64,000 nucleotides of DNA from an uncultured bacterium (lineage in GTDB: Bacteria > Oederibacteriota > PGYV01 > Palsa-1178), in contig CALAOR010000023.1 of NCBI GenBank assembly GCA_937889595.1, forward strand, positions 1 to 64,000. Direction: 5' to 3'. The position numbers and the translations under genes were made by a program. Under the pieces are notes generated by a model. The model worked only from the letters and a program-made list of their open reading frames with translations. It made no database searches and had not been told where the DNA came from. The stretch's first letter is position 1, and each line of letters starts with the position of its first letter. Shown here one piece after another: positions 1 to 64,000 of this stretch.

Positions 1-2
1 GC

Positions 3-36
3 GTGACTGGAGTTCAGACGTGTGCTCTTCCGATCT
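3..36. other. Illumina TruSeq adapter left in the assembly
   Basis: These 34 bases match, as I recall it, the Illumina multiplexing read-2 adapter/primer exactly, ending in GCTCTTCCGATCT. They are library DNA, not genome. The genomic sequence starts at 37, so the window begins at a contig end. The adapter also supplies two of the three bases of the stop codon of the first minus-strand reading frame. Confidence 0.97.
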
Positions 37-784
37 ATTCCTTCCATAGCCTGTTGATCATGACTATCCCGTACTGCTCCTGCAGAACATACAGCGGCCT
101 GAAGCTGTCATAGTGGTGCCTGGTGGAGCTCCAGTGGAACATGGACGTTCCAATCCAGCGCGGCATGTCCCAGTTAAAACATGATTCCGTATATAACTGC
201 GAACGCATATAGTTTGCGTGGGTCTCCCAGAAAAAACCGGCCGGGTCGTAATTTACAAATCCGCCGCCCGTGTTCGGGTTGTTTTTGTCTATGGAAATCA
301 TCTGCTGGAGCGAATGCGTAAACTCATGCGCTGTCGCGTATCCGTCGGCCATTGCCGCCGGGTTCACCCACATGGCTCCGATCGTGTTGTCGTACGCGCC
401 GCCGAACGCCCATCCCGTAGGACCGTTGGGGCTGGAAAAAGTGTTGTTCATCATGATGATGCACTTGTACTGCCCGAGTTTTTTCGACGCGTCATCGGCG
501 CAAAACTGTATATCCGTGATGTATTTTGCATATATGGTTTCCAGGGTATTGCAGACTAAAGCCGGGTCAAACCTCAAAGTCGTGTCCGCGCATATTGTCG
601 GATCCGCTCCCGCGAGCGTTCCCCAGAAACAAATAAAATTATCGGTCTGATAAGACCTTGTCATGTCCCAGTCAAGACCGAGGGAGGCAAATTCTGTCGG
701 TATAAAAACTGTTTTAGCGGCGAACACGCCTGAAGTAAAAATGACGAATAACAATACGGCGAAAATACCCGTTTTTTTCATCAT
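35..784 (-). CDS. Exported HExxH zinc-metallopeptidase-like protein, truncated at the contig end
   Basis: A signal peptide (MMKKTGIFAVLLFVIF, cleavage near FA-A at residues 22-23) indicates export. The middle carries HEFTHSLQ, a canonical HExxH zinc motif, followed about 30 residues later by FFWETHANY, which could supply the third ligand (Glu), as in gluzincins. The arrangement resembles the DUF6055 type of secreted protein; substrate unknown. An AAAGGAGA ribosome site sits 7 bases before the ATG. The apparent TAG stop at 35-37 uses two adapter bases, so the true C-terminus is missing and the real length exceeds 249 residues. Next to polysaccharide lyase and glucanase genes, a role in extracellular degradation is plausible but not shown. 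Confidence 0.7.
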   Translation of the reverse strand: MMKKTGIFAVLLFVIFTSGVFAAKTVFIPTEFASLGLDWDMTRSYQTDNFICFWGTLAGADPTICADTTLRFDPALVCNTLETIYAKYITDIQFCADDASKKLGQYKCIIMMNNTFSSPNGPTGWAFGGAYDNTIGAMWVNPAAMADGYATAHEFTHSLQQMISIDKNNPNTGGGFVNYDPAGFFWETHANYMRSQLYTESCFNWDMPRWIGTSMFHWSSTRHHYDSFRPLYVLQEQYGIVMINRLWKE

Positions 785-875
785 CTGACATCTCCTTTAT
801 TTTGCAGGTAAACGTGTACCCAAATTTGCGTCCATTATAATTTTCGGTTTTTATATAATGGATTTTATGCTGTCT

Positions 876-3764
876 TTACTTCAATATGGTCATCACCTGC
901 GGCTTTGATACTGCCTTGTCCCCGGTTTTTGACCTGCCTGTAATTACAACATAGTATGTGCCTGAGGCGAGCCTGTTTAGTTCCGCAGCCGGTATAACCA
1001 GCACGGTTTCCTTATTCTCAACGGCATTAAAGTCATGCTCCAATATTTTCCTGAAAGAAACCGAATATATCCTGACTTTTATGTCTCCCGCGGGCTGTGT
1101 AATATCTATTTTTATGTTCAAATCCCCGGCCAGATAAATATAAGGGTTCGGGTATACAAGCACGCCGGTAATCTCAAATTTGTCTCCCAAGAATATAGTG
1201 GCTGTGGCGGTCGGTGTCGGGCTTGGCAATGCTGTATTTGTTATTGTGATTGTCTGGCTTGGAACCCTTGTGTTTGTATTTGTCAATGTGGGGCTTGGTG
1301 TTATTGTGCGTGTAAAACTTGGTGTTGTTGTGTTTGCCGGCGTGCGCGTTGAACTTGGCGTTGTCGTGTTTGTTGCCGTAAACGTCGGGCTTATAACAGC
1401 TGTGTTTGTTATGGTCGGGGATTGTCTTTCGGTTTGCGTCACGGTTGATGTGAATGTCCCCGCGGCCGTGACAACAACAGTCGCGGTAATTGATCCTGTA
1501 GGCGAGCCTGTCGCTGCCGGTGTTGCAGTCAATGACGCAGTGAATGAAGGAGAACCTGTCCTGGTTTGTGTCGCTGTATTTGTGACGGTATTTACCGGCG
1601 TATTTGTCCCCGTCAATACGGATGACACAGTCGCGCTTGCGCCCGCCGTCACCGTGGACAAAGGCGTCCGGGTTAAAGTAAATGTCAGCGTTGTCGTCCT
1701 GGTTTGTGTCGCTGAATTTGTAAATGTATTTACCGCCGTATTTGTCCTTGTAAAAGAAGCCGTTGTTGTCCGCGTAGCCGTAAAAGTTTGTGTGAATGTC
1801 CTTGTAAAAGTGGAACTCGGGCTGTTCCCCGCAAGCGGTGTAAAAGTAACCGTAGGCGCGATCACCCCGGGGTAGATTATTGATTCCACAGGCTGCGCAG
1901 ACGGCCCGTCGCCGAGATAAAAGTCAACGTGCGGCGGCTGGTTATACGCCACGTTCTGCCACGCGATTGAATCCCTGTACTCAAAATCATGCATCAAAGT
2001 ATAAAAACGGTAATTGGTCGGGATCGTGGTTGTAAAGATCATTAATTGTGTACTGCCCGTATTCCTGTAAAGTACTTCCTCGCGCCAGTCCCCTAAAATA
2101 TCTGCTGTCAGGCACGGATTTGCCTTTGTGCCGTTATTAGATGCCGCGCCGTTATTTTCGAATGAAACAAGCCTCGTTGTCCCGCTCCCGTTCCATTTGT
2201 CCAGATGTGTCCCGTCCAGTAATTCGTCCTGCAAATCGCCGTCCCAGTATATCCTGAAATTGTCGGACGCAGGCTGTACCGTTGAAATTTTTGTTCCGTT
2301 TTGATTGTAAAGACCGTTGGTTTGCCCGGACCACATTTCATATCCCCTGTAATTTGCGTCAATATCCCCGGCCATACCCCTGCCTGTATCAGCAGTGTTG
2401 GGGACTCCCCAGAGTATCTGCCCTGTAGCTGCATCATGCAGTTCCCCGCCGCCGTTCGTTTGCGGATAGGTTTCGTGTATGGCCCAGACCTGCAGCCCGG
2501 GCCTGTCAGGCACCAGCTTTCCCAGGTGTATTGCGTCGCCATGTCCGAGCATGGTGTCATACATGGCCTTTCCGTTGGAGTCTATGGCAATCGGCCCGTA
2601 AATTATCTCGTCTTTTCCGTCCCCGTTCACATCACCCACGCTTAAATTATGATTCCCCAATCCGTTCACATGCGCCGCATAGGGGCTGCCCGCCGTGTCC
2701 GAATCAAAGAACCAGCGTTGTGTCAGCGATGTTCCGTTCCAGTCCCATGCCGCAAGCGTTGTCCTCGTATAATATCCCCTGCACATTACTACGCTCGGAT
2801 GCACGCCGTCCAGATATGCTATGCACGCTAGGAACCTGTCCACCCTGTTCCCGTAATTGTCGCCCCATGCCGAGACAGTCCCGCGCGGCGGGTTATAATT
2901 CACAGTAGCCATTTCACGCCCTGTCTGTCCGTTGAAAACCGTCAGATATTCCGGCCCTGTCAGGATGTAGCCGGCTGTGCTCCTGTAATCCGCGCTGTCG
3001 TCGTCGGTCGCGGCAGGGCCTTTGCTCAAATAACTTCCGGATGAATCCATGGTTCCGGGCGCTGTCTTGCAGACCACCTCGGCCTTGCCGTCGCTGTCAA
3101 GGTCGGCAACCATAAACTGTGTATAATGCGCACCGGCCCTGATGTTCCTGCCGAGGTCTATGCGCCACAGCCTTGTTCCGCTGAGCTTGTAAGCGTCCAA
3201 AAACACGTCGCCTGTATAACCCGATTGTGAATTGTCCTTTTGATTTGAAGGATCCCATTTCATTATTATTTCATACTCACCGTCGCCGTCCACATCCCCC
3301 ACACTGCAGTCTCCCGCAGAGTATGTGCAGGTTGTCCCGTCGGGCATTGTCTCCGTAAGCGGCGGACTTAATGGTATTGTCAGGTACGGCTGTGCCAAAA
3401 CTGTCGCTGTTTCCGAATCAGCCTGCTCCACACCGCCTATGACAGATCTTACTGTATAAGTCCCTGTTGCTGTTGTACTGTCCGTATAATTTGTGGATGT
3501 TGTAATCGGAGCTGCGTTGACTTTTACCCCGCTGCGGTAAACATTAAAGGATATTCCGGCCGGATCAGTACCGAACATTCTCCAGCCCACATAAACGGAA
3601 CTTGCATTGACCCGCACTGCAACAACGCCGCGGTCCAACCTTTCCATATACCGCGCCGCAAATGATGCTGATGCCAGTGAAATCACCAGAAACAAGGCTA
3701 TTAAAACCGCCTTAATTTCACGTGAACTCTTTTCATTAAGCCTGTAACAGTTCCTGTAATTCAT
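876..3764 (-). CDS. Secreted rhamnogalacturonan lyase (PL11) with Thr-rich linker and C-terminal sorting-like domain
   Basis: 962 residues. A long N-region and hydrophobic stretch (about 17-37) form a signal peptide. Residues about 38-630 match the PL11 rhamnogalacturonan endolyase fold (YesW/YesX type): an N-terminal fibronectin-like segment (VDRGVVAV-like start, here ERLDRGVVAVRV), then propeller blades with calcium-binding DxDxDG loops such as GDVDGDGEYEI, ADLDSDGKAEV and GDVNGDGKDEI. PL11 enzymes cleave the Rha-GalUA backbone of pectin rhamnogalacturonan I by beta-elimination. Residues about 632-858 are a Thr/Pro/Ser/Asn linker and 860-962 a beta-sandwich with VYPNPYIY, like the end domain of the downstream GH8 protein; it probably serves export or surface anchoring. 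A G-rich Shine-Dalgarno (GGGGGGG) precedes the ATG. Confidence 0.9.
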   Translation of the reverse strand: MNYRNCYRLNEKSSREIKAVLIALFLVISLASASFAARYMERLDRGVVAVRVNASSVYVGWRMFGTDPAGISFNVYRSGVKVNAAPITTSTNYTDSTTATGTYTVRSVIGGVEQADSETATVLAQPYLTIPLSPPLTETMPDGTTCTYSAGDCSVGDVDGDGEYEIIMKWDPSNQKDNSQSGYTGDVFLDAYKLSGTRLWRIDLGRNIRAGAHYTQFMVADLDSDGKAEVVCKTAPGTMDSSGSYLSKGPAATDDDSADYRSTAGYILTGPEYLTVFNGQTGREMATVNYNPPRGTVSAWGDNYGNRVDRFLACIAYLDGVHPSVVMCRGYYTRTTLAAWDWNGTSLTQRWFFDSDTAGSPYAAHVNGLGNHNLSVGDVNGDGKDEIIYGPIAIDSNGKAMYDTMLGHGDAIHLGKLVPDRPGLQVWAIHETYPQTNGGGELHDAATGQILWGVPNTADTGRGMAGDIDANYRGYEMWSGQTNGLYNQNGTKISTVQPASDNFRIYWDGDLQDELLDGTHLDKWNGSGTTRLVSFENNGAASNNGTKANPCLTADILGDWREEVLYRNTGSTQLMIFTTTIPTNYRFYTLMHDFEYRDSIAWQNVAYNQPPHVDFYLGDGPSAQPVESIIYPGVIAPTVTFTPLAGNSPSSTFTRTFTQTFTATRTTTASFTRTNTAVNTFTNSATQTRTTTLTFTLTRTPLSTVTAGASATVSSVLTGTNTPVNTVTNTATQTRTGSPSFTASLTATPAATGSPTGSITATVVVTAAGTFTSTVTQTERQSPTITNTAVISPTFTATNTTTPSSTRTPANTTTPSFTRTITPSPTLTNTNTRVPSQTITITNTALPSPTPTATATIFLGDKFEITGVLVYPNPYIYLAGDLNIKIDITQPAGDIKVRIYSVSFRKILEHDFNAVENKETVLVIPAAELNRLASGTYYVVITGRSKTGDKAVSKPQVMTILK
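1190..1862 (-). repeat. Low-complexity DNA coding the Thr/Pro/Ser linker of the PL11 lyase
   Basis: Imperfect short units encode runs of T-x-T and TxTPS motifs. The opposite strand reads as long Val-rich frames, which are artefacts. Similar DNA recurs in the other exoprotein genes of the window and is a likely site of recombination, assembly error and length variation. Confidence 0.8.
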
Positions 3765-3930
3765 TTTTGCCCCCCCAAATAATATTGATTATATTCTCAA
3801 AGTCGGCGTCCTGGTCAATCGATAAACTCTATCATTTATGCGGATAACCGGCAATAGAAATAAGTGCCTTGTTTCACGTGGCAATGAACCGTTTAACCAA
3901 AATCTGTTACCAAATTTTTTTGTTTTTATA

Positions 3931-6900
3931 TTACCTGATTATGATCATGGACTCTATTTTCGAGGATGCGGTTTCGTTTTCCAAAGTTTTGCCTGTTATT
4001 ATGTAATAGTAGATCCCGTTTGACAGCTGCTTAAAATTATCCGCCGCAACCGCAAACTGTGTGTCGCCGCTGAAGTTTCCCTGGAATGCCTTTTCAAACA
4101 CGCGCCTGTATCCTGCGGTGTATACTTTTATTGTTATCGTGCCGCAGGCTTTGCTCAGCTTTATCTTTATCTTCAGTTCCGCCGCCGAATCGGGATTATA
4201 CGGACATGGATAAACCACAGGGCCGGTGATTTCAAGGCGCCATGGTTCTTTTGTGGCCGTGGGCGTGACAGTCGGTGTAAAAATTACCGCTGTCAATGTA
4301 AGGGTGGCTGTGGGCATTTCCGTGTTTGTCAATGCCGGGGTTTCTGTGATGGTTGCTGTTCCTGTGTTTGTTGCGGTTGCCGTAAAAGTATTGGTTGCCG
4401 TATTGATCCGAGTATTTGTGGCAGTAAGCGTCACGCTTATGGTCGCGGTTTGCACAGACGTAAGTGTCGGCGTAAGTGTAAATGTCGGGGTCACAGTCAG
4501 CGTGGGCAGAGTCCCGGTGGGAGATATTGTCCTTGTCGGCGATAACGTATATGTCGGTGTAACGCTCGCCGTGGATGTAACTGTCAGTGTCGCTGTCGGC
4601 GTATTTGTTGCCGTATTAGACGCAGTATCTGTGTTTGTCAACGTCGCACTCGGGGTTACTGTATGCGAAGGCGGCGTACCCGTAGGCGATATGCTCCATG
4701 TCGGCGACACCGAGAATGTCATTGTTGCCGTATATGTGGGAGTAGCCGTATAAGTCTGCGTACCTGTCCCCGTTACGGTGGCAGTCGCGGTCCTCGTCGA
4801 TGTGCCTGTGTTTGTCGGCGTGGCAGTCCTCGTCGGTGTCGCCGTAAATGATGGCGACCTTGTAGACGTCGGCAAAGGCATACCTGCAAACCTGATGTCG
4901 TCTATGTAGATTGGCGATGCTGTATTTGCACTGAACTGGAACGCCACATCGTTTATGCCCTGCAGGTCCATTATTTTATTTCCTGTCTGGCTCCCGGAAA
5001 ATGGGTCAACCGACAGACTTGATAAAAGTATGGTCACCTCTGTCCAGACGTTCGCGGTTACAATCGTAATCGGCGCGGCCCTGTTTGACCAGTATTCGCC
5101 GTCCGCGCCGTTCAAGGCGGATTCCTGAACCTTGATGAACAGCTGTGTATTCGCGCTTGAAACCTTTATCCAGAAATCCAGGGCAGTGGCCCCGGCAAAA
5201 CTCTTCCAGTAATCTGAATTTCCATGGTCGGGATGATAAGGCGACCCGATCGAAAATACCCCTCCCCAGTTTGTCGGCGGGGAGGAAAATGTTATCACGC
5301 AGTCCCTTGCGCCCGCGTACGGAAGCGTGTTCGTATTCACAACCGCCATAGTGTCTGTCCCGTCATTTGTCACAACAGGATTCAGCAGTACCCCCGTTTC
5401 AAAATCGTCGAATATGTCGGGAGGCATTGTGGATGTCATGGTCGGCGTATTTGTCGGCGATATGAACTGTGTATTTGTCGGTGTGCCTGTAAATGTCCGT
5501 GTATAAGTCATGGTCGAAGTAAAAGTATAAGTCGGGGTCGCGGTACGTGTGGGCGTGAAGGTAAAAGTAAATGTGCGCGTAATAGTGCCTGAAAACGTGG
5601 GCGATGCCGACAGTGTCGGGCTAAAAGTCGGCGAATAGTACGGTGTCTTTGTCCCGGTTGATGTGCGCGATGGGGTAAAAGTCGCGGAATAATACGGCGT
5701 AAAAGTCAAGGTAGCCGTCCTTGTAGGTGTAAATGTCGGCGAACCTGAAGGCGTCACTGTGCATGTCGAAGTCCCTGTGGGCGTACGCGTTGAAGTCGGC
5801 GCCGGTATGGTGAACATTATGTCGTCTATGTATATTGTTTTAACACCGGGGCTGTCCCACTGGAAAGTAACACTTTTTATGATATTCAGGTCCAGCACAT
5901 TATCCCCGTCGCCTGTGGGTGAATACCCGTCCAGCGTCATGGATGACAGCGCTATTGACAGCATCTGCCAGCCTCCGGCCGCCGCTGTCCACACCGCCCC
6001 CCTGTTCGACCATTGCTGTCCGTTCGTCTCGGCTATTTTTACGAATACAGTTGTTCCTGCGGGCGCGTTCATCCAGAATGAAAATACGGTTGTGCCGGTA
6101 AAATTCCTGTATCCCAAACCGCCGTCATACGGCGAATCAATTGTCGCAACCGCCCAGCCGCCGGTCCCGCCTGTTGTGGCAGCCATGGACCGTGTTCCCG
6201 CGTGTTTGTCCGCTGCGGAATTCGCTGTGATGAGGGTGGCGCCTCCGCCTGTATCCGTTGTGACCGGGTTCTTCAACACGCCGGTTTCAAAGTCATCAAA
6301 TATTCCCAAAGGAATGTTCGGCGTTATTGTCAGTGTAGGCGTTATTGAGTATGTTTGGGTGATGGTAGCGCTGATGAACAGCGTGGCAGTCATGGTAATT
6401 GTGTCCGTGGGTGTTATGGTCGGCGAATAATAAACCGTATTTGTGCCTGTCATCGTGTATGTGGGCGAGTTTGTCAGCGACCCTATGGGCGTTCTGGTGC
6501 GGGTAATTGACGGTGTTGCCGTGTATGCCGGGAAGTTGCCTGTAAATTTTATGTTATCCAGGTATATTGTCGCGGATGGAGCGTTGTCTGTCTGGATGGC
6601 GAATGTTTTAATATCTCCGAGGTTCAGCACATTATTCCCGTTCACAGGCGTGTACTGGTCCCTCGTAAGGCTTGAAAGAATTATAGTCTCATGCACCCAT
6701 GTGTTTGCCGCAACCGCTATCTGGCTGCCCCTGTTTGAAAAGTCCTCGCCGTCGGCGCCGTTTATTACGCCCTCTGTAAGCTGTATAAAAAAAGTCGTGG
6801 CTGTTGTCGTGTATATGTCAAATTCCAGGGCAGTAGCCCCTGTATAATCGCCGCCCGCAGCGGGATGGTAAGGCGAATCAATTGAGAATGCCCCCCACCC

Positions 6901-8469
6901 GTTGTTCGTGCTTGTTATCTGGGCCGAACGCAGTCCCAAATCAGGCTTGGCTGCCGTATTTGCAACAGATGTAAAACCCGACTGGCCCGTTGGCATTATA
7001 AGATTGTCCAGGTTCCCTGTTTCAAAATCGTCGAACATCCCCCGTACAGGAGTCGGCGTGAAAGAAGGTGTGGGCGTAAGCACGTTCCATGTGTTAGTCG
7101 GCGTAGGCGAAGGGTAATTTCCTATGGGGTTTGGCATGTTGCCGGTCAGTATAAGAAGGTACTGCATTTTTAAAATATCACAAAAGTAATCCGTGCCCCA
7201 GTCGACGCCTGTGTTGGTAAGCTCCCCGGAACCTGTGCCCGCGTCCATGGTGACGAGGGTATAATAGCATTCGTTCAGCCAGTTCTGGTCGCCCTCTGCC
7301 ATGGCAGCGATGGCCACAGCGCCCTCGGGCCCGGGAAGGTTTTTGACATCCTCGGTGCCAAGGTCGGGCGTCCTGTCGCCCCTGTTGTATGTTGTCTCTG
7401 TCCCGTCAAGTTTATAATGCGATTTTATCTGGCTTGCGTCGCCGTTGTATTTTGTCTGGAAAAAAGTCGAGAGCCTCACATTATTATCATAGGCAAGCTG
7501 GCCGTTCAGGGTCCCGTAAAGAAGATAATCATAACTTTGCCTCCATGCGTGGCGTATGGCGTCCCACCACCACGAGTTGTAATCCATGGACCACGACGAG
7601 CCGGGATCACTCGCCCCGCCTGCGTATGAGCACCAGTTCGGCTGCAATCCGGTCTTCATGCCGAGAGCTGCATTGGTTGTCTCTGGAGAATTGTAATAAT
7701 AATTTACAAAAGTCTGGTACGATCTCTTTGCGATATCATACCACCTGGCGGTTCCCGTATAATCGCCGAACATCCTGTATTCATAGGGCGCGAAATACGA
7801 AGGGTTTGCGAAGCCGCCCCAGCCGTCGCCGGGTTTTACGTCGTTTGCCGCTTCAAACTCGCTGTTATTGGCTATTAACCTGCCTATGATGGTACCGGCC
7901 TCGTTATGGTAATTGATGGTTCCGGCCGAACCCCACTGTTTGTCCGCGGCCAAAAGCGCGAATGCCGTATCCTCATCAGCGTCTGTTGCCGACCCGCCGC
8001 TGCTGCAGTAAGGTATCTGCCAGTTCATTAGTCCTGCGCCGTCAAGATGGTCCTTGTAATATGTGTACATGCCGTCAAAATATTGCTTTGTGTTATTTGT
8101 GGATGAGGACATGAAAACCATTATGACCATGCCGTAACCTATGCCTTCGCTGACCGTATCATTCTCCTGAGGCGATGTCGCAAACCCATAACAACCGTTC
8201 GCTATGCCGTTCCCTGTCTCTGTCCGCTGCAGCCTCCACTCGGCGCCGGTGCAGTTGTTCTGCGTAACGTACTTTGCCCTCCACTTGTTGAACCAGTCAA
8301 GGCATTGCTGGTTCATCTGTGCCTGGGTGAAATTATTGGGTTTTATCCCGTATGGATATGAAACTGACTGTGGAAAAGGCAGGTTGCATGTGTCGGCATA
8401 TAATAATATAGAAAGGAGGCAAAGATTTATTGCCAATAGAAAAGAGAATAATTTAATATGCCTTTTCAT
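3931..8469 (-). CDS. Giant secreted GH8 endoglucanase with three repeated binding-like domains
   Basis: 1512 residues with an N-terminal signal peptide (about 1-25). Residues about 30-455 are a glycoside hydrolase family 8 catalytic domain: TVSEGIGYGMV holds the expected acid Glu and ATDADEDTAFAL the conserved Asp pair. GH8 enzymes hydrolyse beta-1,4 (or mixed beta-1,3/1,4) glucans, chitosan or xylan by inversion; cellulase or licheninase activity is likely. Three homologous modules follow at about 478-640, 722-885 and 1018-1195, each starting F-DDFETG and ending IYxDxIxF. They are jelly-roll, galactose-binding-like domains, probably carbohydrate-binding, separated by Thr/Pro linkers. A 200-residue linker precedes a C-terminal sorting-like domain (about 1409-1512, VYPCPYNPDS). 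The ribosome site CTGGAG lies 9 bases before the ATG. Confidence 0.92.
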   Translation of the reverse strand: MKRHIKLFSFLLAINLCLLSILLYADTCNLPFPQSVSYPYGIKPNNFTQAQMNQQCLDWFNKWRAKYVTQNNCTGAEWRLQRTETGNGIANGCYGFATSPQENDTVSEGIGYGMVIMVFMSSSTNNTKQYFDGMYTYYKDHLDGAGLMNWQIPYCSSGGSATDADEDTAFALLAADKQWGSAGTINYHNEAGTIIGRLIANNSEFEAANDVKPGDGWGGFANPSYFAPYEYRMFGDYTGTARWYDIAKRSYQTFVNYYYNSPETTNAALGMKTGLQPNWCSYAGGASDPGSSWSMDYNSWWWDAIRHAWRQSYDYLLYGTLNGQLAYDNNVRLSTFFQTKYNGDASQIKSHYKLDGTETTYNRGDRTPDLGTEDVKNLPGPEGAVAIAAMAEGDQNWLNECYYTLVTMDAGTGSGELTNTGVDWGTDYFCDILKMQYLLILTGNMPNPIGNYPSPTPTNTWNVLTPTPSFTPTPVRGMFDDFETGNLDNLIMPTGQSGFTSVANTAAKPDLGLRSAQITSTNNGWGAFSIDSPYHPAAGGDYTGATALEFDIYTTTATTFFIQLTEGVINGADGEDFSNRGSQIAVAANTWVHETIILSSLTRDQYTPVNGNNVLNLGDIKTFAIQTDNAPSATIYLDNIKFTGNFPAYTATPSITRTRTPIGSLTNSPTYTMTGTNTVYYSPTITPTDTITMTATLFISATITQTYSITPTLTITPNIPLGIFDDFETGVLKNPVTTDTGGGATLITANSAADKHAGTRSMAATTGGTGGWAVATIDSPYDGGLGYRNFTGTTVFSFWMNAPAGTTVFVKIAETNGQQWSNRGAVWTAAAGGWQMLSIALSSMTLDGYSPTGDGDNVLDLNIIKSVTFQWDSPGVKTIYIDDIMFTIPAPTSTRTPTGTSTCTVTPSGSPTFTPTRTATLTFTPYYSATFTPSRTSTGTKTPYYSPTFSPTLSASPTFSGTITRTFTFTFTPTRTATPTYTFTSTMTYTRTFTGTPTNTQFISPTNTPTMTSTMPPDIFDDFETGVLLNPVVTNDGTDTMAVVNTNTLPYAGARDCVITFSSPPTNWGGVFSIGSPYHPDHGNSDYWKSFAGATALDFWIKVSSANTQLFIKVQESALNGADGEYWSNRAAPITIVTANVWTEVTILLSSLSVDPFSGSQTGNKIMDLQGINDVAFQFSANTASPIYIDDIRFAGMPLPTSTRSPSFTATPTRTATPTNTGTSTRTATATVTGTGTQTYTATPTYTATMTFSVSPTWSISPTGTPPSHTVTPSATLTNTDTASNTATNTPTATLTVTSTASVTPTYTLSPTRTISPTGTLPTLTVTPTFTLTPTLTSVQTATISVTLTATNTRINTATNTFTATATNTGTATITETPALTNTEMPTATLTLTAVIFTPTVTPTATKEPWRLEITGPVVYPCPYNPDSAAELKIKIKLSKACGTITIKVYTAGYRRVFEKAFQGNFSGDTQFAVAADNFKQLSNGIYYYIITGKTLENETASSKIESMIIIR
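4245..4862 (-). repeat. Low-complexity DNA coding the longest Thr-rich linker of the GH8 protein
   Basis: About 200 codons dominated by Thr, with Ala, Asn, Ser and Pro. Shorter versions at about 5430-5800 and 6310-6530 separate the binding-like modules. The plus strand shows spurious Val-rich reading frames here. Confidence 0.8.
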
Positions 8470-8666
8470 GAGTAAGAATCTCCAGTAATATAGTTAAAAC
8501 GGTTAACCTAAGCATTATAAATATACCATATGCCTGTAGTTTTGACAATTTGTATTTGAATTTGTTTCGGGAATTTTTGTTTTAACGCTAAACAGAGCTG
8601 CTAAAACCGGTTTGAATTTTATGGGATATATGTAATATTGTACCCCTTACGGAACCAAACGACCCT

Positions 8667-8692
8667 TGTAGTGGCCGAATACGGCCACTACA
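8667..8692. repeat. GTGGCCG-family palindrome
   Basis: A perfect 11-bp inverted repeat (TGTAGTGGCCG and its complement) around an AATA loop lies 18 bases beyond the mgtA stop. Related palindromes occur at 13191-13250 and 13270-13296. It could also work as a transcript-end hairpin, but no U-tract follows on either strand. Confidence 0.8.
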
Positions 8693-8710
8693 TTACGTTA
8701 AAACGGATCT

Positions 8711-11320
8711 TTAAGCCTTCCCGAATTTCTTGACATACAGTTTCTGCACAAAATATACCAGGAATAAGTACGCGGCAACCATGCCCTCGAGTATGATGAA
8801 ATATTTTGCGGACGGCCTCACAAAACCAAACCAGGAAGCGATCGGCAGAAAAGGCAGAATAATACCGGTTAGTATGATCGCAATAGAGGTAAATACCAGG
8901 AAACTGCTCGGCCTGCTTTCAAAAATCGGGATCTTGGTGGTCCTTATCACGTATATTACCACGGTCTGTGTGACCAGAGATTCCACGAACCATCCCGTGT
9001 GGAACAACTCGGGCGAAGCCTTAAAAACAAATATCATCACCGCGAATGTCATAAAGTCAAATATGGAACTCACAGGGCCTATGAAAAACATATAGTTCTG
9101 TATTGATTTTACGTTCCATGGTTTCGGGGTCTGTATGTAATCTTCGTCCACGTCGTCCGTCGGGATGGCGGTCTGGGATATATCGTACAGAAAGTTATTT
9201 ATAAGTATCTGTATGGGCGTCATGGGCAAAAAAGGCAGGAAAAGCGAGGCACCTGTCATGGAAAGCATGTTCCCGAAGTTAGAACTCGACGCCATTTTTA
9301 TGTACTTGGTTATGTTCGAGAATGTCCTTCTTCCTTCTATGACCCCGTCTTCCAGCACGGACAGCTTTTTTTCAAGCAGGATTATATCGGCTGATTCTTT
9401 GGCTATATCCACCGCGTTATTGACCGATATGCCAACGTCCGAGGCCTTTAAGGCAAGCGCGTCGTTTATGCCGTCGCCTAAGAACCCCACTATGTGCTTG
9501 TTCGCGTGGAGCGCGTGTATTATGCGTTCTTTCTGCATGGGTGATAATCTCGCGAAAACATTTGTAGTCTCAACCGCCGCCTGCAATGACACGTCATCGA
9601 GTTTTTCCACGGCCTCGCCGGTCATCATGCCCTTGACATCAAGCCCGACTTCGCCGCATATTTTTTTCGTGACCAGTTCATTGTCGCCCGTGAGCACCTT
9701 AACCTGGACGCCGTAATGTTTGAGCATTTTTATGGCTTTTTCAGTGCTTGCCTTGGGCGGGTCGAGGAACGCCACGTAACCCTCAAGGATAAGCTCTGCT
9801 TCGTCGTCCTTTGTGAACCCGTCTTTTTTGTCCGCAAAGTCCCTGTAGGCCAGGGCTAAAACCCTGAACCCGTCGGCTGATAAGCGCTCATACTCCTCTT
9901 TTAGGTCGGCAAGTATGAGATACTCCATATCCAGTGTGTCGCCTTCGAGCTCATACTTTGTGCAGCGCTTGAATATCTCCTCGGGCGCCCCTTTTGATAT
10001 GAGCCGTGTTTTCCCGTCCATCTCGACCACCACGGACATTATCCTGCGCGAGAAATCAAAAGGCATTTCGTCTATTTTTTTGTAGTTTGTTATGTCAAAG
10101 CCTTCCTGTTTGTTGGCATATTTTAATATGGCGCGGTCAAGGATGTTCTTCAGGCCCGTCTGGTAATAACTGTTAAGACAGGCGTATTTCAATACGTCCT
10201 TGTCCTCATTTGTCATGACATCGCAGTACTTTTCCAGCACCACCTTGTCCATGGTAAGCGTGCCTGTCTTATCCGTGCAGAGTATGTCCATGGCCCCGAA
10301 GTTCTGTATGGAATTAAGCCGTTTTACTATGACCTTTTTTTTGGCCATTTGTATGGCGCCTTTGGAAAGGTTTATGGTGATTATCAGGGGCAGCATCTCG
10401 GGGGTTAATCCCACGGCGACGGCAAGGGAGAAAAGGAGCGATTCGATGAGACTTTTTTTGAAAAACCAGTTTATTAAAAATATCGCTATGACCATCACGA
10501 CCATGACCCTTATCATTACCCAGGTGAACTGGGTCACCCCCTTGTCAAAACTTGTCTGTACCTGCATGGTCGCGAGCCTCTTGGAGAGTTCGCCGAACTG
10601 GGTATACAAGCCTGTTTTTACCACAACGCCTATGCCGGTCCCGCTGACGACCGATGAACCCATAAAAGCTATATTGGTCATCTCGGTTATTGAACCCGGC
10701 TTTTTGCCAAGGGGTTTCGAGGTTTTTTCAAGCGGCATTGACTCGCCGGTTAAAGTTGCCTGGTTCAAGAAAAGATCCTTGCAGGAGATTATGCGCAGGT
10801 CCGCTGGTATCATGTCGCCCGCAAAAAGGTCGACCACATCGCCGGGCACGATCTCGCGTATGTTGATCTCCTTCGGCTTGCCGTTGCGGTAAACCGTGGT
10901 GGTTGTCTTGACCATTTCCATGAGTTTTTCGACTTCGCGGCCCGAGCGGTATTCCTGGAAATAACCCAGGAACACGCTTAATACGATCATGCCAAGCACA
11001 AGCACGGCGCTTATCATTTCCCCGAAAAACAGCGAGAATCCCCCTATGATAAAAAGGACTATGACAAGCGGGTTAAAGAACTTGACCAGTATCTGGGCCG
11101 CGATACCGAGCTCTTTCTTGCGCGCGGGTTCGTTATATCCGTATTCGTGAAGCCTGTCTTTTGCTTCCTTGTCAGTCAGGCCCTTGTCGGAAGTCTCGAG
11201 TTTTGTAAATATTGCGTTTGACTCGCACTCGGAACAGTCAAAATCGTATACTTGGGGTTTCGCGCTGGAAGTAAAACGCTCCTCTGCCTGCTTTGTTTTT
11301 ACATTTTTTAACACACCCAT
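8711..11320 (-). CDS. mgtA: Magnesium-translocating P-type ATPase
   Basis: 869 residues, full length for the P3B (MgtA/MgtB) family, which imports Mg2+ using ATP. Visible: cation-transporter N-domain (about 25-95), actuator loop TLTGESMPLEK, phosphorylation site DKTGTLT with the acceptor Asp at about 350, nucleotide-binding segment KVLTGDNE, hinge GDGINDALALKASDVG, and ten hydrophobic segments including the family-typical NNFLYDISQ near TM6. An N-terminal soluble Cys pair (about 29-32, CSEC) is present. The ribosome site GAGGTG lies 5 bases before the ATG. A structured leader precedes the gene, consistent with Mg2+ or stress control. It stands alone, with no mgtC beside it. Confidence 0.95.
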   Translation of the reverse strand: MGVLKNVKTKQAEERFTSSAKPQVYDFDCSECESNAIFTKLETSDKGLTDKEAKDRLHEYGYNEPARKKELGIAAQILVKFFNPLVIVLFIIGGFSLFFGEMISAVLVLGMIVLSVFLGYFQEYRSGREVEKLMEMVKTTTTVYRNGKPKEINIREIVPGDVVDLFAGDMIPADLRIISCKDLFLNQATLTGESMPLEKTSKPLGKKPGSITEMTNIAFMGSSVVSGTGIGVVVKTGLYTQFGELSKRLATMQVQTSFDKGVTQFTWVMIRVMVVMVIAIFLINWFFKKSLIESLLFSLAVAVGLTPEMLPLIITINLSKGAIQMAKKKVIVKRLNSIQNFGAMDILCTDKTGTLTMDKVVLEKYCDVMTNEDKDVLKYACLNSYYQTGLKNILDRAILKYANKQEGFDITNYKKIDEMPFDFSRRIMSVVVEMDGKTRLISKGAPEEIFKRCTKYELEGDTLDMEYLILADLKEEYERLSADGFRVLALAYRDFADKKDGFTKDDEAELILEGYVAFLDPPKASTEKAIKMLKHYGVQVKVLTGDNELVTKKICGEVGLDVKGMMTGEAVEKLDDVSLQAAVETTNVFARLSPMQKERIIHALHANKHIVGFLGDGINDALALKASDVGISVNNAVDIAKESADIILLEKKLSVLEDGVIEGRRTFSNITKYIKMASSSNFGNMLSMTGASLFLPFLPMTPIQILINNFLYDISQTAIPTDDVDEDYIQTPKPWNVKSIQNYMFFIGPVSSIFDFMTFAVMIFVFKASPELFHTGWFVESLVTQTVVIYVIRTTKIPIFESRPSSFLVFTSIAIILTGIILPFLPIASWFGFVRPSAKYFIILEGMVAAYLFLVYFVQKLYVKKFGKA

Positions 11321-11364
11321 AAAGACACCTCGGAAATTAGAAAATAAGATTTTGCGGCTGTTTT

Positions 11365-11429
11365 AAGGAGGATGGAGCGTTATTTTGCCGGTTGTTTGCC
11401 CGGCGAAATAATGCGGCGTCCTCTTCCTT
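11365..11429 (-). promoter_or_regulatory. Long hairpin in the mgtA leader
   Basis: In the mgtA direction this reads as a nested stem: outer AAGGAAGAGGA pairing with TCCTCCTT, middle ATTATTT with AAATAA, inner GCCGG with CCGGC around an 8-base loop. It lies about 45 bases upstream of the ATG and does not cover the Shine-Dalgarno sequence. It could be an attenuator or sensor leader. The M-box or mgtA-type riboswitch consensus was not recognised. Confidence 0.45.
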
Positions 11430-11567
11430 TATTAAATACCGGTTCTTAATATATAAATAAATTTTACACCCTGGTTAAACATATTACAACCCTTTAATTG
11501 ATAAAAATATGCCATAGTACCGCGATTAAACCGCCCCGCAGCAAGTTGACTTGCCTTACATACAAGA

Positions 11568-11619
11568 GCCGCAACCTTTATCCGTAACGCTTTGCTTATA
11601 CGGACTATAGGGTTGCGGC
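11568..11619. terminator. Compound hairpin between mgtA and the HtrA gene
   Basis: GCCGCAACC (11568-11576) pairs with GGTTGCGGC (11611-11619), and TCCGTA (11581-11586) with TACGGA (11599-11604) nests inside. It follows the HtrA stop by about 55 bases. No run of Us follows on the minus strand, so it may be a structural or 3'-protective element rather than an intrinsic terminator. Confidence 0.4.
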
Positions 11620-11675
11620 CTTTGTTCTAACGCAGCAAGCTTCGGAGAATTTGACCCGCCGTCCATACGCGCGGC

Positions 11676-13157
11676 TTATTTTACGACGGGGGCCGCCTTT
11701 TTTTCTACCAGGTTTTCCGACCTGTCCGAGACTATGCCGTATCTTGCCAGTATACCCCCGGTGGCTGTCCTGCTTTTTCCGGTCTCTAAGACCACCTTGC
11801 TTAGATCTTCAAGTTCTATTTCTATAAAATCGCCCTTAAAGTTCTCGACCTTTTTTATCAGGTCCGAAATCCCGGATATTTTTTCGCCGTTGACGGAAAC
11901 TACCGGCACATTTGCAAAGTTATGATATCCCTTGTTTGTCTCATCGGCTAAAACCTGTAAAAGCAGCACTATCTGCTGTTTTTCCGGCGTAGCGTTTTCA
12001 TAAAGTATGCGCTCCAATATGCCGGGCCTGCCGCGGGACGAGTCCCAGATGCTGTAAATGTAATTGATCGTAAGCGGGGTAAATACAAGGCCCCCGTAAA
12101 TATAGTAGGTGGGTTTGATGTCATACTCCGTCCTCGGCAGTATGGGCACGTAGTTATCCATCACTATGTTCAGTTTCACGGGTTTTTTATCCCTTAATAT
12201 ATCAATTTTGACCTTGTCTCCCACGTGTTTTAAGTCCGTGATAAATGACATGTCCAGCCTGCCCCTGCTGCCATAAGGCACAGTGGCGTCATTTTCTATC
12301 TTTACGCCGTCTATGGCAAGTATCACGTCCCCTGGTTTTATGATGTCGTAGGAACACGAGCCGAACTCAACCGCTTCGACGACCACGCCTGTCTGGTGTT
12401 TTGGCATCCCGAGTTTTTTCCTGTAAGACTCGTTTTCCAGGCTCTGCGTGTTTATGCCGAGCGTGGGGAAACCCTCGTACTTCTTGTTTTTTTTCAGGTC
12501 ATTTAAAAAGTGCCTTATCATTACCGTGGGTATGGCATAACCTATGTTCTGCGCCTTATCCAGCCCCTGAAAAGCCACGCCTATTAACTTATTGTTTTTG
12601 ATGACGGGCCCGCCGCTGTTTCCCGGGTTTATGGCCGCGTCTATCTGGATGGTTAAGAAACTGCGCAGGCTGTGCGAGTACTGGCCTATCTCTATCCTGG
12701 ATACCACTCCTTCGGTCACGGACAGCTTATCCCCGCCGACCGGAAAACCGAACACCTTCACGGTATCGCCAGGTTCGGGAATATCGCCCAAAGACAAAGC
12801 CGCGCCCCCCCTGAAAAAATCCTTGTCGTCGACCGTAAGCAGGGCAAGGTCGCATTCATGGTCGACCGCCACTACACGCGCCACGTATTTCTGCGTCTCA
12901 CCTGATTTATTGACCTGTATGAATGTATTATTGCTGACCACGTGCGCGTTGGTGAGTATCCTGTTCCCGTCGATTATACAGCCCGACCCGCTGGAGCTCT
13001 GCTGTCCCACCATCTGCCAGGGCTGGTAATAATCAGGGTTGTTTTCCACGGTAAATATCTTGACCATGGCCTTTTCTATGAACCCGTTATCCTGCGCGTA
13101 TGCTGAAGCTGTAAAAACAAAACAAACAGATAAAACAAGAATCAAAAATTTTTTCAT
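11676..13157 (-). CDS. HtrA/DegP-type periplasmic serine protease with PDZ domain
   Basis: The start is placed at 13157, where AAAGGAGG precedes ATG and a clean signal peptide follows (MKKFLILVLSVCFVFTASAYA); an upstream in-frame ATG gives an unlikely charged extension. The 493-residue product has a trypsin-like domain with triad His72 (TNAHVVS), Asp103 (CDLALL) and Ser181 (NPGNSGGPV), then a PDZ domain (about 240-330, KPGDVILAIDG). A C-terminal half of about 160 residues with a second, degenerate PDZ-like segment follows. S1C proteases of this type degrade misfolded envelope proteins and may process substrates. The gene stands alone, flanked by palindromic repeats on its 5' side. Confidence 0.92.
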   Translation of the reverse strand: MKKFLILVLSVCFVFTASAYAQDNGFIEKAMVKIFTVENNPDYYQPWQMVGQQSSSGSGCIIDGNRILTNAHVVSNNTFIQVNKSGETQKYVARVVAVDHECDLALLTVDDKDFFRGGAALSLGDIPEPGDTVKVFGFPVGGDKLSVTEGVVSRIEIGQYSHSLRSFLTIQIDAAINPGNSGGPVIKNNKLIGVAFQGLDKAQNIGYAIPTVMIRHFLNDLKKNKKYEGFPTLGINTQSLENESYRKKLGMPKHQTGVVVEAVEFGSCSYDIIKPGDVILAIDGVKIENDATVPYGSRGRLDMSFITDLKHVGDKVKIDILRDKKPVKLNIVMDNYVPILPRTEYDIKPTYYIYGGLVFTPLTINYIYSIWDSSRGRPGILERILYENATPEKQQIVLLLQVLADETNKGYHNFANVPVVSVNGEKISGISDLIKKVENFKGDFIEIELEDLSKVVLETGKSRTATGGILARYGIVSDRSENLVEKKAAPVVK

Positions 13158-13190
13158 GCCGCCTCCTTTGTGTTTTGAGGAAGATCCACG

Positions 13191-13250
13191 TAGTGGCCGA
13201 ATACGAAGTCCGGCAACACACAAAGTGTGTTGACAGGATTATTCGGCCAT
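13191..13250. repeat. GTGGCCG-family nested palindrome
   Basis: Outer inverted repeat TGGCCGAATA (13194-13203) / TATTCGGCCA (13240-13249) encloses a perfect 8-bp hairpin CAACACAC-AAA-GTGTGTTG (13214-13232). It shares its outer sequence with the palindrome at 8667 and appears to be a copy with an inner insertion. It lies just upstream of the HtrA start. Confidence 0.75.
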
Positions 13251-13269
13251 ACGCGGCGTGCTTTCCCGC

Positions 13270-13296
13270 TAGTGGCCGCATAATATGCGGCCACTA
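13270..13296. repeat. GTGGCCG-family palindrome
   Basis: TAGTGGCCGC pairs with GCGGCCACTA around an AT-rich loop. It is the third member of the family, 20 bases from the second, in the gap between malQ and the HtrA gene. Confidence 0.75.
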
Positions 13297-13317
13297 CAAA
13301 ACCTTCGTCTTTGCCTT

Positions 13318-13352
13318 AATTAGTCATTTGTAATTTGTAATTAGTAATTATC
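13318..13352 (-). repeat. AT-rich ATTACTAATTACAAA repeat after a stop codon
   Basis: On the minus strand the malQ stop is followed within a few bases by AATTACTAATTACAAATTAC and then AAATGACTAAT. Closely similar sequence follows other stop codons at 54281-54304 and 59633-59650. Its spurious translation gives ITNYKLQMTN-like peptides. Confidence 0.65.
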
Positions 13353-13353
13353 T

Positions 13354-15180
13354 TTAAATCCGCCCCGCGTCCTTGTTTATGCGCGCGATTTTCGTATTTA
13401 TATCCGCCTTTAAAAGCTCCTCCAGCGGTATGGGCATTACTATCGTCCAGTTTTTGTCGCCTGTGGTCCCGGGCGTATTCACGCGCAGGTCGTCGGGGTT
13501 CCATCTGTCAAAAAAATCGCCAAGCGACATCCAATCCTGCAGCAACTGTATGGAAAATACCGATCTTGTGGAGTTTATCACGCCCAGCGCGGCCGACACA
13601 AACTCCTTTGTCGGTTCCCCGGAATACGGGCCTTCCATACCTATCGCGTTCCAGAACTTCTGCTTTTCATCATAACTTTCCCTGTGCATGTCGTAGAACA
13701 TCCATGCTTCCTGCCTGGATTTGTTGAGCCTTTTCAGGACTTCGTCCGCCGTATTTACTTCCTCTTTCCAGCGGAGCCTCAGCTTGTTTGAACGCGGCAT
13801 GTCAAAAAGCATTGCCTGCACGTGCTGCAGGTCATAATCGTTTTCAGCGCATATTTTCTCCACGAGCACGGCATCCACGGTCGAGGCTTCGCCGACCCAC
13901 CATAAAACCAGCGGCGACATGTCATGGCTCGATATTATTGATATGGAATTTTCCCTGTACCTGTCCGGGGCCTTAAAATCATATGTGGTGCCCCAGTCGC
14001 GCGTCCATCTCTGCACATCCATGCCTGGTATGCCGAATTCTTTCAGTGTCTCATAGGAACAAGCCGGCACCACACCCAGGTCCTCGGCGCATGGCAGCAT
14101 GTCTGTATTATCAGTCATGGCTTTCAGGATCTTTTGCCCGTGTTCTTTCCATGTATCCGTGTTTTCAGGGTCAAAGTATCCTTTTAACCCGAACGTATCC
14201 ACGGGTTCATCGAGTTTAATCGTCCATAACCTGAACAACCCCACAAAATGGTCTATACGGAACATGTCGTAAAAGTTCTGCGCATACTTTACTTTTTCAT
14301 TAAGGTAATCATATCCCGCGCCCTCTATCCTGTCCCAGTTATAAGTGGGCATGCCCCAGCGCTGTCCCTTGGCAAAGTACATGTCAGGCGGCGCGCCGGA
14401 AGAAACATCGAGCTTGAAATATTTCTGGCTGCTCCATACGTCGGCCGAATCGCGGGCGACCAGGAAAGGAAGGTCGCCCTGTATGAAAACACCTTTTGTG
14501 CCCGCGTATTTCTTAACATCAACAAACTGCAGGAATATCTGCCACTGCATCCACTTGTGGAAATTCACCTGAGAGTCATTGGCTGCGGTAAATTCGCTTA
14601 TGGCCCCGGCTTCCTTGAATTTATACTTTTCATCCCAGTCTTCCCATGATTCCTGGCCGTATTTATCCTTAAGCACTTTATAAACGGCGTAATCGTCAAG
14701 CCAGAACTTATTCTTCTTTTTGAAAGCTTCAAATTCCGTGTCATCCACATCAAGGCAGTCGAACATTTCCCATAAAACCTTAAGTTTCGATTTTTTGATC
14801 CTGTAATCGACCCTCTTTGAGCCTGCCCCGCATTTTGCTTTTATGGAGTTTATGCCGTGTTCATGGTCGGAAATGCACGAACCCTTGATATCCGAAAGCC
14901 TGAGGTACATGGGCTCCAGGGCAAATGTGGACTGGCAGGAATAAGGCGCAAAATCAAATCCTACATCGTTTAACGGGAGCAGCTGTATGATGGACATGCC
15001 GCACTTTACGCACCAGTCAGCCAGGAGTTTTAAGTCCGGGAACTCCCCGATGCCGGAGCTGCGTGTCGAATAAATTGAAAAAAGCGGCGCAAGCACACCC
15101 GACCGCCGCACAGCGCCGAATTTTTTCCACTGTTCGGCGGTTTTGGAAGTCAAAAAATAATCATATGTGTTTTCTGCCAA
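13354..15180 (-). CDS. malQ: 4-alpha-glucanotransferase (amylomaltase, GH77)
   Basis: 608 residues, within the GH77 range. It transfers alpha-1,4-glucan segments between maltodextrins, in cytoplasmic starch, glycogen or maltose metabolism. Catalytic regions are visible: the nucleophile Asp in MFRIDHFVGLFRLW, the acid/base Glu in CAEDLGVVP, and the transition-state Asp in SSHDMSPL. The N-terminal GVLAPLFSIYSTRSSGIGEF segment is typical. Translation appears to begin at TTG, 7-8 bases after GAGGT. There is no linked maltodextrin phosphorylase or transporter in the window. It is divergent from icd across a 255-bp gap. Confidence 0.95.
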   Translation of the reverse strand: MAENTYDYFLTSKTAEQWKKFGAVRRSGVLAPLFSIYSTRSSGIGEFPDLKLLADWCVKCGMSIIQLLPLNDVGFDFAPYSCQSTFALEPMYLRLSDIKGSCISDHEHGINSIKAKCGAGSKRVDYRIKKSKLKVLWEMFDCLDVDDTEFEAFKKKNKFWLDDYAVYKVLKDKYGQESWEDWDEKYKFKEAGAISEFTAANDSQVNFHKWMQWQIFLQFVDVKKYAGTKGVFIQGDLPFLVARDSADVWSSQKYFKLDVSSGAPPDMYFAKGQRWGMPTYNWDRIEGAGYDYLNEKVKYAQNFYDMFRIDHFVGLFRLWTIKLDEPVDTFGLKGYFDPENTDTWKEHGQKILKAMTDNTDMLPCAEDLGVVPACSYETLKEFGIPGMDVQRWTRDWGTTYDFKAPDRYRENSISIISSHDMSPLVLWWVGEASTVDAVLVEKICAENDYDLQHVQAMLFDMPRSNKLRLRWKEEVNTADEVLKRLNKSRQEAWMFYDMHRESYDEKQKFWNAIGMEGPYSGEPTKEFVSAALGVINSTRSVFSIQLLQDWMSLGDFFDRWNPDDLRVNTPGTTGDKNWTIVMPIPLEELLKADINTKIARINKDAGRI

Positions 15181-15375
15181 AATAAATACCTCTTTTCGTT
15201 TAAATGTTATGGATTTTAACAGTTATGATTATACAGGATAATCGGTGTTTTAGGAAATAAAACAATTGGAATTTTTTTATTTGCCGGCATTAAAACGCTT
15301 GTCCGGCGGCCGACCTTGCAGGAACAAACAGGAGTTTTGCTCCTGTCCGCAGGAATCAGTCTGGAACATTTTTTC

Positions 15376-15404
15376 TTGATTAAACCCTACTAATATGGTA
15401 GTAT
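15376..15404 (+). promoter_or_regulatory. icd promoter with overlapping palindrome
   Basis: TTGATT (15376-15381), a 17-base spacer and TAGTAT (15399-15404) form a sigma-70-like promoter about 35 bases upstream of the icd ATG. The perfect inverted repeat TACTA-ATATGG-TAGTA (15388-15403) overlaps the -10 box and is a candidate operator. It resembles the half-sites at the gltA promoter (32636-32655). A 7-bp hairpin lies further upstream at 15328-15346. Confidence 0.55.
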
Positions 15405-15435
15405 TATAAGGCAATCAAACTATTGGAGGTGTCAC

Positions 15436-16641
15436 ATGTCGGATAAAATCACGGTAAACGACAAAGGAGTCTTAACGGTACCTGTCAACCCGGTCATTTG
15501 TTTCATAGAAGGCGACGGCATAGGGCCCGATATATGGGCCGCGTCGCGGACCGTGTTTGACGGCGCAGTACACACAGCCTACAGGGGCACAAGACAGATA
15601 GCGTGGAAGGAAATATTTGCGGGCGAAAAGGCAAAAACAAAGACCGGCAATTACCTTCCGGACGAAACGCTTGAGGCCATAAAGGAATATATAGTCGCCA
15701 TAAAGGGCCCGCTTACCACCCCCATCGGCGGCGGTATGAGGAGCTTAAATGTAACCCTGCGCCAGAAACTCGACCTTTACGCCTGCGTCAGGCCGGTCAG
15801 GTATTTTAGCGGTGTTCCCTCCCCTGTAAAGAGCCCGGAAAAACTCGACATAATAATATTCAGGGAAAACACGGAGGATGTGTATTCGGGCATAGAGTGG
15901 GAAGCCAACTCCCTTGAAGCGAAAAAATTGATCTCCTTTATCAATGATAATTTCAGCAAAACCATACCACTTGAAAGCGGCATAGGCATAAAGCCCATGA
16001 GCGAATTCGGTTCAAGGCGCCTTATGAAAATGGCGGTTGAATATGCGGTAAAACACGGCAAAAAATCCATAACCATAGTCCACAAAGGCAACATAATGAA
16101 ATTCACGGAAGGCGCATTCGCAAAATGGTGTTATAAGGAAGCCGGGGAGAATTTCAAGGATATCACAATAAAAGAATCCGACATAAAGGGCCCTAAAGAT
16201 TCGGAAGGCAAAATAATAATAAAAGACAGGATAGCGGACGCCATGTTCCAGCAGCTGCTGCTCCGGCCCGATGAATATGAAGTTATCGTCACGCCAAACT
16301 TAAACGGCGATTACCTCTCAGACGCGGCCGCAGCGCAGGTAGGCGGCTTGGGGTTGGCCCCGGGCGCGAACATAGGCAAATACGCGGTATTCGAAGCCAC
16401 CCACGGCACGGCACCGAAATACGCGGGATTGGACAAGGTAAACCCGGGTTCGGTCATGCTGTCAGGGGTAATGATGCTGGAGCACCTGGGATGGGACGAA
16501 GCCGCGAAACTAATAATAAAAGGTATAGAAAAAACCATAGACCAGAAATACGTCACATATGACCTGGAGCGCCAGATGAAGGGCGCGACGCTGGCAAAGT
16601 GCTCGGAGTTCGGGAAGCGGATAGTCGAGAACATGAAGTAA
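15436..16641 (+). CDS. icd: Isocitrate dehydrogenase (NADP-dependent type)
   Basis: 401 residues, matching the bacterial homodimeric Icd family: isocitrate to 2-oxoglutarate plus CO2 with NADP+ reduction. Visible: substrate-binding [18 protein letters not shown], the Tyr/Lys region [16 protein letters not shown], metal-binding Asp in [19 protein letters not shown], and cofactor loop [26 protein letters not shown] lies 6 bases before the ATG. It is the only confident plus-strand gene in the window and is unlinked from the 12-kb TCA array on the other strand, but a similar operator at both promoters suggests joint control. Cofactor choice is inferred from the family. Confidence 0.96.
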
Positions 16642-16683
16642 CAGTATCACGGATAACAGGGTGTACAAGCTGTGTGCGGAAAA

Positions 16684-16730
16684 GCAGTTTTGAAGGCAGT
16701 TTGAAGGCAGTTTTGAAAGTAGTTTTATTG
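16684..16730. repeat. Tandem 11-12 bp repeat after icd
   Basis: Four imperfect units in a row: GCAGTTTTGAAG, GCAGTTTGAAG, GCAGTTTTGAAA, GTAGTTTTATTG. They start 43 bases after the icd stop, in non-coding sequence, and look like slipped-strand duplication. Confidence 0.75.
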
Positions 16731-16747
16731 TTTTGCCCTATTATAAT

Positions 16748-16775
16748 ATTGCAAGGGCCGAAGGCCCGCAGCAAT
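16748..16775 (+). terminator. Candidate icd transcript-end hairpin
   Basis: ATTGC and GCAAT enclose GGGCC-GAA-GGCCC. The stem lies about 107 bases after icd. No U-tract follows, so intrinsic termination is uncertain. Confidence 0.4.
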
Positions 16776-16889
16776 AGACCATGATCAAATCTCGATTCTC
16801 GACTATCGAACGAATCCAATGAAGGATAACAGCCTTATGCCCTAAATCACCTCTCTCAAGCCCTTGCCCCTAAACGCACTCCGGCTTTG

Positions 16890-17333
16890 CTACTTTTCCT
16901 TTTCATTTACCTGTACTACGGTAAATCCTTTCGTTGTCTTTGCTATCTCAATACCCATGACAACATGTTCAAGGCCCTGGGGCATCGGGCCGTCGGAGCA
17001 GGGGTGCCCCAGGGTCACTATGATATTGTTGGGGTCCGAAGGGTCATTTCCGACCCCGGCCAGATAAGGCGGAATGCCCGCAAAATATCCGTCTATCAAA
17101 AGATATGTATTATCCGTAAGGTTCCAATCCGTTGGCAGGGCGCCGCCGGGGCAGCAGGAATTAAGGTCGCCTGCCGTATTGACCGTGCATGTGACATACG
17201 AGCTGTTCGAACAAGCCGGCGTATCCACGCTCTTGTAAGACACGTCGTTGGCCCCCGTTACCTTATAACATTGTTTTTTGCAGCCGCACAAAGCGAGTAC
17301 CAGTATCAACGCAAGAACCGCTATCCTTCTCAT
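16890..17333 (-). CDS. Putative lipoprotein, Cys-rich, unknown function
   Basis: The start is set at the second ATG (17333), since GGAGGT lies 6 bases before it; the ATG 12 bases upstream overlaps that ribosome site. The product is about 147 residues. A lipoprotein signal peptide (MRRIAVLALILVLALCGC) has a lipobox ending in Cys, followed by KKQC. The mature part contains several further Cys (TPACSNSSYVTC, NSCCPGG, GHPCSDG) that could form disulfides. No family was recognised. It lies between icd (opposite strand) and the propeller exoprotein, with no clear operon. Confidence 0.75.
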   Translation of the reverse strand: MRRIAVLALILVLALCGCKKQCYKVTGANDVSYKSVDTPACSNSSYVTCTVNTAGDLNSCCPGGALPTDWNLTDNTYLLIDGYFAGIPPYLAGVGNDPSDPNNIIVTLGHPCSDGPMPQGLEHVVMGIEIAKTTKGFTVVQVNEKEK

Positions 17334-17507
17334 TGTTACCTCCACATATGATTGCTATTTCTGGCCATACTTCCGGCAGGCAAATGCCGGCTTCCGGCCA
17401 ACCGGAAATGACGTCCGGTTCTTACCTGATAACCGCGATCTCTGCTCATTTTATTTAAGACCATTTTATTGATTACTCAACTATCAACTCGCGGTCTGAT
17501 ACCCTCC

Positions 17508-19664
17508 CTACTTCACGCACGCCAGTTTTGACGTTGCAGATTCATATTCGCCCCTGTTTGTCCCCGCGGTTATTTTGTAAATAAAAACTCCTGACGCAAC
17601 GCCTTCATTTTTTGTGTTGCGGCCGGCCCAATAAAAATTATTATATCCTGACATGCCTTTTATTCCTTTTTGTGCTAAGACTATTTCGCCGGAAATTGTA
17701 AAAATTTTTATGGTCACGTCCGCATCCACCGTTAGATGATATACAATATTTGTATCGTCTTTAAAAGGGTTTGGGAAATTATTTTTAAGCGTGAGATGTA
17801 ATGGCTTGGGTGTGGGCGTGGCGGTCGGCGTCTGGGTTTTAGTCGCGGTTATGGTGGCTGTTGCAGTCGAAGTAAAGGTCGGTGGCGGTGTGCGTGACGG
17901 CGTTGAAGTAGGAGACGGAGTTGAAGTGACTGTCGATGTCGGGGAAAATGACGCAGTGGAAGTCAAGGTCCCGCTCGGTGTGTTTGTAGGTGTACGGCTT
18001 GGGGTGCATGTATTGCTGGCCGTGACGGTGTCTGTCGGTGTGCCGCAGGTACCGGAAATACTGGTGATTATGTCATTTGTAATAGAAGCCGGATATTCGC
18101 TGCAATATACAGCCGCGGTATTTGTTATGTTTGAAGCGCACTGTGATACCACAGCCTGGAATGTGTAAGACGTTATGGTATCAGGAACTATAGTGCCGGC
18201 GTTCCAGGTGATTATGCCTGATGATATGGATGCGGGCCCGGTCGCTGAACCGGCCACGTAATCTACGCCGGACGGCAGTGTGTCCGCAATGACTACGTTT
18301 GTGCAAGGGCCCGGAGAATTCGTTGAATTCAATGTTATGGTGTACGAAATAGTATCACCATAATTTGCGTTAAGCTTATCCGCTGTTTTATAAATAGTCA
18401 GCGGTGGCCCAAATTCATATATGCCGTTGCCATCCACGCTGTCTAGAAGGCAGCTTCCACTGATGACAGGAGAAATCATATCAAACCCCTGAAAGTCGCC
18501 GCTGGTAAGGGTATACTGCCAGAGTATTGTGCCGGCGTCAGCTCTGCCGGCTCCGCCGACTGCGTATATTTTTTTTGATCTGCCGGCATTTACAAATACA
18601 ATATTATTGTCTGAAACTGAAGGGCATGAATATACCGCGTCTACAGTCACGCCGAGCTTGACGGGGAATCCCGGCTGTGGGGCTCCTGTATTAGTGTCAA
18701 AAGAATACAGATTTGAAAGTCCGTCCAGTGCGTAAATATAATTATCATAAATGCACATGCCGCCGTATGCGCTGTAATATCCGGAATTAATTTGACCGGC
18801 AGAAACAGGAAATCCGGATAGTGATAGTCCGGTGGCTATGTCATATGCGTAAATATTCAGGTTTGTGGCAGCGTCGGACCGCGCATAAACATATACTTTA
18901 TTGTTTCTTATGGAGGGGATGGCACGGTTGTAATAGTTGCCCGACAGCGCCGGGAGGGATATGGGAAAACCTGGCAGTATGCTTCCGTCAGAAGCAAAAC
19001 CATGCAACTGTGCGTCATTTATCCGGTATATGAAAATACGTTCGTTGTCTACGTTTATTCCTGGCGTATTGGGATTAAATGGCACCGGCAATAGTGCGGG
19101 AAAACCTGTTTTAATGCTGCCGGTTTCCTTATCAAAAACCCATATCCCATTCGTCGTAGTTGATGGGAGATATACATACACGTATTTCTTATCGCATACC
19201 GGCCCCATAAATTCTGAACTATTGCTAATAGTTCCGGGCATTGGATATGACCATAGAATAAGTCCGGTTGTCCTGTCCATACAGTATGTATAAGGTTTAT
19301 AGAGTGAATCTATATGCAGCCCGTATATTTGCTCGCCGGAAATTGCGGGTGTGCTATTCTTTAAATATATATTTGGGTATACTGCAATTTGCGCTCCTGT
19401 TACAAAATCATATGCGGCTATACCGCCGGATACACTTGCCTGATAGACACTGCTTTCAGACGCGATTAGTCCATTTTCTTCAGTGGTGTGGCCGGCCGAA
19501 AACCATTTAAGTACAAGCGGCATTTGAATAGGGTTGCTGCTGCGCCCTGTAGCCTGCGTGTCGCCGCGGAAATTCGGCCAGTCCGCCCCAAAGGAAAAGG
19601 AGAAATTAAATAAAAAAAATAAACAAGCCAGCAGCGTAATTTGTAATTTTTTTATGTTTGTCAT
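17508..19664 (-). CDS. Secreted beta-propeller protein with DUF11 domain and C-terminal FlgD-like sorting domain
   Basis: About 718 residues from the favoured start at 19664 (GGGGA upstream; an ATG 21 bases earlier is possible). Signal peptide MTNIKKLQITLLACLFFLF. Residues about 25-410 are PQQ-like or quinoprotein-type propeller blades (repeats such as NRTTGLILWSYP, VDNERIFIYR, DNNIVFVNAG). About 415-540 is a DUF11/conserved-repeat domain (GDTISYTITLNSTNSPG, then VVIADTLPSGVDYV). About 555-615 is a Thr/Pro/Ser linker. The end (about 625-718) is a FlgD-Ig/type-A-sorting-like domain with NNFPNPFKDDT and SGVFIYKITAG, nearly the same as in the exoprotein at 59657. Function unknown; probably displayed or secreted by the pathway shared with the other linker proteins. 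Confidence 0.85.
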   Translation of the reverse strand: MTNIKKLQITLLACLFFLFNFSFSFGADWPNFRGDTQATGRSSNPIQMPLVLKWFSAGHTTEENGLIASESSVYQASVSGGIAAYDFVTGAQIAVYPNIYLKNSTPAISGEQIYGLHIDSLYKPYTYCMDRTTGLILWSYPMPGTISNSSEFMGPVCDKKYVYVYLPSTTTNGIWVFDKETGSIKTGFPALLPVPFNPNTPGINVDNERIFIYRINDAQLHGFASDGSILPGFPISLPALSGNYYNRAIPSIRNNKVYVYARSDAATNLNIYAYDIATGLSLSGFPVSAGQINSGYYSAYGGMCIYDNYIYALDGLSNLYSFDTNTGAPQPGFPVKLGVTVDAVYSCPSVSDNNIVFVNAGRSKKIYAVGGAGRADAGTILWQYTLTSGDFQGFDMISPVISGSCLLDSVDGNGIYEFGPPLTIYKTADKLNANYGDTISYTITLNSTNSPGPCTNVVIADTLPSGVDYVAGSATGPASISSGIITWNAGTIVPDTITSYTFQAVVSQCASNITNTAAVYCSEYPASITNDIITSISGTCGTPTDTVTASNTCTPSRTPTNTPSGTLTSTASFSPTSTVTSTPSPTSTPSRTPPPTFTSTATATITATKTQTPTATPTPKPLHLTLKNNFPNPFKDDTNIVYHLTVDADVTIKIFTISGEIVLAQKGIKGMSGYNNFYWAGRNTKNEGVASGVFIYKITAGTNRGEYESATSKLACVK

Positions 19665-19736
19665 TTTTCCCCGTTTTCTCGTCATGAATACTAACCTGTA
19701 TTATATTATATATCATAATCCGGTTTTTTATAGCGT

Positions 19737-20377
19737 TTACTTTTCCTTTATAAAATCCTTAAGCTCTATAAAGTACTCAGGCGTCTCCCCTCGCACAAAA
19801 CCTATCCCGTCGGCAAACCAGTTGTCCTCTGTCCTTGTTTTATTATTTCCCTCGTCGCGCACCATCCTCACGTGGAAGACCTCGTATCCTTGCCCTTAAA
19901 AACAAACTTTTCCGAATCCATGACCGTGAATTTCACCTTTATTTCCTGGTTCATCTTGAACGGCGTCAGGTTAGCCTCGGCGTTTATTTTCTGCTCCCAC
20001 GCGTCGCCCACCTTATACGGCAGTTTTATGAACTGTATTTCGGGGGTTAAGTAAACGTCCAGGGTCACGAATTTCAGCACGGGAAAAGGGTATTTCAGGA
20101 CTTTCATATAACCAAAATTTTCGTCCAGCCTGACCAGAAAACGCACGTCCACGGACGGAGCCGAGTAGTAGTAATACTCCTGACCCGCTATCTTTTCTCT
20201 TTTTATTATGGAAGCCGTGACAACAAGCTTTTTTTGGGGCGTATTTTTCATGTAACCTTCGTATGTCCAGGTGTATCCGTCGCCAACGGGGAAAAAGTCG
20301 GATGAAAAGGCCGGGGCAAATGCAAAGAGGATGGTAATTGCCGCCATAACACTGATCGTTGCGGGGTGTTTTTTCAT
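19737..20377 (-). CDS. Exported hypothetical protein, reading frame broken by one missing base
   Basis: Signal peptide MKKHPATISVMAAITILFAF, then a beta-rich domain (FPVGDGYTWTYEGYMKN, YKVGDAWEQKI) of the kind found in many small envelope proteins; no named family recognised. Translation from 20377 stops at about 19868 with RSST, but the next frame continues at once as GYEVFHVRMVRDEG, through DNWFADGIGFVRGETPEY to KDFIKEK and a TAA at 19737. Adding one C on the plus strand at 19888-19889 (one G on the coding strand) restores KGKGYEVFHV and a product of about 214 residues. It may be an assembly or read error, or a genuine frameshift. Confidence 0.75.
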
Positions 20378-20485
20378 TTATGCCTCCATTTGATTGCTGA
20401 ATAAACCAGCCCTCAGTAAACTGCCGGGGCATTACCAAATTATATCAATTTTTTTTATACTTCACAATATTTTTATTGATTACAT

Positions 20486-20552
20486 GATACTGTCCGAAAC
20501 CCTATAAATCCATGTAATTCTTTCTATCATTAAGGATTTTTCCGACAGTATC
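20486..20552. repeat. Short CTGTCGG element (compact copy)
   Basis: A 67-bp MITE-like unit. The ends GATACTGTCCGAAA and TTTCCGACAGTATC are inverted with one mismatch; the interior reads CCCTATAAATCCATGTAATT. The interior and ends align with the larger element at 49280-49454, which has an extra hairpin inserted. No coding capacity. Confidence 0.75.
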
Positions 20553-20581
20553 TACATGCCACTGCTCCGCCCACAAAAACA

Positions 20582-20615
20582 AAAAAGACGGAAGAATAAT
20601 TACTTCCGTCTTTTT
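20582..20615 (-). terminator. Terminator of the TCA array (bidirectional)
   Basis: A 13-bp perfect stem AAAAAGACGGAAG / CTTCCGTCTTTTT with an 8-base loop, A-tract on one side and T-tract on the other, 31 bases after sdhB. It is a typical Rho-independent terminator and marks the 3' end of the 12-kb TCA gene array. Confidence 0.9.
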
Positions 20616-20645
20616 GCTTTAAACTTTTATGAAAATTTAGGCTAC

Positions 20646-21359
20646 TTATATCTTTCCTGTCAGTTTTGACATGAATGACTTTCCCCTGAGCTTTAATATC
20701 GCGTTTGTCGGGTCTATGTCCTTCGGGCATACCTGCTGGCAGTTGAATATGGTGTGGCACCTGAAAATACCCTCGTCGTTCGCCACTATTGCAAGCCTTT
20801 CCTGCGTTTTGCCGTCCCTTGAATCATTGATGAACCTTAATGCCGCCACGAGCGCCTGGGGGCCCAGATATTTCGGGTTTGTGGACGCCACCGGGCACGA
20901 GCCGTAACAGGCCGCGCACAGGATGCAGTCCACGAGCTTGTCTATTTTACCGCGTTCTTTTTCCGACTGCGTGAATTCTTTCGCGGGCTCGGCTTTTTCC
21001 GGCTGCAAATACGGCTCTATCTTTTTGTAATTGTCGAAGAAAGGCTTTAAATCCACCACAAGGTCCTTAAGTATCGTGAGGTGTGAGAGCGGCCTTACAG
21101 TTATTAAATCCGAATTAAGGGCCGATACCTGCGTGCGGCAGGCAAGCCTGTACTGTCCGTTAATGTGCATGGCGCATGAACCGCATATGGCTGCCCTGCA
21201 TGAAGAACGGAACGCCAGCGTGGCGTCGAGGTTTTCCAGTATGTAGTAAAGCCCCTCGAGCACTGTCAGTCCTTTTTCATACGGGACCTTATAGTCCTGA
21301 AAATGCGCTTCCTGGTCCTTTTCCGGGTCATACCTGAGTATCCTGAATGTTTTTTCCAT
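20646..21359 (-). CDS. sdhB: Succinate dehydrogenase/fumarate reductase iron-sulfur subunit
   Basis: 237 residues. The N-terminal plant-type ferredoxin domain binds [2Fe-2S] (SSCRAAICGSCAMHING, then LACRTQ). The C-terminal domain binds [4Fe-4S] and [3Fe-4S] (CILCAACYGSCPV and CHTIFNCQQVCPKD). It passes electrons between the SdhA flavin and the membrane anchors on the cytoplasmic face. Its start overlaps the sdhA stop, and it is the last gene before the terminator. Whether the complex runs as succinate dehydrogenase or fumarate reductase cannot be told from sequence. Confidence 0.95.
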   Translation of the reverse strand: MEKTFRILRYDPEKDQEAHFQDYKVPYEKGLTVLEGLYYILENLDATLAFRSSCRAAICGSCAMHINGQYRLACRTQVSALNSDLITVRPLSHLTILKDLVVDLKPFFDNYKKIEPYLQPEKAEPAKEFTQSEKERGKIDKLVDCILCAACYGSCPVASTNPKYLGPQALVAALRFINDSRDGKTQERLAIVANDEGIFRCHTIFNCQQVCPKDIDPTNAILKLRGKSFMSKLTGKI

Positions 21360-23062
21360 TAGTATTTCCTTTCTACCGGCTGATATTTTGTCACCACAAC
21401 CGGTTTGTAAGTAATTACCGGTGCTTTGTCGTTAAATACGGCCACAGTGTGTTTCATCCAGTTATCATCGTCCCTTTTGGCGAAATCCGTCCTTGAGTGC
21501 GAGCCCCTGCTTTCTTTTCTCGCCAGCGCGCCGGCTGCTATTACCACGGCTATGTCTATGGAGCCTTTCATTTCCAGGTACCACAAAAGGTCGTAATTGT
21601 ATATTTTGCCGCTTTTAACCGGCCTTGAATCCCGGTTATACCTTATCCGCAGTTCCTTTATCTCATCGACTGCTTTTTTCATGTTAGTTTCTTCCCTGAA
21701 AATACCGACCTTGTCGTCCATTACCGTAGAAACCTGTTTTTTAATTTCATACGGGTTTTCTTTGCCGCCGTTCTTAAAAAGGCCTTCCACGTATTTTACC
21801 TGTTCTTTTTTCGCTTTTTCCGCTATCCGGGTGTTTTTTTCTTTTTCCGCCTTTAAGTTCTTCGCGGCGTGTTCCCCGGCGCGCCTGCCGAATACTATGG
21901 TTTCCAAAAGCGAATTCCCGCCGAGCCTGTTCGCGCCGTGCACGCTTACGCAAGCCGCCTCGCCCGCAGCATAAAAATTCCTGACGCTTGTCGCGCCGTC
22001 GAAATTCGTGTCAATGCCGCCCATGGTGTAGTGCATGACCGGATGTATGGGGATAGGCTGTTTTATCGGGTCCACACCGAGGAAATCTATGCAGATATCC
22101 CTGATGCCCGGGAGCCTTTCCATGATCTTCTTTTTGCCCAGGTGCCGCAGGTCAAGGTACACGTACTTGCCTCCGTTAATTCCCCTGCCCTGGTTTATTT
22201 CCGTCTGGATGCAGCGCGACGTGATGTCCCGGGGCGCCAGCTCCATTATCTTTTCCGACACGTAATTTTTCATGAACCGCTCGCCTGCGTTGTTCAAAAG
22301 ATACCCGCCCTCGCCGCGGCAGCCTTCGGTCATGAGTATGTATTTGCCTATTATACCCGTCGGGTGGAACTGTATGAATTCCATATCCTTTATAGCCACG
22401 CCTTCCCAGAAAGGTATGGCAACTCCCAGTCCCGTGGAAACATGCGCGTTCGTAGTCTTTCCGTATATCCTTCCCGAGCCGCCTGTGGCGAATATGACCG
22501 AAGACGAGGCAAACGAAACTATGTCGCCTGTGCCTAGATTCAATGCCACCACACCCCGCGCCTGGTTGTCTTCCACTACAAGTTTCATGACAAAAAATTC
22601 CTCGTAAAACTTTATGTTGCGTTTAACGCACTGCTGGTAAAGCGCGTGCAGCATGAAATGCCCTGTTTTATCCGTGCCATAGCAGGTCCTGGGATAAGCG
22701 GCCCCGCCAAACGGCCTCTGCGCTATGGTCCCGTCCTTAAAACGCGAGAACGGACAGCCCCAGTGTTCAAGCTCATATATGCGCGCGGGCGCCTCGTTTG
22801 TCATTACATCTACAGCGTCCTGGTCGGCCAGGAAGTCGCTGCCTTTTACCGTGTCATACGCGTGCTTGTCCGGCGTATCGTCGCGTCCGTCAGGGTTGTT
22901 CGCGAGCGCAGCGTTGACCCCACCCTGTGCGGCCCCCGAATGAGACCGTAAAGGGTGGACTTTTGTTATAACAGCCACGTCTTTTCCAAGGTCGCTGGCC
23001 TCAATTGCCGCGCGCAGACCCGCGAGCCCCGCACCTACTATGATTATGTCATGATATATCAT
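21359..23062 (-). CDS. sdhA: Succinate dehydrogenase/fumarate reductase flavoprotein subunit
   Basis: 567 residues, family length. It carries covalent FAD and the dicarboxylate site. Visible: dinucleotide motif [13 protein letters not shown] at the N-terminus, the flavinylation region [16 protein letters not shown], active-site strands FIQFHPTGI and [12 protein letters not shown], and [21 protein letters not shown] near 380-400. It overlaps sdhB at its end and the anchor gene at its start (ATGA-type coupling), so the four sdh genes are translationally coupled. Confidence 0.95.
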
Positions 23063-23469
23063 TTTAAACTCCCTCCTGCCTCGGAAAGGACATTCGTTAA
23101 TATCATCCTAGCCGTATAAGCCATGAAAACCACAAGCGCAGCCATGAATATCCAGAACAGTACCTTATGCGCTTTTGAAAGACCGGTCAAGTCGATTATC
23201 AGGAGCCTGACGCCGTTTATAAGGTGGAAAAATATCACGCCGATAAGCCCTATTTCCAGGATATGAAAGAACGGGGTCTGCACCTTTGCCAGCGCAGTGT
23301 CGAAATTTACGTGGCCGTGCACGGCGGAGCCTATCACAAAAGCATGCATTAAAAAATAAACCAGTAAAAGCACGCCTGTAACCCTGTGAAGCAGCCAGGC
23401 TATAGTGCCGGTATTAAAATTAAGCGTGAAATCATCGTACAGTTTTACAAGCTGATTTTTTTTGCGCAT
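23059..23469 (-). CDS. sdhC: Succinate dehydrogenase cytochrome b anchor, SdhC-like
   Basis: The start is set at 23469 ([14 protein letters not shown]), which overlaps the TAA of the upstream anchor gene as TAATG; longer frames upstream run through that gene. 136 residues with three membrane helices. [18 protein letters not shown] is the SdhC signature with heme-ligand-type His residues, and [14 protein letters not shown] is the second conserved helix. It anchors SdhAB to the membrane and carries electrons to or from quinone. Confidence 0.88.
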
Positions 23470-23834
23470 TATTTTACACCCCCCAGCAGCGAATTGACGG
23501 CGATAATTCCCAGAACTGTCAAAGATATCCCGATTACCCAAAATACGGCGCCGGTTATTTTCCTGGCTTTTTCCGGCGGGTTGTAATCCACAAACACGGA
23601 CCATGCCCCGTTAAAAGCGTGGAACAAAAGCGCGGGTATAAAAATGAAATAAAACACCTTGTAAAAAACCGGGTTTGCCGCGAATTTTTCCGCGACCGAC
23701 GCGAATGTGATCGTTCCCTTCCTGATAAAGTGCAGGATCACAATGTGCATGCCGAGAAAATACACAAGCAGCAAAGCGGTGACGCGCTGGAAAAACCATA
23801 AAAATTCTCCTCTTGCCTTTACATGTGCGGACAT
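23469..23834 (-). CDS. sdhD: Succinate dehydrogenase membrane anchor, SdhD-like
   Basis: 121 residues, three hydrophobic helices. FFQRVTALLLVYFLGMHI and LLFHAFNGAWSVFVDY parallel the neighbouring SdhC-like anchor, so the two subunits are paralogues forming a two-anchor (four-subunit) complex. It begins 44 bases after the fumarase beta stop, next to a small palindrome (23862-23875). The C/D naming is by similarity and could be swapped. Confidence 0.8.
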   Translation of the reverse strand: MSAHVKARGEFLWFFQRVTALLLVYFLGMHIVILHFIRKGTITFASVAEKFAANPVFYKVFYFIFIPALLFHAFNGAWSVFVDYNPPEKARKITGAVFWVIGISLTVLGIIAVNSLLGGVK

Positions 23835-23861
23835 TTATTTACCTCCATAAAATATTTATAT

Positions 23862-23875
23862 ACGGTTAAAACCGT
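23862..23875. promoter_or_regulatory. Small palindrome upstream of the sdh genes
   Basis: ACGGTT-AA-AACCGT lies in the 44-base gap between the fumarase beta gene and sdhD. It could be an internal regulatory site or chance; no promoter boxes are evident. Confidence 0.3.
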
Positions 23876-23878
23876 TTG

Positions 23879-24439
23879 TTATTTTACAGCGTAGAGCTTC
23901 CTGCCCTGTTCGTACAGGTCGTTGCCGTAGATATCGTTGATGACAACTGCTGGAAAATCCTTAACTTCTATCCTTCTTATGGCCTCGGGCCCCAGGTCTT
24001 CGTACGCGATAACCTCGGAACTTACTATCCGTTTGGATATCAGGGCCCCTGCCCCGCCTATTGCCGCAAAATACACGGCCTTAAAGTCCATCATTGCTTT
24101 TTTTACCTTTTCATCCCGCGCGCCCTTGCCTATCATGCCTAAAAGGCCTTTTTCCATGAGCGCAGGCGCGTACGCGTCCATTCTCCCGCTCGTGGTCGGA
24201 CCTGCGGACCCGATTATTTCCCCGGGCTTGGGCGGCGTAGGCCCCACATAGTAAATGAACTGCCCGCTTATTTCCACCGGAAGGGGCTTGCCCTGCTGTA
24301 TAAGTTCAAAAAGCCTTTTATGGGCAGCGTCCCTGCCTGTGAGCATACTGCCGGAAATCAGCACCCTGTCCCCGGCTTTGAGTTTTTCAATAACGCTCCT
24401 GTCTGCCGGTACCTTAATGTGAATGATTTTTTCTTCCAT
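23879..24439 (-). CDS. Class I fumarate hydratase, beta subunit
   Basis: 186 residues. This is the C-terminal (beta) part of two-subunit, oxygen-sensitive [4Fe-4S] fumarases (also the tartrate dehydratase TtdB family). Visible: GRDAAHKRLFELI, YYVGPTPPKPGEIIGSAGPT, TSGRMDAYAP and FAAIGGAGALIS. With the alpha subunit it hydrates fumarate to malate. Its ribosome site (AGAAGG) lies inside the in-frame extension that follows the alpha gene. Confidence 0.92.
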   Translation of the reverse strand: MEEKIIHIKVPADRSVIEKLKAGDRVLISGSMLTGRDAAHKRLFELIQQGKPLPVEISGQFIYYVGPTPPKPGEIIGSAGPTTSGRMDAYAPALMEKGLLGMIGKGARDEKVKKAMMDFKAVYFAAIGGAGALISKRIVSSEVIAYEDLGPEAIRRIEVKDFPAVVINDIYGNDLYEQGRKLYAVK

Positions 24440-24444
24440 TTTAT

Positions 24445-24552
24445 TCAGCCTTCTTTTTCAGTTTTCATTGAAATTACCGGGTCCATAACCGTACAGGCAA
24501 AGCCGTCGAAGGTTGCGCCTGCAAAAACTAAACCCTGCAGCGCGTATATTTT
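24445..24552 (-). other. In-frame open extension behind the fumarase alpha stop
   Basis: After the TAA of the alpha subunit the same frame stays open for about 35 codons (KIYALQGLVFAGATFDGF and so on) to a TGA 5 bases before the beta-subunit ATG. The residues look protein-like, but family members usually end where the alpha gene stops. It could be a remnant, a nonsense mutation in a longer alpha subunit, or chance. Confidence 0.35.
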
Positions 24553-25398
24553 TTACAACATCACGGATTTGTGCCTTGACGCGTGGCACTGTATGTTCAC
24601 GGCCACGGGCAGGGACGCTATGTGGCACGGGTATGTTTCCACGTTTACCTGCATTGCCGTTATCCTGCCGCCGAAACCCGCGGGTCCTATGCCTGTTTTA
24701 TTTATAAGCACCAGAAGTTCGTTTTCAAGCGCTGCTTTTTTTTCATCAGGATTGCTTTTACCGAACGGCCTTAACACGGCTTTTTTTGAAAGCAGGGCCG
24801 CCTTTTCAAACGTGCCGCCTATGCCTACACCCACTATGATGGGAGGGCACGGGTTTGGCCCGGCCTTTAGCACGGTGTCAACCACAAATTCTTTCACGCC
24901 TTCAATGCCCTGCGAGGGTTTGAGCATTTTTATCGCGCTCATATTCTCGCTGCCGCCGCCTTTTGGCGCGACCTCGATGAGCAAGGCATCCCCGGGAACT
25001 ATCTCATAATAAATAACAGCGGGGGTGTTATCATTGGTATTTTTGCGTTCGATCGGGTCGGAGAGCACTGATTTCCGCAGATATCCTTCTTTGTATCCCT
25101 GCCTGACGCCTTCGTTTATGGCGTCTTCAATGCCTCCGCCGATAACATGCGCGTCCTGCCCGATCTTTACGAATACTATCGTGATGCCCGTATCCTGGCA
25201 CACGGGCATTTTTTCCCGCTCGGCTATCGCTGCGTTTTCCTCAAGTATATGGAAGACTTCCCTGCCTGCCCCGGATTCCTCCAGGCCCGCGAACTTGTGA
25301 AAAGCGGCTTTTAACGGCTCTTCAAGGTATATGTTCGCTTCAATGCAGAGTTTTTTTACGCTGTCGGTTATTTGATCGGCCTTTATTTCCCTTGCCAT
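24553..25398 (-). CDS. Class I fumarate hydratase, alpha subunit
   Basis: 281 residues, the normal length for the N-terminal catalytic half of two-subunit class I fumarases. Conserved segments: MPVCQDTGITIVFVKIG with the first cluster Cys, RKNTNDNTPAVIYYEIVPGD, APKGGGSENMSAIKML, and CHIASLPVAVNIQCHA with further Cys. It needs an oxygen-labile [4Fe-4S] cluster, consistent with the ferredoxin-dependent TCA enzymes beside it. It follows mdh after a 203-bp gap with no recognised gene, so a second promoter there is possible. Confidence 0.93.
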   Translation of the reverse strand: MAREIKADQITDSVKKLCIEANIYLEEPLKAAFHKFAGLEESGAGREVFHILEENAAIAEREKMPVCQDTGITIVFVKIGQDAHVIGGGIEDAINEGVRQGYKEGYLRKSVLSDPIERKNTNDNTPAVIYYEIVPGDALLIEVAPKGGGSENMSAIKMLKPSQGIEGVKEFVVDTVLKAGPNPCPPIIVGVGIGGTFEKAALLSKKAVLRPFGKSNPDEKKAALENELLVLINKTGIGPAGFGGRITAMQVNVETYPCHIASLPVAVNIQCHASRHKSVML

Positions 25399-25601
25399 TT
25401 TTAGCCACTGCCTTTTTTCCTGATGTAATTACAATAAATAGCTTAAAAAACATGCCCTGTTTTTTCGGGTTTGTTCCTGGTGTGCAGACCTAAGGAAGAT
25501 ATGGGAATGAAAACTACGCCTGCTTTTTTTCAGCCATACCTTAAGTGCATATCGGCAATTTTATTATTGGGTCATTATTCGGCTGCATTATCTCATACAT
25601 G

Positions 25602-26528
25602 TCATGCCCCGTAAATACTTTTTATCCCGCTTTTTACGGATTCCACGGATTTTGCGAGCGCTGCTTTTTCATCAGTTGAAAGTTCCACTTCTATTATCTT
25701 TTCAACGCCGTTTTTTCCGAGTATGACAGGCACGCCGCAGTAAACATCTTTTGCGCCGTATTCGCCGTTTAAATAAACAGCCGCTGTTAAGAGCCTTTTT
25801 TCATCCTTTGCTATGGCTTCGGCCATAAGCACTGCGGAAGCCGCCGGTGCATAGAAAGCCGAGCCTGTTTTCAAAAGCGCCACGATCTCGCCGCCGCCTT
25901 TTCTTGTGCGGTCTATAAGCGCGTTTATTTTTTCATCGGGCATAAGTTCCGAAAGCGGTATACCGGAAACCGACGCGAACCTTTTTACCGGCACCATGTC
26001 GTCCCCGTGCCCGCCGAGCACCAGCGCGCTCACGTCCTTCATGGATACATCCAAAGCCTCGGCTATAAAGGCCCTGAACCTGGTGGAATCCAGCACTCCG
26101 GCCATCCCGATCACTTTTTTATTGTTAAAACCCGTGGCCTTAAACATCGCGTACGCCATTACGTCAAGCGGGTTTGTAACGACTATAACTACCGCGTTTG
26201 GAGCGTATTTTTTTATGCTCCCCGCCGCGTTCTCGACTATTTCCTTGTTCTTTAAAAGCAGGTCCATCCTGTCCATGCCGGGTTTCCTGGGTAATCCCGC
26301 GGTCATTATGACTATGTCGGACCCTGTTATGTCCGCGTAATTATTGCTGCCTTTTGTGAACGTGCTATAATGCTCAACCGGACCCGCCTGCAGCATGTCA
26401 AGCATCTTTCCCTGCGGCATTCCCTCCACAATATCTACGACCGCTATTTCCCTGGCTATTTCTTTTTCCGCGAGGAACAGCGCTGTCGAAGCCCCTACGT
26501 TGCCCGAACCGATTACGCTTATTTTCAT
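25602..26528 (-). CDS. mdh: Malate dehydrogenase (NAD-dependent, LDH-like)
   Basis: 308 residues. It interconverts malate and oxaloacetate. Rossmann loop [14 protein letters not shown]; Asp at the end of strand 2 ([16 protein letters not shown]) indicates NAD+; [16 protein letters not shown] and the catalytic His in [11 protein letters not shown] are typical. An Arg-containing loop ([10 protein letters not shown]) marks malate specificity. The start overlaps the sucD stop by 4 bases. Confidence 0.95.
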
Positions 26529-27406
26529 CCTGCCGCTCCCACGGTTAATTTATGCGCAAGAAGTTCCGCTATGCCCTGCGGAGTGTTGGCCACTTCCACA
26601 CCCGCGTCATTTAACGCCCTTATCTTTGCCTCGGCTGTACCGCTCGTTCCCGAGATAATAGCGCCGGCATGGCCCATGCGTTTTCCCGGAGGCGCAGTCC
26701 TGCCCGCTATGAATGAAACTACGGGCTTTTTCATGGTAGCTATGAATTTCGCCGCTTCTTCCTCGTCTGATCCGCCTATCTCGCCTATCATGGCGACTGC
26801 GGTTGTTTCCGGGTCCTTTTCAAAAAGTGTCAGCGCGTCTATAAAACTCGTGCCGACTATGGGGTCTCCGCCTATACCGATGCAGGTGGACTGGCCTATG
26901 CCCGCTTTGGTCATGTTGTAAACTACTTCGTACGTTAAAGTGCCGCTCCTTGATACTACGCCGACTCCGCCTTTTAAGTGTATGTCCGCGGACATTATGC
27001 CCACTTTTGATTTTCCCGGCGATATCAGACCCGGACAGTTGGGGCCTATGTACCTGATGTTTTTCGACCGTAAATACCTGTCGATCTTAAGCATGTCGTG
27101 CACAGGCAGCCCTTCGGTTACTATTATTATGAGTGCTACCCCCGAATCCGCCGCCTCGTAAACAGCGTCCGCTGCAAAAACCGGCGGCACAAATATTATC
27201 GACGTGTTGGCTCCGGTTGCCTTTACCGCTTCAGCCATGCCGTCATAGACCGGTATATCGTGTTCCTTGTGCCCGCCCTTTCCAGGCGTGACGCCGGCCA
27301 CAACTTTGGTGCCGTACTCAAGCATTTTTTTCGCATGAAAACTTCCGTCCCTGCCTGTTATTCCCTGTACAATTACTTTTGTTGATTCATCAATTAGTAT
27401 GCTCAT
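26525..27406 (-). CDS. sucD: Succinyl-CoA synthetase (succinate-CoA ligase) alpha subunit
   Basis: 293 residues. CoA-binding N-domain ([17 protein letters not shown]), [16 protein letters not shown], and the phosphorylated active-site His in [13 protein letters not shown] near 245. It couples succinyl-CoA/succinate conversion to NTP with SucC. It overlaps sucC and mdh by 4 bases each. Confidence 0.96.
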
Positions 27407-28536
27407 CTCGCCACCAACCCCACTGCTTTTTTTGCGGCTCCGATCATTGTTTCCTCAAAGATCAGTTCGGAACCTTTTAGTATTTCCTTTGCTTCAACTG
27501 AATTCGTGCCTGTAAGCCTGACCACTATCGGAAACGGCACCTTAAGCTCTGATATGGCGCTTATCAGGCCCCTTGCCACGTCGTCGCACCTTGTTATGCC
27601 GCCGAATATGTTGAAAAGAGCCACTTTTACGTTCTTATCGCTCATTAAAAGCTGCATGGCATACTTTACTTTTTCAGGGTTCGAACTCCCGCCTATGTCC
27701 AGAAAGTTTGCCGGCTCGCCGCCGTAAAGCTTTATTATGTCCATGGTCGCCATTGACAGTCCCGCGCCGTTCACTATGCATCCGATGTTGCCCTCCATCT
27801 TGATGTATGAAAGGCCTTTTTGTTTTGCCTGGTGCTCGGGCTGCTTTTCAAGCTCTTCCTTTAGCATCGCGTATATTTCCTGCTGCCTGTACATGGCGTT
27901 GTCGTCTATATCCATTTTTGCGTCCGCAGCTATTACTTTTTTGTCCTTTGTAATAACGAGCGGGTTTATCTCCACGAGGTTTGCGTCGGTTTCAAGGAAT
28001 ATTTTGTAAAGGTTCCTGATTATCTTTGTTGCATCCGCGCATGCTTCCTTTTCCAGGCCCGCCTGCTTTAAAAACGGCCTGATGTGAAAATCCTTCAGGT
28101 CCATAAAGGGGTCTATGTAGGATTTGTTTATGCTTTCAGGGGACTTTTTTGCCACTTCCTCTATGTCCACGCCGCCCATCACGCTTGATATGAAAACAGC
28201 CATATGTTTTGCCCTGTCCATGGCAAAACTTATGTAATATTCCTTGTCTATGTCTATTGCTTTTTCCACCAGCACCTTTTCAACGGTTAAGCCCTTTAGG
28301 TCCATCCCAAGTATCGCAGCCGCGGTTTTTTCAGCCTCCGCCTTCCCCTCGGCCAGTTTTACACCGCCTGCTTTTCCCCTGCCGCCCACATGCACCTGGG
28401 CCTTTATGACGACTTTTCCCGTAAAACCTGCGGCTATCTCAGCCGCTCTTTCAGCCGTAAGGGCCACTTCCCCGTCTGGAACGGGTATTCCGTATTTCCT
28501 GAATATTGACTTTGCCTGGTATTCGTGCAGTTTCAT
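27403..28536 (-). CDS. sucC: Succinyl-CoA synthetase beta subunit
   Basis: 377 residues. ATP-grasp domain ([18 protein letters not shown]), [18 protein letters not shown] for metal-nucleotide binding, and a CoA-ligase domain with [16 protein letters not shown]. It partners SucD. Four-base overlaps with korC and sucD suggest tight translational coupling in the array. Confidence 0.96.
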
Positions 28537-29111
28537 TTTAACGCCCCCTGCAATGTTTTTTCTTTTAATTCAATTGCCGCTTTATAGCCTTCCTCAAGCG
28601 CCTTTAAGTTCATATCCTCCGTACCTTTAGGAGCCCTTTCGAGCACAGCCTTTTTCATGGCTTCCATGGACACCACATTGGTCAGTGCCACTATCGCGCC
28701 AAGGGACACGACGTTCGCGACTATTTTCTTTCCGCCCTTTTCAATCGCGATCTTAGTCAGCTCCATGGAATAAACTTTGCCCGCCCTCGGCTTGATCTTG
28801 GTCACGAAAAAAGAATCCGTTAAAAGGATGCCGTCTTCTTTTAAACCGGGAATATATTTATCGTACGACTCCTGCGTCATGGACAGCATGAAGTCTGCGT
28901 TCCTTACTTTGGGGAAATCTATTGGTTTATCGCTTATTATGACCTCGCTCCTGCTTGCGCCCCCGCGCGCCTCGGGGCCGTATGACTGCGACTGTGTTGC
29001 TTCCTTGCCGTCATATATGGAGGCTGCCTCTCCGAGCATTATGCCCGCAAGTATAAGCCCCTGTCCTCCAGATCCGCTCAACCTTAACTCATACTTTTGC
29101 AAGGTCTGCAC
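28533..29111 (-). CDS. korC: 2-oxoglutarate:ferredoxin oxidoreductase gamma subunit
   Basis: 192 residues, starting at GTG inside the end of korB (23-base overlap, different frame). The gamma fold is marked by RLSGSGGQGLILAGIMLGEA and GPEARGGASRSEVIIS. The subunit completes the four-part KorDABC enzyme, which oxidises 2-oxoglutarate to succinyl-CoA with ferredoxin or carboxylates succinyl-CoA in reverse. Confidence 0.92.
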   Translation of the reverse strand: MQTLQKYELRLSGSGGQGLILAGIMLGEAASIYDGKEATQSQSYGPEARGGASRSEVIISDKPIDFPKVRNADFMLSMTQESYDKYIPGLKEDGILLTDSFFVTKIKPRAGKVYSMELTKIAIEKGGKKIVANVVSLGAIVALTNVVSMEAMKKAVLERAPKGTEDMNLKALEEGYKAAIELKEKTLQGALK

Positions 29112-29928
29112 CCGCCTTTTCTTTTAGTCTTTCAATGAGTTTTGTGTATTCCGCGGTCAACTCGGGTTTTTCCCTGTTCACAAATTCGCCTACGACGAAT
29201 TTTCCCGCGAGTTCCTGCTCGCTCATTGATTCCGCCTGCTTTTTATTTACGGAATTGTCCCTTATCCATTTCATCATATCGGCCGGAGCCGACATTTTAT
29301 TTCTCCTGCCGAAGTAAGTCGGGCACTGCGCTATGACATCCACAAATGAAAAACCCTTTTTTAAAAGTGCGTTCTTTACAAGGATGGGTATCATTTTCGC
29401 GAGGTAGGTGGTGGTCCTGGCCACATATGTGGCGCCTGCGGCTTCAACAAGCTTGCACAGGTCGAACGGGCTTTCCATGAAGCCGTACATGGAGGTTGCC
29501 GTGATGGAACCCGTAGGCGTGGTCGGTGAGTATTGTCCGTTTGTCATCCCGTAAGTTGAATTGTTATAACATATGACGGTCAAATCTATATTGCGCCTTG
29601 CCGCGTGTATCAGGTGGTTGCCGCCTATGGCTGAGCAGTCACCGTCGCCGGTTAAAACCACTACATTCAGTTCGGGCCGCGACTGCTTTATGCCCGTTGC
29701 AAAGGCTATGGCCCTTCCGTGGGTCGTATGTATGGTGTCAAAGTCAAGGTATAAAGCCGAACGCGACGAGCAGCCTATCCCCGACACTATAACGGTATTT
29801 TTCCGGTCCAAACCGGAATTTTTAAAAGCTTCGATAAAACCGTTTAAGACTATTCCATTACCGCAGCCCGGGCACCATATGGTCGGCAGTTTGTCCATCC
29901 TGTAATAATCCTCGTATATTTTGTTCAT
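29089..29928 (-). CDS. korB: 2-oxoglutarate:ferredoxin oxidoreductase beta subunit
   Basis: 279 residues. Thiamine diphosphate-binding subunit: IWCPGCGNGIVLNGFIEA near the N-terminus, TGDGDCSAIGGNHLIHA as the TPP/Mg motif, and NNSTYGMTNGQYSPTTP as its downstream ligand loop. The proximal Cys residues resemble those binding the [4Fe-4S] cluster in related enzymes. A four-base overlap links it to korA. Confidence 0.94.
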   Translation of the reverse strand: MNKIYEDYYRMDKLPTIWCPGCGNGIVLNGFIEAFKNSGLDRKNTVIVSGIGCSSRSALYLDFDTIHTTHGRAIAFATGIKQSRPELNVVVLTGDGDCSAIGGNHLIHAARRNIDLTVICYNNSTYGMTNGQYSPTTPTGSITATSMYGFMESPFDLCKLVEAAGATYVARTTTYLAKMIPILVKNALLKKGFSFVDVIAQCPTYFGRRNKMSAPADMMKWIRDNSVNKKQAESMSEQELAGKFVVGEFVNREKPELTAEYTKLIERLKEKAGADLAKV

Positions 29929-31061
29929 TTTACAGCCTCCCTGATGCGGTTAAGTATCAATTCCGGTTTGATCAGCTCGCCATTGGCCTGAAACACCGTG
30001 AGTAATCTGGATTTTCCTTTCATCGAACGTTCCACTTCATATACCATCTGGCCCATATTCATTTCAGCCACCACAAAAGCCTTCACCTTTGACGCGTATT
30101 GCGTGATGATCTTTTCCGGGAACGGCCAAAGTGTCTCGGGAACTATAAGCCCCGCCTTTATCCCGTTGGACCTCGCCTCTACAATGGCTGCCATAGCCGA
30201 GCGCGCGGTGGAGCCGTAGGCGAAAACCGCGACTTCAGCATCGTCCATATTATATGTTTTCACGCTTACGATCTTTTCCAGGTTCTTCTCTATTTTGTCC
30301 CTGAGCCTGTCCTGGAGTTTCTGGCACTTTATCGGGTCGCTTGTGGGGAACCCTTCGGTGTCGTGCATCAAACCAGTCGTATTAAACCTGTAGCCATCCC
30401 CGAATTTTGCCATTGGCGGCACCAGGCCCTCGCTGTCGTCATAAGGCTTGAATTCCCCGGGTTTTTTTGTGGTATATTTTCTCTGAACGGGTTTTATATC
30501 GTCCCTTATTTCTATTCTTTCCCTCATATGCGCTATAACCTCGTCTGCCGCCAGTATTACAGGCACCCTGAATTCCTCGGACAGTTCAAAGGCTCTTATG
30601 GTCAGATCGTACATTGACTTTACCGAATCCGGGCAAAGCACTATGATCGGATGGTCCCCGTGGGTGCCCCATTTCGCCTGCATCACGTCGGACTGGGCCG
30701 GGGATGTCGGCAGACCGGTTGACGGCCCGCCCCGCATTACGTTGACTATCACGCACGGCGCTTCCACAAAAGACGCGTACCCCAGGTTTTCCTGTTTCAG
30801 GGAAAATCCCGGCCCGCTTGTCGCCGTCATTGACATCACTCCCGCAAAAGAAGCGCCTATTACGGCACCCATGCTTGCTATTTCATCTTCCATCTGTATG
30901 AACCTGCCGCCGATCAGCGGCAGTTTCTCCGCGCACAGTTCGGCCAGCTCGGTCGAAGGCGTGATCGGGTATCCCGCATAGAACTTCAGTCCCGCTGATA
31001 AAGCAGCCTCGACGCACGCTGCGTTTCCCTGCATGAATTTATTTTCGCCCATCTTCATCAT
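29925..31061 (-). CDS. korA: 2-oxoglutarate:ferredoxin oxidoreductase alpha subunit
   Basis: 378 residues with the pyruvate/2-oxoacid oxidoreductase domains I and II: FYAGYPITPSTELAELCAE, SGPGFSLKQENLGYASF and GGPSTGLPTSPAQSDVMQ. This is the unfused form; the second copy at 46489 carries the gamma domain at its N-terminus. The 2-oxoglutarate preference is inferred from its place between gltA and sucCD. Confidence 0.93.
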   Translation of the reverse strand: MMKMGENKFMQGNAACVEAALSAGLKFYAGYPITPSTELAELCAEKLPLIGGRFIQMEDEIASMGAVIGASFAGVMSMTATSGPGFSLKQENLGYASFVEAPCVIVNVMRGGPSTGLPTSPAQSDVMQAKWGTHGDHPIIVLCPDSVKSMYDLTIRAFELSEEFRVPVILAADEVIAHMRERIEIRDDIKPVQRKYTTKKPGEFKPYDDSEGLVPPMAKFGDGYRFNTTGLMHDTEGFPTSDPIKCQKLQDRLRDKIEKNLEKIVSVKTYNMDDAEVAVFAYGSTARSAMAAIVEARSNGIKAGLIVPETLWPFPEKIITQYASKVKAFVVAEMNMGQMVYEVERSMKGKSRLLTVFQANGELIKPELILNRIREAVK

Positions 31062-31068
31062 CCTTTTG

Positions 31069-31308
31069 TTAAGGTTTTTTTTCTGTTTCCTTTATCACTT
31101 CAATTGCAAGGTCCGGGCACCTGTCCACGCAGAGGTTGCACGCGGTGCAGGTTTCAATGTCTAATACTATAGGGTACCCGAGTTCGTCTGTGCCGAGCGT
31201 TTTTGCGGGGCAAAAAGCCACGCATATTCCGCAGGCCTTGCAGGCGTCCCTGTAAATGATAACCTCTCTGGCTTTCCTCTTATTTTTAATTTCCGGCATG
31301 TTGGCCAC
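31069..31308 (-). CDS. korD: Two-cluster ferredoxin subunit of 2-oxoglutarate:ferredoxin oxidoreductase
   Basis: 79 residues with two [4Fe-4S] motifs, CKACGICVAFCPAKTLG and CTACNLCVDRCPDLAIE. It is the delta subunit passing electrons to free ferredoxin. It lies 18 bases after gltA and 7 before korA. Confidence 0.94.
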   Translation of the reverse strand: MANMPEIKNKRKAREVIIYRDACKACGICVAFCPAKTLGTDELGYPIVLDIETCTACNLCVDRCPDLAIEVIKETEKKP

Positions 31309-31326
31309 AACTTTCTTTTGGATTTT

Positions 31327-32598
31327 TTACCGCTTTTCTATGGGTACATACTCCGCAAGCATGGGGCCGGTGTAAACCGCCCTTGGCCTGAAAAGCCTGT
31401 TGTCTTTCAGATACTCAAGCACCCTTCCGCCCCAGCCCGATATCCTCGAGACCGCGAAAATAACCGAGAACATAGGTATCTCTATCCCCATCGCCTTATA
31501 GACAAGGCCGGAATAGAAATCAACGTTCGGGAAGATCTTTTTCTCCTTGCCAAGCTCCGCGCAAACAAGATTATTGAGCTTGTTGGCGATATCATAAAGC
31601 CTTTTAATTTCCGGATCGGATGTAAAAACATCCACAAGGGGCCCGAGTATCCTTGCCCTGGGGTCGTATGATTTATAGACCCTGTGCCCGAAACCCATGA
31701 CCTTCTTTTTTGCCTCGCGCGCCTTCCTGTACCAGGGCTCCACATTTTCCAGGCTGCCTATCTCCTCCAGCTGGTAAACAACCTGTTCGTTCGCTCCCCC
31801 GTGCAGCGGCCCCTTAAGGGTGCCAATGCCGGTCACTATGGATGAGTACATGTCGGAGAGCGTTGAGTTGGTAACCATCGTGGCGAAAGTTGAGGCGTTC
31901 ATGCCGTGGTCCGCGTGCAAAATCAGGCATATATCCATTACGCGCTCCGCGCCTTTGTCAGGTCTCTCGCCGTTGAGCATGTAAATGAAATTGGCCGCGT
32001 GGCTTAAAGACGGGTCCGGTTCTATGGGTTCCTTGCCCGCCCTTATCCTGGCAACAGCCGCAGCGAGAGTAGCCATCTGGGCTATTAGTTTTATCGCCAC
32101 TTCCGTCTCTGCTTCCACGGTAAGTGTCTCTGTTGTCTTGTCAAATGTCGAAAGCAGGGATACGCCGATTGAAAGCGAGATCATCGGGTGAGTGTCCAAT
32201 ATGGGGTACTGCTTCATTATACTGATTATCTTGGAGGGTATGCTTCTGTTTGCGGCAAGTTTTTTCTTAAAATCAGCCAGCTGGTTTACCGTAGGCATTG
32301 CCCCGAAAAGGAGCGCGTACGAAGTTTCCTCGAACGTTGAGTAAAGCGAAAGGTTGAATACGTCGTATCCGCGGTAATTAAGCCAGCCTTTTGCGCCGTT
32401 GACATAACCGACTTTTGTCTCGTTGGTCACGGCATTTTCAAGCCCCCTGCCTATCTCCGCAGTTACGGGCCATTTTACCTCGCCTGTAAGTTTTGGCTCG
32501 GGTTCATTTGCAGTTTCTTCAAAAGCCTTTTTCTTTGCCTGTTCCAGGATTTCGTTGATCTGTGAAGGGGCTACTTTGCTCACGGCTGAAGTACTCAT
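31327..32598 (-). CDS. gltA: Citrate synthase
   Basis: 423 residues, Si-type fold. Catalytic His and Asp regions are visible: LHADHGMNASTFA, LKGPLHGGANEQV, VMGFGHRVYKSYDPRA and VDFYSGLVYKAMGI. It condenses oxaloacetate and acetyl-CoA. The N-terminus has an additional approximately 30-residue charged segment before the core. AGGAGG lies 6 bases before the ATG. It is the first gene of the TCA array, behind a strong regulated promoter. Some ferredoxin-linked organisms run such enzymes in reverse, which sequence alone cannot decide. Confidence 0.96.
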   Translation of the reverse strand: MSTSAVSKVAPSQINEILEQAKKKAFEETANEPEPKLTGEVKWPVTAEIGRGLENAVTNETKVGYVNGAKGWLNYRGYDVFNLSLYSTFEETSYALLFGAMPTVNQLADFKKKLAANRSIPSKIISIMKQYPILDTHPMISLSIGVSLLSTFDKTTETLTVEAETEVAIKLIAQMATLAAAVARIRAGKEPIEPDPSLSHAANFIYMLNGERPDKGAERVMDICLILHADHGMNASTFATMVTNSTLSDMYSSIVTGIGTLKGPLHGGANEQVVYQLEEIGSLENVEPWYRKAREAKKKVMGFGHRVYKSYDPRARILGPLVDVFTSDPEIKRLYDIANKLNNLVCAELGKEKKIFPNVDFYSGLVYKAMGIEIPMFSVIFAVSRISGWGGRVLEYLKDNRLFRPRAVYTGPMLAEYVPIEKR

Positions 32599-32635
32599 AA
32601 AATACCTCCTGATTTTGTTTCAATCCTTGAATCCC

Positions 32636-32686
32636 ACTAATACCATGGTTTTAGTAGTATTATACCAGAAAAGCAGCGTTTGTCAA
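32636..32686 (-). promoter_or_regulatory. gltA (TCA array) promoter with palindromic operator
   Basis: On the minus strand TTGACA (32681-32686), a 16-base spacer and TATAAT (32659-32664) are both consensus. Immediately downstream, ACTAATACCATGGTTTTAGT (32636-32655, plus strand) is an inverted repeat with a single mismatched pair, covering the likely start point. This is a good operator for a dimeric repressor; the Rrf2 regulator at 35366 is a nearby candidate. Confidence 0.75.
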
Positions 32687-32854
32687 ATATATTTTTTGCT
32701 AAAATGAAACCCTGTTCTGTTTAAACCCGGAAAATGCCTATCAGGCCTCAATTTATGGCAATTGGCTTAATAAGGGGTATAATGAACGGCGTAATAAACA
32801 AGGATTGAATTGACAAAGTTTTTTTGAATGGGCTGCGGGTTATGCAGCGCTTGA

Positions 32855-32904
32855 TACTGCCTGAAACCCCCCGAAATAATGCCGTGTTTTTTCCCGTGTC
32901 CGCT
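32855..32904. repeat. Degenerate 50-bp repeat, copy 1
   Basis: TACTGCC ... AAATAATG ... GTGTCCGCT. It aligns without gaps with 33785-33834 at 33 of 50 positions, best at both ends and the centre. The left end resembles the CTGTCGG elements. It lies in the 432-bp gap between the gltA promoter and the aspartyl-protease gene; apart from the promoter and this repeat nothing else was seen there. Confidence 0.45.
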
Positions 32905-33030
32905 GCATGGCAGTTTTCTTTATGGCCTACCTTAATATAATACAAGAACAACAATCGGCTATGTCATCCAAAGCAATTGCAGCGGCCGACCGTAATGGGC
33001 CGATATTTGCAACTGGCTTTTAAGCAGCCT

Positions 33031-33438
33031 TTAAACTTGCTTTTTATGCAAAATAAATATTTTTTTTGGATAATTTACCGTCAAAATAAAACTTCCAAGA
33101 AAACTTTTTACTCCCAGGAGCGAAACATGCAGATTCGGCATAAAATCTATAAGCACATTTGAAATAGTTAACCCCTCTATTTTTATATCAACGGTGTGGG
33201 AATATGATTCCGCTATGCCGCTTCCAGTCCTGATTTGCTTGCGCTTTCCTTTTGTGAGATCATGTCCGAGCATACCCGCCAATTCCGCGGGCATGGCGCA
33301 CTCATCCGCTCCGGTGTCTATGAGCGCAAGCACAGAAACAAATCTGTCCGTATGAGGGTTTATTAATTCGATTTCAAGGCATGGTCTGGCAATTTGTCCC
33401 GGGGAGAGCGTTCTAAACGGCCTTTGTAGCCGCCACAT
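33031..33438 (-). CDS. Retropepsin-like aspartyl protease (clan AA)
   Basis: 135 residues. The single lobe carries LALIDTGADECAMP with catalytic Asp41 in DTGAD, and a second strand SLLGVKSFLGSFILTV resembling the psi-loop partner. Bacterial retropepsins of this type act as homodimers; substrates are mostly unknown. Its ATG overlaps the TGA of the DUF5678 gene (TGATG), so the two are coupled. Confidence 0.8.
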   Translation of the reverse strand: MWRLQRPFRTLSPGQIARPCLEIELINPHTDRFVSVLALIDTGADECAMPAELAGMLGHDLTKGKRKQIRTGSGIAESYSHTVDIKIEGLTISNVLIDFMPNLHVSLLGVKSFLGSFILTVNYPKKIFILHKKQV

Positions 33439-33626
33439 CAGTAAATATGAACCGTGTCCTTTTCAGGGACATATATAAGCAAGGGGTTTTCAAGACCTTT
33501 TTTAACAGCCTTTTGAAAAGTTATTTTAAGGGTTCTACCCGAAGCGATAACCTTGGTGTCTTCCATGTTCTTTACCGCCACATATTGACCTTGATACTTT
33601 TTTTCCTTGATTAACACCTGTTCCAT
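33438..33626 (-). CDS. DUF5678-like small protein paired with the aspartyl protease
   Basis: 62 residues: KKYQGQYVAVKNMEDTKVIA at the start and YVPEKDTVHIY at the end, which I recognise as the DUF5678 pattern. These small proteins commonly sit directly before clan AA protease genes. A role as partner, chaperone or antitoxin-like control of the protease is possible but not shown. A good ribosome site (AGGAGG, 6-7 bases) precedes the ATG. Confidence 0.7.
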   Translation of the reverse strand: MEQVLIKEKKYQGQYVAVKNMEDTKVIASGRTLKITFQKAVKKGLENPLLIYVPEKDTVHIY

Positions 33627-33784
33627 CTGAATCCTCCTTCGATTGCTTACAATCTCTATTTATTATAATCCTAAAAACCGCAATGTCAATAAACCTTTTT
33701 CTCAGCAGGATAAACACACTTGTCAAGGCGAGGCGACCATTTACTATGTTGTTGAACAAAGCTGCGGGGTTATTTGTGGATTTG

Positions 33785-33834
33785 TACTGCCGTAACTCCA
33801 TCAAAATAATGTTTCATTTTCCTTTGTGTCCGCT
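33785..33834. repeat. Degenerate 50-bp repeat, copy 2
   Basis: Partner of 32855-32904, in the gap between the DUF5678 gene and the DRTGG gene. The two copies bracket the protease/DUF5678 pair in the same orientation. Confidence 0.45.
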
Positions 33835-33850
33835 TTATAACAGCACCGGT

Positions 33851-34942
33851 TTAAATTAAATCCAGCATCCTGTCAACATCAACATAGGAAGAAACTATAT
33901 CCACGATTTTTTCTATCTTTTTCGTGTCTTTGGGCCGGATCTTTACCATCAGATCATGTATCTGGGAGGCTGCCGAATACGTGTCCTGTTTGACAAGATA
34001 CGTGGGTATCTGGGTTTTTTCAATTAATTTCATTATCGAGGGGTGCGGCGGGGTCCCTCCGGTCAATATCATGCCCGCGATCTCGCCTTTTTGCTCGCCT
34101 AAAGTGTATGAACTCATGAGCGCCAGTATGATGTCGTCCCTGGAGCCCGGCGTTATGATAAGCACCCTTTCGCCGAAATAATTCAAGGCCTCGTGCGCCG
34201 GCATGGCCCCTACTACGATGCTTTTAACCAGCAGGTCCAGCTTGTCTTTGCCCGCGAGCAACTCGCCTTCGATGCTGTCTATTATAAGTTCCATGGTCAG
34301 ATATGAAAGCATAGGCACGTAAGGTATAACTCCCAGGGTTTCGATCCCCTTTCTTTTTAAACCCTTCCTGACCGTATTATTTATCCTGTCGAACTTTTCC
34401 ATTTCAATCTTGTTCACTACCGCTCCTATGGTTGCAACTCCCTGCACGTCAAAAAAAGTCTTGTTAAGCATTATTTCGTCTATTGGCCCGCCCACGCCGC
34501 CGGCTGAAACCAACAGGGCTTTTGTATCGAGAAGTTTTGCAACGTCCGCGTTTGAAAGGTCAAAAACAGATCCTACGCCGCTGTGGCCCGTGCCTTCGAT
34601 CACGACCACGTCTTTTCCTTTTGATACGATCTCGAACGACTGCATTATCTGGTCCACGAACTGCTGTCCGCCTTCAATCTTCCCTTCTATGTAATTTGTC
34701 GTAAAACCCTGGTTTATGGCGATCGGGCTGGTGTGTTTTATCGGGCAGTCGCACCCGAAAATATTTTCCACAAGCACCGCGTCCTCATCTATCATATCGC
34801 CTTTTACGTCTATATAGCGCTGTCCCACCGGTTTTATGAACCCGACTTTCATGTTGCGTTTTATGAAAGCGTTGATCAGGCCGAGGGAAAGCGTGGTTTT
34901 TCCCCTGTTCTGCCTTGTCGCGCCTACAAATATTTTTTTCAT
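33851..34942 (-). CDS. BioD-like P-loop protein with DRTGG domain
   Basis: The start is set at the internal ATG (34942): AAGGAAAATAG gives a ribosome site, and the response-regulator stop is one base upstream. 363 residues. The N-terminal domain is a dethiobiotin synthetase/CobQ-like P-loop ATPase (VGATRQNRGKTTLSLGLI; FIKPVGQRY), followed by a central DRTGG domain (about 205-320, with VVGAMPAHEALNYFG and ITPGSRDDIILALM). The layout matches the N-terminal half of long phosphotransacetylases and stand-alone regulatory versions. Probably a nucleotide sensor or regulator; no enzymatic role is proven. It is the last gene of an operon with CheY-like and Rrf2 proteins. Confidence 0.82.
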   Translation of the reverse strand: MKKIFVGATRQNRGKTTLSLGLINAFIKRNMKVGFIKPVGQRYIDVKGDMIDEDAVLVENIFGCDCPIKHTSPIAINQGFTTNYIEGKIEGGQQFVDQIMQSFEIVSKGKDVVVIEGTGHSGVGSVFDLSNADVAKLLDTKALLVSAGGVGGPIDEIMLNKTFFDVQGVATIGAVVNKIEMEKFDRINNTVRKGLKRKGIETLGVIPYVPMLSYLTMELIIDSIEGELLAGKDKLDLLVKSIVVGAMPAHEALNYFGERVLIITPGSRDDIILALMSSYTLGEQKGEIAGMILTGGTPPHPSIMKLIEKTQIPTYLVKQDTYSAASQIHDLMVKIRPKDTKKIEKIVDIVSSYVDVDRMLDLI

Positions 34943-34943
34943 C

Positions 34944-35348
34944 CTATTTTCCTTTTCCGCCTTTTTTTTCAAGCAATGCCGATATGGCCATTATGATATG
35001 CGCAGGCTGGTCTGTCTTGTCAAAAAAAGCGTCCACAGGCAGCCAGTCCGCCTGCCCGGCGTCCTGTTTGAAATCCAGGCCTGTTTTCTCCCCCACCGAG
35101 GTGAGCATCACAGCGGGTATGTGTTTTGTTTCCGGGTTCCTTTTGATCTTTCTTGCCAGGTCAAAACCCGAGTTTTCCTTTTCCAGCATGACATCTATTA
35201 TTATCAGGTCGGGTTTTTCGCTTAAAACCGCCTCATATCCGTCCGCGGAATTATGCCTGGATATCACGGTATGCCCCTTGTTTTCAAACAGCACGCTGTA
35301 AGCCGCAATTATATCCTTGTCGTCCTCAACAAAAAGTATTTTTGCCAT
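34944..35348 (-). CDS. Single-domain response regulator (CheY-like receiver)
   Basis: 134 residues, receiver domain only. Acidic pocket VEDDKD (Asp9/Asp10), phosphoacceptor Asp52 in LIIIDVML, Thr83 in AVMLTSVG and Lys111 in AFFDKTD are all present, so it should be phosphorylatable. There is no output domain and no histidine kinase in the window. It lies 17 bases after the Rrf2 gene and 1 base before the DRTGG gene. Confidence 0.9.
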   Translation of the reverse strand: MAKILFVEDDKDIIAAYSVLFENKGHTVISRHNSADGYEAVLSEKPDLIIIDVMLEKENSGFDLARKIKRNPETKHIPAVMLTSVGEKTGLDFKQDAGQADWLPVDAFFDKTDQPAHIIMAISALLEKKGGKGK

Positions 35349-35365
35349 TTCACACCTCTTAAATT

Positions 35366-35791
35366 TTAGGGGTTTTTTCCGCCGCAGTATTTTTTTACAA
35401 GGTCTTCAAGGGTCGCCTTGCTGAAGATATCATGGATTATTTTTGAGTAATCGTCCCACAATTTTTTCGCCCTGCATTTGCCGCTCCTGTCGCACGAGTC
35501 GGGATTATCAACGCAGTCAACCAGGGTAAGCGGGCCCTCCGCGGCCTCCAGGATATCGCTGAACAGTATTTCCGACGGCTTTTTCGCCAGTGCCATGCCT
35601 CCGCCTTTTCCCTTGTAACTGCTGACCAGCCCGTATGAAACCAGCATCCTCATTATCGACTCAAGATATTTTATGGAAATATCCTGGTCATCGGAAATTT
35701 CTTTCAGGATGACCATGTCCTTCCTGTCATTGTTTGCGGCAAGGTACATCATGGCCCTTAACGCGTACCTGCCTCTTGTGGATACCTTCAT
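35366..35791 (-). CDS. Rrf2-family transcriptional regulator with Fe-S-type cysteines
   Basis: 141 residues. N-terminal winged helix (MKVSTRGRYALRAMMYLA, GLVSSYKGKGGGMALAK) and the Rrf2 cysteine triad Cys93, Cys100, Cys106, which in IscR, RirA and NsrR binds an Fe-S cluster. It probably senses iron, redox state, NO or sulfur. Its own promoter contains a palindrome, suggesting autoregulation. Given its position 2.8 kb upstream of gltA it is a candidate regulator of the TCA array; this is inference. Confidence 0.9.
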   Translation of the reverse strand: MKVSTRGRYALRAMMYLAANNDRKDMVILKEISDDQDISIKYLESIMRMLVSYGLVSSYKGKGGGMALAKKPSEILFSDILEAAEGPLTLVDCVDNPDSCDRSGKCRAKKLWDDYSKIIHDIFSKATLEDLVKKYCGGKNP

Positions 35792-35856
35792 TTTTAACTC
35801 CTCTGCCTTTACTGTAAATCACGCGCATATTTCTTATGACGATATCATTTATTCCA

Positions 35857-35894
35857 ACTTATTATATAGTATATTAAGTATGACGGTTTGTCAA
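35857..35894 (-). promoter_or_regulatory. Promoter and palindrome of the Rrf2 operon
   Basis: Minus-strand TTGACA (35889-35894), 17 bases, then TACTAT (35866-35871). The -10 box sits inside a 23-bp imperfect palindrome (35857-35879), arms ACTTATTATA and TATATTAAGT around TAG, 9 of 10 pairs matching. Likely autoregulatory site. Confidence 0.65.
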
Positions 35895-35976
35895 TATTTT
35901 GAATTTTTCTGAAAATTCTTTTAATTTATTGATCCAAGAAACTGGAGTTGAATATTTAATCCAACAACGCCCCAAA

Positions 35977-36627
35977 TTATTTAAAAACTTCCCCGGTTTC
36001 TTTGGCCCAGAGTATCAGGTCCAGCGCTGCCATAGGGATTTTCGATTTTTTGGCGAATTTTTTCATATCCTGCTCTATCTTATAATATAGCTTTGGTGTT
36101 ATGGACTTTGGGACGCTTTTTATCACGCCTATCTTCGCCAGATTACGGAGTATGTGGCGGTCCAGTATGGCTATGTCACTACCGAAACCCACGTTGCGCA
36201 TGAAGTGGCCCGTTTCTTTTAAGCCATAGCCTTTGATGTTCTTATGGAACCAGTCCCTCATCTCATACACATCCTTGAACGTCCTCATGAAAGCCTTTAT
36301 GTTTGCCCTGCCGTTTTTCACGAACTTGTCGCGCGCTTCCACAAAATATTTTGCCTTTTTGTATTTAAAACGCGGGTATTTGAGTTCGGCAAGTATCTGC
36401 TTTTCATTGCCGGTTAAAAGCAGGCCCTTGTCTATTATGGATACCATACACGACCAGCAGCCTTTGGCTTTTGACTGCGGCGTTAATATGCAGAACAGCA
36501 GTTCGGCCAGCACGTCTTCTTCCGAACCCGTCTCCCACTTAGCGCGGTAGCTTTTCAAAGCGCGTTGTATGTCTTCGTATTTGTCTTTGTAAACCTGTCT
36601 AATTTCTTTTAATGTTTCGTTTTTCAT
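35977..36627 (-). CDS. ogg: N-glycosylase/DNA lyase, Ogg2 family
   Basis: 216 residues, an HhH-GPD DNA glycosylase. The helix-hairpin-helix IKGYGLKETGHFMRNVG holds the catalytic Lys, and the catalytic Asp is in AILDRHILRNL. Ogg2 enzymes remove 8-oxoguanine and cut the backbone; they are known mainly from archaea and thermophilic bacteria. Separate gene on the minus strand, downstream of recQ, with no clear promoter assigned. Confidence 0.88.
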   Translation of the reverse strand: MKNETLKEIRQVYKDKYEDIQRALKSYRAKWETGSEEDVLAELLFCILTPQSKAKGCWSCMVSIIDKGLLLTGNEKQILAELKYPRFKYKKAKYFVEARDKFVKNGRANIKAFMRTFKDVYEMRDWFHKNIKGYGLKETGHFMRNVGFGSDIAILDRHILRNLAKIGVIKSVPKSITPKLYYKIEQDMKKFAKKSKIPMAALDLILWAKETGEVFK

Positions 36628-36663
36628 TGCTTATCCTTTTCATATGCATTAGTCTCATATATC

Positions 36664-36712
36664 GATACTGCCGGAAAAGTCCACAAGGGGCGGGCAGCAT
36701 GATATGCTGCCC
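36664..36712. repeat. CTGTCGG-element relic with hairpin
   Basis: GATACTGCCGGAAAAG at 36664 resembles the element end at 49280, and a perfect 9-bp hairpin GGGCAGCAT-GAT-ATGCTGCCC follows at 36692-36712. It lies 27 bases after the recQ stop and may also end that transcript. Confidence 0.5.
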
Positions 36713-36738
36713 CTACAAATACAGGCAGCTAATTGAGA

Positions 36739-38562
36739 TTATTGAGACTGAAGTACTTCGTTTACTGTGTTAAGCACAGCCCAAAGATAACTCCCGCTGC
36801 TTTTCAAGCCCGCTTTTTCGAATTCACTCGGTTTTTCCACGGGCCACATACCGTGCGCCTGCTTTAGGTCCTCCAAATTAATATCCCACTTGCTGCCCGG
36901 GATTGTAAGGTTGTTTTCATTTACCCTGTACCTGAAACTTTTCCCGGTCTTGGTGATTATATCACGGCCCTCGAATTCTTCCACTCTTTTCATAAAAGCG
37001 GAAAATCCATCCTGCCCTTCCTTTGCAGCAGGTATAATATCCGTGGCAGCGGACTCTCCTGAAAAATCCCTGATAATACCCAAAAATATTTCACCATAAC
37101 GTTTTAACTTCATCTCACCTATGCCCTGTATGTCCAGCATTTCCTCCCTGGTGCGCGGCCGCTTTGCCGCCAGTTGGAGCAGTACAGCGTCGGTAAATAC
37201 CAAATACGCGGGCACGTCCTGCTCGTCCGCGAGCTGCCTGCGTTTTTGCTTCAGGATTGCAAGCAGGTTGTCGTCTGATCTGCCGTAAACCTTTATTGCA
37301 GATGTATCCACTATTACGCGGATTTTTTCCTCCGCGTGCGTTTGAACTGTGATTATATCCTTGAGTTTATGCTCACCGCAGATGTCGCACGGCCCGCCGC
37401 AGTTTTCTATGTGATCGCCAAAATACCATATCACAGACCTGTGCCTGCATGTTTTGCTTTCAGCCAGCCTGAAAAGCTGGACTGTTTTTTGCTGCATGGC
37501 CCGCGCAAGCTCCGGATTCTGGTGGTCGCTCAAAAACCTCTCGTAGTTCATGACATCGGCCCAGGAGTAAAACAGTATGCACCTGCTGTCCAGCCCGTCG
37601 CGGCCGGCCCTGCCTATTTCCTGGTAATAACTTTCTATGGTACGCGGCATATCGCAGTGGATCACAAACCGCACGTCCGGCTTGTTAATTCCCATGCCAA
37701 AGGCGATGGTTGCCACGACCACATCCACATTACCCCTGATGAAAGCTTCCTGATTGTTTGTCCTCTCATCTTTGGTCAACCCGGCATGATACGCCAAAGC
37801 TGATATTTTCTTTGATCTTAAAAACGCGACCATACCCTCCACATTACGGCGGCTCCAACAATAAATGATGCCGCTTTGCGATTTGTTCTGGCGGATGAAT
37901 TTAAGTATGGTTTCCCTCATATTAACGCCTTCGCCTTTTTTCTGGAACGTAAGCAGAAGGTTTGACCTGTAAAACGAACCCCTGTAAATCTCAGGCGAGG
38001 CCATCCCGAGCTGATTTATGATATCATCCATGACCTGCTTTGTGGCTGTCGCGGTCAGGGCAAGCACGGGGATATTGCCGAGGTGTGATTTTAACCCCTG
38101 CAGTTTCCTGTAAGCGGGCCTGAAATCATGCCCCCACTGGCTGATGCAATGCGCTTCGTCCACGACAACTATACTGACGGAACAGGATTTTATGAAGTTG
38201 CTCAGCGAGCCTTCGAGGGCCTCGGGCGCCAGATAAACAAGCTCGTATTTCCCCAGCCGGAAATTTTCAAGCCGTTTTTCGCGTTCAACAGGGGTGATCG
38301 TGGAGTTGATGACAACAGCCTTAAATCCAAGCGCATGCAAAGAATCAACCTGATCTTTCATAAGTGAGATCAAAGGGGAAATAACAAGCACCGTGCCGGG
38401 TAATAACCTGGCCGGTATCTGAAATGTAAGCGACTTTCCGGCGCCGGTCGGCATGATACCGAGGCAGTCGCGCCCGCCAAGTACGGCATTGATGATCTGC
38501 TCCTGGCCCGGCCTGAATTCCCGGTAGCCGAATGTGTTTTGCAGGACCTCTATTGGTTTCAT
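36739..38562 (-). CDS. recQ: ATP-dependent DNA helicase RecQ
   Basis: 607 residues from the ATG at 38562. An in-frame GTG at 38610 is rejected because it overlaps the -10 box. SF2 helicase core: GTGAGKS-like [10 protein letters not shown] (39-48), [13 protein letters not shown] (135-147), [13 protein letters not shown]. The RQC zinc site ([25 protein letters not shown]) is followed by an HRDC domain (about 430-510, [12 protein letters not shown]) and a C-terminal extension of about 90 residues. It unwinds forks and recombination intermediates. A 34-bp palindrome in the promoter points to regulated expression. GGAGG lies 12 bases before the ATG, a little far. Confidence 0.94.
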
Positions 38563-38578
38563 GATATCTGTTGCCCTC

Positions 38579-38630
38579 CAGTGTATAATTTTCCTGACAA
38601 AATTATACACTGTGTATGCTTTTGTGTCAA
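38579..38630 (-). promoter_or_regulatory. recQ promoter with 14-bp-arm palindrome
   Basis: Minus strand: TTGACA (38625-38630), 17 bases, TATAAT (38602-38607), a perfect sigma-70 consensus. A perfect inverted repeat, CAGTGTATAATTTT / AAAATTATACACTG with a 6-base spacer (38579-38612), covers the -10 box, start point and first transcribed bases. It is a candidate operator, or a 5' hairpin in the mRNA. Confidence 0.8.
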
Positions 38631-38664
38631 AGGTTATTTACGCGGGATTGATTTGGCAGGTGTT

Positions 38665-40206
38665 CTAAATCCACTCTCTTCCGTCGCGCTTTATGAACTC
38701 ATCGGCTTCTTTCGGGCCGTCTGTGCCGGCTGCGTAAAAATGCATCTGCCTGCTTTTTTCATTGAGCGGGCATGTTTCCCATTTTTTCAGTATAGGGGTT
38801 AAAAGTTTCCACGACGCTTCAATCCCGTCCTTCCTCCAGAAAAGCGTCTGGTCCCCTAGCAGGCAGTCCAGGATGATGGTCCCGTAATCGTCAGCTATGT
38901 CGGAGCCGAACTTATCCTTGTAATTAAAATCCATGTCAAGCGGCGATAAACACATTTTAGAACCCGGGACTTTTACCATGAATTTGATTGAAACCCCCTG
39001 CTGCGGCTGTATGGAAAAGGTCAGGGTATTGGGCCGGTGCTCCATGCCTATGTCCCGGAAAATATTGTCTTTAACCGGCTTAAAAACAACCGTTATCCTT
39101 GAAGCCTTTTCTTTCATGCGTTTCCCCGACCGTATGTAAAAAGGCGCGCCTTTCCATTTTTTATTGTCTATAAAAAGCTTGGCCGCGAAAAATGTCTCGG
39201 TGCAGGACTTATCCGCCACGCCCAGTTCCGCGGCATAAGCCCCGGCTTTCAGCGCGCCTGCAAACCCTTCCGTGTATTGTCCGCGTATGACCTGCTCATT
39301 TATTTTATTAAGGTCAAACGGCCTTATAGAGCCGATAACATCCGCTTTTTTATCCCTGATCTCCTCGGAATCAAGAGAAACCGGCCTTTCCATGGCAACC
39401 AGGGAAACAAGCTGTAATATATGGTTCTGCAGCATGTCGCGTATCATGCCGGCCTGTTCAAAGTATCCGGCCCTGCCTTCGATCCCGGCCTCTTCAGCCA
39501 CTGTGATCTGCACGTGGTCTATATATCGGCTGTTCCATATTGGTTCAAACAAGGCGTTTGCGAACCTGAAAACAAGTATGTTCTGTACCGTATTTTTTCC
39601 GAGATAATGATCGACCCTGTATAACTGGGTGTCGTCTATATACTTCAATATTTCCCTGTTTAATTCCACTGCGCTGTCAATATCCCTGCCAAAAGGCTTT
39701 TCCACCATGAGCCTGTGAAATGGCTCCCGGGTCCTGCCTTTTTCCATAAGCAGACTTTTCCCCAGATGTGTGGCAACTGTTTTATACAGGGACGGCGGTA
39801 TGGCCAGGATAAACACCCTGTTGCCGCGGGTGGAATATTTTTTTTCAAGTTCATCAAGTCTTTTCCTTATACCTACGTATTCATCCGGGTCGTCATAATC
39901 GCCGGTCATGTAAAAACATTTGGAACAGAAATTATCGGTCAAACTCCCTGTTTTTTCCCCGGAATTCACAAGCGCCTGCCTTATTTTCAGCCTGAAAGAA
40001 GCCTCATCCATGTCCGTGCGGCCGACCCCGAGGATAAAGAAATTATCGGGTATGCTCCCGTGCCTGACAAGGTTAAAAAATGAAGGTATGAGCCTTTTTC
40101 CCGCAAGATCCCCGGATGCGCCGAATATAACCACGCCTGCGGGACCCGCCTTGGCCAGTTCGCAGACGCCGGTAAGTTTCAGGTCAATAGATGGTTTGAA
40201 TTCCAT
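38665..40206 (-). CDS. zwf: Glucose-6-phosphate 1-dehydrogenase
   Basis: 513 residues. NADP site [30 protein letters not shown], and the substrate/catalytic [13 protein letters not shown]. It oxidises glucose-6-phosphate to 6-phosphogluconolactone. Last gene of a tkt-gnd-zwf operon (3 bases after gnd). No 6-phosphogluconolactonase is linked. Confidence 0.96.
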
Positions 40207-40209
40207 TTT

Positions 40210-41181
40210 TTATTTTTCCCTGTCAAACTTGGCGTGCCTGATGTGCCCCGACCCCGCCGAGTACGTTTTTACATTTTCGCCTTCCCTTGCCATGGCGTGC
40301 CCGCCGAAACTGTTCCTTAAAGCCGCTATGATTTTATTTGAGTATGCGTCTTTTTGCCTGGAATTAAATCTTTTATAAAGCGAAGCGGTGATAACATCCG
40401 CAGCCACGCCTGTGTCCAGTGCTTCTTTTACGGCCCAGCGCGCCTCGCCAGAATCCTCGACATATCCCTGTATCCTTTCAAGTTCCTGCGGGTTTTTAAA
40501 AACATCTATAAGAAGCTCCAGGAGCCAGGACTTTACCACGGAGCCCGCGTTCCACATTTCAGCCACTTGGCTTAAATCCAAAGATGCGCCGTACTGTGAG
40601 GCTTTTAAAATTTCAAAACCTTCGCCATAAGCTTCCATCAGCCCGTATTCTATCGCGTTATGGGTCATTTTTACAAAATGTCCGGCGCCTGATCTGCCGC
40701 AGTACATATAGCCGCCCGCGGGTGCCAGGGATTTAAATACGGGTTCAGCGTATTTAAATACTGCTTCGTCCCCGCCCACCATGGTTGCGTACCCGTTCTT
40801 AAGCCCCCATATGCCTCCTGATATGCCCGCGTCCAGATAGGATATTCCTTTTGTTTTTAGTTCATCGAAACGCTTTATGTCGTCTTTATAATTGCTGTTC
40901 CCGCCTTCTATTAAAATATCGCCTTTTTCAAGCAGGGGGGCAAGCGCGCTGATTTGATTTTGAGTAACTTCTCCCGCAGGCAGCATGAGCCATATAAGAC
41001 GAGGGACTTTCATGGATTTTATCAGGTCATTTAATGTAAGCGCTGCTTTGGCGCCTTCTTTTTCAAGTTCTTTGATTTTGTCAATTGAACGGTTATGAAC
41101 AAAAACTTCATGTTTGTCATTGATGAGCCTGCGGGCCATGTTGGCGCCCATGCGGCCCAGTCCGATTATTCCGATCTGCAT
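40210..41181 (-). CDS. gnd: 6-phosphogluconate dehydrogenase (decarboxylating), short form
   Basis: 323 residues, the shorter YqeC/GndA-like class, often NAD-using, rather than the 470-residue E. coli type. Visible: IGLGRMGANMARRLI, DAGISGGIWGLKNGYATMVG, GAGHFVKMTHNAIEYGLMEAY with catalytic Lys. It converts 6-phosphogluconate to ribulose-5-phosphate and CO2. Cofactor is inferred from class. Confidence 0.94.
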   Translation of the reverse strand: MQIGIIGLGRMGANMARRLINDKHEVFVHNRSIDKIKELEKEGAKAALTLNDLIKSMKVPRLIWLMLPAGEVTQNQISALAPLLEKGDILIEGGNSNYKDDIKRFDELKTKGISYLDAGISGGIWGLKNGYATMVGGDEAVFKYAEPVFKSLAPAGGYMYCGRSGAGHFVKMTHNAIEYGLMEAYGEGFEILKASQYGASLDLSQVAEMWNAGSVVKSWLLELLIDVFKNPQELERIQGYVEDSGEARWAVKEALDTGVAADVITASLYKRFNSRQKDAYSNKIIAALRNSFGGHAMAREGENVKTYSAGSGHIRHAKFDREK

Positions 41182-41215
41182 TTTATAACCCTCCTGATAT
41201 GATTTGCATTAAACC

Positions 41216-43228
41216 CTACCTGCCCAGCACTACCATTGCTTTTGCCAGTACATTATCAACGGTAAACCCGTATTTTTCCATTACGATCTTCCCCGGCGCA
41301 GACGCGCCGAACGTGTCGACGCCGACTACATCGCCTGAATCACCGGCCAATCCCCTCCAGAACGGGGTGGAACCTGCTTCTATGATAAGCCTCTTTTTAA
41401 CGTTTGCAGGTATTATGGATTCCCTGTACTGCGCGGGCTGGGCCATAAATATTTCATACGAAGGCATGGAAACCACCCTTGCCTTTATTCCCCTTGCCAA
41501 TAATTTTTCATGGACCCCCATGGCAAGCTGTACTTCCGAGCCCGTGGCAATAAGAAGTATCTCGGGCTTACCCGTGCAGTCATTGAGCGTATAACCGCCC
41601 TTTTGAGTATTCTCTATCACGTTATATTTTTTCTCGTCAATTATCGGAAGGTCCTGCCTGGTGAAAACAAGTACGATCGGTTTTTTTGTGACTATCGCGT
41701 AGTACCATGCTCCCACAGTTTCATTTGCGTCAGCGGGCCTGATTATAGTCAGATCTGGGATCAGCCTGAGCGATGATAAATGCTCCACGGGCTGGTGTGT
41801 GGGCCCGTCCTCGCCTAATCCTATGGAGTCATGTGTGAATATGAATATTGAATGCGTCTGCATTATGGCGGCCAGCCTGAGCGCCGGCCGCATGTAATCC
41901 GAAAAAGATAAAAATGTGGCCGAGTAAGGGATCAGGCCTTTATGAAGCGCCATGCCGTTTACTATGGCCCCCATTGCGTGCTCACGCACTCCAAAATGCA
42001 GGTTGCGCTCGCACATGCCCGCTATGCCGAAACTTCCGTGGCCGTTCAGCATGGTCTTTGTGGAAGGAGCCAGGTCGGCTGAACCGCCGATGAATTCCGT
42101 CATGTATAATTCTATCTGGTTCATGACCTTGCCCGACGCGGTCCTCGTGGCCATGGGGCCGTCTTCGATCTTAAAAGGAAGAAGGTTTTCCTTTAAATTC
42201 CTGTTAATATGGCCGACTATGTATTTTTCAAGGAGTTTGGCTTCCTTTGGATAAGCTTTTTTATATGATTCAAAAAACTTGTTCCATGCAGCCTCTTCAG
42301 TTGCCCACTTTTTCTTCATTTTTTCAAAATTATTCGTTACTTCCTGGGGCACATAAAAACTCTTATCAGGGTCAAATCCAAAAAACTCCTTTGTCTTCCT
42401 TGCGGCATCCCAGCCCAAGGGCTCCCCGTGCACCGAAGGGTCCCCCTGTTTTGGCGATCCATACCCTATGTTCGTCCTTATTATTATCAGGGACGGCCTG
42501 TGCCTATGTTCCCTTGCTTTTGTTATTGCCTCTTCCACAGCTGAAGTATTATTGCCGTCCTTTATCACCTGTGTGTTCCAGCCATAGGAATCAAACCTTT
42601 CTTTAACATTTTCTGTGAATGCCAGGGATGACTTTCCCTCTATGGAAATATCATTGTCATCGTACAGATATATGAGTTTTCCAAGTTTGAGCGTTCCGGC
42701 GAGAGACGCGGCCTCGGATGCTATGCCTTCCATAAGGTCCCCGTCTGACACAACGACGTATGTATAATGGTCTATTATGTTATATCCGGGTTTATTAAAA
42801 CAGCCTGCCATGGCGCGCTCGGCTATAGCCATGCCCACTCCCATGGCAAATCCCTGCCCTAAGGGCCCTGTTGTCGCGTCAATTCCCGCGGTCACTCCGT
42901 ATTCAGGATGTCCGGGGGTTTTAGAACCCCACTGCCTGAATGCTTTCAAGTCATCCATAGTGAGCCCCGAACCCGACAAGAAAAGCAGCGAGTATAAAAG
43001 TGCGCAGCCATGGCCCGCGGACAATATGAACCTGTCACGGTTATACCATCTGGGACTTTGCGGGTTATGCTTTAGGAACTTGCCCCAGAGCGTATAGACA
43101 AAAGGCGCGGCGCCAAGCGGCATCCCCGGATGGCCTGATTTCGCCTTTTCCACCATGTCAACAGATAATAAACGCAGCGTGTCAATGGAAAGCTGGTCAA
43201 TGCTGGTCTTTTTTTTGGATTTCATCAT
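41216..43228 (-). CDS. tkt: Transketolase
   Basis: 670 residues. TPP motif VVSDGDLMEGIASEAASLAG, N-terminal SAGHGCALLYSLLFL, pyrimidine-domain GVREHAMGAIVNGMALH and EDGPTHQPVEHLSSLR. It transfers two-carbon units in the non-oxidative pentose phosphate pathway. First gene of the tkt-gnd-zwf operon (34 bases before gnd). The start could be the first or second ATG of MMKSKKK. Confidence 0.96.
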   Translation of the reverse strand: MMKSKKKTSIDQLSIDTLRLLSVDMVEKAKSGHPGMPLGAAPFVYTLWGKFLKHNPQSPRWYNRDRFILSAGHGCALLYSLLFLSGSGLTMDDLKAFRQWGSKTPGHPEYGVTAGIDATTGPLGQGFAMGVGMAIAERAMAGCFNKPGYNIIDHYTYVVVSDGDLMEGIASEAASLAGTLKLGKLIYLYDDNDISIEGKSSLAFTENVKERFDSYGWNTQVIKDGNNTSAVEEAITKAREHRHRPSLIIIRTNIGYGSPKQGDPSVHGEPLGWDAARKTKEFFGFDPDKSFYVPQEVTNNFEKMKKKWATEEAAWNKFFESYKKAYPKEAKLLEKYIVGHINRNLKENLLPFKIEDGPMATRTASGKVMNQIELYMTEFIGGSADLAPSTKTMLNGHGSFGIAGMCERNLHFGVREHAMGAIVNGMALHKGLIPYSATFLSFSDYMRPALRLAAIMQTHSIFIFTHDSIGLGEDGPTHQPVEHLSSLRLIPDLTIIRPADANETVGAWYYAIVTKKPIVLVFTRQDLPIIDEKKYNVIENTQKGGYTLNDCTGKPEILLIATGSEVQLAMGVHEKLLARGIKARVVSMPSYEIFMAQPAQYRESIIPANVKKRLIIEAGSTPFWRGLAGDSGDVVGVDTFGASAPGKIVMEKYGFTVDNVLAKAMVVLGR

Positions 43229-43253
43229 TTCCTCTGTTAAATTATTTGGGTGC

Positions 43254-43295
43254 GGGCGAAAAACCTTATAAAACCATGAAATTCTTTATAGAACA
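43254..43295. repeat. Half copy of the CTGTCGG element
   Basis: CCTTATAAAACCATGAAATTCTTTA closely matches the left interior of the element at 49280, without its right half. It fills the short gap between tkt and the outer-membrane-like gene. Confidence 0.5.
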
Positions 43296-43297
43296 GT

Positions 43298-44062
43298 TTA
43301 AAATGCAATAAGCCTCATTACCGTCAATCCTATGTATGCATCCTGGGTTTTAACCCCCAGCAACATCCTGCGTGTACCCACATCAACGGAATTGCCGGCC
43401 TTTAATATAAACTGATGCCCGAAAGTATCAAATTTTACGCCGAAACTGTAACATCCCGTATTTCCCATATCCGGGCTTGTGCCTGAGTCTTTTAAAAGCG
43501 GATAATACTCGGCGAGCAGCCTAAAATGGTTTATTATTTCATAACTTAATCCCAAACCCAGCCCTATGTGGCTGTTATAACCGTCATAGCCCAGATCCAC
43601 CGAGGCTGTTATCCTGTCCTCATAAAATGGAACTGACTGAAGCGACAGAAGATAGAACAAATTCTGGGCATATTCCGGCTGCGTTTGGTTCTTATAGGAA
43701 AAAAACTGCACGTCGAGCTGCGAATTAAAGAAAAATTTCTGGGCGTAAAACGCATAACTTAATCCCGCGAATTGTTCCCTGTTATTTGTTATGTATCCCG
43801 CTTTTGCCTCTATCCCAAATTCCGCCATATACCTGAAATTAATCCCAAAATTTACGCCATTATCCAAAAGAGCGAACAAATCCCCCTTTGGGTAGCCGTT
43901 GAGTGACTGTGAAAACCTGCCGTCAAGCGTCAAATACGCCTGGCCGTCATCCAGGCCCGACGGCACTGTCATGTTCAGCATGGGGCTCTCAAACTGCTCC
44001 GCGCGCGCGGCTGTAACGGAAAAAAATACAACCGCGATCAATAAAAATTTCCTCATTTCCAT
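43298..44062 (-). CDS. Exported beta-barrel-like protein, unknown function
   Basis: 254 residues. Signal peptide MEMRKFLLIAVVFFSVTAARA. The mature part alternates polar and hydrophobic residues with aromatic strand ends (NGVNFGINFRYMAEFGIEAK, YNSHIGLGLGLSYEIINHF) and ends in a short hydrophobic strand, like outer membrane barrels of 8-10 strands. No family was identified. It lies 23 bases after the nitroreductase gene. Confidence 0.7.
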   Translation of the reverse strand: MEMRKFLLIAVVFFSVTAARAEQFESPMLNMTVPSGLDDGQAYLTLDGRFSQSLNGYPKGDLFALLDNGVNFGINFRYMAEFGIEAKAGYITNNREQFAGLSYAFYAQKFFFNSQLDVQFFSYKNQTQPEYAQNLFYLLSLQSVPFYEDRITASVDLGYDGYNSHIGLGLGLSYEIINHFRLLAEYYPLLKDSGTSPDMGNTGCYSFGVKFDTFGHQFILKAGNSVDVGTRRMLLGVKTQDAYIGLTVMRLIAF

Positions 44063-44085
44063 CCCCTCCGTTTTATCGACCGTTT

Positions 44086-44655
44086 CTATTTATCCAGTTC
44101 TGCGCTAAAAGTGTCTATGGAATATATCTCTCCCAGTTTCCTGCGGGGCGGCCGTTCCTTTTCCTGCTCCGCCTGTTTTTCGTTTAAGACCGGATTTATC
44201 TTATCCGATTTTTTGCCTACATTTATCAAAGTGATAAGCATGTTATCCGCCGGTATGCCGAGTATTTCCTTGGCTTTCTCCGGGGAATATCCCGCGATCG
44301 GGTGGGCCACGAGCCCCATCTCCGTGGCGCGCAGGATCATGGCTGACGCAGCCATGCCGATATCAAAAAGGTAGTATTCCCTTTCTTGTATGTTGCAGTC
44401 CTTTTCCTTTTTACCGAAAACCGCTATTATGAGTGAGTCCTCATAAGCCCATGAGTTCCCCTTACTGAAAACCTCGCGCATTTTTAAAAGCTGCTCTTTG
44501 GAGCGCACGAACACAAACCTCCAAGGCTGGTTGTTAAAACATGACGCAGTGAGCTGCGCCGCCGTACCGAGCTCTTTTAACATTTCATCGGTTATTTCAA
44601 TTGGCTCAAAGGACCTGTAGGCCCTTCTTTTTTCTATGGCTTCTTTTACATCCAT
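44086..44655 (-). CDS. Nitroreductase-family FMN protein
   Basis: 189 residues. IEKRRAYRSFEPIEITDEML, ASCFNNQPWRFVFVRSKEQ and GMAASAMILRATEMGLVAHPI mark the NfsA/FRP-type fold, which uses FMN and NAD(P)H to reduce quinones, nitro compounds or flavins. Natural substrate unknown. It is 1 base from the SORL-like gene upstream, so co-transcribed, and lies at the edge of the stress island. Confidence 0.88.
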   Translation of the reverse strand: MDVKEAIEKRRAYRSFEPIEITDEMLKELGTAAQLTASCFNNQPWRFVFVRSKEQLLKMREVFSKGNSWAYEDSLIIAVFGKKEKDCNIQEREYYLFDIGMAASAMILRATEMGLVAHPIAGYSPEKAKEILGIPADNMLITLINVGKKSDKINPVLNEKQAEQEKERPPRRKLGEIYSIDTFSAELDK

Positions 44656-44656
44656 G

Positions 44657-45046
44657 CTACTTCGCCTTTTTGCTGTTTTTTGCCGCGGGTTTTGCAGGCG
44701 TTGTTTCTTTTACCGTTGCTTCTTTTGTAAGGTCCCCGTATTTTATGCAGTCGGCGTCAATTGACACCACATCGCCAATCTTTAAACCGGGTATTACGTA
44801 AATCACGGTCTGGGCCTCGTTGCTTGTCTGCGTGGAAGCCATCTGGGTTATTATTTTTTTGCCGTTTAACTTTACTATTATCTGGTTTATGTAGTGATCC
44901 AAAACATCTTTTACCTCGTGCATAATATTTGCCGTAACCGTCTTATTTGCCAGGTCAAAAGTAATAATAATGTCGCTCGGTGGCGTGGCAGTAAGCGAAA
45001 CTGAAACCAGGAACAGGAACACAAGCAGTGCTGCAATTTTTTTCAT
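44657..45046 (-). CDS. Exported small protein resembling a desulfoferrodoxin (SORL) fold without metal ligands
   Basis: 129 residues. Signal peptide MKKIAALLVFLFLVSVSLTA, Lys/Ala/Pro-rich tail at the C-terminus. The core (PSDIIITFDLANKTVTANIM, HEVKDVLDHYINQIIVKLNG, VIYVIPGLKIGDVVSIDADC) reads like the superoxide-reductase-like beta-sandwich, with a His in HEVKD/DHYI but no full His4-Cys set. The fold is an inference. A periplasmic redox or scaffold role would fit the neighbouring peroxiredoxin and nitroreductase. Confidence 0.55.
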   Translation of the reverse strand: MKKIAALLVFLFLVSVSLTATPPSDIIITFDLANKTVTANIMHEVKDVLDHYINQIIVKLNGKKIITQMASTQTSNEAQTVIYVIPGLKIGDVVSIDADCIKYGDLTKEATVKETTPAKPAAKNSKKAK

Positions 45047-45091
45047 GATATTTCTCCTTTTGGTATTTTGTACCTTAAATTTATAATTTTC

Positions 45092-45553
45092 TCACCCTTT
45101 TTTCAGGAACGCCACAAGTTCTTTTACATCAGGCAGTTCCTTCATGGGGTAAACTTTTACAAATATCGCCTTTCTCTGTTCGTCAAGTATTATATTTGCC
45201 CGCTCTGAAAACCCGAATTTTTCAATAAATATCCCGAGTTTCGACGCGATAGCGCCGTGCGGCCAAAAGTCAGCGAGCAGGTCGAGTTCTTCTATGCCAA
45301 GACTTTCGGCCCACGCTTTTTTTGAAGGCGCCGTATCGATCGATATCCCCAGTGGTACCGTGTTTAACTCTTCAAAAACCTCGTAATAATCCTCAAGCGA
45401 CTGCATCTGTTTGGCGCAGACGGATGTCCAGGCCATGGGGTGGAAAGAAAGCAGTATCTTTTTGTCTTCAAACCCCTCGGTGTTAATTCCCAGGTCCTGC
45501 TGATTTTTCAGCATAAAGTTCCCGAACTTTTCTCCAACCTTTATCCTTGCCAT
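45092..45553 (-). CDS. Peroxiredoxin (AhpC/TSA, AhpE-like)
   Basis: 153 residues. Thioredoxin fold with the peroxidatic Cys46 in FHPMAWTSVCAKQM, in place of the usual PxxxTxxC spacing, and LGISIDTAPSKKAWAESLG. No second conserved resolving Cys was seen, so it may be a 1-Cys type. It reduces peroxides in the cytoplasm. Confidence 0.88.
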   Translation of the reverse strand: MARIKVGEKFGNFMLKNQQDLGINTEGFEDKKILLSFHPMAWTSVCAKQMQSLEDYYEVFEELNTVPLGISIDTAPSKKAWAESLGIEELDLLADFWPHGAIASKLGIFIEKFGFSERANIILDEQRKAIFVKVYPMKELPDVKELVAFLKKG

Positions 45554-45595
45554 TTTTCCTCCTTTAAAAATATTATATTACCGGATTTAAACGCC

Positions 45596-46450
45596 CTACT
45601 TTTTTGCCTCAAGCAGTTCATTTATCTTCGCCATGTCCCTGGTTCTTTTGTATAAAGGCTCTTTGCCCGCCCTGTGCGCCGCCAGATTATCCTCAAATAC
45701 GGTTTTATTTTCATTTATGTAAAATATGCCGAGCGGCATGCGGTCTTCCTCAAGCGCGCGTTTAAAAGCGGTATTTTTATCCTTGGGGTCGTAATTATCT
45801 TCGAGAAAATACGTATGTTCCTTGAACCATTTATGGGTGTTTACCTTGTTGAAGGAAACACATGCCTGGAAAATATCTACAAGCGCAAAGCCTTTATGGT
45901 TTATCGCCTTTTTTATGATTTCCTTTGTCTTTTCAGGCTCTCCGACAGTGCCGCGCGCAACAAAAGACGCATCCAATGATATGGCCAGAGCAAGCGGGTT
46001 GATGGGTGTTTCTGATACGCCGTTCACCTGAATCGGGGTTTTAAACCCGATACGCGAAGTGGGGGACGCCTGCCCTTTTGTCAGGCCGTAAACCATGTTA
46101 TTGTGGACTATTACAGTTATATTGGGATTCCTGCGGATGGCGTGGATGAAATGATTTCCGCCCTCGCCGTACATGTCGCCGTCACCGCTTTCTATGATCA
46201 CGTTCAGGTTCGGATTTGCAGCTTTGATCCCAGCTGCCGGCGGCAAAGACCTGCCATGCAGGCCGTTAAAATAACTTACATTATAATATTGAGGGGCCTT
46301 GGCTGCCTGGCCTATGCCTGATAAATATACCACTTCCTCGCGCTTAAGATTAAGTTCCGCCAAAGCATTCAGCACTATATTGCGTATGCCGAAATTACCG
46401 CAGCCCGGGCACCAGGCTGTTTCGCCTTTACGGTCAAAAATATTGTCCAT
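45596..46450 (-). CDS. 2-oxoacid:ferredoxin oxidoreductase beta subunit (second copy)
   Basis: 284 residues. [38 protein letters not shown] (TPP/Mg motif) and [16 protein letters not shown]. It pairs with the fused gamma-alpha subunit 38 bases upstream, giving a two-gene enzyme distinct from korDABC. The substrate (2-oxoglutarate, pyruvate or another 2-oxoacid) is not evident. A proline-rich substrate loop ([17 protein letters not shown]) differs from korB. Confidence 0.9.
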
Positions 46451-46488
46451 AAATCCTCCATCATATAGTGTGCAATTTAAGTTGTTTA

Positions 46489-48219
46489 CTAACTTATCGC
46501 CTTGGTTATCTCTTCCACAGAAAATGGCATTCCATTATACTTCAGCACCCTATTTTTTATATCTATCCCTGTTTCCAGTTTTATCAGATCCCCGAACTGG
46601 CCTGTCTGGTTATTTTCTATGAGGATCAATTTCTTTGCTTTTTTCAGGTAAGCTGCTGTTTCTTTCGGCAAAGGATAAACCTGCGGGAAGTGCAGGAACG
46701 CAATGTCTTTTTTACCTGATATTTTCATCGCTTCAATGACAGTGTTATAATTGGAGCCCCAGCTCACAATAAGTGTTTTGTATTTCCCGGGACCGGTCAA
46801 TACCGGCTTTATAACATCTTTTTTAACCAGATTAAATTTTTTCATCCTCTTGTCCGCCATTGCCAGCCTTACCCCGTCCAAATCTTCCGTTATCCTGCCT
46901 TCTTCGTCATGTTCATCGGAATCAACACAGACTGTCCCGGTCCCGAACCCAGGCACGCCTCTTGGCGATATGCCGTCTTTGGTCAGGGCATATCTTTTAT
47001 AGGTTTCATTTGTTTCAATGATATATTTTTCCGCCGCCAGCCCGTCTGTTTTGATCTGCGGCAAATTGTAATATGAATCCGTAAAATACTGGTCCGTCAT
47101 GATAAATACAGGCACCTGATACTTATCCGCCAGGTTAAAAGCCTTCTGCGTAAGAAAAAACGCTTCTTTGACGTCGCCCGGGGACAATATTATCCTCGGG
47201 AAAAAACCGTGTCCCGCGTATAAAGCCAGGTTTAGATCACCCTGTTCTGTCCTTGTTGGCAGTCCCGTCGCCGGCCCCGGCCTTTGCGCCAGGTGCACCA
47301 CTATGGGCGACTCAATCGCGCCCGCAAGCGATAAGCCTTCTGTCATGAGCGCGAACCCGCCGCCCGAAGTTGAAACCAATGCCCTGCCTCCCGCGTACCA
47401 GGCTCCGAGCGCCATGTTCATGACGCCTATCTCGTCCTCCACCTGTTCCACAACAAGTCCCATTTTATCCGAATACCCGGCCAGCGCGGTAAATACACCC
47501 GTACCCGGCGTCATGGGATAGGCAAACACACTGTCGCAGCCGCCTGCCAAAGCACCGAGCGCCACCGCTTCGGAACCGTTTAAAAGTATCTCGTCTTTTA
47601 TTGAAGGGTCCTTTGTGATGCCGAATTTTATTATCTTATTTTTATAAAGTTCCCTTCCTATTGCGTACCCGCTTTTCGCGGCGTCAATATTTTTTGATGC
47701 TACTTCTTCCCCTTTTGAAATAAATTTCGCCCTGATATCCGCATACAGCTTTTCCTCTGATACGGCAAGTATCCCGCATATGGTCCCGATCGCCACTGAA
47801 TTTGAATAAATAGGATTGCCAAACTCGGATGCTATGCGCTGAAAAGGTATGTTCATTAATTTATTATCATGCACCTGCGTACTGTCGCCGATTATGACGG
47901 TCGCCGGGCCGATCCTTTTGGTAAGATGCACTATGGATTCGTCATTTAAGGGTATCAATAAGTCTATCCTGTCCGTATGCGACCTGACCCGGGCGGAAGA
48001 GATCCTTATTTCCGTCGAGTTGACCCCTCCCCTGACGCGGGACATATACTCTTTTGTGGCAAAAACATTAAAACCGTCATTTTTTATCGCCTTGACCAGT
48101 ATGGATTCTATGGACTGTATACCCTGGCCCGCTTCCCCGGCCAATACTATGATAAGTTCATTGGCCGGTACGGTTTCTTTTTTTACCCTGCTTTTTTGCT
48201 TTAAGCCTCTTTTTGCCAT
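46489..48219 (-). CDS. 2-oxoacid:ferredoxin oxidoreductase, fused gamma-alpha subunit
   Basis: 576 residues. The N-terminal gamma domain (about 20-200, [35 protein letters not shown]) is fused to alpha domains I and II ([58 protein letters not shown]). This is the two-subunit KorAB-like architecture typical of 2-oxoacid:acceptor oxidoreductases. It lies directly after rubrerythrin and may help supply or drain reduced ferredoxin. Confidence 0.92.
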
Positions 48220-48257
48220 AATCCACCTTTTACACGGGTTAAACTTTAATCCCGCGG

Positions 48258-48833
48258 TTAGTAATTTTCAGCCTTGATTTCAAAGTACGCCTTGGGGTGC
48301 AGGCAGGTAGGGCATTTTTCAAGGGCATCCGTGCCTTCATGCACATATCCGCAGTTCCTGCATACCCACCTTACTTTTGTTTCCTTGGAGAATACCCGGT
48401 TGTTTTCAATATTACCGGCGAGCTTTAGATATCTTTTTTCGTGTTCAACTTCCACTTTGGTTATATTCCTGAATGCCGAGGCCACGTCCATAAATCCCTC
48501 TTTTTCAGCAATGCTGCCCGCTTCAGGATACAGTTTGGTGTTTTCTTCATGTTCCCCGGCAGCCGCAGCCTTCAGGTTTTCCAGCGTGCTCCCTATGGTC
48601 CCGGCCGGGAAAGAAGCTGTGAACTCCACTGTGCCGCCTTCCAAAAACTTAAAGAACCTTTTTGCGTGTTCCATTTCATTCTCGGCGGTTTCCAAAAATA
48701 ATGCCGAGACCTGCTCATATCCCTCTTTTTTTGCGGCCGAAGCAAAGTATGTGTAGCGGTTCCTTGCCTGCGACTCGCCCGCAAATGACGCGAGCAGGTT
48801 TTTCTCAGTACGGGTGCCTTTTAATGATGCCAT
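48258..48833 (-). CDS. rbr: Rubrerythrin
   Basis: 191 residues. N-terminal ferritin-like diiron domain (SLKGTRTEKNLLASFAGESQ, ETAENEMEHAKRFFKFL, FRNITKVEVEHEKRY) and C-terminal rubredoxin domain (CRNCGYVHEGT ... CPTCLHPKAYFEI). It reduces hydrogen peroxide in anaerobes. It lies 34 bases after desulfoferrodoxin; the NAD(FAD) oxidoreductase at 54307 could be its reductase partner. Confidence 0.95.
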   Translation of the reverse strand: MASLKGTRTEKNLLASFAGESQARNRYTYFASAAKKEGYEQVSALFLETAENEMEHAKRFFKFLEGGTVEFTASFPAGTIGSTLENLKAAAAGEHEENTKLYPEAGSIAEKEGFMDVASAFRNITKVEVEHEKRYLKLAGNIENNRVFSKETKVRWVCRNCGYVHEGTDALEKCPTCLHPKAYFEIKAENY

Positions 48834-48867
48834 TTTTATTCCTCCTGAAGTTTTTTTAATTTGTGAT

Positions 48868-49248
48868 TTATTTGGACCACAACCCGTGTTTATTGCACAA
48901 CGACCTGACCTGCAATACTTCCCCGGGCTTGATGCTGAAATATGCTTCGGGTTTTTCTCCGGGATTTAAGTCCTGCCTCCCCGTTTTGCCGTCTTTTCTT
49001 ACGACTTCTATGAACTGTATCCAGTGGTCCGGGTCCATGGGATGGGCGATTGACCCGACTTTTACCAGGATCCCGCCTCCCTGCGGCACGATCACAGGCA
49101 GGTGTTTTTCCCCCGCGCCTTCCCCGCTTTTTTCATCAAGCAGCTTCATTGGTTCCCCGCAGCACACCAGTTCGCCGTCTCCTCCGACAAAAACCTCCAC
49201 AACATTACCGCACTTGTCGCATTTGTAAATCTCAAGTTTTTTTGCCAC
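48868..49248 (-). CDS. dfx: Desulfoferrodoxin (superoxide reductase, two-iron type)
   Basis: The start is set at the GTG at 49248 (VAKKLEIYKCD), which matches the family N-terminus and follows a G-rich site; the ATG 15 bases upstream lacks a ribosome site and nearly coincides with the predicted transcript start. 126 residues. The desulforedoxin domain binds Fe(Cys)4 (CDKCGNVVEV, LVCCGEPMKL); the SORL domain has His ligands in EKHLPVI and GSIAHPMDPDHWIQF and Cys/His in SLCNKHGLW. It reduces superoxide to peroxide, which rubrerythrin next door then removes. Confidence 0.93.
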   Translation of the reverse strand: MAKKLEIYKCDKCGNVVEVFVGGDGELVCCGEPMKLLDEKSGEGAGEKHLPVIVPQGGGILVKVGSIAHPMDPDHWIQFIEVVRKDGKTGRQDLNPGEKPEAYFSIKPGEVLQVRSLCNKHGLWSK

Positions 49249-49279
49249 GCAAAAAACCCCCATTTTAAAATATTATATT

Positions 49280-49454
49280 GATACTGTCGGAAAACCCTAT
49301 AAAACCATGAAATTCTTACTCGCTGCCGGGGCAAACAATTTTTTCATATGGCCTGTGCGCTACTAAAACCCTATATAATACAGGCGCACAATCCATATGA
49401 AAAAATTGTTTGCCCCGGCAGCGACCTATCATAAAGGTCTTTTCCGACAGTCTC
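49280..49454. mobile_element. Large CTGTCGG MITE-like element with nested hairpin
   Basis: Ends GATACTGTCGGAAAA and TTTTCCGACAGT are inverted. Inside, a perfect 31-bp inverted repeat (49321-49351 / 49393-49423) continues with TGTGCGC / GCGCACA (49354-49360 / 49384-49390) around a 23-base loop. Outside the nested part the flanks match the 67-bp copy at 20486. No coding capacity. It separates fprA from dfx, and its left end supplies the bases upstream of the dfx -10 box. Confidence 0.85.
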
Positions 49455-49457
49455 ATA

Positions 49458-50639
49458 TTATTTCAAAACTCCTATTTCCCTGTGTTTTGCCGCTATATCG
49501 TTGGCCAGCCTGTCAAGTTCCTTAAACTCGGCTTCCTTAGGCGACCCTTTTGATATTACCGGCGCAAGAACCTCTGCTTTAAAGTTAGACAGGCCCGCCT
49601 TTATGACTTCGCTTGCGCGCTCGCCCCAGCTGAAAGAAGTGATGAAGGTGACAAATTTTGTCTTTGGCCTTAACGCATTCGCTATATACACCAGGTTCGC
49701 GGCAACGGGATGCAGCCCTGCAAGCACGGTGGCCCCCCCTATGATGACTGTCGCCGAATCTATGAGAGCCATGGCTATTTCGCCCAGGTCGGAAACAGGT
49801 ATATCAAAATAATTTACTGTTATTCCTTTTTCTTCAAGCGCGTCCCTTAGATACTCGGCCATTTTCTTCGTGCTGTCGTGCATGGAAACATACGCGAGGG
49901 TAACCTCGTTTTTTACGTCATCAGTTGACCATTCTTTATACGCGTTGATGATGCCCTGCGGGTTTAAATGAATATAACCGTGCGAAGGGGCTATGATCTT
50001 TATGCCGAACTTTTCGATTTTTTGGATATTAGTACGCACGTTATTCCTGAAAGGGGACATGATCTCGGCAAAATACCTCTTTGCGGGCATGTAAAAATGT
50101 TCGCCTGCCAGGATGTCGGCGGGAGAGAAATGTGAACCAAAAAAATCGCAGGAAAAAAGTATGCCGTCTTCCTTAAGGTACGTAACCATGGTTTCAGGCC
50201 AGTGTACCCATGGGGTCATGGAAAATTCAAGCGTTTTACCCCCGAGGTCAAGCGTGTCGTTGTCCTTGATTATCATAAGCTTATCGGAGGATACAAGGGA
50301 AAAATCATTAAGCATATTGGCGCACTTTTCATTTGTGACAACCTTTGCACCCGGATACGCGTGCAGTATATATGGTATGGAACCCGTATGGTCCTGCTCG
50401 GCATGGTTGGATATCACATAGTCGATTTTTTCCACTTTAAGCCTTTTTAAATTGTTAAACAGCTGTTCCCTGACCAGGGGGTCCACAGTATCTATGAGCG
50501 CTGTTTTAGAGCTTCCAATGACAAGATATGAATTGTACGTTGTCCCGTCCGGAAGCGGCACTAACTCGTCAAAAACCCTCCGCTCGGGATGTTTTGCGCC
50601 CACGGAATAAACATTCTCAGCAAGTTTCTTGGTCGACAT
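49458..50639 (-). CDS. fprA: Flavodiiron protein (rubredoxin:oxygen/NO oxidoreductase)
   Basis: 393 residues. Metallo-beta-lactamase-like diiron domain (SNHAEQDHTGSIP, TPWVHWPETM, FSCDFFGSH, APSHGYIHLNP) then a flavodoxin domain (LAYVSMHDSTKKMAEYLRD, IIGGATVLAGLHPVAANLVY). It reduces O2 to water, or NO to N2O, using rubredoxin or F420-type donors. It sits between bcp and desulfoferrodoxin in the oxygen-defence cluster. Confidence 0.95.
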   Translation of the reverse strand: MSTKKLAENVYSVGAKHPERRVFDELVPLPDGTTYNSYLVIGSSKTALIDTVDPLVREQLFNNLKRLKVEKIDYVISNHAEQDHTGSIPYILHAYPGAKVVTNEKCANMLNDFSLVSSDKLMIIKDNDTLDLGGKTLEFSMTPWVHWPETMVTYLKEDGILFSCDFFGSHFSPADILAGEHFYMPAKRYFAEIMSPFRNNVRTNIQKIEKFGIKIIAPSHGYIHLNPQGIINAYKEWSTDDVKNEVTLAYVSMHDSTKKMAEYLRDALEEKGITVNYFDIPVSDLGEIAMALIDSATVIIGGATVLAGLHPVAANLVYIANALRPKTKFVTFITSFSWGERASEVIKAGLSNFKAEVLAPVISKGSPKEAEFKELDRLANDIAAKHREIGVLK

Positions 50640-50650
50640 GGCTTCCTCCG

Positions 50651-51127
50651 TTATTTATTGATCTCGTTTATTTTAGCCATTACTTCTTTTGCGTGCCCTT
50701 CGGGCCTTACTTTTTCCCACACATACTCTATCTTCCCGCCGCGCCCTATCAGGAACGTAGTGCGCGCTATGCCCATTAACTCACGGCCCATGAACTGTTT
50801 TTTCTGCCAGACACCGTAAGCCTTGATGACTTTTTTATCAGGGTCGCTTAACAGCGTGATTTTCAGGTTTTGTTTTTTGATGAAGCTCTTGTGGCTGCCG
50901 CAGTCATCGGCCGACACGCCCAGAATAACCGCGTCAAGCCCCTCAAAATCCGGGTTTTCCTTTGTAAATTCCTTTGCCTCTATGGTGCATCCAGGGGTAT
51001 CATCCTTGGGATAAAAATACAGCACAACAATTTTACCCTTAAGATCCTTCAGACAGACATTTTTTTCATCCTCATTGTTCAGGCAAAAATCCGGAGCTTT
51101 ATTTCCTTTTATTGCTTTTTTTTGCAT
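50651..51127 (-). CDS. bcp: Thiol peroxidase, Bcp/PrxQ type
   Basis: 158 residues. Peroxidatic Cys47 in DDTPGCTIEAKEFTKENP; extra cysteines Cys15 and Cys25; GVSADDCGSHKSFIKK lies where PrxQ resolving residues occur. It reduces peroxides with thioredoxin. It is followed 11 bases later by fprA in the same direction. Confidence 0.93.
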   Translation of the reverse strand: MQKKAIKGNKAPDFCLNNEDEKNVCLKDLKGKIVVLYFYPKDDTPGCTIEAKEFTKENPDFEGLDAVILGVSADDCGSHKSFIKKQNLKITLLSDPDKKVIKAYGVWQKKQFMGRELMGIARTTFLIGRGGKIEYVWEKVRPEGHAKEVMAKINEINK

Positions 51128-51226
51128 CTTTTTATCCCCAATTGCCGCACGCGGCGCAAATCACTTTTAAATACACGGACTATTCCGTCAAAACGCCGCC
51201 TCCAAAGCAGCTCCCCGGACAAAGAC

Positions 51227-51254
51227 TTCAGGCCGGGTATTGGCCCGGCCTGAA
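51227..51254 (-). terminator. Hairpin after the ferritin gene
   Basis: An 11-bp perfect stem TTCAGGCCGGG / CCCGGCCTGAA with a 6-base loop begins 15 bases after the ferritin stop. Only a weak U-run follows. It probably ends or protects the ferritin transcript. Confidence 0.6.
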
Positions 51255-51269
51255 ACCTGTTGTATTATT

Positions 51270-51764
51270 TTAATCAGCTTTCCTTTTCCCGAGCTTATGG
51301 TCGAGCTGGTACAAGCTTCCTTTTGATTCCCCGATAAGCGTTAAAATTCCCAGAATTTCCGAGGTATTTGCCTCTTCTTCCACCTGCTCGTCTATGAACC
51401 ACTTTAGCATAGATTCCGCGGCATAGTCTTTTTCGTCCCTGGCAATTTCCACCAGTTTATATATCAGTCCTGTTACCTTTTGTTCGTGTTCGTAAGCGTC
51501 CGTAAAAGCGGCCAGGGCGTTCTTCCACTCGGTTTTCGGCGCTTCTATGGCTTCAAGTTTGACCCTGCCCCCTCTTTCTATTATGTGGTTATAAAACCTC
51601 ATTGCGTGGCCGTACTCTTCATGGGCCTGTACTTCAAGCCATCCTGCAAAACCCTTGAAGTTCTGTGATTTAAAATCAGCCGCCATTGACAAATACAAAA
51701 ACGATGAATAAAACTCCGCGTTGATCTGTTTGTTGATCGCGGCTTCCATTTTTTTTCCGATCAT
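51270..51764 (-). CDS. ftn: Ferritin
   Basis: 164 residues, non-heme FtnA type. Ferroxidase ligands are visible in INAEFYSSFLYLSMAADF, HEEYGHAMRFYNHI and IDEQVEEEANTSEILG. It oxidises and stores iron, lowering Fenton chemistry. The promoter region carries paired direct repeats. It lies upstream of bcp but is separated by a hairpin. Confidence 0.94.
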   Translation of the reverse strand: MIGKKMEAAINKQINAEFYSSFLYLSMAADFKSQNFKGFAGWLEVQAHEEYGHAMRFYNHIIERGGRVKLEAIEAPKTEWKNALAAFTDAYEHEQKVTGLIYKLVEIARDEKDYAAESMLKWFIDEQVEEEANTSEILGILTLIGESKGSLYQLDHKLGKRKAD

Positions 51765-51827
51765 GCCGTTCCCTCCTGAATTCGATTTGTTATTTCAAAA
51801 AAATCCCGGCATTTTCTTTTATTTTAA

Positions 51828-51875
51828 CAATTTTATAATGAATGCAATTTTATAATGACGCTGCAAATTTGTCAA
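51828..51875 (-). promoter_or_regulatory. Ferritin promoter with paired direct repeats
   Basis: Minus strand TTGACA (51870-51875), 17 bases, TAAAAT (51847-51852). The 14-bp sequence CAATTTTATAATGA occurs twice on the plus strand (51828-51841 and 51845-51858), 17 bp apart, over the -10 and start point. The TTATAAT content recalls PerR/Fur-type sites, but no match is claimed. The remaining 51880-52050 holds only AT-rich sequence with no supportable gene. Confidence 0.55.
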
Positions 51876-52051
51876 TATTCAATAATTGCAAACATTACAA
51901 TGCCGGAATATTTCCATATATGCTGATAATACATAGTGATTTGGATTTTTGTTATATCTTTTTTCCACTTTATATTGACTTTTTTTCAGGAGAAAAACAG
52001 GTTGTGGATTTCAGGGAAATTGGATACTGCGGCTTTAAATATCTATTAGTC

Positions 52052-52122
52052 ATTACCCGACTTTGGAAAATTTACCTGAACAGATAAAGTCCAACAATCC
52101 CAATCCTCGTTATATCATTTTG
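52052..52122. repeat. 71-bp direct repeat A, flanking the toxin-antitoxin module
   Basis: It aligns without gaps with 52915-52985 at 59 of 71 positions (83 percent), and most differences are transitions. Both copies start ATTAC-CGACTTTGG and end ATTTTG, and both are followed by a GC-rich hairpin. Confidence 0.8.
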
Positions 52123-52128
52123 AAATGA

Positions 52129-52156
52129 AATACCCCGCAGCAAGCTGCGGGGTATT
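52129..52156 (-). terminator. Terminator-like hairpin after the antitoxin gene
   Basis: A perfect 13-bp stem AATACCCCGCAGC / GCTGCGGGGTATT with a 2-base loop, 15 bases after the antitoxin stop. Us follow only as TATTTCATTT. It belongs to the repeat A unit. Confidence 0.7.
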
Positions 52157-52170
52157 GTACCTGCGTATTA

Positions 52171-52479
52171 TTAAACCGCGATAAAAATATCAGTTTTTGC
52201 TTTGAGCCCCATGGCAATTTTGCCGATTGTGTCAACTGTGATATTCTGTTCTCCGTTTTCAATTCTTGATACTTCCCCTTGGCTCATGTGAAGCAATTTT
52301 GCCAATCCCTTTTGAGAAATATGCCTTTTCTTTCTTGCTATCTGAACCTGCGCTCCAATCTTGTTTCTTAACTCCTCAACTTTATACTCTGCGTTAAACT
52401 CCTTATTTTTCATCTGAGTTTCAAGCCAATTATCAAAATATACCGCCTTTTTACCATGGGTCATTGTTTTAGTTTTCAT
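52171..52479 (-). CDS. higA: HigA-like antitoxin, XRE-type HTH
   Basis: 102 residues. C-terminal helix-turn-helix (about 45-95): QVQIARKKRHISQKGLAKLL, HMSQGEVSRIENGEQNIT. The N-terminal part (DNWLETQMKNKEFNAEYKVE) is the usual toxin-contact region of this antitoxin class. Its ATG overlaps the toxin TGA (ATGA). It probably binds the palindrome in the module's promoter. Confidence 0.88.
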   Translation of the reverse strand: MKTKTMTHGKKAVYFDNWLETQMKNKEFNAEYKVEELRNKIGAQVQIARKKRHISQKGLAKLLHMSQGEVSRIENGEQNITVDTIGKIAMGLKAKTDIFIAV

Positions 52480-52838
52480 AATATTATCTCTCCTTTTTGA
52501 ATTCTGTTGTTAAAATCATTCCTGCGCGCTTTTGCTGTTTCTATATCATTTCTATCTAGATCATTACGTTTCTTTTTGAAAGCACTCAGTAAAACTATCT
52601 TATTTTTGATACAAAAATAGTACAAAATTCTGAAATTATTTGGACTAAATTCTACTCTCATTTCATAAATGCCGTCTTCTATCTTTGCTGCTTTTGGCCT
52701 GTGCAATTGAAAACCTAATGTTTCCAATTCACTAATAGACCTGGCAATTTTTGCCCTTGTTTTTATGTCCTGTTCCATTAAAAAATCTTCAACATAACTT
52801 TGACCGCTTTTTGTCGTGTAAAAAATTGCTTTAAACAT
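52476..52838 (-). CDS. higB: HigB/Gp49-like (RelE superfamily) toxin
   Basis: 120 residues. MFKAIFYTTKSGQSYVEDFL, LHRPKAAKIEDGIYEMRVEF and FRILYYFCIKNKIVLLSAFK are typical of the phage Gp49-like HigB family, ribosome-dependent mRNA interferases. The toxin gene comes first and the antitoxin second, as in HigBA. The long tail (RRNDFNNRIQKGEIIL) is normal for the family. Confidence 0.88.
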   Translation of the reverse strand: MFKAIFYTTKSGQSYVEDFLMEQDIKTRAKIARSISELETLGFQLHRPKAAKIEDGIYEMRVEFSPNNFRILYYFCIKNKIVLLSAFKKKRNDLDRNDIETAKARRNDFNNRIQKGEIIL

Positions 52839-52861
52839 CTATCCTCCACCCTTCTATTTAG

Positions 52862-52890
52862 ATTATATACCATATATGGTATACTGTCAA
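52862..52890 (-). promoter_or_regulatory. higBA promoter with 18-bp perfect palindrome
   Basis: Minus strand TTGACA (52885-52890), exactly 17 bases, TATAAT (52862-52867). The spacer is almost filled by the perfect palindrome TATACCATATATGGTATA (52866-52883). This is the expected place for autorepression by the HigA antitoxin. Confidence 0.85.
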
Positions 52891-52914
52891 GTTCTTGTTG
52901 GCTGATATCATTTA

Positions 52915-52985
52915 ATTACTCGACTTTGGCAAATTTGCCTGAACGGATAAAATGCAGTAATCCTAACCCTCATTATATTATTTTG
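52915..52985. repeat. 71-bp direct repeat B, flanking the toxin-antitoxin module
   Basis: Partner of 52052-52122 in the same orientation. It contains a perfect 12-bp palindrome GGCAAATTTGCC that is decayed in copy A. The two copies bracket a 792-bp segment holding only higBA and its promoter. Confidence 0.8.
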
Positions 52986-52990
52986 TACTC

Positions 52991-53040
52991 AAAAAAAATG
53001 CCCTGCGGGCTTTGCCTTCGGCAGCCACGCAGGGCAAAAA
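52991..53040 (-). terminator. Strong terminator of the SUMF1 lipoprotein gene
   Basis: Stem GCCCTGCG / CGCAGGGC (53000-53007 / 53028-53035) with an inner GGCT-TGCC hairpin and an A8 tract on the plus strand, i.e. U8 after the stem on the minus strand. It ends the transcript of the gene at 53105. Confidence 0.85.
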
Positions 53041-53104
53041 TATACACACAAACGAACACACAAAAAAAACATTTCAAAATGTAAAAAGGTAAAAATCCAA
53101 AATG

Positions 53105-54181
53105 TTAATACGTCCTCGCAAAGCGGAAGCCGCTGTAGTAGAACGAACTATACGGGATGTCGTTGAAGCGGATGCCCACCTTCAGGTAGTACGCGTAGTC
53201 GTAGGAGCTACCGCCCCGCAACACGCGTCTGGAGCCGCTTGCAGGTCCTCTATAGTCTGTAGATATACCTGGATAGGTTCCATACCAATCCCAACACCAC
53301 TCCGCTACATTGCCCGACATATCATAAAGACCCAGCGCATTTGCTGTTTTTCCGCCTACTGCATGTGGACTACTACAATTTGCATTATACCACGCTACAA
53401 GTCCGGTTGCCGTTGCGTTGGTATAGTCCGCTGTCGCGCCGCTGGCATAGTTATACGGCGTCCAGCTTGACCCGTTTATATAACTTGTCGCGTACTGGTA
53501 TTCACCTTCTGAAGGCAATCTGTATCCGTTATTTGTCCATGCACAAACCGCGTTATCACAAGCTGTCGCATTGGTTGAATCCTTTATCACTGCGCTTAAA
53601 TAGGTATAGCAGGGTGTCAACCCGGTCTTTTCACTATATGCATTACACCACACTATAACATCCCGCCAGCTCACATATGTTACCGGCTGATATTTTGCAG
53701 TGGTCGGTGCGGCACTACCTACTGTTTCGTAAATTCCCTCTGCGCCTACATTTTGAAAAGTATAACCGTTGGCAACAGCCCAATGATACACTATATACCA
53801 CAAATTATACGTCACTTGATATTTTCCCATTTTAAAAGCAGATATTGTATGGCTGAAACCACCTGTTCCACTATCATCTGTCTGCGTAAATGTGCCGCCG
53901 GGAACTGATACAATAACCGAAGAATCAAATAAGGTTTCCGCAGCCACAGCGGTCTGAACTACGGCCACCACTACTGCGGTTTGCGTTGCGTTCACCACTA
54001 CTGCGGTTTGCGTTGCCATCGCTACTACAGTTTGCGTGGAAGCGGTTATCGCCGTCTGCGTAGAATTGATGGTTGGAGTACTGGTGGCGCCCGGCCCCGA
54101 AGGTTGCGATTTCTTACAACCGATTGCGGCAAATACTGCAACGACACACAAAACGATAAGTACTGATATTTTTGTTTTCAT
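53105..54181 (-). CDS. Lipoprotein with SUMF1/formylglycine-generating-enzyme-like domain
   Basis: The start is set at 54181 (GGGAGG 6-7 bases upstream); the longer frame adds 16 unlikely residues. 358 residues. Lipoprotein signal MKTKISVLIVLCVVAVFAAIGC with lipid Cys22. Residues about 35-85 are a repetitive segment with near-heptad ATQTAVVV units. The C-terminal domain (about 95-358) is SUMF1-like: MGKYQVTYNLWYIVYHW, YRLPSEGEYQYATSY, NALGLYDMSGNVAEWCWDWY, RRVLRGGSSYDYAY. The catalytic Cys pair of true sulfatase-activating enzymes was not seen near the end, so it is probably a binding or non-canonical member. Confidence 0.88.
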   Translation of the reverse strand: MKTKISVLIVLCVVAVFAAIGCKKSQPSGPGATSTPTINSTQTAITASTQTVVAMATQTAVVVNATQTAVVVAVVQTAVAAETLFDSSVIVSVPGGTFTQTDDSGTGGFSHTISAFKMGKYQVTYNLWYIVYHWAVANGYTFQNVGAEGIYETVGSAAPTTAKYQPVTYVSWRDVIVWCNAYSEKTGLTPCYTYLSAVIKDSTNATACDNAVCAWTNNGYRLPSEGEYQYATSYINGSSWTPYNYASGATADYTNATATGLVAWYNANCSSPHAVGGKTANALGLYDMSGNVAEWCWDWYGTYPGISTDYRGPASGSRRVLRGGSSYDYAYYLKVGIRFNDIPYSSFYYSGFRFARTY

Positions 54182-54268
54182 TTGAAACCTCCCTTTAGAT
54201 TCGGTTGAGTTGATTATAACCCTCCCCATTATTTTGTAAAGTTTTTACATTTGCAGAATAAATTTTTT

Positions 54269-54304
54269 AAAGTCGAGTAATTAGTCATTTGTAATTAGTA
54301 ATTT
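54269..54304. repeat. Fused relics of two repeat families
   Basis: AAAGTCGAGTAATTA (54269-54283) is the reverse complement of the start of repeat B at 52915, and the adjoining bases to 54304 belong to the ATTACTAATTACAAA family that follows stop codons. It lies directly beyond the stop of the gene at 54307. Confidence 0.5.
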
Positions 54305-54306
54305 AC

Positions 54307-55470
54307 TTAGACAAGCCCTTCAGGATTTAAAACAGTCCCGCCTGTTTTCATGACTTCCTGCAATTTCTGATAGTCCACCGTATCGCCGAGAAGAATTGCT
54401 CCGCTGAGTTTCCCATCTTTTATGAATACCCGCTTGAAAACCCCGCCTTCGTGTTTTGTAAATACCCTGGTGTCAGCGTCTGCCTCGATATTTCCCATGG
54501 AGCCCAGGTCTATGCCCGCGACTTTGAGCTTTGCGGATAAAACGCTCCCTTTATATTCTGTTTTTTCCCCAGCCGCGTTCAAACCCGCCGCAGTGCCCTG
54601 TTCTTTCGCGGCCGGCCATATGCCATATACCATGCCGTTGTACTCGGTTACGTCGCCGCAGGCATAGATGCCGGGTATATTTGTTTCCATAAAATTATTC
54701 ACTTTTATCCCCTTATCCGCCGCGATATCCGTTCCTTCTATGATCTTCAGGTTACTCCGGATTCCGCTGGAAAACAGTATGAGTCCGGCCGTAAGGTTTG
54801 TGCCGTCCTTGAAATTCACGGTCAATTCATTTCCCGCGGCTGAAATTGTTTGCGCTTGTTTAGGAAGCATGAATTTAAGGCCTTTTGTCTCGAGCATGGC
54901 CCGCAGGATCGCTGCGCCGTCCATGTCAAGTTGCCGCGGGAGCAGTCTGTCAAAAAACTCGACTATCGTTGTCTGCAATCCCCTCGTGACAAGCGATACA
55001 GCGGCTTCTATGCCCAAAAGCCCTCCGCCGATAACTGCCGCTGTTTTTTTATCTTTTGAATAATTAATGACGGCGTTGGCGTCGTCTATGGTGCGCAGCG
55101 TAAAAACCCCGGGATTTTTCGAACCTTCAACCGGAGGTATGAAGGAATAAGCCCCGGCCGCTATTATTAACTTGTCATAGTTTTCTTTTGCCCCGTTTTC
55201 CAGGATAACTGCCCTGCCACCCGCATCGATTGATCTTACATTAACCGGGTATATAAGATTGATCCCGTTTATATCGTAAAATTCCTTTTTCTTTATTATT
55301 ATCTGTTCCTGCGTCACCCTGCCTGACAAAAGTTCAATGACACGCGGCCTTGAATAATGCGTGTACTTCTCGTCGCTTATCATGGTTACCGCTATTGAAG
55401 GGTCTTTTCTTCTGATACCCTCGGCCGCCGCTATTGCAGCCGCGCCGTTACCTATGATCACTATTTTCAT
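54307..55470 (-). CDS. FAD-dependent pyridine nucleotide-disulfide oxidoreductase (rubredoxin-reductase/NirB-N-term-like)
   Basis: 387 residues. FAD motif IVIIGNGAAAIAAAEGIR, NAD(P)H motif AAVIGGGLLGIEAAVSL, and the FAD/Asp motif GIYACGDVTEY. SDEKYTHYSRPRVIELLSG is typical of NADH:rubredoxin oxidoreductase and nitrite reductase N-terminal domains; no redox-active CxxxxC is present. It could deliver electrons to rubrerythrin or the flavodiiron protein, or act with the polyferredoxin whose gene ends 30 bases upstream. Confidence 0.88.
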   Translation of the reverse strand: MKIVIIGNGAAAIAAAEGIRRKDPSIAVTMISDEKYTHYSRPRVIELLSGRVTQEQIIIKKKEFYDINGINLIYPVNVRSIDAGGRAVILENGAKENYDKLIIAAGAYSFIPPVEGSKNPGVFTLRTIDDANAVINYSKDKKTAAVIGGGLLGIEAAVSLVTRGLQTTIVEFFDRLLPRQLDMDGAAILRAMLETKGLKFMLPKQAQTISAAGNELTVNFKDGTNLTAGLILFSSGIRSNLKIIEGTDIAADKGIKVNNFMETNIPGIYACGDVTEYNGMVYGIWPAAKEQGTAAGLNAAGEKTEYKGSVLSAKLKVAGIDLGSMGNIEADADTRVFTKHEGGVFKRVFIKDGKLSGAILLGDTVDYQKLQEVMKTGGTVLNPEGLV

Positions 55471-55500
55471 GAACCCTCCTGGTTTTCATCATTCACCTTT

Positions 55501-57048
55501 TTAAAACGGAAATGCCTTTATTTGTTTTACGTTCTGCTTCGTCCTGTCCGGTTTTTTTGCGATCCCGTGAATCGTTTTTGCCTGTACAGTTATAGCCTTT
55601 TTCGGCCTGGCCGGGCATACATGCTCGCATGCGCCGCAGCCTATGCACAGGTTATCTATCATTTTTGGTATTTCAAGGCCTTTTTTGCCGTAAGGCACCA
55701 TGGAGCACGCTTTTGTGGGGCAGTATTCATTGCATATGGTGCACTGCACGCTTTTTGTCTTGACCACGCACTTGCTCTCCTCGAATTTTGCCAGGCCTAT
55801 GGACGTGATCTTTTTCTCTTCAACAGTCAGCGGTTCTATGGCGCTTGTCGGGCATATATGGCTGCATATATTGCAGCTGTAATTGCAGTATGACGCGTCA
55901 TAATCCATCCTGGGCTGCATGACGCCGTCAATGCCGCTTTGTGACGACGCAGGGGTTAAGACTTTTGTCGGGCAGTTTGACACGCACATGTGGCAGCCTA
56001 TGCACCTGGACATGAAACGTTTTACGTTCTTTGACCCCGGAGGCGCTATGATATTATCCAGGCTGAGCGCGGTCAATCCCGAATCGATCTTTGCGAATAA
56101 TTTTGAGACTCCAGCCGTGTACAGGAGGGCGGCGCCAGTTCCGGCTGTTATTACGGCAATGGCATGCCTTCTTGTCTTTGCAAAATTTTCAGAATGAACG
56201 GGCACTGATTTCCGGGCATATTTAATTGCCCCAAATTTGCATGCGTCGACGCAGTTATAACAGCCCACGCACCTGGAAAAATCAAGTTCATGGTTTTTAT
56301 AGTCTATGCACTGCGACTTGCATGTTTTTTCGCACAACCCGCAGTTGGTACAGCTGTCCTTTATGATTTTCAATTTGTAAACCGAAATTGCGGCAAAAAG
56401 GCTTAATATGCCGCCAACAGGGCATAAGGTATTGCAGTAAATCCTTCCCTTCCACATTGACATCAATAATATCGCGGCAAAGAACCCGGCAATGCCAAAA
56501 ATAATCCCCAAACTTATGTAATGCATATTCATGGGCCTTACAAAGAAAATATCAAAAGTATTAAGTGCGTAAGCAGTGATGTTATTCAGGTAAACATAAG
56601 CGGGCCTGATCAGATCAACGGTTATTCTGCCAAAGTTTGCGAAGGGATCGGACATATTAAGCAAAACCATACTGCCGGTTATCATAAGTACAATAACAGA
56701 CGCAAGCATGACGTACTTGATAATGTTCAGCGGTTTATCAAATAAAAAAGGTCTCTTTAAAACCCCGGTCCTGTACTTTATGGCGCAGTCCTGCAGCGTT
56801 CCCAAAGGGCACAGGAACGAGCAGTAGGCCCTTCCGTATATGAGCGTGATAATTGATATCAAAATAAAACCCGCGCCGCCGCCCGCCAGAAAAGTCGCGG
56901 AAAATTCCAGGAATGAAGGGAAAAACTGGAAAGCTGTTATGATATGCGTGAAGTATTCATTCTGTTTTGTTAAAGCCATAAAGGCCCACAGGAACATGGA
57001 CAAAAACACCAGCGATGTGATCACCCTTATAGCCTTGAGTTTTTTCAT
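55501..57048 (-). CDS. NapH/NosR-like membrane polyferredoxin
   Basis: 515 residues. The N-terminal half has about five membrane helices with YGRAYCSFLCPLGTLQD and YCNTLCPVGGILSLF, the NapH/NosR-type Cys motifs. The C-terminal part carries six or more Fe-S motifs, including CTNCGLCEKTCKSQC, CVGCYNCVDACKFGA, CIGCHMCVSNCPTKV, CNICSHICPTSAI and CIGCGACEHVCPARP. A central helix (RRHAIAVITAGTGAALLYTA) resembles a twin-arginine segment, placing the last ferredoxin block outside the cytoplasm. It probably moves electrons across the membrane; partner unknown. Confidence 0.88.
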   Translation of the reverse strand: MKKLKAIRVITSLVFLSMFLWAFMALTKQNEYFTHIITAFQFFPSFLEFSATFLAGGGAGFILISIITLIYGRAYCSFLCPLGTLQDCAIKYRTGVLKRPFLFDKPLNIIKYVMLASVIVLMITGSMVLLNMSDPFANFGRITVDLIRPAYVYLNNITAYALNTFDIFFVRPMNMHYISLGIIFGIAGFFAAILLMSMWKGRIYCNTLCPVGGILSLFAAISVYKLKIIKDSCTNCGLCEKTCKSQCIDYKNHELDFSRCVGCYNCVDACKFGAIKYARKSVPVHSENFAKTRRHAIAVITAGTGAALLYTAGVSKLFAKIDSGLTALSLDNIIAPPGSKNVKRFMSRCIGCHMCVSNCPTKVLTPASSQSGIDGVMQPRMDYDASYCNYSCNICSHICPTSAIEPLTVEEKKITSIGLAKFEESKCVVKTKSVQCTICNEYCPTKACSMVPYGKKGLEIPKMIDNLCIGCGACEHVCPARPKKAITVQAKTIHGIAKKPDRTKQNVKQIKAFPF

Positions 57049-57054
57049 GCCCGG

Positions 57055-57984
57055 CTACATGTATATCTTTTTGATATTTAATTCGGACAGGTTCATGTTC
57101 CCTATCCCTTTTTCATGCGCGAGCCTTATATAGCCTATGTCTTTGGGCTCCACACCGAAAATCTTCGCCGCCGCCGCATCCGCGGCCACCGGGTCGCGGG
57201 ATAATATCTGGCTGCCCATCTCCACCACATCCTCAGGGGAAACCCCCCTGGGCCCGTTGCGGGTCATGACCCTGTACGCATCGACGACGGTAAGGTCGGG
57301 CTTCCTGAAAGCCGCAAAATCCGCTATACACTGGTGTATGTTGTTTGTGTGCCAGGCCGCGCGGTTCCATATGATGCCCATGTTGTTTTTCATCCCTATG
57401 GTAACTTTGGTCGAACCATGGTTTTTTAAGACCGGGACATTTATGAACACATCGCAGTCGGTTATAAGTTCATGCACTTCCGCGGTGGTGATTGCTTTGC
57501 CTCCCGGTATGATCTGCTTTTTATAATTTTCTTTCTTGTCTCCCGGAGCCATGATGCCGCCCGCGGATTTAACAGCCGCTTCAATACCGGAAGTTTTATA
57601 TGTGTCCGTCCAGTTATCGCAGGTGTGATCAAAAACAAAAACTTTCTTTGCGCCTGCCGCGTAACATTCCTTTATGATTGCCGTAACAAGACCGGGGTTC
57701 GTGTTTGCCGCGCCTTCCGGTGCGACATCCCAGCCTATGTTGGGCTTTACGACCACAGTCTGGCCCGGTTTCACAAAAGCTTTCATTCCGCCAAGGGCTT
57801 TTATGCCCGCGCTGAACATAGCAACAGGCAGGCCCCCCTTGACAGCCACTAATTCAGGGACATCGGCCAGGGACGGCTCTTTCTTTATCGCCGCAAAAAC
57901 CTTTTCAAACCCGCCAAACAATGATGCTGTGGCTGCAACAATACCGAACTGGATCGCTTTTTCGAAAAATTCCCTGCGGTTCAT
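57055..57984 (-). CDS. DUF362 protein with Tat-like signal
   Basis: The start is set at 57984 (MNRREFFEKA) with GGAGG 7 bases upstream; the longer frame is rejected. 309 residues. The N-terminus NRREFFEKAIQFGIVAATAS resembles a Tat signal. The DUF362 core: VVVKPNIGWDVAPEGAANTN, VFDHTCDNW, VPVLKNHGSTKVTIGMKNN, AAAKIFGVEPKDIGYI. DUF362 proteins have no settled biochemical role but often accompany Fe-S proteins. It lies 6 bases before the polyferredoxin gene. Confidence 0.88.
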   Translation of the reverse strand: MNRREFFEKAIQFGIVAATASLFGGFEKVFAAIKKEPSLADVPELVAVKGGLPVAMFSAGIKALGGMKAFVKPGQTVVVKPNIGWDVAPEGAANTNPGLVTAIIKECYAAGAKKVFVFDHTCDNWTDTYKTSGIEAAVKSAGGIMAPGDKKENYKKQIIPGGKAITTAEVHELITDCDVFINVPVLKNHGSTKVTIGMKNNMGIIWNRAAWHTNNIHQCIADFAAFRKPDLTVVDAYRVMTRNGPRGVSPEDVVEMGSQILSRDPVAADAAAAKIFGVEPKDIGYIRLAHEKGIGNMNLSELNIKKIYM

Positions 57985-58001
57985 GAAACACCTCCGTTTA
58001 T

Positions 58002-59033
58002 TTACCTGAATACCAGGATGATAACAAAATAAAATACCATAAGGCTTAAACCAAACAACACCCCTGCTTTTGCCCATTCCGAACTTTTTATCTTTAACTT
58101 ATTAGCCGCTATTATATTCGGTATGTTGCCCGGGATCAAAAGGCCGCCTGCTATGATCAAACCCATGAGCGCTGATTTTACCTGCGTAATATCCATACGC
58201 GGCCCCACTTCCGCCGCGGTTAATGTCGCGTTGTCAAGAGCGGCTGATATGATGTTCATCCAGTACAGCGCGTAAAACGGGATCTTTGATATGTACCCGT
58301 CTATGATCGGCTTAAAACCCGCGCCCAAAAGCACAAGAGCCATGACAAAAATATATACCTTGCCCGTTCTTATGAATATACCGCTGATTTTTTCATCTTC
58401 TTTTTCCTTTAACCCTTCGGCATGGCTGACCTTTTTAACCAGCAAAGCCGCCGTTATGCCGGTTATCAAAATACCGGGGATTATGTAAATCCACAGGTTT
58501 TTAAACAGGAACCAGAATCCCGCGAAATAAGGCGCCCCGCTTAACTTGGCAACCGCGATAGTCCCCAAAGGCTCGCCCATGGGCGTCAAAGCCGCGCCCA
58601 TGCCTATGGAAAAACAGGAAAAAACAACCATCAGTATTTCATTCTTTTTGTCGAGCTTTAAATGCCCCACTATCTCAACCAGCACAAGCGCGGCTATGAT
58701 CGCGGTTATCACGCTGGAAAAAAGGCCGAGTAAAACAACAACAAGAAAAATAAACCATCTTACCCCGGTTGCCTTTAAAATATTATTCACATGGCCGTCG
58801 ATTGAGCTTTTAAGAACCCTGAACAACAGCCCGGCAACCAGTACAGCAGCGGTTATTTTTATGGGGTCCGCCAGTGCTTCCGCAACCAGACTTAAACTCC
58901 ACTGGCCTGTAAAAGTTACCGCTAACAGGCCCATGATGAACAGAAATATTTCAAGCTCCTTTTCGACAACATGAACGGCAAAAGGGAGGACTAGGACAAG
59001 CAAAAGAATTATGAACAAACCTGTTATTACCAT
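58002..59033 (-). CDS. DUF1646 membrane protein, putative cation transporter
   Basis: The start is set at 59033 (MVITGLFIILLLVL) with GGGAG 5 bases upstream; the longer frame runs into an intergenic repeat. 343 residues with about ten membrane helices. Conserved segments GMGAALTPMGEPLGTIAVAK and ISAALDNATLTAAEVGPRMD recall the ArsB/NhaD ion-transporter superfamily, where Asp/Asn in the helix breaks bind Na+. Its gene is 17 bases from the DUF362 gene, suggesting an ion-coupled redox operon. Confidence 0.85.
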   Translation of the reverse strand: MVITGLFIILLLVLVLPFAVHVVEKELEIFLFIMGLLAVTFTGQWSLSLVAEALADPIKITAAVLVAGLLFRVLKSSIDGHVNNILKATGVRWFIFLVVVLLGLFSSVITAIIAALVLVEIVGHLKLDKKNEILMVVFSCFSIGMGAALTPMGEPLGTIAVAKLSGAPYFAGFWFLFKNLWIYIIPGILITGITAALLVKKVSHAEGLKEKEDEKISGIFIRTGKVYIFVMALVLLGAGFKPIIDGYISKIPFYALYWMNIISAALDNATLTAAEVGPRMDITQVKSALMGLIIAGGLLIPGNIPNIIAANKLKIKSSEWAKAGVLFGLSLMVFYFVIILVFR

Positions 59034-59067
59034 AAAAACTCCCGTCTTGCAATTTTTTTGCATTTCG

Positions 59068-59201
59068 TAGAGATGGGCTCTTGTCCGCCAAAGCTTCAGC
59101 GGAGGCGGGTACTCCCTCTCACCACGGCTTTGAAAAGCCCTGTTCACAACAACGTCTTTTGCCAAACCTCTGCGATGAGAGGGGGCAAGCCCCCTCTCTA
59201 C
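59068..59201. mobile_element. GTAGAGA MITE-like element
   Basis: 134 bp with 11-bp terminal inverted repeats, GTAGAGATGGG (59068-59078) and CCCCTCTCTAC (59191-59201), one mismatch. The right part holds a perfect 10-bp hairpin GAGAGGGGGC-AA-GCCCCCTCTC (59177-59198) and the left part CCGCC ... GGCGG. No coding capacity. It lies just upstream of the DUF1646 start and contributes the false N-terminal extension of that frame. Confidence 0.7.
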
Positions 59202-59282
59202 ATGTTTTTTTAAGCTTTTTGAAAATTTACCCGCACACAAACTTGCGCCACAAGTACCCTGTGTAATTTCAAAAATTCCTTT

Positions 59283-59387
59283 TCAAATGGAAAATGAGAG
59301 GTTCAGACGGTTCCTGCCTTTTATAAGGGATAAGACCGCCAGAATGATGTTAACTATGGCCGCTGCAGCTATCAGGTAATATATCAT
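59283..59387 (-). pseudogene. 34-codon remnant resembling a sensor-kinase N-terminus
   Basis: Reads MIYYLIAAAAIVNIILAVLS, then LIKGRNRLNLSFSI and TGA. One hydrophobic helix followed by a basic turn resembles the first helix of 7TM-type sensor histidine kinases, cut off at once. No clear ribosome site. Low confidence; it may be chance. Confidence 0.35.
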
Positions 59388-59418
59388 AGGTAAATTTTAC
59401 GCTTTGGGGGGTAAAAGG

Positions 59419-59640
59419 TCAAACGGTTTTTAAGACTATGTGTACCCTTGACTTGTTGATTATAACCCCTGCCTTGCAGAGTACGCCGAACATACCGCCT
59501 ATTATCACGTCATAAAAACCGCCCGCTAATAACCTGAAATAAAAAGGCTTGGCCGGTATGGTCATGCCAAACTCGATTTCCGGCATCAGGTCATAAAGGC
59601 CGAATGACCATGAGGAGTCAAAATCGGCTTGGTAATTAGT
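59419..59640 (-). pseudogene. C-terminal remnant of an outer-membrane-like protein
   Basis: About 70 codons open from the ATTACTAATTAC repeat to a TGA: SSWSFGLYDLMPEIEFGM, then TIPAKPFYFRLLAGGFYDV, IIGGMFGVLCKAGV and VHIVLKTV. It has barrel-like strand alternation and natural codon use but no start. It looks like the 3' end of a lost gene fused to repeat DNA. Confidence 0.5.
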
Positions 59641-59650
59641 AATTTGAATT
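59633..59650 (-). repeat. ATTACTAATTAC repeat near a stop codon
   Basis: Third copy of the short AT-rich family, 7 bases after the stop of the exoprotein at 59657. It forms the breakpoint with the barrel remnant. Confidence 0.5.
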
Positions 59651-59656
59651 AAAGTC

Positions 59657-61081
59657 CTACTTCACAACCGCCGCCTTCATAACCCCTGACGCGTGTTCCC
59701 CGCGGCTTGTTGATGCCTCAATCCTGTATATGAAAACACCGGATGCAACGGGCTTTACTGCCCTGTTCTTTCCATCCCAATAAATGCTGTTATATCCTGC
59801 TTTACCGGCTATATCTTCCTGCCACCTTACAATCTCCCCTGATACGTCAAATATTTTTATCTTAACATCCGCATCCACTGAAAGTTTATAAACTATCTGG
59901 GTGTCGCGGATAAAAGGATTGGGGAAATTGCCCTTTAACTCCAGTATAAGAGGAAGCGGAGTTGCGGTAAAAGTCGGGGTCATGGTCTGCGTTGCCGTAA
60001 TGGTGGGCGTGATTGTCGCGGTATAAGTGTCGGTAAAAGTCTGCGTTACGGTAAAGGTCGGCGTGTCCGTGAAAGTTGGTGTCACTGTGAACGTCGGTGT
60101 TACAGACGGTGTGGCGGAAAAAGTCGATGTTCCCGTAAATGTCGGAGTGGACGTATTGGTCCAGGTCACAGTGGGAGTGTCGGAAAAAGTCATGGTTCCC
60201 GTAAATGTCGGAGTGGACGTAATGGACGGTGTTATAGTGAACGTAGAACTGAAAGTATACGTCGGTGTAATTGTCGGCGATATAGTGACGGTTTCCGTTA
60301 TAGTATGCGTCGCGGTGATAGTGCCTGTCGGTGTCATGGTTGAAGTCGGGGCGACTGTCATGGTAAAAGTCGGGGTGGTTAAAAGCGCCTGTCTGTTCAG
60401 CCCGTAATAAGTCACAAACGAAATACTCTGCCCGGGGTTGAGTGGGAATCCGGGCGAGGTTTCGTTCCCGTTGCACCACCATAAAACCACGGCGCTGTCA
60501 TTCCCGATCACACCGGCCGGAGACAAGGACCACTGGCCCGGTGCGGCAACCCCCACCCAGTTCGCTATCTCCATTATATCCGGTTCCGTCGCAGGCTCAT
60601 CATATGGATTGTTTTTTGTGTACCCTCTTCCCACAAGCGTCGGGGTGCCGGGCGGCGGAATATCATAATCCCACCAGTCCGGCTTTATCTGGTTTAACGA
60701 TTTATAATAAACTGTATTTGTTGTGATAAAGTTAAAGCCGTTGTCCACAGAAATATTTGCACCGTCGTTGGTGAGCACTTGCGTATCCAGTTCCAGCCTG
60801 AGAGCTACAGTACTTGTAACGGCTGTTGTGTTTTTCAGGGTATATTTGATCTTGGCCGTATCCTGGGGTGAGCCGGCAGGATTATTTACAATTTCCCAGT
60901 CTGAACTGACATCTATACCCGCATAATCCAATTTGGCGTTTACGGTCAAAACCTTCCCCATAAAACAAAACCTCGCGTCAAGCTCAAGCATAAACCACTT
61001 TACCCTCTCCACCAGCCGTTTTTCAAGCTTCCTTTCAAGAACAGATTTAGTGAATACCAAGAAAACCCAGATTATAAACAC
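59657..61081 (-). CDS. Exoprotein with Thr-rich linker and FlgD-like end, N-terminus replaced by nuclease debris
   Basis: 474 residues as read. Residues about 45-230 are an extracellular beta domain (VNAKLDYAGIDVSSDWEIVN, LDTQVLTNDGANISVDNG, PGQSISFVTYYG). About 232-375 is a Thr-rich linker. About 378-474 is a FlgD-like sorting domain (KGNFPNPFIRDTQIVYKL, SGVFIYRIEASTSRGEH) almost the same as at 17508. There is no signal peptide. Residues about 12-43 (KSVLERKLEKRLVERVKWF, MLELDARFCFMGK) instead resemble the C-terminal YhcG/DUF1016 nuclease region. The gene is probably a 5'-truncated fusion and may not be exported. Confidence 0.65.
   Translation of the reverse strand: MFIIWVFLVFTKSVLERKLEKRLVERVKWFMLELDARFCFMGKVLTVNAKLDYAGIDVSSDWEIVNNPAGSPQDTAKIKYTLKNTTAVTSTVALRLELDTQVLTNDGANISVDNGFNFITTNTVYYKSLNQIKPDWWDYDIPPPGTPTLVGRGYTKNNPYDEPATEPDIMEIANWVGVAAPGQWSLSPAGVIGNDSAVVLWWCNGNETSPGFPLNPGQSISFVTYYGLNRQALLTTPTFTMTVAPTSTMTPTGTITATHTITETVTISPTITPTYTFSSTFTITPSITSTPTFTGTMTFSDTPTVTWTNTSTPTFTGTSTFSATPSVTPTFTVTPTFTDTPTFTVTQTFTDTYTATITPTITATQTMTPTFTATPLPLILELKGNFPNPFIRDTQIVYKLSVDADVKIKIFDVSGEIVRWQEDIAGKAGYNSIYWDGKNRAVKPVASGVFIYRIEASTSRGEHASGVMKAAVVK
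59960..60385 (-). repeat. Low-complexity DNA coding a Thr-rich linker
   Basis: About 140 codons of near-repeats such as TFTGTSTFSATPSVT and TPTFTDTPTFTVTQTFTD. The opposite strand and third frame give spurious Val-rich or His/Tyr/Asp-rich ORFs. Confidence 0.8.
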
Positions 61082-61187
61082 TCTTCATGGACTCATCAAC
61101 CTGTTTCGCCAGATGCATAGGCATAGCCTTTGCATAATTGTTGGATTTTTTATCCTTTTTTACGTGCGTATAAGCGTCGGTGGTCAT
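60953..61187 (-). pseudogene. Decayed YhcG/DUF1016-type nuclease remnant
   Basis: A 46-codon frame starts at 61187 behind GAGGAGG (MTTDAYTHVKKDKKSNNYAK) and stops after NLGFLGIH at 61047. The next frame continues KSVLERKLEKRLVERVKWFM, LELDARFCFMGK. Read through a frameshift, FLGI followed by the LEKxLxxxxxxFxLELxxxFxFxG pattern matches my memory of DUF1016 proteins (FLGL ... LExaLixxixxFLLELGkGFafvG). The N-terminal 35 residues are not clearly part of that family. Confidence 0.45.
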
Positions 61188-61424
61188 CTATGCCTCCTCA
61201 AAATGAATTAGCCTAGATTTTACCACCTTTTGAACAGATAATTATAATTGTCGTTTTCGGGAGTTTTAATTGTCATCAATCAGACATAGGCCACAAACAA
61301 AATAGGTTCGTTGATAACCCCAGATTTCCTGCGCAGGTTCCTTACCGAAATGGTCTTTGGATTTTATTTACATATAATCATTATGTTGTTGTATTTGGTT
61401 ATATGACTACGAGTTTACTCTTGC

Positions 61425-64000
61425 CTAAGGCGTCTGCGTTGGCACAGGCGTACAGGAACCGCAATTTTCGTTATACCGCCACAATGTCATATCATAACCA
61501 TTTGTAACTCCAAATATCACTAAGCCGCCCGTTGTCACGATCTTGCCGTAATTCGCCCCGCTGCCCGGATAATTATTGTAAACTGCGGACTTCATCGAAT
61601 GATCCATCGCACCCGCCGCGGTTGTATAAGACACTATATTGGTTCCATTGCCAAATGACAAATCCGGCGTGCCGTCCGCGAAGTACCTAGCCATGAACAT
61701 TATGGGCAGATATGACGCATCGAACGCGTACCCGGTTGCCACCACCCTGCCGCATGTATCTATCAATATCCCGGCTCCGTCTTCATATGATCCGTTCGAA
61801 TATATCTTGGGAGAGACCCATGACTGGTTGCCGTTTTGATCAAATTTGTATATCACCATGTCATCGTCAACGCCATTACTCATGCTTCCTGCTACGTAAA
61901 TATAATCATTTTTGTCGATTGCAACGGCATTACCGTAAGCATATCCCGAATTGTTTACGGTTTTTGGCCATCCGGATTGCAGCGTCCCCGTTTCGCTAAG
62001 TTTCCATAAAGCAATTTCGTAACCGGAGCCGCCATATATATAACCCGCAATATATATCTTCCCAGTCGAATCCACAGCTATGCCGCCCGGCGTAGGATAG
62101 GTGGACGACACGACTACTACCACGCCATTTGTTCCAAAAGTTGTGTCAACCGACATCGTAACCAGGTCATACCTGATGACAAATAAACTTGTGCCGCCCC
62201 CGCTGATATTGCTTGTCCCGGTAATCAGGATTTTTTCATGCCCGTCTGAAGACGCCGTGTAGGAAAATATTCCCGTAACCACGTCTGTGTTATTGGCGTG
62301 GTCGTTTATGAGGTCATCCATGTTCAACACCAGCGTGCCCCCGGTACCGGGGACATACTTCCAGAGCGCCAGATTTGCACTATAATTCGGGTATGCCGGC
62401 CATATGATTCCCACGACCCATATATTTCCCGACAGATCTTTTGTAATATCAACACCCCTGCTGCTGTCGCATGTATATGGCACAGTCACATTGCCGGAAT
62501 TATCGGTTTTCCATAACGCCATCTTGTTCATCGGATATTGACCGCTTATGGCTGTGGAACCGGTTACATATATGTTATTATCACTTCCTATGACAACACT
62601 GCTCCCTTTGTCCTGCGTGTAGCCTGCCCCGCCCGCGCCGTCATTGTTCACATAGCCATTTGACCCAAATCCGGCGTCAAGCGAAACACAATTGGTAACC
62701 ATTGTAGGGGTGATAGTCGGGGTCGGTAGAACGTTTATAGTCAAGTCTAAATTATATTGTTCAATAATATCACTTGAATTAAAAGGAGTTACTAAAACAT
62801 AATAAACACCTGCATCTAAAGTCACAGATATTTTGGAATAGTAATTAGCACCACCATCATCGTCAGTTATTATTGGATCACCCGACATATTATTACCGGA
62901 ATAAAGCGTTAGTACCGTATCATCATCACCTGTTCCCGAAGTTTCCAGTACAACGTCTGAACGGTAAGTTAATTCAAATTTAACCCAGTCATGATCACCG
63001 GCGGGCATTATACTATGCACCTGGCGCGTGCCGCCTGTAATAGTACTGGCGTTCAAATATGAACCGTCATCCTCATAAGCATCAAGTACAAGAGTAGGTG
63101 TGGTTGTAAATGTCGGGGTTGATGTCAGGAAAGGTGTTGTTGTGTATGTGCATGTCGGTGATATAATAAGTGTATTTGTGTACGTGGGTGTAGCAGTATC
63201 CACAAATGTAGCCGAATCGGTTATAGTAGATGAATATACAGGTGTTTGCGTCAGAGTTAGTGTTTCTGTTCCCGTATTTGTTAAAGTTGGAGTAATAGAT
63301 GGAGTAATATCAAAAAACTCCACCTTGTCAACCCATCCACTGTCATCAAGATCGCTGTCGCTTTCATCTTTGGCATATTCCCATCTTAAAGTATGTAATC
63401 CGGGCTTAAGCACAAATTGCATATTTTCCCAGTCAATTGAACCGCTTATTTCACCCAGATTTTCATCATCAACATAAAATAATAAGTAGTCATATGCTGC
63501 TTCCGACGCAACCTTCCAATAGAAACTCAATATTTTGTAATTATTAAAATTTACGGTTGTTTGCATAAATGTATTATCGTTATCTCCGATTCTCCCGCTT
63601 ACAGCCGAAGTCCCGCCAAAATATGCTGTAAATGTGTCAACTGTCCATTCCATACTTCCACCTGTATACCAGTCCGAGCCGGTATATTCAACCGCCGCGC
63701 CAAGTCCATATGCCGCAGTTGAAGTCTGTGTAACTGTAAAAGTAGGTGTTATTGTAGTTGTAAAAGTATTTGTGACTGTAAACGAATAAGTTTGTGTCGA
63801 AGAATAAGTAGCAGTAAGGGTAACGGATACCGTGGATGTGAGTGTCCTACTTGGTGTAATCGTCGGCGTGAAAGATATGAATATTGTTTTTGTGTATGTT
63901 GGAGTATAGGTTAGTGAAATCGTAAATGTTTTTGTTATAGTTGTTGTTGGTGTAGACGTTTGAGTCCGTGTTCTGGTTGGAGACGCCGTAAAAGTTTTTG
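61425..64000 (-). CDS. Giant modular exoprotein, 5' end beyond the window, no sorting domain
   Basis: The frame stays open past the window edge, so it is at least 857 residues and the ATG at 63653 is internal. In order: a Thr-rich linker (upstream of about 63720), a galactose-binding-like domain (about 63680-63320, GSDWYTGGSMEWTVDTF; FYWKVASEAAYDYLLFYV), a second linker, a pre-peptidase C-terminal-like domain (about 63085-62750, DAYEDDGSYLNAST; GDHDWVKFEL; AGVYYVLVTP), and a propeller of delta-60/SBBP-like repeats (FGSNGYV, SDNNIYVTGS, KDLSGNIWVVGI). It stops at TPVPTQTP without the linker and end domain of its relatives. Confidence 0.82.
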   Translation of the reverse strand, partial: KTFTASPTRTRTQTSTPTTTITKTFTISLTYTPTYTKTIFISFTPTITPSRTLTSTVSVTLTATYSSTQTYSFTVTNTFTTTITPTFTVTQTSTAAYGLGAAVEYTGSDWYTGGSMEWTVDTFTAYFGGTSAVSGRIGDNDNTFMQTTVNFNNYKILSFYWKVASEAAYDYLLFYVDDENLGEISGSIDWENMQFVLKPGLHTLRWEYAKDESDSDLDDSGWVDKVEFFDITPSITPTLTNTGTETLTLTQTPVYSSTITDSATFVDTATPTYTNTLIISPTCTYTTTPFLTSTPTFTTTPTLVLDAYEDDGSYLNASTITGGTRQVHSIMPAGDHDWVKFELTYRSDVVLETSGTGDDDTVLTLYSGNNMSGDPIITDDDGGANYYSKISVTLDAGVYYVLVTPFNSSDIIEQYNLDLTINVLPTPTITPTMVTNCVSLDAGFGSNGYVNNDGAGGAGYTQDKGSSVVIGSDNNIYVTGSTAISGQYPMNKMALWKTDNSGNVTVPYTCDSSRGVDITKDLSGNIWVVGIIWPAYPNYSANLALWKYVPGTGGTLVLNMDDLINDHANNTDVVTGIFSYTASSDGHEKILITGTSNISGGGTSLFVIRYDLVTMSVDTTFGTNGVVVVVSSTYPTPGGIAVDSTGKIYIAGYIYGGSGYEIALWKLSETGTLQSGWPKTVNNSGYAYGNAVAIDKNDYIYVAGSMSNGVDDDMVIYKFDQNGNQSWVSPKIYSNGSYEDGAGILIDTCGRVVATGYAFDASYLPIMFMARYFADGTPDLSFGNGTNIVSYTTAAGAMDHSMKSAVYNNYPGSGANYGKIVTTGGLVIFGVTNGYDMTLWRYNENCGSCTPVPTQTP
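63720..64000 (-). repeat. Low-complexity DNA coding a Thr-rich linker at the window edge
   Basis: About 93 codons rich in Thr with Ser, Pro and Tyr, in frame with the exoprotein. A second linker lies at about 63090-63310. Codon bias towards ACA differs somewhat from the ACC/ACG/ACT mix of the linkers near 1-6 kb. Confidence 0.75.

Follow-up and report, generated by a model that had tools for sequence, protein, structure and literature searches.

The stretch of DNA analysed here, referred to as the window, comprises 64,000 nucleotides of contig CALAOR010000023.1 from an uncultured bacterium of the Oederibacteriota. Four genes follow one another on its minus strand, encoding in order a DUF1646 protein, a DUF362 protein, a polyferredoxin and an FAD enzyme (Table 1). 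Their reading frames lie where the original prediction placed them, intact and without internal stops. The gaps between them are 17, 6 and 30 bases and Pfam matches were obtained, bearing out the description of four closely spaced genes of these types. The DUF362 gene starts at the ATG at 57984, which is preceded by GGAGG; a longer frame, opening at 58077, overlaps DUF1646 and was not adopted. Promoter and terminator scans of the window returned site numbers not above those of shuffled sequences.

Table 1. Genes and features of the locus and of the neighbouring oxygen-defence cluster (window positions).
Feature	Positions	Strand	Details
DUF1646 predicted ion transporter	59033-58002	-	343 aa; PF07854, E 4e-114
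DUF362 protein	57984-57055	-	309 aa; PF04015, E 5e-52; N-terminal Tat-type signal
DUF362 His189 to Lys199	57388..57420	-	both ends invariant in 13 homologues
Polyferredoxin, natural NapH+NapG fusion	57048-55501	-	515 aa; 13 Fe-S Pfam models
Two predicted cytosolic [4Fe-4S] clusters, polyferredoxin residues 233-270	56239..56352	-	Cys motifs
Arg-Arg at residues 293-294 plus the fifth helix, predicted Tat-type signal anchor	56107..56172	-	motif, hydropathy, alignment; family precedent PMC5449189
Four predicted periplasmic [4Fe-4S] clusters, polyferredoxin residues 349-478	55615..56004	-	Pfam, Cys motifs
Polyferredoxin C-terminal Phe-Pro-Phe tail	55504..55512	-	alignment of clade
FAD/NAD oxidoreductase, NADH:rubredoxin oxidoreductase (NROR) type	55470-54307	-	387 aa; Pfam
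Oxygen-defence module minus head gene	48258..51764	-	ferritin through rubrerythrin
Ferritin	51764-51270	-	oxygen-defence module
Bcp	51127-50651	-	oxygen-defence module
FprA	50639-49458	-	oxygen-defence module
Desulfoferrodoxin	49263-48868	-	oxygen-defence module
Rubrerythrin	48833-48258	-	oxygen-defence module
KorA/KorB 2-oxoacid:ferredoxin oxidoreductase	45596..48219	-	syntenic end of oxygen-defence cluster

In the polyferredoxin a single chain carries both the NapH-type and the NapG-type domains, with Fer4_5 repeats and C-terminal dicluster domains identified by Pfam. Its best NCBIfam matches are the NapG and NapH models, both below curated cut-offs that were set for the separate proteins. 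Cysteine sets for six [4Fe-4S] clusters are found at residues 233-243, 260-270, 349-359, 388-399, 427-443 and 468-478, and two further CxxxCP motifs (76, 205) adjoin helices. Hydropathy predicts five transmembrane helices. The chain opens with a NapH-like membrane part of four helices and two cluster sets of cytosolic type, followed by an (R/K)R motif, a weakly hydrophobic fifth helix and the remaining four cluster sets.

The twin-arginine motif KTRRHAIAVITAG occupies residues 291-303, and the helix at 296-314 has lower hydropathy. In an alignment of seven sequences R294 is invariant. Homologues mostly have RR or KR ahead of the fifth helix, with RK in one genome (G001) and RA or RG in two distant proteins. 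A family member, the MLMS-1 polyferredoxin (PFD), has been demonstrated to have this fusion topology and dual Sec/Tat insertion (PMC5449189). From these features we infer that the fifth helix would be inserted by the Tat pathway, with the last four clusters facing the periplasm.

The DUF362 protein begins with MNRREFFEK, a Tat-type signal, and this signal and the six cysteine sets of its neighbour agree with the original description of a Tat-like protein beside a six-cluster NapH-like polyferredoxin. It matches PF04015 only, and no cysteine cluster motif of its own was found. Sequence searches for PDB relatives of DUF362 or DUF1646 returned nothing useful. The structure model of DUF362 (pLDDT 85.7) matched LarA-superfamily chains in all 19 PDB hits at E<=1e-3, with modest TM-scores of 0.38-0.52 (TMq). 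His189 and Lys199 are spaced by 10 residues, as are the catalytic His173 and the cofactor-tethering Lys183 of LarA. In an ungapped scan against LarA this site is the second-best diagonal; profile-profile comparison by hhalign gives no full alignment and leaves the site unaligned. Lar_N (PF09861) has no match in the genome to which the window belongs, and LarC (PF01969) is absent from all ten near genomes carrying the DUF362-polyferredoxin pair. DUF362 probably does not contain a nickel-pincer cofactor.

The four-gene arrangement is not due to chance, and its conservation differs from gene to gene: DUF362 and the polyferredoxin stay together, DUF1646 is linked to them in two genera and the FAD gene in one. 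The pair is adjacent, with DUF362 first, in nine genomes of the order including the present one; in G010 the two genes fall on separate contigs. The same adjacency is seen in two other genomes of the phylum (G018, G040) and one of another phylum (G056). Parabacteroides distasonis has the pair as well, at 46% and about 36% identity and with a gap of 6 bases; its two proteins correspond to WP_005857469.1 and WP_121956785.1. A polyferredoxin search of genome contigs found one close relative, PMTB01000231, whose gene content equals that of the same-genus genome's contig, and one remote archaeal match. Mirror-tree distances of DUF362 and the polyferredoxin correlate within the order (r 0.92). Since the distances of the NROR gene correlate with both as well (0.77-0.86), this value is not special evidence for a partnership.

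A tatC gene lies directly upstream of the pair in seven genomes from four other families of the order (G004, G005, G006, G007, G009, G010, G013). TatC and the pair are present together in 10 and absent together from 5 of the 15 nearest genomes, as raw counts among related genomes, some of them incomplete. This co-occurrence lends indirect support to Tat-dependent translocation of the polyferredoxin's C-terminal domain. In G000, TatC stands beside a molybdoenzyme operon, and its main client in that genome may be a protein other than DUF362.

Every one of the 11 polyferredoxins in the clade linked to DUF362 ends in Phe-x-Phe, a tail seen in 0 of 9 others; the distant DUF362-linked proteins of G018, G040 and G056 do not carry it. 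Polyferredoxins also occur with other partners, namely an FMN_bind/DOMON/porin-like set at a second locus (G000:C77) and aldo/keto reductases in Bacteroidota and G056, which suits a wire that serves exported redox proteins in general. That such polyferredoxins function without DUF362 also speaks for a different role, in which DUF362 would assemble the polyferredoxin or load its cofactors, the true acceptor being another protein or a small molecule. This role would suit a protein with no recognisable cofactor site except the His/Lys pair, and some DUF362 proteins, such as L044 in the same genome, carry a ferredoxin domain of their own. Export of DUF362 and its pairing in distant phyla would nevertheless be somewhat easier to reconcile with an electron-transfer partner than with a maturase, and we consider the assembly role improbable.

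The FAD enzyme consists of a Pyr_redox_2 domain (E 2e-55) and a Rubredoxin_C domain (E 1.5e-16), and its best PDB match is 3klj, a NirB-family/NROR protein (E 2.6e-57). NROR is linked to FprA, desulfoferrodoxin and rubrerythrin in the window, in the same-genus genome and in G002 (no desulfoferrodoxin called), G003 and G005. A search of the window turned up no free rubredoxin gene; a rubredoxin-like domain is carried by rubrerythrin. Judged by domain content and neighbours, the FAD enzyme is the NROR-type head gene of an oxygen-defence module. The locus is thus a meeting of two modules, not a single conserved chain.

The original prediction had instead suggested a possible ion-coupled membrane redox chain linking NAD(P)H or ferredoxin to a periplasmic acceptor. 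With all four proteins in it, the FAD enzyme would pass electrons from NAD(P)H to the polyferredoxin and DUF1646 would couple the transfer to ion flow. The tight spacing in this genome speaks for such a chain, as does the same-genus genome, where the FAD gene again follows the pair. There, however, a gap of 257 bases precedes it, and in G002, G003, G005 and G010 its homologues lie in the oxygen-defence cluster away from the pair. G003, G008 and G011 keep the gene and do not have the pair at all. Of the proposed four-gene order, synteny in relatives covers DUF362 and the polyferredoxin, but not the FAD gene. Lack of synteny is what the prediction itself had named as refuting it, and this applies to the FAD gene; the proposed feeding of the chain by this enzyme is not upheld.

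The link with an ion transporter finds weak support. DUF1646 directly precedes the pair in its own genus and also in a second genus of the same family, provided that the ends of two G002 contigs meet within an MscS gene. In other families (G004, G006, G009) it is located elsewhere. Its structure model is of low confidence (pLDDT 61.6), with weak matches (E 0.008-0.05) to the Na+/dicarboxylate and ArsB-type carriers VcINDY, NaDC1 and ArsB. Neither in the window nor upstream of DUF1646 was there an Rfam match to the Na+ riboswitch known as the DUF1646 motif. Taken as a whole, a four-protein chain is very unlikely.

Alternatively, the pair itself might serve defence against oxygen and reactive oxygen species, its position before the NROR-FprA-rubrerythrin cluster reflecting a shared function in which the polyferredoxin and DUF362 remove a periplasmic oxidant. 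Low-potential clusters in the periplasm could supply an enzyme that reduces peroxide or oxidants like it. The juxtaposition is limited to one genus, however; the pair's neighbours in other families are MscS, tatC and sensor kinase genes, and the three genomes with NROR and no pair count against this explanation too, which makes it quite unlikely.

The predicted membrane redox path to the periplasm agrees with the Tat-type DUF362 and the NapHG-fusion polyferredoxin, which are syntenic in relatives. As to the suggested cytochrome or quinone partners, no multi-heme cytochrome turned up when about 321 kb of G000 (<10% of the genome) were scanned for CxxCH, MqnA is absent from the window's own genome, and MenD gave no match above cut-off in 15 genomes. 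An NrfD-containing operon is present.

The core of the locus is probably a Tat-dependent electron path, formed by DUF362 and the polyferredoxin, that leads out of the cytosol to a protein in the periplasm, with DUF1646 as an accessory and the FAD enzyme as the NADH:rubredoxin reductase of the oxygen-defence module. Electrons from ferredoxin or a quinol would be taken up by the cytosolic clusters and cross the membrane via the clusters of the polyferredoxin to the exported DUF362 protein. The latter, a putative periplasmic oxidoreductase that combines a LarA-like fold with invariant His and Lys residues, may dock on the polyferredoxin, perhaps via the Phe-x-Phe tail. DUF1646 would be an ion or pH-homeostasis gene, in a slot that MscS and tatC occupy elsewhere, and the FAD gene may have come to sit behind the pair in this genus. 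A more detailed proposal is unlikely to hold in full: DUF362 proteins of the clade would be exported redox enzymes of LarA fold with a cofactor other than nickel-pincer at the His/Lys site, docked via Phe-x-Phe and reduced by the NapHG-fusion wire, and Tat would be kept mainly for building the pair.

The uncharacterised domain DUF362 is widespread. Its conserved operon with a dual Sec-Tat iron-sulfur wire makes it a testable system, as do the LarA-like fold unaccompanied by the pathway for the LarA cofactor, the exact TatC co-occurrence in near genomes and the copy in a cultured gut bacterium. For the FAD enzyme, the reading is corrected to oxygen defence. The polyferredoxin type is already known (eLife 2017), and DUF362 goes unmentioned in its description by Tooke et al. 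2017 (PMC5449189). In the portions of the literature available, no published account was found of DUF362 pairing with a polyferredoxin or of co-occurrence with TatC; nor was any found on DUF362 together with Parabacteroides.

Several known systems resemble parts of the locus. In Clostridium acetobutylicum, NROR, FprA and desulfoferrodoxin detoxify oxygen (Kawasaki 2009, as cited in PMC9364112). The window shares with the system cited there the FAD gene and its conserved neighbours FprA, desulfoferrodoxin and rubrerythrin, and adds ferritin, Fur, Bcp and KorAB. DUF362 resembles the LarA nickel-pincer racemase superfamily (Pfam clan CL0471) in predicted fold and in the spacing of its invariant His and Lys, but differs in the missing LarC of the ten near genomes, its Tat-type signal and its iron-sulfur membrane partner.

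The closest parallel to the polyferredoxin is MLMS-1 PFD (Q1NSB0; Tooke et al. 2017, PMC5449189), likewise a five-helix NapH-NapG fusion with a twin-arginine-type motif just ahead of helix five, cytosolic clusters and four external ones. Three cytosolic clusters are predicted in PFD, whereas the window protein has two cytosolic cluster sets plus the CxxxCP motifs, and the Phe-x-Phe tail is a further difference. NapGH, the quinol dehydrogenase of periplasmic nitrate reductase, is alike in domain content and in predicted electron direction to a periplasmic partner; the window protein differs in being a single chain with DUF362 as partner, with no NapA or NapB nearby and no menaquinone marker found. 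Finally, there are the NapH-like flavinylated electron-transfer systems (Meheust et al. 2021, PMC8238504); the G000:C77 paralogue has an FMN_bind neighbour. The window pair is without a flavinylated subunit, but shares with these systems a modular NapH-type wire with swappable external partners.

The original prediction joined four genes in one operon, possibly an ion-coupled membrane redox chain from NAD(P)H or ferredoxin to a periplasmic acceptor. All four are present on the minus strand as intact, well-formed reading frames. DUF1646 comes first, then DUF362, the polyferredoxin, and the FAD enzyme, separated by 17, 6, and 30 bases; the best DUF362 start is at 57984. In relatives, the single chain separates into two modules: the DUF362-polyferredoxin adjacency is kept, but the FAD gene, outside this genus, and DUF1646, outside two genera, are located elsewhere. 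The pair is conserved and unstudied and is probably a Tat-dependent electron conduit, a variant within the NapHG-fusion class. The FAD gene belongs to ordinary oxygen defence.

Positions of the genes and loci discussed
Feature	Sequence	Position	Strand
DUF1646	window	58002..59033	-
DUF362	window	57055..57984	-
Polyferredoxin	window	55501..57048	-
FAD enzyme	window	54307..55470	-
Hairpin	window	59177-59198	
Secreted-type proteins	window	59657-63998	
Gp49-like/HTH pair	window	52171-52838	
TatC locus	own genome, contig C88 (L085)	3953-14701	
Paralogue locus	own genome, contig C77 (L010)	8705-15184	
DUF6599 run	G056, another phylum (L041)	7991-13101	
Aldo/keto reductase locus	Bacteroidota (L159)	5998-11995	
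Aldo/keto reductase locus	Bacteroidota (L160)	5998-8929	

DUF362 and the polyferredoxin are adjacent in the window's own genome and in the related genomes G001 (same genus), G002, G004, G005, G006, G007, G009, and G013. In G010 they are split over two contigs and linked by contig ends only. In four other families of the order (f2 to f5), the pair lies directly behind tatC, which MscS precedes in most cases; G005 and G013 carry a histidine kinase and a sigma-54 response regulator farther upstream. G056 has a single run of DUF6599, DUF362, polyferredoxin, and a Tat-type aldo/keto reductase, uniting both pairings.

Among the 15 nearest genomes, TatC was found in every one of the ten that carry the pair but not in any of the five that lack it, an exact match with a chance of 1 in 3003 for independent genomes, although these are related. 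Outside the window's own family, tatC sits within the pair cluster, with an additional second copy in G006. The window's genome has a single TatC, beside a molybdoenzyme operon with NrfD. Side by side at this locus are ApbE, Hpre_diP_synt_I, NusG_II, FMN_bind, TatC, and the molybdoenzyme/NrfD/Fe-S/delta-subunit operon.

MqnA was not found in the window's genome (3.42 Mb, 99% complete), and no MenD scored above cut-off in 15 genomes. Thus, ferredoxin would be a reasonable electron donor, but the NrfD operon hints at the possible presence of some quinone.

DUF1646 lies away from the pair in G003, G004, G006, and G009. In G002, of the window's family, the end of one contig carries a kinase, a regulator, DUF1646, and an MscS sequence that breaks off at reference residue 242; a second contig opens at MscS residue 247 and continues into DUF362 and the polyferredoxin. 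Because the two MscS halves fit one gene, the order DUF1646-MscS-DUF362-polyferredoxin is probable there, although the two contigs share no overlap, and the DUF1646 link is therefore common to two genera. It may be relevant to regulation or ion balance. Control by Na+ riboswitches is described for some DUF1646 genes, and a Na+/H+ antiporter role is predicted for some (PMC9337991); that riboswitch type is absent here. A GC-rich hairpin, GAGAGGGGGCAAGCCCCCTCTC, a possible terminator or repeat element, separates DUF1646 from a secreted-protein gene. The large upstream secreted-type proteins are Ser/Thr/Pro-rich, the closer with a C-terminal FlgD_ig domain.

In G002, G003, G005, and G010, the FAD gene comes first in a cluster of varying completeness that includes ferritin, Fur, Bcp, FprA, desulfoferrodoxin, and rubrerythrin; two of these clusters continue with KorAB. 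The upstream neighbours of the FAD gene are genes other than the pair. The window has the same downstream set (NADH:rubredoxin oxidoreductase [NROR], ferritin, Bcp, FprA, Dfx, Rbr, KorA, KorB), broken by a sulfatase-modifying-factor-like protein and a toxin-antitoxin-type Gp49-like (DUF891) and HTH pair. The FAD gene is retained without the pair in G003, G008, and G011. Among solved structures, its best relative is 3klj (E 2.6e-57), listed as a NirB-family NAD(FAD)-dependent dehydrogenase and presumably the C. acetobutylicum NROR structure. PMC9364112 cites Nishikawa et al. 2010 for the C. acetobutylicum NROR structure; for the NROR-FprA2-desulfoferrodoxin system it cites Kawasaki et al. 2009.

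Every match of the predicted DUF362 model (pLDDT 85.7) at E<=1e-3 is a LarA-superfamily chain, and PMC11770544 places DUF362 and LarA in a common Pfam clan. The invariant DUF362 His189 and Lys199 (His190/Lys200 when one extra residue is counted) are 10 residues apart, the same spacing as between His173 and the cofactor-holding Lys183 in LarA of I. pallida (PMC11851776). An exhaustive ungapped profile scan against LarA ranks this register as the second diagonal, its block 177/158 being ninth of 112,684 after eight offsets of a single other diagonal; hhalign did not recover it. Since LarC is missing from all ten near genomes carrying the pair, a nickel-pincer enzyme is unlikely.

The polyferredoxin has cysteine motifs for six [4Fe-4S] clusters and two CxxxCP motifs. 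It agrees in hydropathy, Arg-Arg before helix 5, and cluster layout with the NapH-NapG fusion shown to require both Sec and Tat (Tooke et al., PMC5449189). A Phe-x-Phe C-terminus occurs in 11 of 11 members from the order-level clade plus P. distasonis, all DUF362-linked (G010 via contig ends only), and in none of nine others, three of which are linked to distant DUF362 proteins. A same-genome paralogue lies near FMN_bind (with an SGATITS motif), two DOMON proteins, and a porin-like protein, resembling a separate external electron-transfer locus. Bacteroidota NapHG fusions adjoin aldo/keto reductase genes. Because these external neighbours differ, the wire appears modular, with varying external partners, much like the exchange of external partners reported for modular NapH-like flavinylated systems (PMC8238504).
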